DNA from: Methylovirgula sp. | Lineage (GTDB): Bacteria > Pseudomonadota > Alphaproteobacteria > Rhizobiales > Beijerinckiaceae | DNA length: 38,090 bases | NCBI GenBank assembly: GCA_031291555.1 | Contig: JARLIV010000171.1 | Location: 1 to 38,090, forward strand | Reading direction: 5' to 3' | Shown: positions 1 through 38,090 of the stretch, one piece after another | How positions within the stretch are numbered: position 1 is the first letter of the stretch | Layout of the letters: each line of letters starts with the position of its first letter | Made by a program: the position numbers and the translations under genes | Notes under the pieces: generated by a model | Told to the model about the DNA's origin: nothing | The model's database searches: none | What the model saw: only the letters and a program-made list of their open reading frames with translations

Positions 1-134
1 ACCTGCGATGGCGTCAGGTCTCCCGCGTCAGCCTGCTCGCGCAGGCGGCGCTTCAGCTTGCCGACCAGCGCGCGAAGTTCGGCTGCCAGGGCGGAGGCGG
101 GTGTGCAATGGGGTTCGGGCAATGGTTCGCTCAT
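1..134 (-). CDS. MarR-family transcriptional regulator, N-terminal part (host flank)
   Basis: The minus strand opens with ATG at 134 and reads without a stop to the window edge, giving 44 residues that begin MSEPLPEPHC. The segment LRALVGKLKRRLREQ followed by DLTPSQV is the pattern of helices 1-2 of MarR-type winged-helix regulators, where the first helices form the dimer interface before the DNA-binding HTH. The HTH and wing lie outside the window, so ligand and targets cannot be judged. It lies on the outer side of the tRNA-derived attachment core at 354-371, so it is probably a chromosomal gene of the host and not part of the prophage. Identification is by family pattern only. Confidence 0.7.
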   Translation of the reverse strand, partial: MSEPLPEPHCTPASALAAELRALVGKLKRRLREQADAGDLTPSQ

Positions 135-336
135 GGCAAAGCGATGCCATATATACAGGTAAACTGTAAAGTTAAACTTCATAGCCTGACGACGGGTCTG
201 ACCGTCGATGTGGCTTGTCCAAATCCACTTTGATCAGGCGGCGCAACCGTGACGGCCGGAACGCGGTCGCCGGCGCACAGCCACGATCCGGCGAATGCCC
301 GGCCCGGATCGATGCAAGTCAATGTGGGTAAGGTGG
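135..336. other. Intergenic host flank, no gene seen
   Basis: I see no convincing ORF here. The part next to the MarR start (about 145-180) is AT-rich and contains an 11-bp perfect palindrome centred on A174 (AAGTTAAACTT, 169-179), suitable as an autoregulatory operator or promoter part for the divergently placed marR start. Positions 181-330 are GC-rich and featureless. A longer plus-strand reading frame from 295 has no family resemblance and runs across the attachment core and antisense to the AlpA-like gene. Confidence 0.5.
169..179. promoter_or_regulatory. Palindrome upstream of the marR-like start
   Basis: AAGTT-A-AACTT is a perfect odd palindrome 35 bp upstream of the marR-like ATG, inside an AT-rich patch of otherwise GC-rich DNA. 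MarR proteins usually bind palindromes overlapping their own promoters, so an operator role is plausible. It is inferred from position and symmetry only. Confidence 0.3.
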
Positions 337-354
337 ATTTTCCCGAAGGAAAAT
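337..354 (-). terminator. UUCG-loop hairpin just downstream of the tRNA 3' end
   Basis: On the minus strand this reads ATTTTCC-TTCG-GGAAAAT, a perfect 7-bp stem with a UUCG tetraloop, beginning immediately after the CCA of the tRNA remnant. Its position fits a 3' processing or termination structure of the original tRNA transcription unit. No long U tract follows, so terminator strength is uncertain. Confidence 0.45.
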
Positions 355-371
355 GGCTCCCTGAGTAGGAT
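354..371 (-). other. attL core: 3' end of a tRNA gene (tRNA-Asn-like)
   Basis: Read on the minus strand, the segment splits into CCTAC (3' strand of a 5-bp T-stem), TCAGGGA (7-nt 3' acceptor strand), G (discriminator) and CCA. That is the exact architecture of a bacterial tRNA 3' end. The combination of G73 and acceptor strand best fits tRNA-Asn as I remember it from alphaproteobacteria. The rest of the tRNA is missing on the high-coordinate side, where phage DNA begins. This is what integration at a tRNA leaves at the end where the tRNA is not rebuilt. The intact tRNA should sit at the right junction, outside the window. The length of identity with the true core cannot be known from one junction. 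Confidence 0.65.
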
Positions 372-405
372 AACGAGTGATGATGTAACCATTTGTATTA
401 TCCTA
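366..405. repeat. 8-bp inverted repeat in AT-rich attachment arm
   Basis: TAGGATAA (366-373) and TTATCCTA (398-405) are perfect inverted arms with a 24-bp spacer. The left arm overlaps the tRNA-derived core, and the spacer and flanks to 430 are strikingly AT-rich for this genome. It may be a core-type or arm-type site for the integrase or for the nearby AlpA-like protein. Function is inferred from position. Confidence 0.45.
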
Positions 406-430
406 ATAAATAATTTGGGAGTTAGCTATA

Positions 431-448
431 AGGCCCCCTTTGGGGCCC
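431..448 (-). terminator. Hairpin at the end of the early leftward operon
   Basis: GGCCCC (432-437) and GGGGCC (442-447) form a 6-bp GC stem with a 4-nt loop that abuts the stop codon of the AlpA-like gene. It is the last structure before the attachment region, so it is the natural end of the leftward early transcript. There is no clean U tract directly after the stem. Confidence 0.5.
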
Positions 449-651
449 TATGCGGCGTGGCTGAAAGCCCCTGTGAGCGCCTGCTGTTTCCAGGTCTCGA
501 TCTCAGCTTCCGTCCACGCGACGCGGCCGCGGCTTATCGGACGGCCGCGGGGAAATTCGCCGCGTGCAATCATGCGGTAGATGGTGGCGCGATGCAGCGA
601 GACCTCGCGCGAGACGTCGCTCATTTTGAGCAAGCGGCCAGGCGCGGTCAT
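448..651 (-). CDS. AlpA-family DNA-binding regulator / probable excisionase
   Basis: A 67-residue MerR-like winged-helix protein of the AlpA/phage excisionase type. The pattern LLKMSDVSREVSLHRATIYRM, then GEFPRG, then a strand ending VAWTEAEIETW is typical: helix-turn-helix in residues 8-30, wing at about 31-45, and the W-x-E-x-E-I-E-x-W ending. These proteins regulate or direct excision of integrated elements. It is the gene nearest the tRNA-derived attL, about 75 bp from the core, which fits a Xis role. It is the most distal gene of the leftward early operon and has a 60-bp gap upstream that could hold its own promoter. No integrase gene is adjacent on this side. Family assignment is firm; Xis function is inferred. 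Confidence 0.8.
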   Translation of the reverse strand: MTAPGRLLKMSDVSREVSLHRATIYRMIARGEFPRGRPISRGRVAWTEAEIETWKQQALTGAFSHAA

Positions 652-711
652 GGCTGCGTCACCATTTCGGCGACGATATGTCCTAAAGAACCTGCCATCG
701 GGCTTTCCAGA

Positions 712-2154
712 TCAGTAAAATTGAATACGAAAATCAGGCGCGGTGCGTTGGGCTGTCGCGCGAGTTAACTTGGGGGGGGGGGGGGCTGATTTTGGCTTTT
801 CGCCTGCCTCGAGATCGGCGGTTAATTCAGCCTTGAATTCGTTGAGCGCGAAACTGTGATCGAGGGACCGGTTTTCCTCGAACAGATCGTTGACGCTGCG
901 CAGAACGTCGGCGACCGTCACGCCGCGCGCGACGCCGGCCACCTTATCACGCGCGAAGGCATAGCGCTTCGCCCGTGACGGAATCGATGCAGCCATGGCG
1001 CCGCTAACAATGTGTTCGAGAAGAAAATGCCGGGCGCTTCGCGTTTTGATGTCGAGCTGATCATTTTTGAGCTCGATCCCGATCGTACGGAAATCTGCTA
1101 TTACCTTGAACGGGTCGAACAGGGCCTCGCAGGCGGCGACAACCAGGTTGTCGAGCGGATCCTGGCCGAGCAGGATCCCCGCGAAATTCTTGCGCAGGAT
1201 CGCCTCGATCGCCTCGGCGTTTGGCCGCTTGACGGTGATCTTGAAGTCGCAGCGGCCGTCGCGCAGGACGGCCTGGTCGATGACCTCAGGTCGGTTGGTA
1301 GCAAGCAGCACGAACGCGCCGCTTTCCTGCATGCCGTCCATTTCGGCGAGAAAGGTTGCGACCTGGCCTTCTTCCCAACTCGCGACTCTTCGCACGCGGC
1401 CCGTTCGATCGGGCAGCAGCACGTCGGCTTCATCCATGAAGACAAGCAGTGGATGTCCGTGGCGCGCCTTGTATTCTCGCGCGAACGTGAAAATGGCCTT
1501 GATGTGACCCTCGGTCACGCCGATGAACGGGCTTTGCAGCTCTGATCCGGAAATCGAGATGAACTCGAACTTACCGCCTTTGGCGTAGAGCCGCTTCATT
1601 TCGGAGGCGGCCGCGCGCGCGAACATCGTCTTGCCGCATCCGGGCGGTCCGGAGAGCAGCGCACCCTTGGGCATTTTCATGCCATAGGCATCATATAGTG
1701 ACTTGTGCTTGACGGGCGCCTCAATCGCATCCCGCAACCCCTCGAGCGCCTCGGCATTGCCGACGATGTCGTCGAAGGCCTGCTCGGGCGCGGTGCAGAG
1801 CCACTTTTCGACCCCTTTGCGCGCATCGCTATAGGATTCTGTTGGCGCGCCTGATGCGGAATTGTTAGGCGGCGGCATACCAAATGAATCTCGTATCGCG
1901 CGAAGCATTTCCGCACGGAGGCCTTCATAACTGTTGCCATTATTTGGGCTGATAGTTGTGAACACGGATGGTCCATTCGATGGAAATCCCCGGCCGGCCA
2001 AATCCGGATTGCACATCATGCAGTTGGGATCGCCGCAACCGCTTACCTTGCGCATTTCCTGTTCGCGCCGGTCCTGGTCACGCGGATCCAGCGAGCGGGG
2101 CATCTTCCCGCGATAATTCGGATCGTAGGGAGATCCGTATTTGTCCCAGCTCAT
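712..2154 (-). CDS. AAA ATPase with N-terminal Cys cluster
   Basis: A classical AAA module of the p97/FtsH/Vps4 type. Walker A is GPPGCGKT (residues 169-176), Walker B LLVFMDEAD (236-244), sensor-1 ATN (285-287), and the arginine-rich RDGRCDF segment is at about 298-304. Such ATPases remodel or unfold protein complexes. The ATG at 2154 is preferred over the upstream ATG (2373) because AAGGGG lies 11 nt before it and the upstream extension overlaps another gene. The N-terminus holds C40-x4-C45-x2-C48, a possible metal site, then a low-complexity linker. The C-terminus (480 aa in all) contains a Pro run coded by 14 consecutive C, so its last residues depend on tract length. It is near the end of the early operon. 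A role in replication or in host takeover is possible; nothing in the sequence decides. Confidence 0.85.
   Translation of the reverse strand: MSWDKYGSPYDPNYRGKMPRSLDPRDQDRREQEMRKVSGCGDPNCMMCNPDLAGRGFPSNGPSVFTTISPNNGNSYEGLRAEMLRAIRDSFGMPPPNNSASGAPTESYSDARKGVEKWLCTAPEQAFDDIVGNAEALEGLRDAIEAPVKHKSLYDAYGMKMPKGALLSGPPGCGKTMFARAAASEMKRLYAKGGKFEFISISGSELQSPFIGVTEGHIKAIFTFAREYKARHGHPLLVFMDEADVLLPDRTGRVRRVASWEEGQVATFLAEMDGMQESGAFVLLATNRPEVIDQAVLRDGRCDFKITVKRPNAEAIEAILRKNFAGILLGQDPLDNLVVAACEALFDPFKVIADFRTIGIELKNDQLDIKTRSARHFLLEHIVSGAMAASIPSRAKRYAFARDKVAGVARGVTVADVLRSVNDLFEENRSLDHSFALNEFKAELTADLEAGEKPKSAPPPPKLTRATAQRTAPDFRIQFY
772..785. repeat. Homopolymer G14 (C14 in the coding strand of the AAA gene)
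   Basis: Fourteen G in a row on the plus strand encode the Pro run near the C-terminus of the AAA ATPase. With 14 C the frame continues for 19 residues (KLTRATAQ...QFY). One C fewer gives Ser and a stop almost at once. One C more gives a different 12-residue tail ending at TGA. Confidence 0.95.
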
Positions 2155-2176
2155 GCGCTTGCTACCCCTTCGATTG

Positions 2177-2455
2177 CTACGTGGTGGAAGTTGTGGGTGG
2201 AATCGGTGATATGGTGCGGGAGGCCTGGCGGCGCTTCCACGCGGCGGCATGTTCGGGACACAGGTCCTTGCCTGGTGCCGGGGCATGGGAGCATTTGGCG
2301 CAGATCGGGCGATCGCAGGTGCCGCTGCGGCGCGCGGGCACTTTCCAGTCGCAAAGGAGGCCGGCCACGCCACCGCAGACGCAGCGCTTCTTGGGGCTGG
2401 TGGTGCAGACGATCGCGCGCGTGCCGTTCGGAAGTGTGACGGAGTTGCAGGGCAT
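2177..2455 (-). CDS. Small Cys-rich zinc-ribbon-like protein
   Basis: A 92-residue basic protein with nine cysteines (about residues 3, 17, 25, 27, 35, 47, 52, 55, 66) plus a His at 69. The core pattern C-D-W-K, then T-C-D-R-P-I-C-A-K-C, then L-C-P-E-H resembles small zinc-binding proteins common in prophages. Metal binding is likely, and DNA, RNA or protein binding is possible. Its ATG overlaps the stop of the preceding small ORF as TGATG, implying translational coupling; a GTG one codon upstream (2458) is the alternative start. It lies between the Myb-repeat protein and the AAA ATPase. No specific function can be given. Confidence 0.75.
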   Translation of the reverse strand: MPCNSVTLPNGTRAIVCTTSPKKRCVCGGVAGLLCDWKVPARRSGTCDRPICAKCSHAPAPGKDLCPEHAAAWKRRQASRTISPIPPTTSTT

Positions 2456-2607
2456 CACTGCCGCGTCGCTATGGCATTTGAAATTTCATGGACCAGCATC
2501 AGCGTAGCGGCGCCGACGCGCGGATTTTCGTCCGGCCAGACATCAGTGAACCAGGCCAAAAGCCGGACGGCGATCGCCACACGGATCGACCAGATAAGGC
2601 GCCTCAC
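2455..2607 (-). CDS. 50-residue hypothetical protein, hydrophobic N-terminus
   Basis: A GTG start at 2607 overlaps the stop of the Myb-repeat gene (GTGA), and its TGA at 2457-2455 overlaps the next ATG (TGATG). Coupling at both ends argues strongly that it is translated. The product starts with an amphipathic or membrane-like stretch (VRRLIWSIRVAIAVRLLAWF), then DVWPDENPR, and ends in a short helix. I do not recognise a family. It could be a membrane-associated microprotein. Confidence 0.6.
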   Translation of the reverse strand: MRRLIWSIRVAIAVRLLAWFTDVWPDENPRVGAATLMLVHEISNAIATRQ

Positions 2608-3833
2608 GGTGCAATACTCTCCAGTTCAAGGATTTGATCGAGGCTCAATGCCGACTTCATTCGACGGCGGCGGCCGAAGTGGATTCCCAGCTTGTCGGTC
2701 GCGTATTTGCTGACCGTCATGGCATGGCGGTCGAGCGCAATCGCGAGGTCGGCAATTGCGATGCCGTTGGCGAACGCGATGCGGAATGCAGCCAGCTCGT
2801 CGGCGGTGTATGGGCGCCAGTAGCCATGCTTCAGCCCGAGGGTCCACGCGCGGTTCAGCACCGCCATGCGCGGCCGGCCCATAGCCGTCGCCAACTCGCG
2901 CGTGTTCATTTTGCCGTAGTGCTGGCGCAGAAATTTCTCTTCCTGAAGTGTCCAGATCGGAGCGATGCGCCATCCGGCAGTCTTTTCGTGCGTGCCCTGC
3001 AGGCCCAGCTCTTTCACTTTCCAACGGATAGAGGAGGGCGTGCGGCCGAGGCGCGTACGCAACGGCGTCAGGCTGGCGCCGGTGCGATATGCCTGGCGCA
3101 GTAACTGCTCTTCTTCGGGCAACCATGGGCGCCCCCAGCCACGGCCATAGCCAAGCTTGCGGATGCGCGATCCGAACCCCGCTTTGGTGCGACGCGGATG
3201 ACCCTCCGCGACGAGTGTTTCGATGATCGCAAGGTATTTGTGGCCCTGCTCAGCGAGTTCTAGCGCTCGATCGAGCTCGGAAACGGACCACCCGGGCGGG
3301 TGGTCAGGATGTGCGATGCAAAGCTTTGATGCTCTGCTGCGAACCGCTGCAATGCTTCGACCGATCAGCACACCGACCAGGCCGGGCGGCAACGCACGGC
3401 GATAGCCTTCGCGCAATTGCGCGTCTTCCCACGCCGACCATGCAGATTCTGCTAGCTCGGCCAGCCCGAGCAACTGCGCACGCGCATAGATCGAAGCGCA
3501 CGAGCGGCCGAGCTCCTGCGCAAGCACGGCGCAAGACGCGGAGCCGTAGCGCCCAACCAGCACGGCGTCTTCCAGATCGGTCCACGCGAGACGGGTCGAT
3601 CGACGCAGGCCGAGGCGCCACGCGCGATCGGCCACACCCGATACAGGCCGGCCGAGCACGCGCGCGATCTCGTCAAACGGCAGGGCTTTGCCGAACAGAT
3701 CGCGCAAGCGCTCGTCTTCGTCGGGCAGCCAGGCGTTGGCGCGGAACGCAATCTCTCGCAACGGATGCACCGTGTCGGCATCGGGCGAGCAAGGTACTAG
3801 CTCGACAAGATCGATATCGAGATCGTCTATCAT
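2604..3833 (-). CDS. Seven-repeat Myb/SANT-like DNA-binding protein
   Basis: This 409-residue protein is almost wholly an array of Myb/SANT or GcrA-like three-helix repeats. I count seven, at about residues 33-76, 82-124, 130-173, 180-230 (diverged, longer), 236-278, 292-334 and 340-384. Each begins with W (Y in the last) then x(2-4)-E, continues E-x-x-L-x-x-x-Y/F, has a conserved L-G-R turn, and ends R-x-x-x-L-G-L. The last helix of each repeat is Arg/Ser-rich like a recognition helix. A short acidic N-terminus precedes the array and a basic RRRR patch follows it. Such an array should contact an extended DNA site of several helical turns, suggesting origin recognition, regulation or DNA organisation. 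It overlaps the HerA-like gene upstream by 4 nt. Confidence 0.75.
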   Translation of the reverse strand: MIDDLDIDLVELVPCSPDADTVHPLREIAFRANAWLPDEDERLRDLFGKALPFDEIARVLGRPVSGVADRAWRLGLRRSTRLAWTDLEDAVLVGRYGSASCAVLAQELGRSCASIYARAQLLGLAELAESAWSAWEDAQLREGYRRALPPGLVGVLIGRSIAAVRSRASKLCIAHPDHPPGWSVSELDRALELAEQGHKYLAIIETLVAEGHPRRTKAGFGSRIRKLGYGRGWGRPWLPEEEQLLRQAYRTGASLTPLRTRLGRTPSSIRWKVKELGLQGTHEKTAGWRIAPIWTLQEEKFLRQHYGKMNTRELATAMGRPRMAVLNRAWTLGLKHGYWRPYTADELAAFRIAFANGIAIADLAIALDRHAMTVSKYATDKLGIHFGRRRRMKSALSLDQILELESIAP

Positions 3834-5044
3834 GACAGCGCCACGACCTTGATATCTGTGAGGCGCTGGCGCAGCCGGGCGTGTAACCGAGCAATGCGAC
3901 CGGGGCCGCGTGGCATTGTTTCGACCGCCGCCATTGCGGACAGGATATCCAGCGCGTCATCCACTTCGGACACCGGCGCGCCCAGGTGCAGCGCGAGATC
4001 TCCGCTGGTGGTCGCGCTTGGCGAGATCTTACGCAGCGCGGCAACGGTGCGAGCGGCGGTCGCAGCGTTGGGATCGAGCAGGAACGCATCGATCGCGCCG
4101 CGCCCCTTCGTAACCAGATGAACATCACGGCTTGTCGCGGCGCATGATCGCAAGGAATCGAGGTCGAGTAGCTCGCGCGCGCGGTCTGCGCCATGGGCTG
4201 CGGACTCGATGAGATCAGGCGTGCAACCCAGGTGTCGCGTGATCGACGGATCGATCTTGATGAGCTCGGGAACGTCGCAGAGCGCCGGCCCGAACGCAAA
4301 AAACATGCCGGGCGCCAGATTGCGAAATCGATCGGCGTTCGTGCGGTCGAAACCGAGCAAGTCTGCCGCGCGCGCGATATCGCGGTCGAACACGTTGATG
4401 CCGACGAGAAAGTTCTGCAGCTCGGAAACAACCGACGTTGCGAGCTTTGCCAGGCGCTGGGTCGCAATGACCGGCGCGACCCCGCGCTTGCGGCCGCGGG
4501 CGCACACATCGGTCAATGTAGCGACTCCGATGCGCCGCGTTTCTGCATCGCGCGCGCTGCCGGCGAGATGCGGGGCGAGCAAGTGACCTTCGTCGATCGC
4601 CAGCAGGACCGTATTCGCCCAATATTCGCGATCGACAGCGATCAGCCCCGATAGAAATGCCGATGCGCGCAAGATGCGGTCTTCGGGATCGAGGTCGGTC
4701 AGATCGACGTGGAGGTTGATCCGGTGCTGCCGGCCGCGAACCGCCGCAGCGGTCAACCCTTCGTTGGTAAGCTCGGCCGCGCGGATAGTGGTTGCGCCAA
4801 TGTGTTCCGCTAGATTGCCGAACTCGCCTTCCGGGTCGACGATCATCACGGTCAGATAATCGAATGCCTCTTCGACGATCTTGCGCAACGTGAAAGATTT
4901 GCCGGCGCCGGAACTGCCCTGGATCAAAAGACGACCCGCCATCAATTTGTCGAGATCGAGATTGATGACGAGCCCGCTGGTGTGGCCGATCGGCACGCGG
5001 TTTGCAGGCGGTACAACGCTGGCGACGGCAGAAAGGGCACTCAT
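3830..5044 (-). CDS. HerA/FtsK-like (DUF87) P-loop ATPase
   Basis: A 404-residue ATPase of the HerA-FtsK superfamily. Walker A is GSSGAGKS (43-50), the strand MIVDPEGEF (67-75) follows the typical HerA D-x-x-x-E/D-x pattern, Walker B is LLAIDEGHLL (147-156), and the motif VIATQR is at 192-197. The family includes hexameric DNA translocases/helicases. The C-terminal third (about 300-404) has a small helical, wHTH-like tail. ATG 5044 is chosen because it forms an ATGA overlap with the upstream gene; a start at 5128 would add a basic tail read inside that gene. No NurA-like nuclease is adjacent. A replication or packaging motor role is inferred. No DnaB- or RepA-type helicase is seen in the window. 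Confidence 0.8.
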   Translation of the reverse strand: MSALSAVASVVPPANRVPIGHTSGLVINLDLDKLMAGRLLIQGSSGAGKSFTLRKIVEEAFDYLTVMIVDPEGEFGNLAEHIGATTIRAAELTNEGLTAAAVRGRQHRINLHVDLTDLDPEDRILRASAFLSGLIAVDREYWANTVLLAIDEGHLLAPHLAGSARDAETRRIGVATLTDVCARGRKRGVAPVIATQRLAKLATSVVSELQNFLVGINVFDRDIARAADLLGFDRTNADRFRNLAPGMFFAFGPALCDVPELIKIDPSITRHLGCTPDLIESAAHGADRARELLDLDSLRSCAATSRDVHLVTKGRGAIDAFLLDPNAATAARTVAALRKISPSATTSGDLALHLGAPVSEVDDALDILSAMAAVETMPRGPGRIARLHARLRQRLTDIKVVALS

Positions 5045-5583
5045 GCGGCGGTACTTTCGATTTCGCCGCCCATGGGGGCGGCATGGCATTTGAAGGTGAG
5101 GACCAAGACAGCGGGGTCGTTTTCCCATTTCGGCGGCCGGATCGATCGCTGGTCAATGAAGCCGCGCAGGCCGGCGTTCCAGGCCTGGGCGAATTGATCA
5201 AGGGTAGTGAAGCCGGCATTGATTGCGTCTGCCGGGGTGATCGATTGCAGGTGGATGGTATCGATTGACGTGATGACAAGGTGCGCGCGATGCCAGGCCT
5301 TGGGGAGTTCGCGGGCAAAGCGCCGACGGCCGAGATCGCTGGTCGCATAATCCGGAAGGTCATGCTCGTCGGACGACATGACTGGGGTGGCGCCGCGATC
5401 AAGCGCCTGCAGGGGGCTGATATGGTCGTAATCGCGGTGAATCCGGAATTGCTCACGGATCCACAGGCGATCGCCCGCGCGACATGCCGCCAGCGCGCCG
5501 CGCGGGCGGCGCAGCGTGGTGCAGGTGCCGTCGAGCACACGGCTGATGGTGGGGGCGATGATCGTGATCGGGCGGTCAGGCAT
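5041..5583 (-). CDS. Phage ASCH/PUA-like protein
   Basis: A 180-residue protein with the strand pattern TTLRRPRGALAACRAGDRLW followed by IREQFRI and, later, LPKAWHRAHLVITSIDTIHL. These are the RNA- or nucleotide-binding features of ASCH/PUA-like barrels found in many phages. The ATG at 5583 overlaps the stop of the preceding gene by 8 nt; longer readings start inside that gene. ASCH domains are thought to bind RNA or modified nucleotides, and some members are hydrolases acting on modified nucleosides. Another ASCH protein lies at 6758-7279. The substrate is unknown. Confidence 0.65.
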   Translation of the reverse strand: MPDRPITIIAPTISRVLDGTCTTLRRPRGALAACRAGDRLWIREQFRIHRDYDHISPLQALDRGATPVMSSDEHDLPDYATSDLGRRRFARELPKAWHRAHLVITSIDTIHLQSITPADAINAGFTTLDQFAQAWNAGLRGFIDQRSIRPPKWENDPAVLVLTFKCHAAPMGGEIESTAA

Positions 5584-6037
5584 GGCCAAGCAGCCCCGCG
5601 ACCGGGCCAAGTTTCTGCTCGCGATATTCCAGCGAGAGCGGCTCGGCGATGCGTTCGTACACTGTCTGGCCGCCGGGCGTGACGACATGGGCGAGAAAGG
5701 CTTCCTCGAATGTCTCAACCCCGCTTTCAATCGATTCAAGCTTGGCTTTGATCACCAGCAGAAGCGCCCGGCCGCGCTGGCGCTTGGACTGCTCCCAGCG
5801 GGCTTCACGTTGAACCCCGGTCAAAGATCGGCCACGTCCGTCGACTGTCGCAATATTGTCCATAGCCGTGAACGGCACGCGGAACCTGACGCGGCGGTCC
5901 TGCATTGTGAACTGGATCGCGAAATTATCGGCGTTTTCGAATTGCCCGATATCATTCGCGCCCACGCGCTTGATCAGGGTGATGATCTCGCTGATCGACT
6001 TTTCGAAGGCTACAGCCGTGTCTTTTGCATACGTCAT
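5576..6037 (-). CDS. Conserved phage protein of unknown function
   Basis: A 153-residue protein with the start MTYAKDTAVAFEKSISEI, a central strand pair RRVRFRVPF, the basic helix RWEQSKRQRGRALLLVIKAK and the ending ETFEEAFLAHVVTPGGQTV. I recall this arrangement from a widespread family of uncharacterised proteins in proteobacterial phage early regions. No catalytic motif is evident. The helix with clustered Arg/Lys suggests nucleic-acid contact. It has a 4-nt overlap with the upstream gene and an 8-nt overlap with the downstream one, so it belongs to the same polycistronic message. Confidence 0.75.
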   Translation of the reverse strand: MTYAKDTAVAFEKSISEIITLIKRVGANDIGQFENADNFAIQFTMQDRRVRFRVPFTAMDNIATVDGRGRSLTGVQREARWEQSKRQRGRALLLVIKAKLESIESGVETFEEAFLAHVVTPGGQTVYERIAEPLSLEYREQKLGPVAGLLGHA

Positions 6038-6345
6038 GACGCGGTCTCAGAAACCGGCGTGATACGATCCAACAAATAGCATCCTGAAATGCCGTCGATC
6101 CAAATGACGGCCGAATGCCCGGACAAGACTTCGGCCGGAGATCGTGTCACTGTCAAAATGCATTCGCCGTTGTCCCTGCGGACGGTCACCGCCTGTCCGA
6201 CGGGAAAACGCGAATTGAACTGGTCGCATTGTCGCGCCAGAGCGGCGAAAGGGGGCGGGGGGGGGATCAGCGCCAGCTGCTTACTGCGATCGCGCTTCGC
6301 AGATCTTTTGCATTCAGAGCATTGGCAAATGGAGGGCTGAGTCAT
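6034..6345 (-). CDS. Hypothetical phage protein with N-terminal Cys motif
   Basis: 103 residues. The N-terminus has C8-x-C10-x2-C13, a possible metal knuckle, then a five-proline run coded partly by nine consecutive C. The remaining two thirds form a small beta-rich domain (FPVGQAVTVRRDNGECILTV, then HSAVIWIDG, then CYLLDRI). It resembles small SH3-like phage proteins that I know only as hypotheticals. It is bounded by ATGA overlaps on both sides. Function unknown. Confidence 0.65.
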   Translation of the reverse strand: MTQPSICQCSECKRSAKRDRSKQLALIPPPPPFAALARQCDQFNSRFPVGQAVTVRRDNGECILTVTRSPAEVLSGHSAVIWIDGISGCYLLDRITPVSETAS

Positions 6346-6557
6346 GGCCGCCTCATGTGCTTGCAGCCGACGCTCGAGCGGATCCCGCAGCGTTGGCAGG
6401 TGGTTTCTCCGGCTTGTGGCGGATGCACGCCGTCGCTGCGCGCGGTATTGGGGGGCACGACGTTGCCGGTGGTTTTTGCCGCGGTGGCGAAGCGCAGCGC
6501 GCGATCGAGCGCTTCGTTGCGTGCATGCTCGCGGAGCTGGGCGACGCGATCAGACAT
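6342..6557 (-). CDS. Small protein with C-terminal Cys pair, unknown
   Basis: 71 residues starting MSDRVAQLREHARNEALDRAL, a charged helix, and ending with CQRCGIRSSVGCKH. This C-x2-C-x7-C-x-H spacing could bind zinc. It vaguely recalls TraR/DksA-type C4 proteins but lacks their D-C-G-x-x-I signature, so I do not assign that family. ATG 6557 is chosen because it overlaps the preceding stop by 8 nt; the long upstream extension is a shadow of the next two genes. Confidence 0.55.
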   Translation of the reverse strand: MSDRVAQLREHARNEALDRALRFATAAKTTGNVVPPNTARSDGVHPPQAGETTCQRCGIRSSVGCKHMRRP

Positions 6558-6765
6558 GGGCCGCGCTTCCAGCCAGGTGATCGGCGACATGCTTCTGCCA
6601 AAGACGGAGATCTGCATCGTAGCAATGCAGAATTGCTTGCGCTGGCATGGCGCAGCCGCGCGAAACCTTGTACGATTTCTCGACCTGTTCATCGAGCGCC
6701 TGCGCGCGGAGGGACAGTTCGGCCGCTTGGCGCAACAGATCGAGGCAGATGCGGCATTTAGGCAT
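6550..6765 (-). CDS. Small hypothetical protein with C-x2-C start
   Basis: 71 residues. The start MPKCRICLDLL is followed by a long amphipathic helix (RQAAELSLRAQALDEQVEKS) and a second helical part with H-C-Y-D and W-Q-K-H. It overlaps both neighbours by 8 nt. No family recognised. Confidence 0.55.
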   Translation of the reverse strand: MPKCRICLDLLRQAAELSLRAQALDEQVEKSYKVSRGCAMPAQAILHCYDADLRLWQKHVADHLAGSAAHV

Positions 6766-7279
6766 CGACCGCCTCCGTCGTCAGACTGAGCTCTTCCGGT
6801 GTCGGCCAATGCCAAAATCCCTGGGCACCCCGCATGGGGACAGACGCATCCCAGACCTCGATATCCAGCATGGGCCAACCCCAGTTGGCGTGTTCATCTC
6901 GATCGCTGTCGTTGGCGCGGGGGACGCTGAATTCTTCGGCAATTTCCGGGCCGGGGCGGGGTTCGCCGACGATTGCGGTGCCCAGGCCACAGGCCATGGG
7001 GAGCTCCCCTCCGATGGCCATGCCAAGTATTGGCAAAGCCTTTTCAGGTACAAGGCAGGTTTCCGCTGCATCGACACGATGATCGTCCGACCTGTCCCGC
7101 ATGGTGAGAACGCGAAACAGATCGAGTGTTTCGAGCAAATTCATCTTGCGCGCGGCGGCATGGATGACGATGCGCTGGCCGATGATTGAACGCGGCGCGC
7201 GCCAGCCACGGAATTCGTAGGGCTTTGCGCCCGCAATGATCAGGCTGGCCCAGGGCTGCCAGATGGTGAGCGCTTTCAT
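6758..7279 (-). CDS. ASCH domain protein
   Basis: 173 residues with an unmistakable ASCH start: KALTIWQPWASLIIAGAKPY, then E-F-R-G-W-R-A-P, then G-Q-R-I-V-I-H-A-A. ASCH proteins form a PUA-like beta barrel that binds RNA or nucleosides and are frequent in phages. The middle (about residues 60-110) is a longer loop region and the end W-P-M-L-D-I-E-V-W-D closes the barrel. ATG 7279 overlaps the DUF5131 stop (ATGA). The physical substrate is not known. With the ASCH-like gene at 5041-5583 this makes two PUA-type proteins in the same operon. Confidence 0.85.
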   Translation of the reverse strand: MKALTIWQPWASLIIAGAKPYEFRGWRAPRSIIGQRIVIHAAARKMNLLETLDLFRVLTMRDRSDDHRVDAAETCLVPEKALPILGMAIGGELPMACGLGTAIVGEPRPGPEIAEEFSVPRANDSDRDEHANWGWPMLDIEVWDASVPMRGAQGFWHWPTPEELSLTTEAVDA

Positions 7280-8268
7280 GCCGCACCGCCCAGGCCGAAG
7301 GACTCGGTCAGCTTGGTGAATTGGACGGCGGGGAGGTTGATGCCGGTAGGGATAGCGTTGTGCTCGACGCCATCGAGCAGGCGGCCGGCGGCTTTCTTTC
7401 CGACGCGGGTGAGGCTGGCCAACTTGAATTGTCGCGCCAGCGCGCTATCAAACAAGTCAGGTGACTGGCATCGACCGTCCTGATCGATTACTTTGATATT
7501 GGCCCAAGAATTGCGAACATAGGGCGACCACTCACCCCACTGCTTAAAGAAATAGGCGATGCCTCGCGGCGCGCACCAATCCCGCGTGGCGCGTTGCCAG
7601 TCTGGATGCATCGGGCGCGCATTCGGGCCGGATTCTCCGCCACCGATTATCTGGTGGACAAAATCCCAGCCTTCCCAGTCGACGGGACCGAGCGCCGGCT
7701 CGTAACTGACGAATTTCACTGCGCCGGGCGTGGCGCGGAAATCCTCGCGGCGTTCATCGGCACGGGTCTGATCCTCAACGCTGACGCCGAGCCAGACATT
7801 CGGGAGGGGCCACTGCCAACGCGTCGGCAAACCGCCAAGGTATCGGCATTGATCGAGCACGCGCTCCGGCGTGGCGGGATCCTCGAAATAGCGACGCATG
7901 TGCGTGCTACGCTTGGTCAGGAACAAGTGGATATGCTGGAGCGTCAGCGCCGCGACGGCAAGTTCGCGATCGATCCATTCGACCGGTACGGATTCATGCC
8001 AGGCATCGCCGTGCGCGTTCCAGAATATCCGGCGCGGGCGTCGCCAGGACAGCGGGCGCCGGAGCCAGGTCTCGTTGAGCCGGACGGCGCCGGTCCAGAC
8101 ATGGCCCGCTTTGCTTTCCTGCGTCAGGCCGTTTGACGGGTGGTGGGGGCGCCCCATGCCGCCGGCGCGCATGGCGAAGCAATTGGCGCAGCCTGGCGAG
8201 ATCGGCGTGCACCCGCTGATCGCGTTGACGGTCGCATGACACCATTCGATGTTGCTGTTGTCAGCCAT
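7276..8268 (-). CDS. DUF5131 / phage Gp37-Gp68 family protein
   Basis: A 330-residue member of the Gp37/Gp68 (DUF5131) family. The start I-E-W-C-H-A-T-V-N leads to the cysteine motif C20-x6-C27-x2-C30 (GCTPISPGCANC), then the family motifs WHESVP, HLFLTKR, NVWLGVSVED, FVSYEPALGP, GGGESGP and YFFKQWGEW. The family is placed near radical SAM enzymes because of the cysteine motif, but the reaction is unknown. It is very common in prophages, often beside ASCH proteins as here. Length is normal for the family. The sequence shows no truncation. Confidence 0.9.
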   Translation of the reverse strand: MADNSNIEWCHATVNAISGCTPISPGCANCFAMRAGGMGRPHHPSNGLTQESKAGHVWTGAVRLNETWLRRPLSWRRPRRIFWNAHGDAWHESVPVEWIDRELAVAALTLQHIHLFLTKRSTHMRRYFEDPATPERVLDQCRYLGGLPTRWQWPLPNVWLGVSVEDQTRADERREDFRATPGAVKFVSYEPALGPVDWEGWDFVHQIIGGGESGPNARPMHPDWQRATRDWCAPRGIAYFFKQWGEWSPYVRNSWANIKVIDQDGRCQSPDLFDSALARQFKLASLTRVGKKAAGRLLDGVEHNAIPTGINLPAVQFTKLTESFGLGGAA

Positions 8269-8692
8269 TGTCGCGGGCCTCTGCGTAAGCCGTTAGGCGC
8301 TCGGCGGCATCGAGCAGGCGAGCGGCAGCCTCGATCAGTTTGCTGACCTTGAACGCGCAGCTTTCGAGGCGCTCGGCCTCGATTGCGTCTTGGTGCGCCA
8401 TGCTGATCTGCGTGTTGATGGAGATCTGCGACCATAGCGCGCGGCGCTGATCGAGCAGGTCGAGAGCAGCATGCTGGGTAAAGCTGACACCTTCCCGCAG
8501 ATCAGTTGCGTCCGGCAGCGCCGGAGCTGACGTCTGCCGTCCGGGTTCCGGAAATGCGCCAATAAACCAAGGCACTACTTCGCTAATATGATCGAAGCAT
8601 TCCAATTGACCCCGGCGGCTGAAATCCTCATTCAGCAGGGAGGCAACCAGATCACCGCGCTTGCTACGCTCGACCTTGACGATCAAAGTCAT
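8261..8692 (-). CDS. Hypothetical protein with C-terminal helical region
   Basis: 143 residues. The N-terminus (MTLIVKVERSKRGDLVASLL) is beta-like and the C-terminal half is a long helical segment rich in Ala, Glu and Leu (about 80-140) that may form a coiled coil. It overlaps the DUF5131 gene by 8 nt and the upstream gene by 4 nt. No family recognised. Confidence 0.6.
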   Translation of the reverse strand: MTLIVKVERSKRGDLVASLLNEDFSRRGQLECFDHISEVVPWFIGAFPEPGRQTSAPALPDATDLREGVSFTQHAALDLLDQRRALWSQISINTQISMAHQDAIEAERLESCAFKVSKLIEAAARLLDAAERLTAYAEARDNG

Positions 8693-9075
8693 AGGTCACC
8701 TCCCTTGCTATCATCCTCGAAATCACTAGGCACCGAAAAGCCAAGGAAAGCGGGAAGCGCGTTGCCAAGGGGCGGGATCTCCGCGACAACGGCGGCTAAG
8801 CTGCTCGGCAGCTCGTATTCGTATTTCGGGCGCCGATCCCACGCTGCGGCGGCCGAGCATTCGGTTACCTGGTAGAGCGAGCCGCCCCCAACCCAGACCG
8901 GCCCGAGCATCCAGTTGGCAAAAAGCGGCTCAACCATCAGCATGGCCGTGCCGAACCGGTTGACCTCAGCGATGCGGCCGATCAACGTCCGGTGACCGAT
9001 CACTTCAACGATCGCGTATTGCCCGGCGGGCATTTTTTCGGGATCGACGGGAATAAAGGCTGATGTTTCAGTCAT
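8689..9075 (-). CDS. Conserved mobile-element protein of unknown function
   Basis: 128 residues. The core AGQYAIVEVIGHRTLIGRI, then GTAMLMVEPLF, then GGGSLYQVTECS-x-A-A-A-W belongs to a small beta-barrel-like family that I remember from phages and conjugative elements in many proteobacteria, without known function. The tail is acidic (DFEDDSKGGD). Its start lies 3 bp after a tiny membrane-protein ORF. Confidence 0.7.
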   Translation of the reverse strand: MTETSAFIPVDPEKMPAGQYAIVEVIGHRTLIGRIAEVNRFGTAMLMVEPLFANWMLGPVWVGGGSLYQVTECSAAAAWDRRPKYEYELPSSLAAVVAEIPPLGNALPAFLGFSVPSDFEDDSKGGDL

Positions 9076-9078
9076 CGA

Positions 9079-9186
9079 TCAGGCTCCGAATAGGTCAATG
9101 GCGATGCCGATCAGAACGGCGACAGCCATCGCGATTGTGTAGGAAGCGTCAGGGTTGCGGCGGCAAAGGTCACGGATGCCCGCCAT
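9079..9186 (-). CDS. 35-residue predicted membrane microprotein
   Basis: ATG 9186 overlaps the stop of the upstream gene as TGATG and the ORF ends 3 bp before the next start. The product begins MAGIRDLCRRNPDAS and then has one hydrophobic helix (YTIAMAVAVLIGIAIDLFGA). The placement between coupled genes and the basic-then-hydrophobic layout support a real membrane microprotein. No family recognised. Confidence 0.55.
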   Translation of the reverse strand: MAGIRDLCRRNPDASYTIAMAVAVLIGIAIDLFGA

Positions 9187-9536
9187 CACAACCACCCGTT
9201 TCGCGCACAGGCGGCTGCCGCGCGCGCCAGCATGATCAGCATGGCCACCGCGCCGATCGCGAGCGCGGCGCGCGTGATCACGATCTCTGCGCGAAGCGCG
9301 GTGCGGGTCAGGCGAGTGAGCGAGCGCGCATCGCGCAGTTCATCATCGGTCCAGGTATCGATTTTGACATGGTAGATGCGGTCGGGTGTCGCGGTCCGGA
9401 TGGGATCCAGGGGAAAATCCCGATCCGGACCACGCTCCTGTGCCGGCGCCAGACCGGCAAATGCCGGGGGCGCCGGATGCGACCCGATCGGCTCAGGATC
9501 TCGGGGGCTAAATGGAAGGATGACGGCGGATTTCAT
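9186..9536 (-). CDS. Hypothetical protein with C-terminal membrane helix
   Basis: 116 residues from ATG 9536, chosen for its ATGA overlap with the upstream gene. The N-terminal half is Pro-rich and low complexity; the middle has TWTDDELRDARSLTRL; the C-terminus is a single hydrophobic helix (AALAIGAVAMLIMLARAAAA) close to the end, as in tail-anchored proteins. It is coupled to the next membrane microprotein, so the two may work together. It is not recognised as a spanin or holin, and its location in the early operon argues against lysis. Confidence 0.6.
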   Translation of the reverse strand: MKSAVILPFSPRDPEPIGSHPAPPAFAGLAPAQERGPDRDFPLDPIRTATPDRIYHVKIDTWTDDELRDARSLTRLTRTALRAEIVITRAALAIGAVAMLIMLARAAAACARNGWL

Positions 9537-10012
9537 GCGGGCATCTCCTCGATCAGGCGACCGCGCCGGGGCAGGCGATAACGCTCCTGCTCGACACGCA
9601 GCCAATGTTCGCGTTCCGCACGCAGGCGCGCTTGATCGGCCTCTATGCGCGCCGCGAGATTTTCATCGCGCGACAGAGGGTCAGACGCGGAGGGCGGCTT
9701 TCCGAGGATACGCGCGGGCTTGGGCTGCCGCGGATCGGGGGCGCGATCGCGCCAGTGTGGCTCGGGAACCGGACCCGCAGTGCGACGGCCGCTCGCGACG
9801 ATCGTGACCAGGCGGCTGTTATTTCCGCGCGCAACCATGATCACGCCGCGCCGTTCCAGGCGGCGAAGGATATCGCTGGCTTGCACGGCGGAGCCATCGA
9901 TCCGCGCTCCGAGAGCGCTGTTCGATGGGCAGCATTCGCCGGCATCGGCCGCGGCGACCAGAATTTCATAGACGCGCTGGTCAACGGGGCGAAGCAGATC
10001 GGGGCTCAGCAC
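9533..10012 (-). CDS. Winged-helix DNA-binding protein
   Basis: 159 residues from GTG 10012, which overlaps the upstream stop by 7 nt. A longer ATG start at 10081 would read inside the upstream gene. Residues about 9-75 form a winged helix: LLRPVDQRVYEILVAAADAG, then CPSNSALGARI (recognition region), ASDILRRLERRGVIMVARG and NNSRLVTIVASGRRT (wing). The C-terminal half is a basic, charged helix (about 100-159) with many Arg and Glu. It is probably an early-region regulator or replication accessory factor. Confidence 0.7.
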   Translation of the reverse strand: MLSPDLLRPVDQRVYEILVAAADAGECCPSNSALGARIDGSAVQASDILRRLERRGVIMVARGNNSRLVTIVASGRRTAGPVPEPHWRDRAPDPRQPKPARILGKPPSASDPLSRDENLAARIEADQARLRAEREHWLRVEQERYRLPRRGRLIEEMPA

Positions 10013-10383
10013 GGTGCACCCGATGTAGGTTCGAGCACGCGGACCGGCTTTAGCGTCGACAGAAACGCGGCATCGGCACATTCTGCGCGATCGGCGTGAG
10101 GCACGATCTTTCGGAAAGATCTGGAATCAAACCTTCGGCCAGGGAAGCGCGTGAAACACAAAACAATAAAGTCTTCGCCATTGAAGGGAACCAAAACCAC
10201 ATCAATGACAACGCGAATTTCGCCCTTAACCGGGCCCGGCGGCATTTGCTGAAAGGTGCCATTGCTGATCCACGACCCCTCGCCGATGCATTCGGCCATG
10301 TCACCGGCGGACCAAGACCGATCGAGCCCGATGCTATGTTGGGTGCAGCCAAGCATGCTGAGGAAAAACGACCGGATACCCAT
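10006..10383 (-). CDS. Conserved hypothetical phage protein
   Basis: 125 residues, beta-rich. Recognisable pieces are GLDRSWSAGDMAECI, then PVKGEIRVVIDVVLV, then FRKIVPHADRAECADAAFL. I recall similar small proteins from alphaproteobacterial prophages, always uncharacterised. Its ATG overlaps the GapR stop by 1 nt. No catalytic motif. Confidence 0.65.
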   Translation of the reverse strand: MGIRSFFLSMLGCTQHSIGLDRSWSAGDMAECIGEGSWISNGTFQQMPPGPVKGEIRVVIDVVLVPFNGEDFIVLCFTRFPGRRFDSRSFRKIVPHADRAECADAAFLSTLKPVRVLEPTSGAPC

Positions 10384-10619
10384 CAGTCGATCCCCAGCGC
10401 GTTTTTGTAGGTCTCGAGAATCGCTTCCATTTCGCGGCGATCGTCGGGCTTCATTTTGCGAAGGCGGACGATTTCGCGGACGATCTTGGCGTCATAGCCG
10501 GTGGCTTTCGCCTCGGCGTAGACGTCCTTGATATCGTCGCCGATACCCTTCTTTTCTTCCTCAAGGCGTTCGATGCGCTCGATCAACAGGCGCAGGCGAT
10601 CATCGGCGGCTTCAGGCAT
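10383..10619 (-). CDS. gapR: GapR-like nucleoid-associated protein (DUF2312)
   Basis: 78 residues. The start [23 protein letters not shown] and the end [20 protein letters not shown] plus R-x-E-x-E-A-I-L-E-T-Y are the DUF2312/UPF0335 signature. Chromosomal GapR of Caulobacter forms coiled-coil tetramers around overtwisted, AT-rich DNA ahead of replication and transcription and is needed for normal replication. Here it is a phage copy in the early operon, which fits a role in phage DNA replication or in altering host nucleoid behaviour. ATG 10619 overlaps the preceding TGA (TGATG). Upstream in-frame codons read through another gene. Confidence 0.9.
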
Positions 10620-10771
10620 CAGACATGGCCTCCAAAGGCGAGGGCAGAGATCAGGATGAGGATGGAGCCGAGCCCGGCCACGCCAGCGGCGAGACGCATG
10701 GCGCCTTCGCCGCGCGCCGATTTTTCGGCGGGCTTGCATCGCGCGGACTGAAAGCGGCCGGGCAGCGACAT
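10619..10771 (-). CDS. 50-residue predicted membrane protein
   Basis: ATG 10771 opens a 50-residue ORF with a basic N-terminus ([20 protein letters not shown]) and one hydrophobic helix near the end ([21 protein letters not shown]). It is the first gene after the internal terminator at 10847-10899 and is coupled to gapR by a TGATG overlap. No family recognised. Confidence 0.6.
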
Positions 10772-10930
10772 CGGGTATCTCCGGGCAGCAGAAACCCGCA
10801 TCCGAAAGCGCGGGAAAGCGCATCGGATCGCGGATGAAACATTGGGAAAATCGGGCGGAGCGCGGCCGGGGAATTTAGGGGCAACCGCGCTCCGCCCGAA
10901 GGCACCACCCATTGGCAGCGCCGCTCAGGG
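10772..10930. other. 159-bp gap inside the early operon holding a strong hairpin
   Basis: This is the only sizeable untranslated gap in the leftward operon. It holds the perfect 15-bp inverted repeat annotated as a terminator. A promoter for the distal early genes could also lie between the hairpin and 10771; I see no clear -35/-10 pair. Confidence 0.6.
10847..10899 (-). terminator. Strong intrinsic terminator within the early leftward operon
   Basis: Arms 10851-10865 and 10885-10899 are a perfect 15-bp, very GC-rich inverted repeat with a 19-nt loop. On the minus strand the stem is followed at once by ATTTTCCC, giving a short U tract at the correct place. On the plus strand no U tract follows. 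It therefore ends leftward transcription after the cro-cII-like genes unless transcripts are antiterminated, much like tL1 in lambda. Confidence 0.8.
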
Positions 10931-11467
10931 TTAGCGCGGCGGGCCGGTCTGGGTGGGCTGTCGTTCGGCAGGGGCAACGCCTGTCGGAGCGACATGCTCG
11001 GGAATGGGGAGGGAAGTTCGATCGCCCAGCATTAGGCGGGCGCGATTGAGCTCCACCATCGCCTCTTCGATTTCGCGGATGGCATCGCTGCGTTCGCGAA
11101 AGGTCGCGCCGGGCTGTGCCGCGATCACCAGCGCGGCCTCTGCCTCGCTGCATTCCTTGATCATGGTTGCGGCATGGCGCGCGAGCGCAATTCCTTCGGC
11201 AAACCAGTCCATGCCCTCAGCCTCGAGCATCGCGCGATAGGCCTCGAGGATCGGCGCGCCTTCACCGCCGGCGGCGCGAAAGGCCAGATCGAGCGTGATG
11301 CTGTCATCGATCGGCATGCGCTCGCGCCGTTCAGGATCGCCCCACGCACGCACCAGTCTTTCGGAGCGATCGAGCACACGCGCCATTTCGGCATAGCCGC
11401 CGGGGATATGGCCCGCGATGCGAGCCAGCGCGGCGTCGACGGACAAGGGCGCGCGCCGCTTGGTCAT
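10931..11467 (-). CDS. CII-like phage regulatory protein
   Basis: 178 residues. The segment LSVDAALARIAGHIPGGYAE, then M-A-R-V-L-D-R-S-E-R-L-V-R-A-W-G-D-P, then I-x-L-D-L-A-F-R-A-A-G-G has the HTH and dimer layout seen in phage regulatory CII-type proteins. The rest is a long charged helix (about 110-150) and a Pro-rich tail. Position fits: second or third gene after cro, before the first terminator. It probably acts at early or lysogeny promoters. ATG 11467 overlaps the upstream stop (ATGA). Family assignment is by pattern, so moderate. Confidence 0.6.
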   Translation of the reverse strand: MTKRRAPLSVDAALARIAGHIPGGYAEMARVLDRSERLVRAWGDPERRERMPIDDSITLDLAFRAAGGEGAPILEAYRAMLEAEGMDWFAEGIALARHAATMIKECSEAEAALVIAAQPGATFRERSDAIREIEEAMVELNRARLMLGDRTSLPIPEHVAPTGVAPAERQPTQTGPPR

Positions 11468-11667
11468 ACGCGGGGCCCTCCGGGGCCAGCCCTTCGGCAG
11501 CTGGCCCCTTCGGCCATCGTGGGGGAACCATACCAGCCACGATGAACTTTGAGCGCAAAGATGATCCCTCCGCGCGCCGCGCGCCGCGCTGCTGCGGCAA
11601 TGCATCCATTTTGGAGCATATTCGCGCTGCGGCGCAGCATAAGGCGCGGGGCGGAGGAGACCGTCAT
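11464..11667 (-). CDS. 67-residue hypothetical protein between cro-like and CII-like genes
   Basis: This ORF has exact ATGA overlaps with both neighbours, which is the main reason to accept it. The product is basic and has no recognised domain (pieces: MLRRSANMLQNGCIAAAARR, FALKVHRGWYGSP). Amino-acid composition is plain enough that it could be a fortuitous frame, with a shorter start at the internal Met being another option. Confidence 0.45.
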   Translation of the reverse strand: MTVSSAPRLMLRRSANMLQNGCIAAAARRAARGGIIFALKVHRGWYGSPTMAEGASCRRAGPGGPRV

Positions 11668-11975
11668 GCGCGAGCGCTTTCAACAGGATCGACGCCGGAA
11701 GGGTGAACGGCGGACCCTCCCGGCGCCCCCGCTCCATCGGATGGAGGCGAGCGGGTTTCTTCGATCGGATAGATGTCGGGACGAAGGCGATAACGCGAGA
11801 TGCCAGTATCAGCCTCTGTCGCAAGAACGTGCTCGGCCGGCAGCCGCTTCATCCGGTTCAGCCAGTCGAAGACCGTGGGTTGGGACACGCCGCGCCGACG
11901 CGCGAATGCGGCCTGTGATCCCGCGACCTTTACCGCCTCCTGAAGCGCGATTCGCATGATGTCCGAGTCGTCCAT
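11664..11975 (-). CDS. Cro/YdaS-like HTH regulator
   Basis: 103 residues. Residues 8-60 contain a Cro/YdaS-type HTH: ALQEAVKVAGSQAAFARRRG, then V-S-Q-P-T-V-F-D-W-L-N (recognition helix), then RLPAEHVLATEADTGISRY-R-L-R-P-D-I-Y-P. The D-I-Y-P ending of the domain is typical of this family. The C-terminal tail is Pro/Gly-rich. It is divergent from the short repressor across an 87-bp switch region and leads the leftward early operon, so it is the likely Cro counterpart. Confidence 0.85.
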   Translation of the reverse strand: MDDSDIMRIALQEAVKVAGSQAAFARRRGVSQPTVFDWLNRMKRLPAEHVLATEADTGISRYRLRPDIYPIEETRSPPSDGAGAPGGSAVHPSGVDPVESARA

Positions 11976-11993
11976 GGCTTGTGGTTATCGGAG

Positions 11994-12070
11994 TTCCTAT
12001 GATTCGACAATAGGAAAACCTTACAAGGCAAATTATAGGCAATCCTATAGGGTGGCCGGATCATGATAGG
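11994..12070. promoter_or_regulatory. Divergent switch region with repeated ATAGG half-sites
   Basis: Six copies of ATAGG or its complement CCTAT occur in 75 bp: CCTAT 11996-12000, ATAGG 12010-12014, ATAGG 12035-12039, CCTAT 12044-12048, ATAGG 12047-12051 and ATAGG 12066-12070. Two dyads stand out: TTCCTAT/ATAGGAA (11994-12016) and ATAGG-CAAT-CCTAT (12035-12048). A perfect leftward -10 (TATAAT, plus-strand 12032-12037) overlaps the second dyad. The sites lie between the cro-like and repressor genes and should be operators for both proteins. Confidence 0.7.
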
Positions 12071-12467
12071 GGCCCGGATCAAAGCGAGGCTGGCAGAGCT
12101 CAAACTAACGCAGAGCTACCTGGCAAGGCAGGTTGGGGTGAGTGCGCCGACCATTAGCGAACTTGTGCGTGGGGAATCTCGATCATCAACCCATCTGCAC
12201 GCGATCGCACGCGTGCTGCGCACGACACCTGCATATCTGACCGGTGAAACGGATGACCCATCAATAGACGCGGTGGCGCTTGCATTCTCGCCCGCTGACT
12301 TGGAGTGGCTTGACTTGCTGCGCTCGCTTTCACTGCGCGACCGCCATGCAGTGCGCGTTTTGGCAGAAACTCTTGCGGGAAAACCTCACGTTGCCGGCGA
12401 TCTTGACGAACCCCTATCTGTGCCGACGTTTCAGGATCTCAGGTTGGAATATAAGGGGGAAAAATGA
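12063..12467 (+). CDS. Short XRE-family (cI-like) repressor
   Basis: 134 residues. The N-terminal XRE HTH covers residues 3-60: ARIKARLAELKLTQSYLARQ, then VGVSAPTISELVRGES, then LHAIARVLRTTPAYLTGETD. The C-terminal part (about 68-134) is short, with DLEWLDLLRSLSLRDRHAV, and has no S24/LexA-type Ser-Lys protease. So it is not a self-cleaving repressor. It starts divergently from the cro-like gene with no clear Shine-Dalgarno, and an ATAGG site overlaps its first codons. It is coupled (ATGA) to the downstream membrane protein, so both are probably made in the lysogen. Confidence 0.85.
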   Translation: MIGARIKARLAELKLTQSYLARQVGVSAPTISELVRGESRSSTHLHAIARVLRTTPAYLTGETDDPSIDAVALAFSPADLEWLDLLRSLSLRDRHAVRVLAETLAGKPHVAGDLDEPLSVPTFQDLRLEYKGEK

Positions 12468-12925
12468 ATCCCGATATTGGCCGCAAAACCGGCTTGGCTA
12501 TCGCCACAATCGCGGCGATCGGCGCAGCCGCGTATTACGCGCGGGATTTTTATTCGGCTCCGCTGCAGCGCGCATTCATGAGCCGCGAGGACATTGCCAA
12601 TGGCGATGCGTGCATCGATCTGTTTGATAATTCGGTGTATGGGCTTGTGCAGGCGGTCAAAGAACAGATGCCTGATCCGGCCAGTTTTTCGCATGTTGCA
12701 ACGTACCATGTGAATTATTCCGATAATATCGGCACGTCGTTTCTGATGAAGTACCGACAGCGCGGCGCCCAGGGCGGCATGGAGTTTGCTGCCGCGCTGG
12801 GCAAAGTCAATCCCATGACGTGCAAGGCGGTTGTGACAGATGCCGGGCCAGCAGGTGCGGCGATGACATATCTGCAAATGCAGGAAGAAGAGCAATTGAT
12901 GGTCGGAAGAACGCCTGCCCCCTAA
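12464..12925 (+). CDS. Membrane-anchored protein co-transcribed with the repressor
   Basis: 153 residues. Residues about 8-26 (KTGLAIATIAAIGAAAYYA) form a membrane anchor or uncleaved signal. The rest is a small exported-looking domain with the pattern S-F-S-H-V-A-T-Y, then Y-R-Q-R-G-A-Q-G-G-M, then M-T-C, and two Cys (about 50 and 126) that could pair outside the cytoplasm. I recall similar sequences beside phage repressors in other prophages but know no function. A strong AAGGGGGA precedes ATG 12464, which also overlaps the repressor stop. Constitutive expression in the lysogen makes superinfection exclusion or another conversion trait a fair guess. Confidence 0.7.
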   Translation: MNPDIGRKTGLAIATIAAIGAAAYYARDFYSAPLQRAFMSREDIANGDACIDLFDNSVYGLVQAVKEQMPDPASFSHVATYHVNYSDNIGTSFLMKYRQRGAQGGMEFAAALGKVNPMTCKAVVTDAGPAGAAMTYLQMQEEEQLMVGRTPAP

Positions 12926-12979
12926 TCTGCCGAATCTGCAACTCTATCATTTGAAACCATTTCTCAGTATGTTCCGTTC

Positions 12980-13447
12980 ATGCCTGAGCCGATCAGCATG
13001 AACAGCAATGCGCCGGCGCTGCGCCTCGCGCCGGATATGGCGAGCCTGCGCCTGCAGGTGCTGGCCTTCGCGCGGGTCTATATCGCCCGGTGGGGCGAGG
13101 GGCCGAGCTATGGCGAAATCGCCTATGCCACAGGGTCGAATCGCAACAGCGTCAAAAAGATGGTCCGCCGCCTGATTGCACAGGGCCTGCTGCTGCGCGC
13201 GCCGGGCGCGCGGGGGCTGATCCTGCCCGATCGCCGCGATGAAGCGTTGCGCCTGTTGCGCGAGCTGGGCTGGAGCATCGATGCCGACGGCGCGCGGCTG
13301 ACGCCCCCGCGCGGCCAGGCCGTTACAAATCGGACCCTGCAGGCGATCGACGTGCTCGACTATGACGGCCACCGGTATGTGGCTGGCAAGGTCGGGGAAG
13401 ATGGCGCGCAAGAAACCCAAGGCTCCGACGATTCTGCAACAGCGTGA
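12980..13447 (+). CDS. LexA-type winged-helix protein
   Basis: 155 residues. Residues about 24-75 (LRLQVLAFARVYIARWGEGP, then SYGEIAYATGSNRNSVKKMV, then RRLIAQGLLLRAPGARGLIL) match the LexA DNA-binding winged helix, with no catalytic peptidase domain. The C-terminus is acidic. It may regulate the middle or late genes. ATG 12980 has no clear Shine-Dalgarno and a second in-frame ATG lies at 12998. Its 3' end overlaps the next gene's start by 47 nt. One copy of the 19-bp motif (13322-13340) lies inside the gene. Confidence 0.7.
   Translation: MPEPISMNSNAPALRLAPDMASLRLQVLAFARVYIARWGEGPSYGEIAYATGSNRNSVKKMVRRLIAQGLLLRAPGARGLILPDRRDEALRLLRELGWSIDADGARLTPPRGQAVTNRTLQAIDVLDYDGHRYVAGKVGEDGAQETQGSDDSATA
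13322..13340 (+). repeat. Copy 1 of 19-bp motif GTTACAAATCG-G-ACCCT-G-C
   Basis: This segment matches 14058-14076 at 17 of 19 positions, in the same orientation, 736 bp apart. This copy lies in the coding sequence of the winged-helix protein. It may be a regulator binding site or a chance protein-driven match. Confidence 0.5.
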
Positions 13448-14045
13448 GACGCTGACCGAGCGCGCGCGGCGCGGCATTCATTCATCCTGGTGTCACCGTC
13501 ATCCACGCCTGGCGGCAGATGAGCGGGCGCTGCGCCTACGGCTGCGCGATGTCGAGGATCAGTTTGGCCATAAGCAGGGTACGGCGCCGACGCATGCGGC
13601 GGCGCAGCGCCGGCGCGAGGGCGCGTTGGCGCGGCTGTATCAATCCGGGCTGATCGATATCCACGAGCTGGGCGCCGCCGAAGAAATCGCGGTGGCGGCC
13701 GAGCGGATCGGCGCGGCCATGGGCGTGCGGACGATGAGCATGGAAACGCGCATCGACCAGGGGCGCGGGGGCGATGGCGCTTTCTGGGAAGGGCTGGGGC
13801 AGGTGCGGCGCGAGATCGCCTATCGCTGCTGGCGCAACAAGCTCGGCAACACGGCTGCCGCGATCGAGGATCTGATCGTTCGCGACATCGGCCTGGTCGA
13901 GACGGCGTCGAAGCATCGCATTGGCATACGACGGCTGCGCAAGCTGCTGGTCAACGCGCTTGACCTATGGCCAGCCCATTTGCGCTGGGCGCGCGATTGG
14001 GTTGACGAGGAGGATCTGGCGCACGCCCATGCGCGCTTGGCCTGA
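13401..14045 (+). CDS. Putative phage transcription regulator with C-terminal HTH-like part
   Basis: 214 residues from ATG 13401, with GGGGA directly upstream; an earlier ATG (13362) lies deeper within the preceding gene. The N-terminus is basic (ARKKPKAPTILQQRETLTER). A middle helical region runs HELGAAEEIAVAAERIGAAM. The C-terminus (about 145-200) has GNTAAAIEDLIVRDIGLVET followed by A-S-K-H-R-I-G-I-R-R-L-R-K-L-L, which looks like a helix-turn-helix. The pairing with a LexA-type winged-helix gene just upstream and its place before the late genes suggest a late-gene activator or antiterminator. That is inference; no named family is claimed. Confidence 0.6.
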   Translation: MARKKPKAPTILQQRETLTERARRGIHSSWCHRHPRLAADERALRLRLRDVEDQFGHKQGTAPTHAAAQRRREGALARLYQSGLIDIHELGAAEEIAVAAERIGAAMGVRTMSMETRIDQGRGGDGAFWEGLGQVRREIAYRCWRNKLGNTAAAIEDLIVRDIGLVETASKHRIGIRRLRKLLVNALDLWPAHLRWARDWVDEEDLAHAHARLA

Positions 14046-14120
14046 AAAATGTGGGAGGTTACAAATCGTACCCTCCCGAAACGGTCACCGACATGGCAAA
14101 TCTGACCCCGCCACAATTGT
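14046..14120. promoter_or_regulatory. Intergenic segment with inverted repeat and copy 2 of the 19-bp motif
   Basis: GGGAGG (14053-14058) and CCTCCC (14072-14077) form a 6-bp dyad that encloses GTTACAAATCG-T-ACCCT-C-C (14058-14076), the second copy of the motif at 13322. The segment sits between the putative activator gene and the following plus-strand genes, so it may be a late promoter or operator. Two tiny ORFs (18 and 20 codons) overlap here and are not accepted. Confidence 0.45.
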
Positions 14121-14378
14121 ATGCGTCGCTCGTGGGCCTGGGCCGCATGCCTTGATCACGCGGAGGCTGCTTTGCGCTCACCCCGTCTTGGCGCCGCCTC
14201 TCGGCCGCTGCCCAGCCTCGAACTTCAGCTCGACCGGGCGGTTTCCAGCCTAGACAGCCTCGTCGGCGAAGTGCGCCTGGGTGTTCGCAGTCCGGCGCAC
14301 TTCGCCGACCTTGAGCAGCGCGCGCAAGCAATTTCGGCCAGGATTGTTGCCGCTTTTCGTGGAGAGCGCCGCGCATGA
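14121..14378 (+). CDS. Small hypothetical protein, Leu/Arg-rich helical
   Basis: 85 residues from ATG 14121, or 68 from TTG 14172, which has GGAGG 5 nt upstream and may be the true start. The conserved-looking part is SLELQLDRAVSSLDSLVGEV, then ADLEQRAQAISARIVAAFRG, a pair of helices. Its stop overlaps the next ATG (ATGA). No family recognised. Confidence 0.5.
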   Translation: MRRSWAWAACLDHAEAALRSPRLGAASRPLPSLELQLDRAVSSLDSLVGEVRLGVRSPAHFADLEQRAQAISARIVAAFRGERRA

Positions 14379-14566
14379 CCATCGATATTGCCCGCATGCG
14401 TGAGCTGTCAAAGGGCGATGATCAGGAGGCAGTACCAGTTACGCGCCGCATGCTGCGCGCGATCGTGGAGCAGCTCGACGCGTTTGACCGGCTGAAATCG
14501 CATATCGATTGGCGCGAGCGGGTCAACGCGGCGCTACGCGATCTTGCGGACGAGCGCGCGGCATGA
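14375..14566 (+). CDS. 63-residue hypothetical protein
   Basis: Mostly helical: TIDIARMRELSKGDDQEAVP, then R-R-M-L-R-A-I-V-E-Q-L-D-A-F-D-R-L, then W-R-E-R-V. It overlaps both neighbours by 4 nt. No family recognised. Confidence 0.6.
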   Translation: MTIDIARMRELSKGDDQEAVPVTRRMLRAIVEQLDAFDRLKSHIDWRERVNAALRDLADERAA

Positions 14567-15294
14567 CGGCGCCCCAACACCCCGATGCGATCGAGATCAG
14601 TGGCAAGGCCTATCTCCACAATGCGCGCGGCGATCTGGTACCGATGTCCAACATCCGGGCGATTGACCTTTTGCAGGATGATATGGTCCGCAAGGCGGCC
14701 GCCTATGCAGAAGACCTGTCGGCCGAACTCGCCCGGTTCCAAGCCCACTCCTATGCCGACATAGCCGCATTCGATGCTCTGCTGGATCAGGAATATGGGC
14801 TCAGGTCGGCGCGGTCGACCAAGGGAAACCGGAGCTTTACGTCGTTTGACGGCTCTCTGCAGGTCAAGGTCTGCATCGCCGATCAGATTGCATTCGGGCC
14901 AGAGCTGCAGTCGGCGAAGAAGCTGCTCGACGAGCTGATCATCGAAAAGGCGAAGGGCGCCGACAGCGTGCTGATCGCGCTCGTGAATCAGGCGTTCAAC
15001 GTCAACAAAGAGGGCAAGGTCGACACGGCCTCCATCCTTGCGCTGCGCCGCCTCGAGGTCGATGATCCGCGCTGGTCAGACATCGTGCGCGCCATCGATG
15101 ACAGCATCAAGGTCTTCGGATCGAAGTCGTACCTGCGATTCTATCGCAAGGGGGCGGATGGGCGCATGGTGATGATCCCGCTCGATCTGGCCAGCGTATC
15201 GCCCAGCGCTGCGGCGCTGGAGCGCAAGAGCTTGCGCCAGCGCGTGGCCGAGCTTGAGGCGGCATTGGCCGAGGCACAGGCGGCACGGGCATGA
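14563..15294 (+). CDS. DUF3164 family protein
   Basis: 243 residues from ATG 14563 (ATGA overlap with the previous gene). Family-typical parts are SGKAYLHNARGDLVPMSNIR, then L-Q-D-D-M-V-R, then YADIAAFDALLDQEYGL, FTSFDGSLQVKVCIADQI-A-F-G, and IALVNQAFNVNKEGKVDTAS. DUF3164 proteins are found in Mu-like and other transposable or temperate phages and have no proven function. The C-terminal 30 residues form a short coiled coil (RQRVAELEAALAEAQ). In Mu relatives this gene is early; here it lies between the regulators and the head genes. Confidence 0.85.
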   Translation: MTAPQHPDAIEISGKAYLHNARGDLVPMSNIRAIDLLQDDMVRKAAAYAEDLSAELARFQAHSYADIAAFDALLDQEYGLRSARSTKGNRSFTSFDGSLQVKVCIADQIAFGPELQSAKKLLDELIIEKAKGADSVLIALVNQAFNVNKEGKVDTASILALRRLEVDDPRWSDIVRAIDDSIKVFGSKSYLRFYRKGADGRMVMIPLDLASVSPSAAALERKSLRQRVAELEAALAEAQAARA

Positions 15295-15509
15295 AGCTCA
15301 GCAACTTTGCCATGGCGCGCCGTATCGTCGATGAGCGCATCAGGATTGCGACCAAGATCGAAACCGCACGCATTGGGGTGACGATCGATGGCACCTATCA
15401 GGACGATGCCATGGTCGAGCTTGTCCGGCCGCTCGTGCTTGGCGAACTGCGCGCGCAAGTCCGCAGACTGGATGCGGACCTGGCTGCGCTTGGCATAACG
15501 GTTGATTGA
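15291..15509 (+). CDS. 72-residue hypothetical protein
   Basis: The segment MKLSNFAMARRIVDERIRIA-T-K-I-E is helical, IGVTIDGTY is a strand, and LGELRAQVRRLDADLAALGI is a final helix. It overlaps the DUF3164 gene by 4 nt and ends directly before the next GTG start. No family recognised. Confidence 0.6.
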   Translation: MKLSNFAMARRIVDERIRIATKIETARIGVTIDGTYQDDAMVELVRPLVLGELRAQVRRLDADLAALGITVD

Positions 15510-16202
15510 GTGCTCAATCTCGATATCAAGGTCGACCTGAAGCCGATGCACCGCGCGTTGCTCGATCTCGGCAACAAGCAGGTGACGTTCGCTGCAGCGG
15601 CAGCGTTGACCAAGCTGGCACAGGGTGCCTCCGATCAGGAAACGATCGCCGTCAAGGAAACTTTTGATCGGCCAACCCCTTTCACCCAACGGGGCTTCCG
15701 GATCGTTCCCGCCACGAAGGGCACGCTTGCATCGTTCGTCTTGGCGAAGGACATTCAGGCGCAATATCTCGCGCCGTATGTGTTCGGCGGCCCACGCTTC
15801 CTCGGATCCAAGCGCGCGATGCTTGTGCCCAAACAGGTCGGCGTCAACCAGTACGGCAACCTGCCGCGCAATAAGCTGGCCCAGTTGAAAGGCAGATCCG
15901 ATATCTTCATCGGCCCGGTGAAGTTCAAAAGCGGCGAAACGATCAATGGCGTGTGGCAGCGCCCGGCAGTCGGCATTCGCCGCGACGGCGCGCGCGGCAC
16001 CAAGGGCGCAACGAAGGGCAGCAAGACCGCATCGGTCATCGCCAGCGCCAACACTGGCCTGAAGCTGCTGATACGCTTCGAGGACACATCGGATGCACCG
16101 AAGCACCTGCCGTTCATGGAGCGCGCCCGCGCATACGTCACGGCCAACGCGCGGCGCGAGTTCGAGGTCGCACTCAGGCGCGCGCTGGCCACGGCACGGT
16201 GA
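15510..16202 (+). CDS. Phage minor structural protein-like (possible tail completion/connector)
   Basis: 230 residues from GTG 15510. Its pattern LNLDIKVDLKPMHRALLDLG, then FAAAAALTKLAQ, E-T-F-D-R-P-T-P-F-T, then FVLAKDIQAQYLAPYVFGG matches a set of phage proteins usually left as hypothetical but structurally like HK97 gp10/gpZ-type neck or tail-completion proteins. The C-terminus is basic. It lies upstream of the terminase genes, an unusual place for a neck protein. Function is therefore uncertain. The start codon follows the previous stop directly. Confidence 0.55.
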   Translation: MLNLDIKVDLKPMHRALLDLGNKQVTFAAAAALTKLAQGASDQETIAVKETFDRPTPFTQRGFRIVPATKGTLASFVLAKDIQAQYLAPYVFGGPRFLGSKRAMLVPKQVGVNQYGNLPRNKLAQLKGRSDIFIGPVKFKSGETINGVWQRPAVGIRRDGARGTKGATKGSKTASVIASANTGLKLLIRFEDTSDAPKHLPFMERARAYVTANARREFEVALRRALATAR

Positions 16203-16320
16203 GGGGGGGGAGGGGCTTTTGGGTCCTTCCGGGACCATCCTGAAACGTGGGTAATTGCGCACCTCGATGCGAGGCCAGCTACGTACCCCAAAACCTGGTT
16301 GACGGTTGACGGTTGACCCC
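16203..16320. promoter_or_regulatory. Probable packaging (cos/pac) region before the terminase genes
   Basis: No gene fits here. From left to right it holds a G8 run (16203-16210), a GGTCC/GGACC hairpin, a CCTCG-ATG-CGAGG dyad (16262-16274), and three head-to-tail GGTTGAC heptamers (16297-16317) ending 3 bp before the small-terminase ATG. In lambda the cos cleavage site and the Nu1-binding R repeats lie just upstream of Nu1, so this is the expected place. Which dyad or G-rich stretch is cut, if any, cannot be decided by eye. Confidence 0.5.
16297..16317 (+). repeat. Three tandem GGTTGAC heptamers
   Basis: GGTTGAC is repeated at 16297, 16304 and 16311 without spacers. The same heptamer recurs inside the small-terminase gene, so these are candidate terminase-binding sites. 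Confidence 0.9.
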
Positions 16321-16944
16321 ATGACTATCTGTTCGCTCACTGCATATGCCAAGCGCCACGGCGTGTCGAAGCAAGCGGCGACGAAATGGAAAACCCGAGG
16401 AGTTCTGGTCTTTTCGGGCGACTTGGTCGACGAGAAAGCCTCGGACCGGCGCATGCGCGACGCCGGCCTCGGGCTATACAAACGACCGTCAACCACGGTA
16501 CCTGAGGTTGACCGCCGGCCACCGAAGGTTGACACCAAGCCATCGGGAGTTGACCGCACTGCGGCACCAGCGCCAGCGCTCGAGGATGGCGAGATCGACC
16601 CCGGCGGGATCGAACAGTTCCTCGCCGATCTCAATATCGGCAAATATCGCAGCCAGGTCGACGCCCAGAAGATCAAGGAAAACGTCCTCGCCGCACGCCA
16701 TCTGATGAGCCTGCAAAAAGAGGCGGGCGAACTTATCGAGGTCGAGCGCGCGTCCACGCAGTTTTTCAAACTCGCCCGCGATGCGCGGGATGCCTGGATC
16801 ACCTGGCCCGCCCGGATCGGGCCATTGCTTGCCGCCGACCTGAAGGCGGACACCCCCACCGTCGTCGAGGCGCTCAACCGCTATGTCCAGGAGCAGCTCG
16901 AAAGGATCGGCGCGGCAGAACCGGACTTCGACGAAGAAGAATAG
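16321..16944 (+). CDS. Terminase small subunit, Nu1-like
   Basis: 207 residues from ATG 16321. The N-terminus (MTICSLTAYAKRHGVSKQAA, then T-K-W-K-T-R-G-V-L) is a winged HTH of the Nu1/terminase-small type. The helical C-terminal half runs KYRSQVDAQKIKENVLAARH, then KEAGELIEVE and FFKLARDARDAWITWPARIG. Nu1-type subunits recognise the packaging site and recruit the large subunit. A linker at about 55-80 contains a 7-residue repeat (V-D-R-R-P-P-K, V-D-T-K-P-S-G, V-D-R-T-A-A-P) encoded by 21-bp DNA repeats. No normal Shine-Dalgarno precedes the ATG; the tandem heptamers occupy that place. It overlaps the large-terminase frame by 62 nt if that gene starts at 16883. Confidence 0.85.
   Translation: MTICSLTAYAKRHGVSKQAATKWKTRGVLVFSGDLVDEKASDRRMRDAGLGLYKRPSTTVPEVDRRPPKVDTKPSGVDRTAAPAPALEDGEIDPGGIEQFLADLNIGKYRSQVDAQKIKENVLAARHLMSLQKEAGELIEVERASTQFFKLARDARDAWITWPARIGPLLAADLKADTPTVVEALNRYVQEQLERIGAAEPDFDEEE
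16488..16554 (+). repeat. GGTTGAC cluster with 21-bp period inside the small terminase gene
   Basis: GTCAACC (inverted) lies at 16488-16494, GGTTGAC at 16506 and 16527, and AGTTGAC at 16548. The last three are spaced exactly 21 bp, two helical turns. They also encode the 7-residue V-D repeats of the protein, so part of the regularity may come from the protein. Confidence 0.85.
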
Positions 16945-19036
16945 GGGGCAAGTTCAAAACCCAGCGACATTGCTGGCCCGATCGTTCGCCCGGGGCTGGC
17001 GGCCGCCACCGCGAATCAGCATACCAGACTGGGCCGACGACAAGCGGGTGAAACCGCGCGGCGCCGGCAGCACTGCGGGAAAGTGGCGCACGGCCGACGT
17101 CGAGATCGCACGCGGGCCCATGCTCGCCGGGACGGAACCGGGCGTGCGCACGATCTCAGCGATGGTCGCTACGCAATTGCTCAAGACCTCGCTGATCGAG
17201 AATGTGTTCGGCTTCCACGCCGATCTCGATCCGTGTCCAATGATGATCGTCCAGCCCAAGGACGACGCGGCGGAGCAGTTCAGCAAAGAGCGCATCGCGC
17301 CGTTCATCAGCGCGACGCCGGCGCTGCGGCTGATCGTCGGATCAGCGAAGACCCGCAGTGGCGACGACACGATCAATTACAAGGCCTTTCCGGGCGGCTT
17401 TCTGGCGCTGACCGGCGCCGGCAGCCCGGACAACCTGGCGCGCAGGCCGCTGCGCATCATCATGTATGACGAGGTCGACAAGTACGTCGTCACGCGGGAA
17501 GGGCTTGCCACCGATATCGGCGACGAGCGCCTCGCATCGTTTTCCGGCAATGCGCTTTCGATCCGCGTCTGCTCGCCTACCGTCAAGGGCGAGAGCGCGA
17601 TCGAGGCGAGCTACGATGAATCAGATCAGCGCCGGGCCAGCGTCACCTGCAAGGACTGCGGGCACCGCCAGTTCCTGGAATTCAGACACGTCGAGTGGGA
17701 CAGAGGAGAGGATGGCAAAAGCCACCGGCCCGAGACGGCCGCCATCCATTGCGAGGCCTGCGGCTCAGTATGGAGCGAAGCGCAGCGTCTTCGGTCATTG
17801 GCCACGATACGCTGGCATCAGACCCGCCGGCTTGAATGCTGCGGCGAATGGCAGTCTCCGCTCGACGTGTACGACGCCGCCTGGCGCGCCTCCGATCCCG
17901 ACCCGGTCGGCAAAGCCTGGGATTGGTGGCAGTCCGATCGCTGGGCCGTCTACCGCGCCAAATGCCAGCATTGCGGCGCATGGTCGGTGTCCAACGAACA
18001 TGCCGGCTTCAACGCCAGCAAGCTGTTCTCGCCGTGGGAGCGCGATAGCCCGGCGCTGATCGCGCGAAAATGGATCAATGCCCAGGGCTTCGAAGATCGG
18101 CTGCAAGTCTGGTGGAACACCCAGATGGCGCTGCCCTATCGCAAGAACACGGGCAAGGATGTCTCGGTCGACGCGCTGACAGAGCGGTGCGAGATCTGGG
18201 AAGCGCCGGTACCTGATGGCGTCGCGTTGATCACGCTGGGCATCGACGTCCAGGATTACCGGGTCGAGATCGAGGTCGTTGGCTGGGGGTGGAACGAGGA
18301 AAGCTGGTCGATCGATTACGAAGTGATCGACGGCGAATTTTCGCATCCCGCCACCCAGGCCGCGCTCGACCAGTACCTGCAGCGGATCTGGCATCGCGCC
18401 GACGGACGACCGTTTGCGATGCGCGCCGCGTGCATCGACACGGGCGGGCATCACACAGATGCCGTCTACGAGTATGCAAAGCAGCGCCTCGGCCGCAAGG
18501 TCTGGGGCATCAAGGGCGAAAGCGCGCGGACCGGCTTCACGAACCCGGTATGGCCGATCAAGCGCCCTAGCTCGCGCTCGAAGAAGACGTACCGGCCCGT
18601 GGTGATCGGGGTCAATGCCGCCAAAGATTTCATCCGGTTTTCACTCGCCAAAGCCGAGCCCGGGCCCGGCTACATGCACTTTTCGACGATGACCGATCGC
18701 GCGCGCTTCGATCAGCTGCTCGCCGAGGACATGGTCTACGAGGGGCACGGGTCGCAACGCCGGCGCAAATGGGTGGCCAAGAAAGGCCGCGCCAACGAGG
18801 CGCTTGACTGCCGGGTCTATGCCTATGCGGCGCTCCATGGGCTGATGCACATGGGGCTGAAGCTCAACAAACTTGCCGACGAGATCTACGGCGCGCGCGG
18901 GACCGAGGCCGCGCCGCCGGCAACCCCAGCGGCTCCTCCGATGGCAACAGTCGCGGCTGAGCCGCCGAACCTGACATCGCTGCCGAAAGACGGTGCCAAA
19001 CGCAAACCCGGGTTTACCCGGCGACTTGCCCGATAG
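16883..19036 (+). CDS. Terminase large subunit, GpA family
   Basis: 717 residues from ATG 16883; TTG 16970 (688 residues) is possible because the family usually starts near LLARSFARGWRPPP. Known family: the ATPase-nuclease motor that packages DNA into proheads. Visible parts: DWADDKRVKP and a G-K-W-R-T entry, an ATPase core with MMIVQPKDDAAEQF and Walker B LRIIMYDEVDKY, and zinc-ribbon pairs C-K-D-C-G, C-E-A-C-G and C-Q-H-C-G in the middle. The C-terminal RNase H-like nuclease shows acidic motifs in ITLGIDVQDYRVEIEVVGWG, ACIDTGGHHTDAV and EALDCRVYAYAAL. The last 70 residues are Ala/Pro-rich. Length is normal for the family. It is followed 9 bp later by gpW. Confidence 0.95.
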   Translation: MSRSSSKGSARQNRTSTKKNRGQVQNPATLLARSFARGWRPPPRISIPDWADDKRVKPRGAGSTAGKWRTADVEIARGPMLAGTEPGVRTISAMVATQLLKTSLIENVFGFHADLDPCPMMIVQPKDDAAEQFSKERIAPFISATPALRLIVGSAKTRSGDDTINYKAFPGGFLALTGAGSPDNLARRPLRIIMYDEVDKYVVTREGLATDIGDERLASFSGNALSIRVCSPTVKGESAIEASYDESDQRRASVTCKDCGHRQFLEFRHVEWDRGEDGKSHRPETAAIHCEACGSVWSEAQRLRSLATIRWHQTRRLECCGEWQSPLDVYDAAWRASDPDPVGKAWDWWQSDRWAVYRAKCQHCGAWSVSNEHAGFNASKLFSPWERDSPALIARKWINAQGFEDRLQVWWNTQMALPYRKNTGKDVSVDALTERCEIWEAPVPDGVALITLGIDVQDYRVEIEVVGWGWNEESWSIDYEVIDGEFSHPATQAALDQYLQRIWHRADGRPFAMRAACIDTGGHHTDAVYEYAKQRLGRKVWGIKGESARTGFTNPVWPIKRPSSRSKKTYRPVVIGVNAAKDFIRFSLAKAEPGPGYMHFSTMTDRARFDQLLAEDMVYEGHGSQRRRKWVAKKGRANEALDCRVYAYAALHGLMHMGLKLNKLADEIYGARGTEAAPPATPAAPPMATVAAEPPNLTSLPKDGAKRKPGFTRRLAR

Positions 19037-19045
19037 GAACTGCGC

Positions 19046-19309
19046 ATGTCGCTCGATCATCCCTCGATATTTGCCGGGGTCGCGCCGGCGACTCTGCAGG
19101 CGTGGCTGACGTCGGCTCAGACCGCACTATTCCAGCTCCAGTCGGGCGTTCAGGTTGCCAATGCCAGTTATACGCAGGGCGATGGCGCCAAATCAGTGAG
19201 TTACCGCGCGCCGGACATGGCTGCGCTCAATCTGCTGATCCGCCAGTTGCAACAGGAATTGGGCATAATCCGACGTGCGCGGCGCCCCTTGCGAGTATGG
19301 TTTCGATGA
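19046..19309 (+). CDS. gpW-like head-tail joining protein
   Basis: 87 residues. The segment TLQAWLTSAQTALFQLQSG-V, then V-S-Y-R-A-P-D-M-A-A-L, then LIRQLQQELGI matches lambda gpW, which plugs the portal after packaging. AGGA lies 8 nt before ATG 19046. Its stop overlaps the portal ATG (19306). Gene order terminase-W-portal is as in lambda. Confidence 0.85.
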   Translation: MSLDHPSIFAGVAPATLQAWLTSAQTALFQLQSGVQVANASYTQGDGAKSVSYRAPDMAALNLLIRQLQQELGIIRRARRPLRVWFR

Positions 19310-20967
19310 GCACGCCCGCCGTGCTTGGGCCGAATGGCCAGCCCATCCCCTCAGGCACGATCCAGCGCATCCGCGAACGCGCGCGCGCGCCTCGTGGCGG
19401 CATGCGGGCGCTTAACGGCCAACAGCCGCAATGGTTTCCCTACGACGCTCAGGACTGGACGTCGCCCGACACCGGCGACTGGCTACCCCAGGTCAATTCG
19501 CCCGACCGCGAAATCAACCTCTATCGCGACCGGGTAACGGCGCGCTCGCGTGACCTGTACCGCAACGACAGTTGGGCAAAAGGCGCCATCGGGCGACTAC
19601 TCGATTCGACGATCGGCGGCCATCTACGCCTGGTGGCAAAGCCGGACTATCGCGCGCTCGGCTTCGACATGGTCTGGGCGGAGGAATACCGCGCCGCGGT
19701 CGAGGGGCATTGGCGTAACTGGTCGCAGGATATCCGCCGCCATAACGATCTTTCGCGCCGTCATACCATGACGCAGATGTTTCGGATCGCGCTGGGGCAC
19801 AAGCTGGTCGACGGTGAATCGCTGATCCTGTCGCATTGGCGCCAGGACCGTGTGCTGGCTGAAGGCGCGCCATTTGCCACGTGCTTTCAAGGCATCGATC
19901 CCGACCGGCTGTCGAACCCGTATCAAATGGTCGACACCAAATATCTGCGTGGTGGGGTGGAGATCGACGACGATGATGTCGCGATAGCTTATCACATTCG
20001 CAAGGCGCACCAGAACGACTGGTACAACGCGGTCGAAAGCATGGAATGGGAACGCGTCGATCGCGAAGACCCCGACGGGTGGCAGCGCGTATTCCACGAC
20101 TACGACCCAGACCGGTTCCAGCAGCACCGCGGCATGTCGGTATTTGCGCCAGTTCTCAGCCGCATGAAAATGCTGGCGAAGTATTACCAGGTCGAACTGC
20201 AGGCCGCGACTGTCGCCAGCGCCTTTGGTCTTTACGTCACATCGCCGTTTGACCAGGCCATGGTCCGCGAAGCGCTCGACGACGAGGATCGCGAGGGCGA
20301 AGCCTGGGGTTGGTACCAGGACATGCGGACAGATTTCCACCGCGACAGCGATCTTTCGCTGCAGGGTGCAAAGGTCGCGACGCTGGCGCCTGGCGAAGAG
20401 TTGAAAACGGTCACCGCCGAGCGTCCAAGCAGTGGCTTTTCGCCGTTCACGCATGAAATGCTTCGCTCGATGGGGCAGGTGATCGGCCTGTCGCCCGAAC
20501 AGGCGCACAACGATTATTCGGATTCGAGCTGGTCGAGCGCGAGGTCTGGCATCGTTCAGGCTGAGAAGATGTTCGACCGCCGGACTGCCGACTTTTATGC
20601 CAACAGCGCAACTCCAGTCTATGCGACCTGGCTTGAAGAACTGCACGACCGTCGCATGGTCCCGTTGCCCCGCAATGCTCCTCCGTTCCGGCAGATGCGC
20701 ACTGCCTATTCGCGTTGCCGTTGGCTTGGCGCACCGAAAAAGTGGGTCGATCCTGTGGCCGAACGCCAGGGCGCGGTGCTCGGCCTGGATGCCGCATTTG
20801 ATACGCTGGAAAACGTCTGCGCGACGCAGGGGTTCGATTGGGAAGAAAATCTCGACCAGCGCGCTCGCGAATTCAAGCGGATGAAGGAACTTGGTCTGCC
20901 GCGCCCGGAATGGATCGGCGCCGAACAGTCCGCCGGCGAGGTTTCCAAAAAGCCGGAGGCGCAATGA
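19306..20967 (+). CDS. Portal protein, lambda (gpB) family
   Basis: 553 residues from ATG 19306 (ATGA overlap with gpW). The long upstream extension is out of context. Family motifs include INLYRDRVTARSRDLYRNDS-W, GHKLVDGESLILSH, FQGIDPDRLSNPYQ, AYHIRKAHQNDWY, GMSVFAPVLSRMKMLAKYYQ, ELQAATVASAFGLYV, LAPGEELKTVTAERPSSGFS and the near-C-terminal WLGAPKKWVDPVAE. It forms the dodecameric channel at the head vertex. Size is typical. Confidence 0.95.
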   Translation: MSTPAVLGPNGQPIPSGTIQRIRERARAPRGGMRALNGQQPQWFPYDAQDWTSPDTGDWLPQVNSPDREINLYRDRVTARSRDLYRNDSWAKGAIGRLLDSTIGGHLRLVAKPDYRALGFDMVWAEEYRAAVEGHWRNWSQDIRRHNDLSRRHTMTQMFRIALGHKLVDGESLILSHWRQDRVLAEGAPFATCFQGIDPDRLSNPYQMVDTKYLRGGVEIDDDDVAIAYHIRKAHQNDWYNAVESMEWERVDREDPDGWQRVFHDYDPDRFQQHRGMSVFAPVLSRMKMLAKYYQVELQAATVASAFGLYVTSPFDQAMVREALDDEDREGEAWGWYQDMRTDFHRDSDLSLQGAKVATLAPGEELKTVTAERPSSGFSPFTHEMLRSMGQVIGLSPEQAHNDYSDSSWSSARSGIVQAEKMFDRRTADFYANSATPVYATWLEELHDRRMVPLPRNAPPFRQMRTAYSRCRWLGAPKKWVDPVAERQGAVLGLDAAFDTLENVCATQGFDWEENLDQRAREFKRMKELGLPRPEWIGAEQSAGEVSKKPEAQ

Positions 20968-21227
20968 TCCCCGAATTTTTCACCGCGACGCTGTTCGGCG
21001 GGCGCGCCACCACGCGCATCAATGCCTGCGCGATCAGTCGGCTGAGTACGGCCCATGACGAGGGATGCATGATCTATTTGCAGGGCGGCGACTCGGTCCG
21101 GGTCAACCATTCGGTGCTCGAGGTCGAAAACATGATCGGTGCGCTTCGTCCGCAAACGCGGATTGAACCTCGGGTCGAGATCCGCGCGGTGCCAGAACCA
21201 CGCGGCCCACGCCGAAAGACTGCCTGA
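20964..21227 (+). CDS. Small FlbD-like protein between portal and protease genes
   Basis: 87 residues from ATG 20964, with a 4-nt overlap with the portal gene and a TGATG overlap with the protease gene. The stretch TRINACAISRLSTAHDEGCM-I-Y, then G-G-D-S-V-R-V-N-H-S-V-L-E-V resembles the small FlbD-like fold (strand, Asn, helix, strand, V-x-E-S/V-x-x-E-V). It may be a minor head factor. The basic tail (RGPRRKTA) is notable. Function unknown. Confidence 0.65.
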   Translation: MIPEFFTATLFGGRATTRINACAISRLSTAHDEGCMIYLQGGDSVRVNHSVLEVENMIGALRPQTRIEPRVEIRAVPEPRGPRRKTA

Positions 21228-22075
21228 TGCACCAGTTTGCCCAGCTTTCGCAGCGGCTGTTCAACACGCCGCTGATGATCCTGCCGAACAAGGCAGAGGT
21301 CATCATGGCCAGCTTATCCGAGCGCCTGGGCATCACGGCGATCGTGCGTGCCGGCGGTGACGACTTCACGTGGCGGGACGAGCCCGATGCTGGCTATCGC
21401 GGGTACGATACCGTCGCCAATGTCGCGGTGATCGAGATCCGGGGCACGCTCGTGCAACGCACCGGGACACTGCGGCCCTACAGCGGCATGACTGGCTATG
21501 ACGGCATCCGGCAAAACCTGATTACCGCGCTGGCCGATCCCGATATCGACGCGATCGTGCTCGATATCGACAGCCCGGGCGGCGAAGTGTCTGGGTGTTT
21601 CGATCTGGTCGACACGATCTACCGGGCCCGATCCGTCAAGCCGATCTGGTCGATCTTGGGCGAAAATGCGTTTTCGGCCGCCTATGCGCTCGCCAGCGCG
21701 GCCGACGTCATAACTGTGCCGCGCACGGGGGGAACCGGGTCGATCGGCGTGATTGTCATGCACGTCAGCCTGCAGGAAGCCCTGAAAAAGCAGGGCATTG
21801 AGGTAACGCTCATCACGAAGGGCGATCTGAAGGGCGAAGGCTCGGAGATGTTTAATCTGACCGATGGCGCGTTTGCGCGGATCAAAGCCGACGTCGAGGA
21901 AGTCGGAGACCTGTTCGACCGCACCGTGGCGCGCAATCGCGGCCTGCCGCGCAAGAAGATCTTCGACACCCAGGCCGGCACATATCTGGGCGCCGCCGGC
22001 GTCGATTATGGCCTCGCTGACGCCGTCATGGCTCCTGACGAGGCATTCCGCGCCCTGCTCGAAACGCTGGACTGA
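21227..22075 (+). CDS. Prohead protease, S49 (SppA/gpC) family
   Basis: 282 residues. The strand VANVAVIEIRGTLVQRTG, then V-L-D-I-D-S-P-G-G-E (residues 111-120), then the nucleophile region ENAFSAAYALASAAD with Ser about 150, TGSIGVI at 170-176, and Lys about 202 in GDLKGEG give the Ser-Lys dyad with the usual spacing of about 50. Known role: it cleaves the scaffold and head proteins during capsid maturation, like lambda gpC. Unlike gpC it ends soon after the catalytic domain; the scaffold-type part is encoded by the next gene instead of being fused. Confidence 0.9.
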   Translation: MHQFAQLSQRLFNTPLMILPNKAEVIMASLSERLGITAIVRAGGDDFTWRDEPDAGYRGYDTVANVAVIEIRGTLVQRTGTLRPYSGMTGYDGIRQNLITALADPDIDAIVLDIDSPGGEVSGCFDLVDTIYRARSVKPIWSILGENAFSAAYALASAADVITVPRTGGTGSIGVIVMHVSLQEALKKQGIEVTLITKGDLKGEGSEMFNLTDGAFARIKADVEEVGDLFDRTVARNRGLPRKKIFDTQAGTYLGAAGVDYGLADAVMAPDEAFRALLETLD

Positions 22076-22120
22076 CACCGATCAACCTGGCGCACCGCGC
22101 CAATTCCCAAGGAAAGCTGC

Positions 22121-22891
22121 ATGACCAAACCCGGTTTGATGGCGGGTGCGTCCCGCTTTGCGCATTATGCAGGCCTCGGCCGCCGCCGTCGCGCCGCCGA
22201 TGGCAACGATGAAGGCGAAGAGTACGGCAACCGCAAGGACGGCCGCAAAGCCGAGGACGACGACGATCGCGACGGCGACGAAGACGAGACCGCCCGCCGC
22301 GGGCGCAAGTCGAAGCGCGCCGAAGATCGCGATGATGATGGCAAAGGCGACAAGGACGAGGATTCGGCGCGCCGCTCGAAGAAGTCGCGCGCCGACGATG
22401 ACGAAGGCGACGACGCCGATGATGGCGCCCGCAAGAGCCGCAAGTCCAAGGCCGCCGAAGATGACGAGGACGAGGATTACGATCGCCGTGATGCGCGGCG
22501 CTCGAAAAAGTCCCACGCGGACGATGATGACGGCGATGACGACGAAGACGAAGAACGCGAAATGAACGGCCGTTCCGCGGTCGCTTCGGGCCGCCGTCGT
22601 GAACGTCGACGCTGCTGCGCCATCCTCGAAGCGGCAGCCGATGCGATGGGCAACCCCGCGCTGCTCGAAAGCGCGTTGACCCAGATGGAAAGCACCCACG
22701 GCACCGGTTACGCCGTGCGCCGCATCCAGCGCGCTGCGCGTGCCGCCGAAACCAATGACCGGTCGGAATCGCGAGCGCGCCGCAATCCGAACGTCGGCAG
22801 CGATTCTCCGCCGTCGCGCGGGTCCGCTGCGGAGGCTGCCAAGGGCTGGGGCGCGGCGATCGCCAAAGTCGTGGGCCAGAACAAGGCCTGA
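22121..22891 (+). CDS. Capsid scaffold-like protein with charged repeats
   Basis: 256 residues. After a short basic start comes a long Asp/Glu and Arg/Lys low-complexity region (about 25-150) with four imperfect repeats beginning at Ala 58, 83, 103 and 125, each A-R-R/K then S/G-x-K-S then a run of acidic residues. The C-terminal part (about 155-210: RRRCCAILEAAADAM, then NPALLESALTQMES, then YAVRRIQRA) looks like the helical domain found C-terminal to gpC-type proteases and in Nu3-type scaffolds. Position (protease, this gene, D, E) is that of Nu3. AAGGAAA precedes ATG 22121. The scaffold call is from position and the C-terminal pattern; the repeats are not a known motif to me. Confidence 0.6.
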   Translation: MTKPGLMAGASRFAHYAGLGRRRRAADGNDEGEEYGNRKDGRKAEDDDDRDGDEDETARRGRKSKRAEDRDDDGKGDKDEDSARRSKKSRADDDEGDDADDGARKSRKSKAAEDDEDEDYDRRDARRSKKSHADDDDGDDDEDEEREMNGRSAVASGRRRERRRCCAILEAAADAMGNPALLESALTQMESTHGTGYAVRRIQRAARAAETNDRSESRARRNPNVGSDSPPSRGSAAEAAKGWGAAIAKVVGQNKA

Positions 22892-22918
22892 CGCCCCGCG
22901 CATATCCCTCCCAATCAC

Positions 22919-22944
22919 GGCGCCGATGATGGCGCCCTCTTTTT
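22919..22944 (+). terminator. Intrinsic terminator before the decoration gene
   Basis: GGCGCC-GATGAT-GGCGCC, a 6-bp stem with a 6-nt loop, is followed by CTCTTTTT. It lies in the gap between the scaffold and decoration genes, 15 bp before the D ATG, so it probably attenuates or processes the late transcript. Confidence 0.7.
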
Positions 22945-22958
22945 GAAAGATCACGACA

Positions 22959-23618
22959 ATGGGCAATCCCACTGTTACCCCGATCACCGAGAACTGGCAT
23001 GCGTTCGGCTTCATCATCCAGGAGCCGAGCAATGGCATGTACACTCGTCAGACGATCACGCTGAAGCAAGGCTTCGGCGTGCTGCTGGCGGGTACCGTGC
23101 TCGGTGCATTCCTGACCGGCGCCGCTGTCGCCGCGGCACTCGGCACCAACACCGGCAACGGCACGTTTGGCGCGATAACCGTGGGCGGCGCCGCTTCCAT
23201 CGGCAACTATGTCGTCGAGTTTGACAGCGCGACGACGTTCGTCGTTTCGGCCCCCAATGGCCAGGAAATCGGCCATGGTGCCACCGGCGTGGCATTCAGC
23301 GCCGGCGGCCTCGGCTTCACCATCACCGCTGGCGGCACGCCTTTTGCTGCGGCGGACAGCTTTACCATCGCGGTAACCGGCACGCTGCAATACGCGCCCT
23401 ACGATCCTACCGCGACGAATGGCCTGCAAAATGCCGTCGCCATTCTTGGCAGCGGTCGCCGAGACACCACTTCGGCAGCACAGGCGGCCGTTGCCGTCGT
23501 GCGTGGGCCGATCCGCGTCAATGTGGGCGAACTGGTGTGGGGTGCGAATGTCACCACCAACAACCAGCAGACCGCCGCTCTCGCGGCGCTGACCGCGCTG
23601 GGTATTCTGTCCAGCTAA
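22959..23618 (+). CDS. Head decoration protein, gpD family
   Basis: 219 residues. The N-terminal QTITLKQGFGVLLAGTVLGA and the C-terminal part (YAPYDPTATNGLQNAVAILG, then VVRGPIRVNVGELVWG) are the lambda gpD-like decoration fold. A beta-rich insertion of about 85 residues (about 60-150, rich in Gly, Ala and Thr: GNGTFGAITVGG..., FTITAGG) roughly doubles the size compared with lambda gpD. Decoration trimers stabilise the expanded capsid. ATG 22959 follows the terminator; the weak GAAAGATCACGAC is the only nearby purine-rich sequence. Confidence 0.9.
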   Translation: MGNPTVTPITENWHAFGFIIQEPSNGMYTRQTITLKQGFGVLLAGTVLGAFLTGAAVAAALGTNTGNGTFGAITVGGAASIGNYVVEFDSATTFVVSAPNGQEIGHGATGVAFSAGGLGFTITAGGTPFAAADSFTIAVTGTLQYAPYDPTATNGLQNAVAILGSGRRDTTSAAQAAVAVVRGPIRVNVGELVWGANVTTNNQQTAALAALTALGILSS

Positions 23619-23706
23619 GTCGCGCATTTCGCCCCTTTTACCGGCCCTTGGGCAAGGCCGTTGGTCCCGCTGCGAAGCGGTTCCCTTCCCTTAGACGGAG
23701 CCCCCA
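23619..23706 (+). promoter_or_regulatory. Structured leader before the major capsid gene
   Basis: The 88-bp gap holds a CGGCC/GGCCG hairpin (about 23642-23660) and CCGCT-GCGA-AGCGG (23667-23680), a stem with a GNRA loop, then ACGGAG ahead of ATG 23707. No U tract follows the stems. They may stabilise or process the capsid mRNA. Function is inferred. Confidence 0.4.
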
Positions 23707-24747
23707 ATGGTCTCGCTCGACATTTTCCATCAAGACCCTTTCTCGACGTTTCAGCTGACCGCTGCCGTCGAGCGCATCCCGCACAATCCCCAAATTCTGG
23801 GGGACATGAATATCTTCGAACCGTTCCCGATCCGCACGACCGCGCTCGGTATCGAAGAACGCACCGGCACGCTCAGCCTGATCAAGACCTCACAACGCGG
23901 CGCGCCGCCGTCGACCGACCGTACGACGGAGCAGCGCAAGCTGCGCTACTTCGACACCGTGCGCATCAGTCACGACGATACGGTTTCCGCCTCGGAGCTC
24001 CAGAATATCCGCGCCTTCGGCACCGAGACCGAGCTCATGCAGGTTCAGGCCGAAGTCGCTCGGCGCCTCGCAGGCCCTACCGGCCTGATCCCGCGCATCC
24101 AGTATACCTGGGAAAACATGCGCCTCGGCGCGATCCAGGGCGTGCTCACCGATGCCGACGGGAGCGTCCTGTACAACTGGTTCGATGAGTTCCAGATTTC
24201 GCAGCCCGCCGAGGTCGTGTTCGATCTGTCCGCGAACCTTGTCGGCACGCTGCGGCCTCTGATCAATCAGATCGTGCGCGGTATGCGGCGTGCGGCCAAG
24301 GGCGCGTTCTTGCCCTCCACTCAGATCATCGCGCTGTGCGGCGATACGTTCTGGGATGAATTCGTCGCGCACCCCGACGTTGTCGATACCTACAAGAACT
24401 GGCAGGAAGCAGCGGAGCTGCGCGGCGACTGGGCCTTCGGTACGTTCTATTTCGGCGGGATCACGTGGATCAACTACCGCGGATCGGACGATGCAAGCAC
24501 GATCTCGATCGCCGCCAACAAGGTGAAGTTCTTCCCCAAAGGCGCGCCGGGCATTTTCCGTCATGTCATGGCGCCGGGCGAAGCGTTCCAATGGGTAAAC
24601 ACGCCCGGGAAAGAATATTACGTGATTCCGATCCTCGACTGGGAACGCAACACGTTCTGGCGCATGGAAGCCTACTCCTATCCGCTGTTCATCTGCACCC
24701 GCCCCGAGGTGCTCTGGTCCGGCACCGCAGATAGCACTGCGGATTGA
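23707..24747 (+). CDS. Major capsid protein, gpE family
   Basis: 346 residues with the lambda gpE family signature: VSLDIFHQDPFSTFQLTAAV, then RIPHNPQILGDMNIFEPFPI, TLSLIKTSQRGAPPSTDRT, DTVRISHDDTVSASELQNIR, LVGTLRPLINQIVRGMRRAA, GDTFWDEFVAHPDVVDTYKN, and the C-terminal YVIPILDWERNTFWRMEAYS-Y-P-L-F-I-C-T-R-P. It builds the head shell with an HK97 fold. Length matches the family. The gene is framed by a structured leader and a strong terminator, consistent with separate control of the most abundant head protein. Confidence 0.96.
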   Translation: MVSLDIFHQDPFSTFQLTAAVERIPHNPQILGDMNIFEPFPIRTTALGIEERTGTLSLIKTSQRGAPPSTDRTTEQRKLRYFDTVRISHDDTVSASELQNIRAFGTETELMQVQAEVARRLAGPTGLIPRIQYTWENMRLGAIQGVLTDADGSVLYNWFDEFQISQPAEVVFDLSANLVGTLRPLINQIVRGMRRAAKGAFLPSTQIIALCGDTFWDEFVAHPDVVDTYKNWQEAAELRGDWAFGTFYFGGITWINYRGSDDASTISIAANKVKFFPKGAPGIFRHVMAPGEAFQWVNTPGKEYYVIPILDWERNTFWRMEAYSYPLFICTRPEVLWSGTADSTAD

Positions 24748-24757
24748 TAGATCGGGC

Positions 24758-24802
24758 GACGGCCGGGGACATTGCCCCTCCACCCCGGCCGTCCGCCTTT
24801 TT
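24758..24802 (+). terminator. Strong terminator after the major capsid gene
   Basis: GACGGCCGGGG (24758-24768) and CCCCGGCCGTC (24783-24793) form a perfect 11-bp stem, loop 14 nt, followed after CGCC by TTTTT. It closes the head module; tail genes must be reached by read-through, antitermination or another promoter. Confidence 0.85.
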
Positions 24803-24827
24803 CTAATCGGTTTTGAAAGCACCCGGC

Positions 24828-25163
24828 ATGGCGATCGACTGGGACGGCCTGGTGCTGAAGGGCGTCATGGACATTTTTGGCGAACCGATCAGCTATGTCC
24901 CGCGTGGAGGCGCGCCGATCGCGATCACCGACGCCGTCTTCGATGAGGAAAGCGCTGAGATTGCGGTCGGTGAGGATGGCCAGATGGCCACTCTGCGCAA
25001 GCCGACCTGTGGGATTCGTGTTGCCGCACTGGGTGGGGCGATTGCCTCGCAGAGCGATACAATGATTCGGATTGCGACCGGCCTCGCCTATATCGTCAAG
25101 GACGTCGTGCCCGATGGTCATGGGCACATTCGGCTGACGCTGATGACGAAGGGCGGCCAATGA
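24828..25163 (+). CDS. FII-like head-tail joining protein
   Basis: 111 residues from ATG 24828; the in-frame TTG 24813 is unlikely. The pattern IDWDGLVLKGVMDIFGEPIS-Y, then ITDAVFDE, then T-C-G-I-R-V, then VKDVVPDGHGHIRLTLM is the gpFII/Gifsy-2-type beta-barrel adaptor that links head to tail. Position directly after capsid protein E fits. It overlaps the next ATG by 4 nt. Confidence 0.8.
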   Translation: MAIDWDGLVLKGVMDIFGEPISYVPRGGAPIAITDAVFDEESAEIAVGEDGQMATLRKPTCGIRVAALGGAIASQSDTMIRIATGLAYIVKDVVPDGHGHIRLTLMTKGGQ

Positions 25164-25717
25164 GCTCTGACCGCATCCTTTTTCTGTGCGACGCAGGGCT
25201 GAAAGCGGACGGCGCGACCGGTGCCGGCAGGCGCGTCTATTCCCCGGGTGATTGGCCGTCGCAAAAGGCCACATTGCCGCAGATCAAGCTGCGCATCTTG
25301 CGCGAGGTTCGGCAATCTCTTGGGCGCTCGGGCGCGCCGGAATTCACGACGACCACGACGATCCGGATCCTCGCAGAGGCGCAGGCCTATGCGCTTGAGG
25401 ATAACGCCGGCGCGACGGCGGCCGAGGCGGCGGCATGGGCGCTCAAGCGGCAGATCGAGGTCGCGATCATCAATTCGTATCCACTGTTTTCCGAGATCCA
25501 GCAGCTTGCCTCCATGCGGTCCGATCTCGCGTACACGTCGGAAGGCGACACGCATGTTGCGGGGATCCAGATGGATCTCGATTTTGATTTTTTCGAGGGC
25601 GCAGAATGCTTCGCGCCGATCGCCACCAGCGATCCGACCACCATTCGGATCGATCCCACCAATTATGCGCCGGCCTCGATCGACATCGACGTGCGCGGCC
25701 CGCTTGCATCCAGTTAG
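25160..25717 (+). CDS. Putative tail terminator/completion protein
   Basis: 185 residues. It contains FTTTTTIRILAEAQAYA, then an alpha-helical piece, then beta strands VAGIQMDLDFDFFEGAECF, A-S-I-D-I-D-V-R. This strand-helix-strand layout and the position between the FII-like protein and the sheath match Mu gp37-type and gpU-like tail-end proteins. No sequence motif proves it. It overlaps the previous gene by 4 nt. Confidence 0.55.
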   Translation: MSSDRILFLCDAGLKADGATGAGRRVYSPGDWPSQKATLPQIKLRILREVRQSLGRSGAPEFTTTTTIRILAEAQAYALEDNAGATAAEAAAWALKRQIEVAIINSYPLFSEIQQLASMRSDLAYTSEGDTHVAGIQMDLDFDFFEGAECFAPIATSDPTTIRIDPTNYAPASIDIDVRGPLASS

Positions 25718-25726
25718 GAGACCGCC

Positions 25727-25933
25727 ATGCGTGTTGTCAGTGTCCCGGGGCGCACCGTGCGCCACTGGGTGACCGGTCGCGTCATCGATGACGCCGGGAT
25801 CGCCTATGACCCGCATTGCGTCACGACCGCCCACTATCTGGGCCATGGCGATCTGCAGTTGGTCGATCGCGATCCGGATGGACCGCTGGCCGACGCGCCG
25901 GCCCCCGCCATCGAACACGACGCAGCGGAGTAA
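25727..25933 (+). CDS. DUF2635 protein (Mu gp38-like)
   Basis: 68 residues. The start MRVVSVPGRTVRHWVTGRVI and the later DLQLVDRDPDGPL match DUF2635 (V-x-P-x-x-G-x-x-V-R-x-P-x-x...L...G...V), a small protein always beside the sheath in Mu-like tails. TAGGAG precedes ATG 25727. Role unknown. Confidence 0.75.
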   Translation: MRVVSVPGRTVRHWVTGRVIDDAGIAYDPHCVTTAHYLGHGDLQLVDRDPDGPLADAPAPAIEHDAAE

Positions 25934-25939
25934 CCGGAT

Positions 25940-27451
25940 ATGAGCGTGCCTTTCAACACGACGCCATCGAACCTGCGCACGCCGCTGTTCTTTGCGGAAA
26001 TCGATCCGTCGCGCGCCAACACCGCGCCGCAGGCGCAGCGCACGCTGCTGATCGGTCAGATCACGACCGCCGGTGCCTGGACCGCAAACATGCCCGTGCG
26101 CGTGCCGTCGCCGACGGCCGCTATCGCCGGCGCGGGCTTCGGATCGATCCTGGCCGGAATGGCCGCAATGTATCTGCTCAACGATCCGGCTGCGGACGTC
26201 CACGCGCTGCCGATCGCCGATGCCGCCGGGGCGATCGCCGCCACCGGCACGATCGTCATCACGGGTTCAGCGACCGCTGCGGGCACGATCGCGCTGTATG
26301 TGGCGGGTGTGCTCGTCCCCGTTGCAGTATCGATCGGGGACAACCCGACAGTGATCGCGGCCAATATCGCCGCAGCGATCAACGCCTCGACTGGCGCCGC
26401 CGTCACCACGATGGTCAATTGCGGCCTGCCTGTCACAGCATCGGCCGCCGCCGATACGGTGACGCTCACCGCGTGCAACGCAGGGCTTCTAGGTAACGAC
26501 ATCGATATCCGCGTCAACTTTCGCGGCACGGCGGCGGGCGAAGCCACACCGCACTGGGTGGCTATTGGCATCAACCCTATGTCGGGCGGGGCCACCAACC
26601 CCGCGATCACGACTGCGCTCGCCGCATTGTCGGACCAGGCCTATGACTTCATCGTCGTTGCGGCGAATGACAGCGCCACGCTCAATGCGCTGCAATCATT
26701 CCTGTCCGACACGGCCGGGCGCTGGTCGCCGCTGCAGCAGATCTATGGCCATGCGTTCACGGCCCTGCGCGCAACAGCGGGCGCACTCGCGACCGCAGGT
26801 TTGGCGCGAAACGATCAGCATCTCACGATCGAAGGGTTTTACGGTTCGCCGTCGCCATGCTGGTGGTGGGCTTGCTACTTCGCGGCGCTCGAGGCCGCGA
26901 GCCTGCGCAACGACCCGGCGCAGCCCGTCCAGTTCCTGAGCGGGCAGGGCCTCCTGGCACCTCCGTCGCAGTCACGCTTTCCGCTCACGGTGCGCAACAC
27001 GACGCTGCTCTATTCGGGCATTTCCACCTGGACGGTCGACGCGTCCGGCGCGGTGGTCGTCGAAAACACGATCACCACTTATGTCACCAATGCCCAGGGA
27101 TCGCCCGACAACTCGTATCTCGAGCTCGAGACGATGTTCACCCTGGTCCATGTCATCCGCGCTCTGAAGGGCGTCGTGCAGGCCAAATATTCGCGCGTGA
27201 AGCTGGCGGCCGACGGCACGCGTCTGCTGCCGAACAGCAACGTCGTCACGCCGACCACGATCAAGGCCGACATCATCGCGCAATACCGATCGATGGAGCC
27301 GGACTATGTGCAGCAGTCAGACCTCTTCGCGCAAAATCTGATCGTCGAAAAGAACGCAACCAACCCCAACCGCGTCGACGTGCTGTGGCCCGGCACCCTG
27401 ACCGATCAGCTGCGCACCTTCGCCACCCTGTTCCAGTTCCGCCTTCAGTAA
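25940..27451 (+). CDS. Tail sheath protein, Mu gpL-like
   Basis: 503 residues with Mu-type contractile sheath features: the N-terminal FNTTPSNLRTPLFFAEIDPS and AQRTLLIGQITTAG, the central AIGINPMSGGATNPAITTAL and YDFIVVAANDSATLNALQSF, and the C-terminal YLELETMFTLVHVIRALKGV, then VTPTTIKADIIAQYRSMEPD and PNRVDVLWPGTLTDQLRTFA. Sheath subunits polymerise around the tube and contract on infection. Size is typical of Mu-type sheaths. Confidence 0.95.
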   Translation: MSVPFNTTPSNLRTPLFFAEIDPSRANTAPQAQRTLLIGQITTAGAWTANMPVRVPSPTAAIAGAGFGSILAGMAAMYLLNDPAADVHALPIADAAGAIAATGTIVITGSATAAGTIALYVAGVLVPVAVSIGDNPTVIAANIAAAINASTGAAVTTMVNCGLPVTASAAADTVTLTACNAGLLGNDIDIRVNFRGTAAGEATPHWVAIGINPMSGGATNPAITTALAALSDQAYDFIVVAANDSATLNALQSFLSDTAGRWSPLQQIYGHAFTALRATAGALATAGLARNDQHLTIEGFYGSPSPCWWWACYFAALEAASLRNDPAQPVQFLSGQGLLAPPSQSRFPLTVRNTTLLYSGISTWTVDASGAVVVENTITTYVTNAQGSPDNSYLELETMFTLVHVIRALKGVVQAKYSRVKLAADGTRLLPNSNVVTPTTIKADIIAQYRSMEPDYVQQSDLFAQNLIVEKNATNPNRVDVLWPGTLTDQLRTFATLFQFRLQ

Positions 27452-27463
27452 GGATCCTCGATC

Positions 27464-27823
27464 ATGTCAGCACTTGCCGGCACCATCACGGTGACGATCG
27501 ACGGCGTTCCCTACGCAATTTCGGGAACGTGCAACTATCTGGTCAGCTCGACAGAGCGCGAGACCTTGAAAGGGCAGGACGGCGTCCACGGTTTCAAGGA
27601 AATGCCGAAGGAGGGCTGGATCTCCTTCCACGGCCGCGACAGCGGCGCGGTCTCGATGAAGAAGTTGAATGCAGTTGATAATTCGACCGTCGTCGCTGCG
27701 CTTGCCAATGGCAAAGTCATCATTGGCAACGGGATGTGGCGCGATGGCGATCCCGCCGAGGTCAACACGGAAGACGGCTCCTTCGATATCAAATTTGCGT
27801 CCGGCGACGTGACGGAGAACTGA
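27464..27823 (+). CDS. Tail tube protein, Mu gpM-like
   Basis: 119 residues. The segment AGTITVTIDGVPYAISGTCN-Y, then K-G-Q-D-G-V-H-G-F, then P-x-E-G-W-I-S-F, then LANGKVIIGNGMWRDGDPAE-V are standard for the Mu gpM tube family. It forms the inner tube under the sheath. It follows the sheath gene by 12 bp, with AAGGATCC upstream. Confidence 0.92.
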   Translation: MSALAGTITVTIDGVPYAISGTCNYLVSSTERETLKGQDGVHGFKEMPKEGWISFHGRDSGAVSMKKLNAVDNSTVVAALANGKVIIGNGMWRDGDPAEVNTEDGSFDIKFASGDVTEN

Positions 27824-27824
27824 C

Positions 27825-28118
27825 GTGATCACCATCGAAAACCTGCCGCCGATTGATATCGCGCAGATCGAGCAACCGTCCGACGAATTGCTGATTATGC
27901 TGAAAAAACCGGTCATACTGGGTGGCGAGACTTATACCGAGATGCGCCTGCGCGAGCCGACCGGCGCCGAGATGATCGCGTGTGATACCAAGCGCGGATG
28001 GGAACACGACGTGGCCGTGATCGCGTTGATTTCCGGAATTCCGGAGCCCGCCGCAATCAAGATCGGCGCTGGCGATCTCAACAGAGCGAGGAAATTCCTC
28101 GACCATTTTTTCGACTGA
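27825..28118 (+). CDS. Tail assembly chaperone, Mu gp41-like (short product)
   Basis: 97 residues from GTG 27825. It contains VILGGETYTEMRLREPTGAE-M and ends ARKFLDHFFD. This is the gpG/gp41-type chaperone that binds the tape measure during tail assembly. Its last codons form the slippery sequence T-TTT-TTC, and a -1 shift fuses it to a downstream frame. GTG is used because the ORF opens 1 bp after the tube stop. Confidence 0.85.
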   Translation: MITIENLPPIDIAQIEQPSDELLIMLKKPVILGGETYTEMRLREPTGAEMIACDTKRGWEHDVAVIALISGIPEPAAIKIGAGDLNRARKFLDHFFD

Positions 28119-28243
28119 GGCCGCCTGATTGGCGGCTACGCCTGGTCTCGCTTGCGCAGATGTTCGGGAAATTTCCGGACGAAGTAGCGACCAGGCCATG
28201 GTCAACGCTGAACGACTGGTGGGACGCGGCGCATGGCAAATGA
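27825..28243 (+). CDS. Tail assembly chaperone frameshift product (gp41-gp42, G-T type)
   Basis: A -1 shift at 28106-28112 joins the first 96 residues to a 43-residue extension in the -1 frame (28112-28243). The extension begins RLRPPDWRLRLVSLAQMFGK, continues FPDEVATRPWSTLNDWWDAA and ends HGK, a total of 139 residues. W-x-x-x-x-x-D-W-W endings are usual for the T-like part of these proteins. In lambda and Mu-type tails the ratio of short to long product is set by frameshifting and both are needed. The extension has no start codon of its own at the right place and ends inside the tape-measure gene, overlapping it by 11 nt. Confidence 0.88.
28106..28136 (+). promoter_or_regulatory. Programmed -1 ribosomal frameshift signal
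   Basis: The heptamer T-TTT-TTC (28106-28112) is in the correct zero frame: codons TTT 28107-28109 and TTC 28110-28112. Four nucleotides after it lies the zero-frame TGA (28116-28118). Seven nucleotides downstream starts GCCGCC-TGATT-GGCGGC (28120-28136), a perfect 6-bp stem with a 5-nt loop. Heptamer form, frame, spacer and hairpin all fit the rule X-XXY-YYZ plus stimulator. Confidence 0.92.
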
Positions 28244-29837
28244 AGTCGCGCAAGTCGGGATCGGCATTACGGCCGATAATCGGACCGAGATCGGAGCGAA
28301 GGCGGCCGAGCGCCGTCTGGCGCAAGTGGCAAAGCGCACCTCGAGCGCAATGGCGAGCGCTGGAAACGACAATGATCGGATGGCTCGCAAGATGTCGAGC
28401 AGCATGATCGGTTCTTTCTCAAAGATCGAGCAAGCCGCATCTCGGGTATTCGGCACCCGGTCCATGACGTCAGGCCTGTCCGGCAAGATGTCGGCGATCA
28501 AGCAGGCAGCTTCGGCCATGGGTGACGGCATGGCAGGCGCGGCCACTGAAGGTGAGGGGTTTGCGGCTGTCATTGGCACAGTCGGCGTCGCCGCGGCAGC
28601 TACGGGCGGGATACTGCTCGCCGGCGCTTATGCCGGCTACAAGATGGCGGACGGGTGGGCGAAGTCTGCGGCGCAGATCGGGCGCACGGCGGAAATTATC
28701 GGCGTCTCCACCAAGACTTTGCAGGAGTTTACCGCGGCGGCCGAGCGCGTGGGGGTCGACAAAAGCACCGCGCAAGGCGCGATGGGAACGCTGTCGCAGA
28801 CGCTCAACGATGCGCGCTTTGGTCGTAATCCTGCAGCAATGGCAGCTCTTTCTCGGCTTGGCGTCGGGATCAAACTGAATAAGGACGGCACCGTCAACGT
28901 CGACGCCATGCTGCCGGGCATCGCCAGCGCGATCGGGCGCCAGAACAGCAGCGGTCGGCGCACAGCCGCCTCTCTGCTCGGTATCCCGCTCAACGCGCTT
29001 CCCGCATTCAGCCAGGGCGGCGGCGCGCTGAGCGTGGACATGAAGGATGCCTTAAAGACGGCGCCCATGGTCTCGGACAGCGACATCAAGAAGGGCCAGC
29101 GTTTCGTCCGCAAGGAAGCCCAGCTGGGTCAGCTGAAGGACAAGGCTGAAAATGCGATGGGCGCCGGCGCGGCCGGGCTGGCTGAACCTGTGCTCGACAA
29201 GCTGCTGAAGGGTGCCCTTTGGGTAAATGACGGCGGCTCGCTGATTTCGAAGGCTGGCAAAGCATTTGGAGAGGCCACCACCGGTATCGGCAAAGCGGCC
29301 GATCGGATGGGACAGGCCGCGGGCTATATCCTTTCCGGCGGCGGCATGAATGAAGCCCCGTACGCAGGCGATACAAGCCTTTATGGCCGCATCGAGCATG
29401 CCGAAGGATCGCGACAAAACCAGATCAGCCCGAAAGGGGCGATCGGCGTCATGCAACTTGAACCGGATACCGCGCGGCGCGTTGCGGCAGGGATGGGAAT
29501 CCCCTTCGACGAAGGCAAATTTCGCAACGATGAGCGGTACAACCGCATGCTCGGCCACGCCTATCTTGACACGCTCACCCGAAAATACGGCGGTGACGAT
29601 ACGTTGATCGCAGCCGCATACAACGCGGGCGAAGGAAATGCCGACAAGTGGATCCGTACCTACGGCGATCCGCGCAAGCGTCAGATCAGCGACGCCGATT
29701 TCGCCAACCGCATCCCGTTCAAAGAGACGCGTGATTACGTCCACAAGGTCGTCGTCGAATTCAAGAACGCGCCCAAAGGCACCTCTGCCATGGTTCACAA
29801 CCCGGGCGGTGCGGTCAGCTATTCGATTATTCACTGA
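28233..29837 (+). CDS. Tape measure protein with C-terminal lytic transglycosylase domain
   Basis: 534 residues. Helical N-terminus (1-110), a hydrophobic segment (about 112-135: AAVIGTVGVAAAATGGILLA), a helical, Ala/Gly-rich middle, then an SLT lysozyme-like domain (about 382-500). The SLT domain has Glu391 in IEHAEGS, then SPKGAIGVMQLEPDTA (399-414) and AAYNAGEG (461-468), all standard motifs. Tape measures set tail length; the SLT part is thought to open peptidoglycan at DNA entry. The length is short for the family and predicts a short contractile tail. ATG 28233 lies inside the frameshift extension. Confidence 0.93.
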   Translation: MANEVAQVGIGITADNRTEIGAKAAERRLAQVAKRTSSAMASAGNDNDRMARKMSSSMIGSFSKIEQAASRVFGTRSMTSGLSGKMSAIKQAASAMGDGMAGAATEGEGFAAVIGTVGVAAAATGGILLAGAYAGYKMADGWAKSAAQIGRTAEIIGVSTKTLQEFTAAAERVGVDKSTAQGAMGTLSQTLNDARFGRNPAAMAALSRLGVGIKLNKDGTVNVDAMLPGIASAIGRQNSSGRRTAASLLGIPLNALPAFSQGGGALSVDMKDALKTAPMVSDSDIKKGQRFVRKEAQLGQLKDKAENAMGAGAAGLAEPVLDKLLKGALWVNDGGSLISKAGKAFGEATTGIGKAADRMGQAAGYILSGGGMNEAPYAGDTSLYGRIEHAEGSRQNQISPKGAIGVMQLEPDTARRVAAGMGIPFDEGKFRNDERYNRMLGHAYLDTLTRKYGGDDTLIAAAYNAGEGNADKWIRTYGDPRKRQISDADFANRIPFKETRDYVHKVVVEFKNAPKGTSAMVHNPGGAVSYSIIH

Positions 29838-29852
29838 GCGGGGCTGCGCGTC

Positions 29853-31280
29853 ATGGCACTGATTTCCGATATCGCGATGATCGCGCAGGGTCAGATTGCG
29901 CGCGGGTCGGCCGCCGCAACGGCATCGACCCTCATGCCGGCATCATGGCGCGGCGTGAAGTTCGCGGTCACCAGCAGCTCCGCCGGCGGCGGCAGGCGTC
30001 TCGCGCTGCATCAATACCCGGGCAAGGAATCGGGCTGGGCCGAAGACATGGGGCAGGGGCTGGTGCGGTATCCGCTTCGTGGCTTCGTGCTCGATGGCGA
30101 CAAGAAGATCGGTGGTCAGACCATCGCAATGCAGCGATCGGCCTTGATCAAAGCATGCATGCAAAAGGGATCGGGGACGCTCGTTCACCCTACTCTCGGC
30201 AACCTCACAGTCGCGCTGCCTCGCTGGAATATCGGCGAAGGGCTCGACGCATCGAATTATTCGGAAGTCGATTTCGAGTTCATCGACGCGGGCGCGCAGG
30301 CGTTTCCGACTGTTGGACAAAGCAAATCCGGCTCGGTCTCGGCAGCATCGAAACTGAAGACCGCACTGCTGAGCGATGCGGTGCTTGTCCTGGGCAAACT
30401 CGCGTCGGGACAGTCCATATCGGCGCTGACGCTCATGGGCATGGGCACCGGCCTCCTCGGCGTCGCCGGCGTCAGCGCCAACCTTGTCGCAACTGTTGCC
30501 GGTTGGTCGGCAAAGGCAATCCTTCTCGCGCAAGATGCAACTTCACTCGTTCGGCTGACTGCTGTTCTGCCAGGCAATTATGGTCGATTTTCAACTGGCG
30601 GAAACAGCGGCCTGACCGGCAGCAACGCATCAGCTTATTCATCCAGCACGACTGTCGCTGATCTGATTTCGGCTGCGTCCACACAGCGCGTAGCCGTGGC
30701 AGAGGCTGCCGCAGCTTTCGAAACCGTGGCGGCCAATACCGATCTGGCCAATGCAGTCGACCTGCAGCCCGCTGCGACTGCCTTGATGGACGCATTGGTC
30801 GCATCATGCGCCGACCCGGCGGACGCCATCCGCCTCTTGCTCCAGCTGATCGCGTCGACCGTCGACGGGCTGTCGACACAGGCCGGCTATGTCGTATCTC
30901 AACTCGTGCTTCGCGCTGCGGCTGCCGCACTGTGTGAGGCTGCCGCAGCCTATCAACCGCAAAGCGCGACGGACGCAGCAGCGCGCATAGCGCAGATTTG
31001 CCCGGTGCTTGACCAGCTCTCCGTAGCGGCTTCGGCAATGGGCGATGACGGAAGCTTCGCAACACTCAGCGCGTGCCGCGGCGCTGTCGCGCTCGATCTG
31101 CGCACGCGCGGCGCCACTTTGGCGCAAGTGGCCACATTTTCAACGTCAATGCCCATGCCGGCGCTGGCGCTCGCGCAGCGCCTATATGGTGACGCGACAC
31201 GCGCGGATCAGCTTGTCGCGCAGGCCGATCCGGCAAATCCGCTATTTTTTCCGACATCATTCCAGGCGCTGGCGTCATGA
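29853..31280 (+). CDS. Mu gpN-like (DNA circulation domain) tail protein
   Basis: 475 residues. The N-terminal region has the family motif ASWRGVKFAVTSSSAGGGRR, H-Q-Y-P-G-K-E, VRYPLRGFVLDGD, G-T-L-V-H-P-T-L-G, and NYSEVDFEFIDAGAQAFPTV, which is the so-called DNA circulation (COG4228) domain of gpN. The middle and end are Ala-rich helical. In Mu, gpN is a baseplate protein near the tail tip. Name of the domain is historical. The ORF ends overlapping gpP by 4 nt. Confidence 0.9.
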   Translation: MALISDIAMIAQGQIARGSAAATASTLMPASWRGVKFAVTSSSAGGGRRLALHQYPGKESGWAEDMGQGLVRYPLRGFVLDGDKKIGGQTIAMQRSALIKACMQKGSGTLVHPTLGNLTVALPRWNIGEGLDASNYSEVDFEFIDAGAQAFPTVGQSKSGSVSAASKLKTALLSDAVLVLGKLASGQSISALTLMGMGTGLLGVAGVSANLVATVAGWSAKAILLAQDATSLVRLTAVLPGNYGRFSTGGNSGLTGSNASAYSSSTTVADLISAASTQRVAVAEAAAAFETVAANTDLANAVDLQPAATALMDALVASCADPADAIRLLLQLIASTVDGLSTQAGYVVSQLVLRAAAAALCEAAAAYQPQSATDAAARIAQICPVLDQLSVAASAMGDDGSFATLSACRGAVALDLRTRGATLAQVATFSTSMPMPALALAQRLYGDATRADQLVAQADPANPLFFPTSFQALAS

Positions 31281-32386
31281 CCGCTGGTCAGTCGATCGTC
31301 GCGAACGGCATAACCAAGCCCGACGATGAATTGACGTTGCTGGTCGATGGTCAAGTCATCGGGGGCTTTGAGGATGTCAAGGTATCGTTGAGGGCCGAAG
31401 GTTTTCCGAACAGCTTTACTGTAAAGGCTTCGATGCAACCTGGCGATCAGTTGCCGATGCAGCCCGGTGACGATTGCGTGGTAAAGCTGGGCAATGATAC
31501 GGTGATCACCGGATGGGTCGATCGCTTGGCCGACGCGGGCGATGAAGAAGATCACCTGATCACGATCAGCGGTCGCGGGCTGACCGAGGATCTTGTCGAT
31601 TGCGGGGCTGAATGGCCGTCGCACCAGCTGATCGGCGGCAACGCCCTGACGATCGCGCAGCGCCTGGCGCAGCCCTACAACCTCGAAGTGGTTATGGGCA
31701 ACGGCGCGAGCCCGGGCGCCGATATATCGCAATGGGCGCTCAATTATGGGGAGACCGGCGCAGAGATTATCCAGCGCGTGGCTCGCAATGCCGGGCTGCT
31801 GGCCTATGAAGACAACATGGGCCGGCTGGTGCTGGCCAATGTCGGCGCGGCAACTGCGGCGAGCGGGATCGTGTATGGTCAGAACGTACAGGCCTGGTCG
31901 GTCGAACGGACGATGGACCAGCGCTTTTCCGATTACGTCTGCTGCATGTTTGCTTCGGACAGCTTCGGTGATCTTGCCGGCAGCGATTTCTACCATTCCG
32001 AGACCGATCCCAATGTCCCCCGCCATCGTTTGACGTACCTGGTGGTCGACGCTGTCGCTACCAACCCTCAGGATTTCACGATTCAGCGGGCCAAATGGGA
32101 GGCTGCGCGGCGCGCAGGACGCGCGTTCGTGGTCAACGCGACGGTCGACAGCTGGCGAGACAGTGCAGGCGGCCTTTGGCTGCCCAATACCCTGGTGCCA
32201 GTCGATGTGCCGGGTGCAACCGGCGGCAATATGCTGGTCATTTCCGAGGTAAACTTCATACGGAACGATGGGCGCGGCACGATCGCAGAAGTGATCGCCA
32301 TGCCCAAGGCTGCGTTCCAGCCCGAACCAATCGTGCTTGCCCCGGTCAATACCGCAGACATCGTACCGGCCGGAGCCGCAAAATGA
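31277..32386 (+). CDS. Baseplate hub protein, Mu gpP-like
   Basis: 369 residues. The segment DDELTLLVDGQVIGGFEDVK-V, then F-T-V-K-A-S-M-Q-P-G-D, VITGWVDRLADAGDEEDHLI, ISGRGLTEDLVDC, and the C-terminal TLVPVDVPGATGGNMLVISE-V-N-F are features of the gp27/gpD-type hub proteins such as Mu gpP (gp44). It links tube and spike. It is coupled to both neighbours by 4-nt overlaps. Confidence 0.92.
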   Translation: MTAGQSIVANGITKPDDELTLLVDGQVIGGFEDVKVSLRAEGFPNSFTVKASMQPGDQLPMQPGDDCVVKLGNDTVITGWVDRLADAGDEEDHLITISGRGLTEDLVDCGAEWPSHQLIGGNALTIAQRLAQPYNLEVVMGNGASPGADISQWALNYGETGAEIIQRVARNAGLLAYEDNMGRLVLANVGAATAASGIVYGQNVQAWSVERTMDQRFSDYVCCMFASDSFGDLAGSDFYHSETDPNVPRHRLTYLVVDAVATNPQDFTIQRAKWEAARRAGRAFVVNATVDSWRDSAGGLWLPNTLVPVDVPGATGGNMLVISEVNFIRNDGRGTIAEVIAMPKAAFQPEPIVLAPVNTADIVPAGAAK

Positions 32387-32928
32387 AGCACATCCCTTCC
32401 AATCTTGTTGGCGCGGGCCGCGTTACAGGCGCCGATGACAGTGGCGAAGTCCAGAAATTGCAGGTCACGGAAAGCGCGTCTGGCTCCGGCTTCGCCGATC
32501 GCGTGCTCGACAAGGTCATGCGAATTTTCCAATTCGGCTTTACCAGCGTTCCTCCGCTCAATTCCGAAGTGCTCACCCTGCGCCGGAAAGGTGATCGGAC
32601 TTTGACGATGGTCATCGGCACAAGTCACCGCCCTTCGCGCCCGACCGGCCTGCAGCCAGGCGACGCCGCGATGTACGATGTGCGCGGGGTGATCATCAAG
32701 ATGACGGCGGCCGGGATCGAGATCGACTGTCAGGGCCTGCCGCTCGTGGTCCACAACACATCGGGGATGCATGTCGAAGGGCCGATCGTGGCCGATGGCG
32801 ATATCACCGGCCTGAATACTTCGGACGCGCTGGCGCTCAGCCAGATCCGCACGAAATTCAACGGGCATGACCATACAGGCGTGCAGCCCGGCAGCGGCAC
32901 GTCAGCGGGCCCGACAAACACGCTATGA
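32383..32928 (+). CDS. Baseplate spike protein, Mu gp45 / gpV-like
   Basis: 181 residues from ATG 32383. An OB-like N-terminal domain (about 15-85) has MRIFQFGFTSVPPLNSEVLT, then G-D-R-T-L-T-M-V-I; the C-terminal beta-helix is short. The tip has H162-D-H164-T-G, the His-x-His motif that binds iron at the apex of such spikes. Mu gp45 is the membrane-piercing tip. Size is typical. Confidence 0.93.
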   Translation: MKHIPSNLVGAGRVTGADDSGEVQKLQVTESASGSGFADRVLDKVMRIFQFGFTSVPPLNSEVLTLRRKGDRTLTMVIGTSHRPSRPTGLQPGDAAMYDVRGVIIKMTAAGIEIDCQGLPLVVHNTSGMHVEGPIVADGDITGLNTSDALALSQIRTKFNGHDHTGVQPGSGTSAGPTNTL

Positions 32929-33380
32929 CCGACATTCAAACCGGGTGGAACCGGGCGAACGGCACCGCCGACTGGGTATTTCTGCGCGGCAACGCGCAGG
33001 AGCCCACCAGCAGTGACGTGAGCGTTGGCAACGACCTCGCCACTGCCGCGATGATCAGCCTTTTCACCGACGCGCAGGCCGACCCGTCGGACACCATTCC
33101 GGACAACACGACAGACCGCCGTGGATGGTGGGGCGGCCCGATCGGGTCAAAGATCTGGATCTATACCGAGCGCGGAAAGGCTACGCCGGAATTGCCAGGG
33201 CAGGTGCAGCAGGCGGCCGCCGATGCGTTGCAGTGGTTCGTCGATGATGGAGTGGCGACCTCGGTCGATACCGCGGCTGCATACGACGCCTCAGGCAAGC
33301 TGGTGCTGAATGTCGCGATCCATCGCGGCGACGGGTCATCGCTGGCTCTGCAATTTTCGAACTTCTGGGATTCGCTCTGA
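32925..33380 (+). CDS. Baseplate wedge protein, GP46 (Mu gp46) family
   Basis: 151 residues. It contains LATAAMISLFTDAQADPSDT, then R-R-G-W-W-G, LPGQVQQAAADALQWFVDDG-V-A, and VLNVAIHRGDGSSLALQFSN. The W-W-G and W-x-x-x-x-G-V-A pieces are family marks (gp25-like wedge component). It overlaps both neighbours. Confidence 0.93.
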   Translation: MTDIQTGWNRANGTADWVFLRGNAQEPTSSDVSVGNDLATAAMISLFTDAQADPSDTIPDNTTDRRGWWGGPIGSKIWIYTERGKATPELPGQVQQAAADALQWFVDDGVATSVDTAAAYDASGKLVLNVAIHRGDGSSLALQFSNFWDSL

Positions 33381-34531
33381 TGCCCTTTCCGCGTCCCACC
33401 ATTGCCGACTTGCGTCAGCAGGCTTCGCAGAACATCGCGGCCGGTCTGTCCGGCGTCGACACGTTGCTGCGCTATGCCAATCTTCGTATCACGGGCGATG
33501 TCCAGGCCGCGCTTGCTGACGGCGTCTATGGCTATCAGGACTATATCGCAAAGCAGAGCGTGCCCTTCACGGCGTTTGACGAATACCTGGCCGCGTGGGC
33601 CGCGTTGCGCCGGGTCTATATCAAGGATGCCGCCGCCGCGACCGGCACCGTCACGTTCCCCTGGACGGCGGGGGCAATCGCCGCCGGGGTGCAGATCACC
33701 CGCAGCGATGGCGCCAGTTATACAACGACGGCCGCGGGGACAGTGGCAGGGGGCAACATCTCTGTGCCGGTGCTTGCGGACACGCCGGGCGCAGCTGGGA
33801 ACACTGCGATCGGCACGATGATGTTCCTGTCGATCGGGATCAGCGGGATCACGCCCCAGGGCGCGGTCATCACGGCAATTGCCGGGGGCGCCGATATCGA
33901 AACGCAGGATGATTTCAAGTCGCGGATGCTCCAGGCCTATCAAGCCCAGCTCCAGGGCGGTGCGGTTGCCGATTACATCACCTGGGCGCTTGAGGTTCCG
34001 GGCGTCACTCGCGCATGGTGCATTCCGCGCGGATATGGCCCGGGGACCGTGCAGGTCTATTTCATGATGGACGTGGTCGAGGCGGCCCATGGCGGATTTC
34101 CGCAAGGGTCGAACGGCCTGGCCGCGGGCGACGCGCGCGATGTGACGGCAACGGGTGATCAGCTGGTGTTGGCGAATTACATCGCCGATCTGCAACCTGT
34201 CTGCCCGCGCGTCTATGCCTGCACCCCAATTCCCAATACGGTCGCGCTCACGATCGCAGGGATTTCCGGCGTCAGCGCGGCGGTGAAGGCGCAGATCGCC
34301 TCAGCGTTTTCCGCCGCGCTTCAGGCGAATTCTTCGGTCGGGGGAAGCCCCGGCGGCGGCACGACTGATATCGATACAATCGAGGCGGCGATCGCGGCCG
34401 TCTCCGGCGCTGCCGGGTTTGTGATTACAGCGGTTACCGCTTCGGCGGGCACGGTCACGCCGGGGCCTGCCGGCAACATTGTTTCCAACATGGGCGCGCT
34501 CGCTGTGCCCGGCACAATTACGTACGTCTGA
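33380..34531 (+). CDS. Baseplate J-like protein, Mu gp47-like
   Basis: 383 residues. The start FPRPTIADLRQQASQNIAAG, then ATGTVTFPWTAGAIAAGVQI, FKSRMLQAYQAQLQGGAVAD-Y, V-P-G-V-T-R-A-W-C, and the late VAGISGVSAAVKAQIASAF, then F-V-I-T-A belong to the Baseplate_J/gp47 family, the wedge body of contractile tails. The final region is Gly/Ala-rich. Length is typical. Confidence 0.95.
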   Translation: MPFPRPTIADLRQQASQNIAAGLSGVDTLLRYANLRITGDVQAALADGVYGYQDYIAKQSVPFTAFDEYLAAWAALRRVYIKDAAAATGTVTFPWTAGAIAAGVQITRSDGASYTTTAAGTVAGGNISVPVLADTPGAAGNTAIGTMMFLSIGISGITPQGAVITAIAGGADIETQDDFKSRMLQAYQAQLQGGAVADYITWALEVPGVTRAWCIPRGYGPGTVQVYFMMDVVEAAHGGFPQGSNGLAAGDARDVTATGDQLVLANYIADLQPVCPRVYACTPIPNTVALTIAGISGVSAAVKAQIASAFSAALQANSSVGGSPGGGTTDIDTIEAAIAAVSGAAGFVITAVTASAGTVTPGPAGNIVSNMGALAVPGTITYV

Positions 34532-35064
34532 TGCCTCGCACAGCAGCTGACTATGCGGCCGCGACGGTCGCGCTGATGCCGCGCGGGCGCGCGTGGGTGG
34601 CCGCGGAGCCGGGGCTGGATCAGGCGGCCGTTGTCGGCGCTCTCGCGGTCCTGTGGGCAACGGTCGATGCATCGGCGGAAAACCTGCTCGAAAATTCTCT
34701 GCCTGGCGCAAACACCGACCTCCTGCCCGAATGGGAGGCGACGCTCGGTCTCACAGATTCAATCGCCGGGCTCACGACGCAACAGCGGTCTTCACAGGTT
34801 TTGGCGCGCTTCGTTGGCACGGGCGGCCAGAGCAAGCCCTATTTCATCGCATTTGCGGCAGCGCTTGGCTTTACGATCGCAATCACGACTTATGCGCCGT
34901 TTCGCGCAGGGATCTCCACTGCGATCGACCCGGTCTATACCGACGACTGGAGCTTTTCGTGGGGCGTTTCGGTGTCGGCAAACGCCAGCGGTCTCGCCAA
35001 TTCTGTGCTGATTGATCAGCTGCAAACGATGGCGCCTGCCGAAACCGCCGTTTTTATCGCCTAG
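34531..35064 (+). CDS. Baseplate wedge protein, Mu gp48 (YmfQ/DUF2313) family
   Basis: 177 residues. It contains DYAAATVALMPRGRAWVAAE-P, then TDLLPEWEATLGLTDSIAGL, then VLARFVGTGGQSKPYFIAFA-A-A-L-G, which are DUF2313 marks (L-P-x-G-x-A-W, D-L-L-P-E-W-E). In Mu, gp48 connects baseplate and fibres. Start overlaps the J stop by 1 nt (TGATG). Confidence 0.93.
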   Translation: MPRTAADYAAATVALMPRGRAWVAAEPGLDQAAVVGALAVLWATVDASAENLLENSLPGANTDLLPEWEATLGLTDSIAGLTTQQRSSQVLARFVGTGGQSKPYFIAFAAALGFTIAITTYAPFRAGISTAIDPVYTDDWSFSWGVSVSANASGLANSVLIDQLQTMAPAETAVFIA

Positions 35065-35072
35065 GAGCACCC

Positions 35073-35627
35073 ATGTTCAGGATCGACACCGCGACCGCCG
35101 TGCCGGCATTGCCGGCGCCGGCCGCAGCCGGCGCGCCCGGGTATTTCACTGGCGGCGACCCAACGACCGGCACGCCGCCGACAACCGTTTCCCCCGACTG
35201 GTTCAACCAGGTGCAGGAAGAGCTGCTGTCTATTCTGGCCGCAGCGTCCATCGCCGAGAGCAAGGCTGTCAATAACCAGGTGCTGGCCGCGCTGCAGGCC
35301 ATGTTTGCGCCGCTGTCGGGATTTTCAAACAGCCTGGGGACGAACTGGTGGCAGCAATTGCCCGGCGGCCTGATCGTGCAATGCGCCACAACCAGTTTTT
35401 CGTTGTCCGCCGTCCATGGCACCGTTCCCATTTCTTGGCCAGTTGCGTTTCCAAACACATGCCTCAACGCCTTTTCGACGTCGATCGGCACCAACTCCTA
35501 TGGCGGATCGATCGGATCGAGCCTGGATGTGCCGCCGTCCAGCACCGGCGCGACGCTCATGATCGATGGCTATGGCAGCACGCCAGTCGGCGCCGGCAGC
35601 GTCCAGGTCCTCGCATTCGGCAAATAA
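35073..35627 (+). CDS. Short tail fibre protein with gp53-like C-terminal domain
   Basis: 184 residues. The N-terminus has YFTGGDPTTGTPPTTVSPDW-F-N-Q-V-Q-E-E-L-L, the attachment start found in many fibre proteins. The C-terminus has GTNWWQQLPGGLIVQCATT, then FPNTCLNAF and GSVQVLAFGK, the gp53-like receptor-binding domain. It is short, with almost no shaft. AGGAGCACCC precedes ATG 35073. Probably a receptor-binding fibre or one of several. Confidence 0.82.
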   Translation: MFRIDTATAVPALPAPAAAGAPGYFTGGDPTTGTPPTTVSPDWFNQVQEELLSILAAASIAESKAVNNQVLAALQAMFAPLSGFSNSLGTNWWQQLPGGLIVQCATTSFSLSAVHGTVPISWPVAFPNTCLNAFSTSIGTNSYGGSIGSSLDVPPSSTGATLMIDGYGSTPVGAGSVQVLAFGK

Positions 35628-35637
35628 GGGACAATCG

Positions 35638-36183
35638 ATGCTCCACAAATTCAGTCCATCGACCGGCTGTTTTTACCCGGCGGATATCGAATATCCCGTC
35701 GGCACGATTCCCGATGACGCGATCGACGCGACCGACGCGGAAATGTCCGCCGCGCATGCGCGGGGCGTCCGCGATGCGCTGGTCATTGTCGATGGCAAGG
35801 TAACCGTTGTGCCTTACGCTGGGCCGACCCTGGCCGAGGTGAAGGAAACTCAGATCCTGACACTGCGCAAGGCCTATCAGGCCGCGCTCAGCGCCCCGGT
35901 CAGCTTTTGCACGGCGGCGGGCGTAACCGCGCAATTTGCCCAGGATGCGCAGGCCAAGGCAAATCTTGGGATTATGATCGGCGAAGGTTCCGACAAATGG
36001 TCCGCGGATATCTGGCCTGATGCCAATGGCAATCCGATAACACCGTTTACCTATGCCGATCTGCAGGGCCTAAATACTGCGATCAACGCGGCAGATTCAC
36101 CCACGTATCATGATTTTCTGCTGAAAATCGCCGCAATCGGCTCTGCCAAAACCATCGCTGCTGTCGAAGCGGTCACATTCTGA
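35638..36183 (+). CDS. Tail fibre assembly-like protein (DUF4376-type C-terminus)
   Basis: 181 residues from ATG 35638, with AAGGGACAA upstream. The N-terminus (LHKFSPSTGCFYPADIEYPV, then DAIDATDAEM) is the fibre-assembly type. The C-terminal part (about 70-180: LRKAYQAALSAPVSFCTAAG, then W-P-D-A-N-G-N-P, LQGLNTAINAADSPTYHDFL-L-K) resembles DUF4376. Fibre assembly chaperones act on the neighbouring fibre. It might also remain bound to the fibre. Confidence 0.7.
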   Translation: MLHKFSPSTGCFYPADIEYPVGTIPDDAIDATDAEMSAAHARGVRDALVIVDGKVTVVPYAGPTLAEVKETQILTLRKAYQAALSAPVSFCTAAGVTAQFAQDAQAKANLGIMIGEGSDKWSADIWPDANGNPITPFTYADLQGLNTAINAADSPTYHDFLLKIAAIGSAKTIAAVEAVTF

Positions 36184-36539
36184 TGGCCGCCTGTTCGCTC
36201 GAGTCCGGCTCGACGATCCTGATCGGGATCGCCTGCGGTGGGGCATCCAACGATGATCTGATTGGCGCGACCTGCGCTGCTGTGCTCAAGGCAGCCGTGA
36301 TGACGATCGATGGCTTTGCCGTTCCGCCGTCCACCGCGCCGACCGTCGCTACATTCGCCGCTGCCGCGCGTGCAGCGGCGGCGGATGTCGGGCCCGGCTG
36401 GGATCTGTCGATCGATCCTGCCACATCGGCGGCGTTACCGATCGGGACGTACGTGTCGAACGCGGTGCTGACCCTGGCATCGGGCCTGGTCGTCAAGACC
36501 GCGCCGCTCTTCATCACCCTGGTCCAGGCTACGTCATGA
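36183..36539 (+). CDS. Hypothetical protein in fibre cluster
   Basis: 118 residues, Ala/Thr-rich, with LESGSTILIGIACGGASNDD, then MTIDGFAVPPSTAPTVATFA and GWDLSIDPATSAALP. It is translationally coupled to the genes on both sides (TGATG and ATGA). Probably a fibre-associated or baseplate accessory protein. No family recognised. Confidence 0.6.
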   Translation: MAACSLESGSTILIGIACGGASNDDLIGATCAAVLKAAVMTIDGFAVPPSTAPTVATFAAAARAAAADVGPGWDLSIDPATSAALPIGTYVSNAVLTLASGLVVKTAPLFITLVQATS

Positions 36540-36979
36540 CAGGTATTCAGGTTCAATGGCTGGTCCCTGGCGGCCCGGCGCCAGCTGCCGCACTGGGGAC
36601 GCCCGGCGCGACTTGGCCGCAGCAGCTTTTCGCCGCGGGCCTGATCGCCGATCCGACGATCGAGTCTGCGACTGCCCATCTGCTGGATGGATGGCAGGTT
36701 GTATCGGCCGATACCTTAGCTGTGTCTGGCCAGATGCTATCCGTCGATACGACGGGTGGCCCGGTGGTGATTACGTTGCCCGAGGGCGGCGGATTTGTTG
36801 CCCTACGCGACAATGCTGGCACCTGGGCGATGCATAACGTCACGGTCAATGGCGGCGGCTCGCTGATCGGCGGAAGCCCGACCTATGTCCTCGACACCAC
36901 GGGTTATCGCGTGGACTTTTCCCAGGTCGTGGGTGCCTGGCGCTATGCGCTTTCCTACAATTATGGGGCAAACTCATGA
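36536..36979 (+). CDS. Hypothetical beta-rich fibre-associated protein
   Basis: 147 residues. It has Pro/Gly-rich N-terminus (VQWLVPGGPAPAAALGTPGA) then SGQMLSVDTTGGPVVITLPE, and DNAGTWAMHNVTVNGGGSLI-G-G, Y-R-V-D-F, G-A-W-R-Y-A-L-S-Y-N. The middle matches the short beta repeats that occur in phage fibre and neck-appendage proteins. Coupled by 4-nt overlaps. Probably an accessory fibre protein. Confidence 0.65.
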   Translation: MTGIQVQWLVPGGPAPAAALGTPGATWPQQLFAAGLIADPTIESATAHLLDGWQVVSADTLAVSGQMLSVDTTGGPVVITLPEGGGFVALRDNAGTWAMHNVTVNGGGSLIGGSPTYVLDTTGYRVDFSQVVGAWRYALSYNYGANS

Positions 36980-37638
36980 CCAATCCGGCACTGAGCGCTA
37001 ACTTGCCAGCTACCGACGCAACGCTGCAACTGATCAAGACGCTCCTCGCCGGAGTGCTGACCATTGGCTTGCCGGTCGGAGCAGCGAAGGAGTCAGGCGG
37101 CAATCTCGACACGATCGCGGCAAAGATCAGCGCGGCTGCAACCGCGCTCGCGGGAACGCTGGAGGTCAGCGCGACCGCGTTGCCCCTGCCATCCGGAGCA
37201 GCCAAGGAAGCCGGTGGCAATCTCGATACGATCGCGGCGAAGATCAGCGCGACTGCCGCCGCCCAGGCGACCGGAAACGCTGCCCTGGGCGCAATTGCGA
37301 CACCCTTCGCCGCCGCGACATCGGCTGCTGTCAGCGGAACGCAAAGTGGCCCAGGCACTACGATCGTCGGCCCTTTTACGCCGAATTTGACCCGACCGAT
37401 CCATATCGAGGCAGTGGGATCCGGCGGCGCTGCGGGAACCGTCCAGGTCATGCGCTCGATCGACGGCGGTGTGACCAAGAACGGCCTAACTGCGGCAGGC
37501 GCCACATGGGCCAGTTTCACCGCCGCCAATGGCGTGATCGCCAATGAACCGGTCTGGTCGCCGACCAGCGCTCTCGAAATCTTCTATGTCGTCTTAACCC
37601 TGACTGCCGGCAGCGTGACGGCAGAGTTGTTCCAATGA
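36976..37638 (+). CDS. Fibre-region protein with internal repeat
   Basis: 220 residues. Two copies of the unit GAAKE-S/A-GGNLDTIAAKISA (residues about 35-56 and 74-95) stand in the first half, each following L-P-V/S. The C-terminal half is a beta domain (TTIVGPFTPNLTRPIHIEAV, then VQVMRSIDGGVTKNGLTAAG, ALEIFYVVLTLTAG). It looks like a virion surface protein. Coupled to both neighbours by 4-nt overlaps. No named family. Confidence 0.6.
   Translation: MTNPALSANLPATDATLQLIKTLLAGVLTIGLPVGAAKESGGNLDTIAAKISAAATALAGTLEVSATALPLPSGAAKEAGGNLDTIAAKISATAAAQATGNAALGAIATPFAAATSAAVSGTQSGPGTTIVGPFTPNLTRPIHIEAVGSGGAAGTVQVMRSIDGGVTKNGLTAAGATWASFTAANGVIANEPVWSPTSALEIFYVVLTLTAGSVTAELFQ
37078..37260 (+). repeat. 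Internal direct repeat, two 66-bp units, offset 117 bp
   Basis: Units 37078-37143 and 37195-37260 share most bases and encode GAAKE-x-GGNLDTIAAKISA. An internal duplication within a fibre-region gene could make it prone to recombination. Confidence 0.85.
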
Positions 37639-38090
37639 GGTCCGCCATGATCAACGTTCTTCGCGCGCTTGCCGCGCTCACGCTCATGCTGCTGGCGCTT
37701 CCGCCCACCGCGCTCGCCCAGATCGATACCACCGCGCGCGGTATTGCTTCCCAGGCCAAGGCCACAGCCGCGACCGCGCAAAGCACCGCGACCGCTGCGC
37801 AGAGCACCGCCGCGCTACCCGCCACAGTCACGATCTACGCCAAGGCCTATGGCGTGGTCGCCGATGGCGCCACCGCGAACGATACCCCGCTGGCCAACGC
37901 GATCACCGCCGCCGCCACAGCCGCCAGCACGTATGCCAATGCCCAGTTTTACGAGGTCGTGCTGCCCGCCGGACAGATCCGCATCACGCAACCGCTCGTG
38001 GTGATGCAGCCGATGACCAATGTCGGCTTCCGCCTGCGCGGCGCGGGCCGCAACGGCACCGTCATCCTGGCCGATTTTGCCAGCACACAG
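37635..38090 (+). CDS. Beta-helix tailspike-like protein with apparent signal peptide (partial, runs off the end)
   Basis: The frame is open to the window end (152 residues seen). ATG 37635 overlaps the preceding stop; ATG 37647 is an alternative. The start MRSAMINVLRALAALTLMLL followed by A-L-P-P-T-A-L-A-Q looks like a Sec signal with an A-x-A cleavage site. After a low-complexity Ala/Thr/Gln stretch (33-62) comes TIYAKAYGVVADGATANDTP (66-85), the usual entry of pectate-lyase-type right-handed beta-helices, then FYEVVLPAGQIRITQPLVV. It may be a polysaccharide-binding or -degrading spike. A signal peptide is odd for a virion protein. The remainder is outside. Confidence 0.75.
   Translation, partial: MRSAMINVLRALAALTLMLLALPPTALAQIDTTARGIASQAKATAATAQSTATAAQSTAALPATVTIYAKAYGVVADGATANDTPLANAITAAATAASTYANAQFYEVVLPAGQIRITQPLVVMQPMTNVGFRLRGAGRNGTVILADFASTQ

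Follow-up and report, generated by a model that had tools for sequence, protein, structure and literature searches.

tRNA 3′ Ends at the Boundaries of Related Prophages

In the islands and prophages catalogued by Islander (PMC4383910), a displaced tRNA fragment lies at one end of the element and a regenerated tRNA at the other, and the element itself encodes a tyrosine integrase. The locus described here follows the same principle, but the window, i.e., the whole contig of 38,090 bases that we analysed (C19), shows the fragment end only. Such sites have long been known, and this one is an ordinary viral insertion in a tRNA gene; its extra value lies in a mismatch between the prophage and the genome with which it was binned, and in a left end that is constant across prophages with different tRNA targets.

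Two viral relatives have both ends on one contig. IMGVR_UViG_3300020426_000010 carries a whole tRNA-Pro and a tyrosine integrase at one end and, at the other, a 19-nt copy of the tRNA-Pro 3′ end beyond its ATPase and AlpA genes. IMGVR_UViG_2687453790_000001 carries a whole tRNA-Tyr with a tyrosine integrase, and a 27-nt copy on the AlpA side. Both resemble the window in having the order ATPase, AlpA, tRNA 3′ fragment at one end, but their targets (tRNA-Pro and tRNA-Tyr) differ from the tRNA-Asn found here. Two other relatives were informative about the fragment end. In IMGVR_UViG_3300034072_001831 an AlpA relative is followed by a 17-mer identical to the window's core at the equivalent place, and then by a different, non-phage-like gene; in IMGVR_UViG_3300048630_000558 an AlpA relative at 69% identity is followed by the tRNA-Asn 3′ end CGAATCCAACTCGGGGAGCCA and then by the C-terminus of secA, a gene that lies about 4 kb from tRNA-Asn in Sphingomonas parapaucimobilis. 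tRNA 3′ ends are thereby present at the equivalent position in four relatives, which lends strong and independent weight to reading the window's fragment as an attL in tRNA-Asn. A search of viral contigs with the core of the assembly's own genus gave no clear related junction.

The closest relative over the whole window, IMGVR_UViG_2775506979_000002, is collinear over 37 kb (terminase 84% and ATPase 76% identical), but its integrase adjoins a tRNA-Ser and the AlpA end is missing from its record. We tentatively suggest, as a reading about which we remain slightly doubtful, that the left end of the related prophages stays constant (ATPase, AlpA and a tRNA 3′ fragment that begins in the T-loop) and that integrase and target (Asn, Ser, Pro or Tyr) vary, so that an att half-site at one end would be swapped together with the integrase at the other. 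Five further viral contigs (L110, L122, L124, L125 and L133) carry tRNA-Asn fragments with the same 3′ end as in the window, but these copies start in the anticodon arm and are more than twice as long, whereas that of the window starts in the T-loop. Within tRNA-Asn genes of this type there thus appear to be two distinct sublocations at which integration takes place.

Identity of the Attachment Core

The features of the window on which the analysis draws are as follows.

3-134, minus strand: N-terminal 44 codons of a chromosomal-type MarR-family regulator, host side, cut by the contig end
338-353, minus strand: hairpin TTTTCC-TTCG-GGAAAA directly after the CCA, host side (fold of 330-372, z -2.24)
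354-371, minus strand: very probable attL core, the last 18 bases of tRNA-Asn with terminal G and CCA
372-447, no strand: AT-rich phage side of the junction, read from the sequence
448-651, minus strand: AlpA-like regulator (PF05930, E=1.2e-13), adjoining the junction
712-2154, minus strand: AAA+ ATPase, the next phage gene after AlpA (62-76% identical to its counterparts in five viral relatives)
16883-19036, plus strand: terminase large subunit (phrog_15, E=3e-196; 84% identical to that of IMGVR_UViG_2775506979_000002)
19102-35064, plus strand: portal, protease, major head, tail sheath, tape measure and baseplate genes of a contractile-tail phage (PHROGs matches)
38090, no strand: contig end within the prophage; the right attachment site and the integrase are absent from the contig

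Read on the minus strand from 371 to 354, the core is ATCCTACTCAGGGAGCCA, which comprises the two last T-loop bases, CCTAC (3′ strand of the T-stem), TCAGGGA (3′ strand of the acceptor stem), the discriminator G and CCA. The 3′-terminal 18 bases of tRNA-Asn in S. parapaucimobilis NZ_CP155749.1 are identical to it (18/18), and the 3′-terminal 17 bases of tRNA-Asn in the window's own assembly (contig C253, 771-846) agree with it at 16/17, the single mismatch sitting at the edge that faces the phage. When the window was compared with the 28 distinct tRNA 3′ ends of the assembly, this match to tRNA-Asn was the best and the runner-up anywhere reached 14/17. A sequence-only reading had placed a tRNA 3′ end here and assigned it to tRNA-Asn, and both points are borne out. 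The same reading had described the segment as a 3′ half that folds; it is closer to one quarter of a tRNA, and it does not fold alone (z -0.27) because it supplies only one strand of each of two stems. The exact 17-mer was not found in the other sampled genomes, 397 from the family and 385 from the class, the latter drawn evenly over the group and possibly containing few sphingomonads.

We are confident that a contractile-tail prophage has integrated in the 3′ end of a tRNA-Asn gene of its host and that its attL core lies at 354-371. The core separates phage DNA (AlpA, the AAA+ ATPase and then the contractile-tail genes) from a host-type MarR gene, which fixes the left prophage boundary to the base and makes the candidate attB testable. 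Phage DNA adjoins the fragment at its 5′ end and host DNA at its 3′ end, the orientation to be expected at a junction where the tRNA is not rebuilt, so the orientation read from the sequence was correct. A tRNA search over all 38,090 bases found no tRNA gene.

The Host of the Prophage

The assembly to which the window belongs comprises 278 contigs and 2.42 Mb and is 88% complete. Its tRNA-Asn on C253 is intact and unoccupied, which the sequence-only reading had not anticipated, and the flank of this gene is unlike that of the window. C253 is 87.7% identical to, and collinear over 4 kb with, a genome of the same genus (G005), both sides of the tRNA included; as assembled, the prophage is not in the tRNA-Asn of C253. 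The cold-shock gene downstream of tRNA-Asn is conserved in several members of the genus, and each member with a full-length match has one copy of the tRNA. The assembly's own MarR locus lies beside hemH on C13, where it is syntenic with G005 (84.6% identical), and the MarR of the window is only 48% identical to it. Given an undisturbed, empty tRNA-Asn in synteny with G005, and a MarR locus at another place, the window has probably been misbinned or comes from another host rather than from the assembled genome. The host would then probably be a different bacterium, one whose tRNA-Asn resembles that of Sphingomonas. On a viral contig (L119), a NAD kinase gene beside such a tRNA-Asn resembles the Sphingomonas neighbourhood. 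No sampled host genome had a tRNA-Asn beside the MarR gene of the window, and a literature search for tRNA-Asn prophages of Sphingomonas found no paper.

The alternative that survives best keeps the prophage in the species of the assembly, in a strain with a MarR-bearing island after its tRNA-Asn; the empty site on C253 would then come from non-lysogens and the mismatch in the core from the phage. The assembly does contain strain variation: positions 1-371 of C253 and of C193 (G000) overlap with 98% identity, which points to a mixture of strains. The position of the mismatch, on the edge towards the phage, would also suit this alternative, as would the tetranucleotide profile of the window, which singles out no other host. 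The single tRNA-Asn copy and the conserved cold-shock gene in the genus argue against it, however, as do the separate MarR locus beside hemH and a core that is exact to the Sphingomonas tRNA but not to the assembly's own. Altogether we regard this variant as unlikely, although it deserves to be kept in mind, and misbinning as the simplest reading. The window is thus unfit as evidence for a phage-host pair with its genome bin.

The Host Side of the Junction

The MarR fragment at 3-134 shares 72-74% amino acid identity over most of its 44 residues with chromosomal MarR genes of several genera, which sit in a locus of MarR, an isochorismatase-like hydrolase, a membrane protein and an MFS transporter; the match in Variovorax is annotated as MarR, isochorismatase and MFS. 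A Pfam search with the 44 residues gave no match, and in plasmids of named hosts the fragment found distant matches only.

This chromosomal character bears on a second alternative, under which the contig would come from a free phage, with the 18 bases as attP and positions 1-353 as phage DNA that includes a MarR gene. An attP would bear the same tRNA 3′ fragment, the contig stops inside the MarR gene so that the farther context is out of view, and the assembly's own attB is empty, all of which would fit. The MarR fragment, however, matches chromosomal genes in a conserved locus, the relatives have their own differing flanks just past the fragment (the secA end among them), and their integrase lies next to the tRNA at the end opposite AlpA. 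We therefore consider a free phage genome very improbable.

A chance resemblance between a phage end and a tRNA 3′ end can practically be dismissed: in a control of 100 base-shuffled windows, each of the full 38 kb and scored against the tRNA ends, a match of at least 16 to some tRNA end did occur anywhere in the 38 kb in 2, but such a match less than 700 bases from an end is far rarer than that, and the observed one falls on the phage-host boundary, agrees with a known tRNA-Asn at 18/18 and has tRNA 3′ ends at its equivalent position in four relatives, so that we count chance as already refuted. A Mu-like transposable phage combined with a chance tRNA match was likewise rejected, as the integrases of the relatives adjoin tRNAs and tRNA fragments recur at the same end.

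Integration and the Phage Genes at the Junction

The arrangement suggests the following route for integration in a tRNA-Asn gene. The phage attP would carry a copy of the last 17-20 or so bases of tRNA-Asn, and an integrase, presumably of the tyrosine type, would recombine it with the 3′ end of the host gene. The phage copy would then restore tRNA-Asn at the integrase end, beyond the window, while the host's own 3′ fragment would be displaced to the AlpA end, between AlpA and the host MarR gene. During excision, AlpA probably acts as the directionality factor.

The AlpA-like protein scores 51.1 bits against Pfam PF05930 (cut-off 21) and is thus a member of this family. Relatives at 69% and at 51-55% identity adjoin tRNA-Asn fragments, and the order ATPase, AlpA, end of the prophage recurs in three of the five viral relatives. 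Because it belongs to this family and always stands at this prophage end, AlpA is a probable excisionase or directionality factor. An inverted repeat read from the sequence, TAGGATAA (366-373) and TTATCCTA (397-404), lies close by, and its left arm extends into the attachment core at the edge; it is possibly a binding site for the integrase or AlpA.

The ATPase gene contains a run of 14 G at 772-785, in its 3′ part, and the end of its frame is unlike that of the relatives, possibly as a result of assembly or slippage. A contig scan with the ATPase alignment picked up only general AAA+ ATPases. Farther into the phage, the genes at 10386-10823 and 11667-11975 encode a GapR-like DNA-binding domain and a YdaS-like domain, respectively (Pfam).

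The Right End of the Prophage

No match to the tyrosine integrase family PF00589 was found in the window, and the relatives carry their integrase in the part that the window lacks. Positions 715-37635 are collinear with the closest relative, IMGVR_UViG_2775506979_000002 (53140-14712 in relative G150), whose other 14.7 kb hold two tyrosine integrases, one of them immediately next to a tRNA-Ser. By this comparison, the contig would stop about 14.7 kb short of the prophage end, and we estimate the whole prophage at about 50 kb. The two-ended layout of the relatives, in which a whole tRNA stands at the far end as the sequence-only reading had forecast for this prophage, predicts an integrase and a whole tRNA-Asn at the right end, beyond the window. 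The window holds no second copy of the core, and in the rest of the assembly the only close copy was the empty tRNA-Asn site on C253. As a right end, C253 would fit in geometry, but the DNA downstream of its tRNA is the genus-conserved cold-shock gene, and it was rejected. Two other candidates for the missing end, C97 and C226, were also set aside, since they showed only generic integrase and tRNA-Ser similarity.

Near their tRNA end, IMGVR_UViG_2775506979_000002, IMGVR_UViG_3300020426_000010 and IMGVR_UViG_2687453790_000001 each have a pair of oppositely oriented tyrosine integrases. In the first of these (L180) they lie at 1403-2689 on the plus strand and at 4716-5999 on the minus strand, and both contain the Arm-DNA-bind_3 and Phage_int_M domains.

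Follow-up and report, generated by a model that had tools for sequence, protein, structure and literature searches.

The window (the whole 38,090-nt stretch of Methylovirgula sp. DNA that was analysed) covers a prophage region, with genes for a tail sheath, a lambda-family portal, an S49 protease and a large terminase of the GpA type; the prophage may be defective. A gene for a DUF3164 protein (PF11363, phrog_846; 14509–15294, + strand) lies just 5′ of the tail and terminase genes, and a GapR-like DNA-binding domain (PF10073, a chromosome-structuring family) is encoded inside the prophage region at 10386–10823 (− strand). Also on the − strand are a cluster at 712–5128, encoding two ATPases, one AAA and one HerA-type (DUF87), together with a multi-HTH regulator resembling phrog_323 (D5-like), and, at 6758–8268, an ASCH-domain protein adjoining a DUF5131 protein. 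The features of concern here surround the start of the gene for the terminase small subunit (TerS):

15510–16202, + strand: gene for a minor tail protein (phrog_1924), directly 5′ of the predicted cos region
16221–16230, + strand: cosQ-like element GGGTCCTTCC, the same or nearly the same sequence being found 5′ of TerS in about 104 loci with different R-motif types
16251–16262 (±1 nt), + strand: predicted cosN, left cohesive end GTAATTGCGCAC, placed by homology to the 12-nt 5′ end of phage BZS1 and by the lambda spacing from cosQ
16297–16303, + strand: predicted R site 1, GGTTGAC, core at bp 48 from the predicted left end
16304–16310, + strand: predicted R site 2, GGTTGAC, core at bp 55 (the lambda R3 core is at bp 54)
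16311–16317, + strand: predicted R site 3, GGTTGAC, core at bp 62
16321–16944, + strand: gene for TerS, 207 aa (phrog_57, E 3e-16)
16369–16398, + strand: recognition helix of the TerS winged HTH, residues 17–26, KQAATKWKTR (AlphaFold2 model, pLDDT ~95)
16474–16599, + strand: TerS linker, codons 52–93, bearing the distal R sites (pLDDT 49–76 per ten-residue block)
16488–16494, − strand: predicted R site 4, inverted GGTTGAC within TerS, core at bp 238
16506–16512, + strand: predicted R site 5, GGTTGAC within TerS, core at bp 257
16527–16533, + strand: predicted R site 6, GGTTGAC within TerS, core at bp 278
16548–16554, + strand: predicted R site 7, AGTTGAC within TerS, core at bp 299
16952–19036, + strand: gene for the terminase large subunit, GpA type (PF05876, PF20454, phrog_15); start uncertain, the ORF opening with an ATG at 16883

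Beside the repeated sites, then, stand terminase genes of the Nu1/GpA type (phrog_57 for TerS; PF05876 and PF20454 for the large subunit). The phrog_57 profile also matches Nu1 of lambda, gp1 of N15 and TerS of the Serratia phage vB_SspM_BZS1 (BZS1), and the ATG at 16321 is a conserved start among relatives. The AlphaFold2 model of TerS has a confident winged helix-turn-helix (HTH; residues 1–50), a low-confidence stretch (~52–93) and a helical C-terminal part, and to judge from the model the linker (~52–93) is probably disordered. For the N-terminal domain, the structures that matched best were the lambda TerS–RppC complex and terminase DNA-binding domains (6hn7, 7lw0, 7lwr and 7lxs; Z 5.8–6.2, rmsd 1.1–4.1 over 47–60 residues), a Z of about 6 over about 50 residues being moderate by the structure-comparison tool's own yardstick. 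Foldseek alone gave no match to the TerS model at E ≤ 0.001, a Pfam search matched nothing in the window's TerS, and a profile search of PDB sequences returned only a weak match to RppC (E 0.71) and one to the unrelated Tom20 (E 0.086). Assignment to the phrog_57 small subunits combines the profile match with the winged-HTH fold, both of which were found.

An earlier note on this DNA had drawn attention to seven near-identical heptamers within 258 bp. The mapped coordinates bear out the arrangement that it described, with three in tandem before the ATG, one inverted within the gene and three more in the gene at a spacing of exactly 21 bp (16506, 16527 and 16548), subject to the minor correction that six are exact GGTTGAC (16297, 16304, 16311, 16506 and 16527 on the + strand, 16488 on the − strand) and the seventh (16548, + strand) is AGTTGAC. 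The full window holds 11 exact copies, both strands counted, and when all its 7-mers were compared GGTTGAC was the most clustered, its largest count in any 258 bp being six, against at most two in 200 first-order Markov shuffles of the window. In the 2.4-Mb host assembly, same-orientation pairs no more than 30 bp apart were found only at the array, and the notion of a host-wide motif was rejected on this ground. Three tandem copies were present in eight viral contigs, three of which (L048, L049 and L051) encode nothing homologous to TerS and were set aside as chance or unrelated occurrences.

Upstream of the heptamers, the cosQ-like element GGGTCCTTCC begins 30 nt before the predicted cosN block, a spacing matched in the lambda record, where GGGTCCTTTCC begins 30 nt ahead of the right end. 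Window and lambda share the heptamer GGGTCCT, which is the cosQ of lambda. A conserved 7-bp cosQ has been described (PMC4669245). The putative cosN was recognised from BZS1, for which a PhageTerm prediction of the ends has been followed by a PCR check spanning the cos of the prophage (PMC7556043). The 12-nt 5′ end of BZS1 is GCATTGCGCGCC, and GGGTCCTTCC starts 31 nt before the cut at its right end. The corresponding block of the window, GTAATTGCGCACC, is one base longer than GCATTGCGCGCC, so that the predicted nick position is uncertain by 1 nt and the overhang would be of 12 nt, possibly 13; the predicted left end, GTAATTGCGCAC, was set against GGGCGGCGACCT (definition from PMC4669245). The predicted cosN has weak two-fold symmetry, which has been left out of the argument. 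In BZS1, a gene similar to those for minor tail proteins occupies the position equivalent to that of the minor tail gene of the window (PMC7556043).

When the GTTGAC cores are numbered from the predicted left cohesive end, they fall into a proximal and a distal cluster, separated by a spacer of about 170 bp that encodes the HTH. In lambda, which has the same terminase families (phrog_57; GpA ATPase and nuclease) and a winged-HTH TerS, the cores lie at 54 (+), 114 (−) and 156 (+), so the order +, −, + is common to both, and in the R3 register bp 54 of lambda corresponds to bp 55 (R site 2) of the window. The R cores (GTTTCC in lambda, GTTGAC here) and the cosN sequences differ, however, and lambda has three R sites, all 5′ of Nu1 and with an IHF site between R3 and R2 (PMC9026076), whereas four of the window's seven heptamers are inside the TerS gene. 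An inverted R site, rR2, is found inside the TerS gene of N15, about 200 bp from R3 (bp 249–260; PMC4669245), and may be compared with the first in-gene site of the window, which is likewise inverted and begins at bp 238; but the in-gene site of N15 is single and non-essential (PMC4669245), whereas the window has four and some relatives more. BZS1 is closer in arrangement, having the same succession of cosQ, cosN and array, with GGTAACA sites at 48, 55 and 67 before TerS and further copies in the gene, and differs in its R motif and in its recognition helix (SRKTVTSW, against SKQAATKW in the window). These repeats are not mentioned in the passages of the BZS1 paper that describe the ends (PMC7556043).

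TerS homologues were gathered from viral contigs and bacterial genomes, and comparison of their sites, a check that had been proposed at the outset, revealed a constant layout in the window's own clade: most relatives have two or three sites at −35 to −7, and two to six in-gene sites at about +164 to +250 (codons ~55–85). In about 104 homologous loci, with different motif types, a block starting GGGTCCTTCC is followed some 30 nt on by GGG(T/C)(A)ATTGCGC or a variant, GGGTCC being invariant by construction, because the alignment was anchored on it. The cosQ-like element lies 5′ of the predicted cosN at a fixed spacing both in the window (GGGTCCTTCC at 16221) and in its homologues. The cosQ-like element and a repeated motif co-occur (Fisher 7e-14); in 14 loci the element is present and de novo 7-mer counting called no motif. 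Where the element accompanies a repeated, non-palindromic motif (78 loci), the first site is invariably on the + strand at bp 43–49 from the predicted left end (78/78), and the array opens with the lambda order +, −, + in 71. The same cos layout was seen in AcaML1 (L177), phiNP (L178) and phiAP1 (L180), with cores GTTTCC, GTAACA and GTTGCA, respectively; the TerS genes of AcaML1 and phiAP1 are annotated as hypothetical. The distant TerS homologues L035–L047 were accompanied by no cosQ-like block and no convincing repeated heptamer. Rhodobacter phages with a distantly related TerS were considered as a source of mapped ends, but there was neither block nor repeated heptamer in the stretch examined 5′ of the TerS gene in one of them (L176); these loci may package differently.

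Could the sites instead be an operator, through which TerS or another regulator controls terS transcription or translation, with no part in packaging? Three of them sit where a ribosome-binding site belongs, and the heptamer includes TTGAC, resembling a −35 box. Yet while the first site keeps its place relative to cosQ and cosN, the TerS start codon ranges from about bp 45 to more than 210 from the predicted left end, and in the enteric members (L069, L070, L072, L073, L076, L077, L080, L084 and L085) the array is mostly or wholly 5′ of TerS, with the start codon at bp 193–212. Packaging is favoured over regulation because the array holds its place with respect to cosN as the gene shifts. A scan confined to sigma-70 promoters gave no + strand match in 15900–17000. 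A purely regulatory function seems to us very improbable, though the sites may have an autoregulatory role in addition to packaging.

Headful phages are known with pac sites in or near their small-terminase genes, and TerS might likewise bind here to start packaging of DNA with non-unique ends. Against this, the cosQ-like and cosN-like blocks are kept across motif types, the large subunit is of the GpA type, and BZS1, which shares both block and layout, has cohesive ends of 12 nt that have been mapped (PMC7556043); we consider a pac site just as hard to sustain as an operator. The proposal of the earlier note that these are R-like TerS sites of a cos or pac region remains the best reading, and is supported; it can be narrowed to cos, because a cosQ-like element and a block homologous to a mapped cohesive end lie just 5′ at the lambda spacing.

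The weakest alternative, which we discount almost entirely, is that a repeated peptide (V-D every seven residues) was selected in the protein and that the upstream copies are coincidental: all three window copies spaced at 21 bp do encode VD in one frame, but the in-gene heptamers of relatives, some direct in the VD frame and others inverted or in other frames, also read as ST, VN and RQP and between them occupy all three reading frames, linker VD is coded GTTGAC in 22 of 25 instances, compared with 5 of 54 in the rest of TerS together with eight further genes of the window (Fisher 7e-12), identical non-coding copies lie 5′ of the gene, and the repeat region is of low confidence in the model and probably disordered. 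Frame and strand variety, with the VD codon usage, led us to reject it. The seven-residue repeat that had been remarked on is real, as an in-frame product of the three copies; to judge from the coding comparison, the in-gene copies are selected as DNA, and the repeat is a by-product of them rather than a competing cause, since the heptamer recurs among relatives in different frames and orientations.

If the heptamers are sites for TerS, the motif might be expected to follow the DNA-binding domain, and it does. Of 151 non-redundant loci, 94 yielded a repeated motif in de novo 7-mer counts on 550 bp per locus; three doubtful calls were dropped, and for the other 91 the core and its orientation were decided manually from the called 7-mers. 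They comprise 12 cores, every one starting with GT (GTTGAC, GTTGCG, GTTGTC, GTAACA, GTCCGC, GTCCCA, GTTCGC, GTTGCC, GTTTCC, GTTTCA, GTTAAC and GTTGCA), with essentially one core per recognition helix. Thus, SKQAA(T/S/G)KW goes with GTTGAC, SRQAAxKW with GTTGCG, SRKTVTxW with GTAACA, xDKLVRRA with GTCCGC, SDTLVRRA with GTTCGC, SHTLVQKA with GTTGCC, and SHTLVSKA with GTTTCC. Over the 91 loci, HTH distance is correlated with motif distance (Mantel r 0.67; 0 of 2000 permutations), and remains so when C-terminal distance is removed (partial Mantel 0.63), whereas the C-terminal distance given the HTH has almost no such relationship (0.05). The HTH was also the better nearest-neighbour predictor of motif than the C-terminal domain at every distance cut-off, its accuracy dropping to 31/91 when only remote neighbours were allowed. 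Part of this co-variation could be co-inheritance, because R sites and HTH are physically linked, and the sampling is biased, because the loci were found partly by helix peptides. Natural swaps were seen in two pairs of loci: L066 and L087 are 75–97% identical over the C-terminal codons and near background over the R sites and HTH, and L069 and L077 keep the cosQ–cosN block and the C-terminal codons while differing in the stretch between. These swaps support modular exchange of R sites together with the DNA-binding domain. In the cos/Rpp system of PICIs, too, cosB differs along with the DNA-binding domain, cosQ and cosN being retained (PMC6739421, PMC9026076), but in that system it is a satellite protein that has the second specificity, and here it is the phage's own TerS.

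From these comparisons we are confident that the window contains a tailed-prophage cos region, served by a Nu1/GpA-type terminase and comprising cosQ, cosN at about 16251–16262 and a multi-copy GGTTGAC cosB, and the GGTTGAC motifs are very probably the docking sites by which the prophage packaging protein recognises its own DNA. The cosB would be made up of the three R sites just 5′ of the TerS start and the four some 170 bp further on, in the linker codons. TerS would bind these sites, and folding of the intervening DNA would bring the two clusters together, anchoring the GpA nuclease on cosN for staggered nicking, predicted by homology to BZS1 to give 12-nt 5′ ends, and for the start of packaging. 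The distal in-gene array may be accessory, because the in-gene rR2 of N15 is non-essential (PMC4669245).

Lambda, 21 and N15 have already made known cosQ and cosN, R sites in several copies and the part played by the recognition helix (PMC4669245, PMC9026076), and N15 the one non-essential in-gene site, rR2 (PMC4669245). Relative to these, what is new is the multi-copy distal R array inside TerS and the many linked specificities; no description of multi-copy in-gene arrays, or of such a range of specificities, was found in the open-access literature searched, which is weak evidence of absence. There is perhaps an even chance that, in many phages, R array and TerS DNA-binding domain form a single exchangeable specificity cassette, the distal array travelling as a passenger in linker codons and the HTH-coding DNA serving as the spacer of a folded cos complex, with about a dozen GT-N4 specificities following a simple recognition-helix code.

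Few packaging specificities of lambda-type terminases have been characterised in the literature searched (lambda, 21 and N15), and the loci described here offer about a dozen more, each with sites and helices, so that the rules of DNA reading by TerS can be put to the test, and for many prophages the cohesive ends and the specificity of packaging can be predicted from sequence. They also place the puzzling in-gene site of N15 within a wider pattern, and provide an example of a protein linker whose sequence would be dictated by DNA sites.
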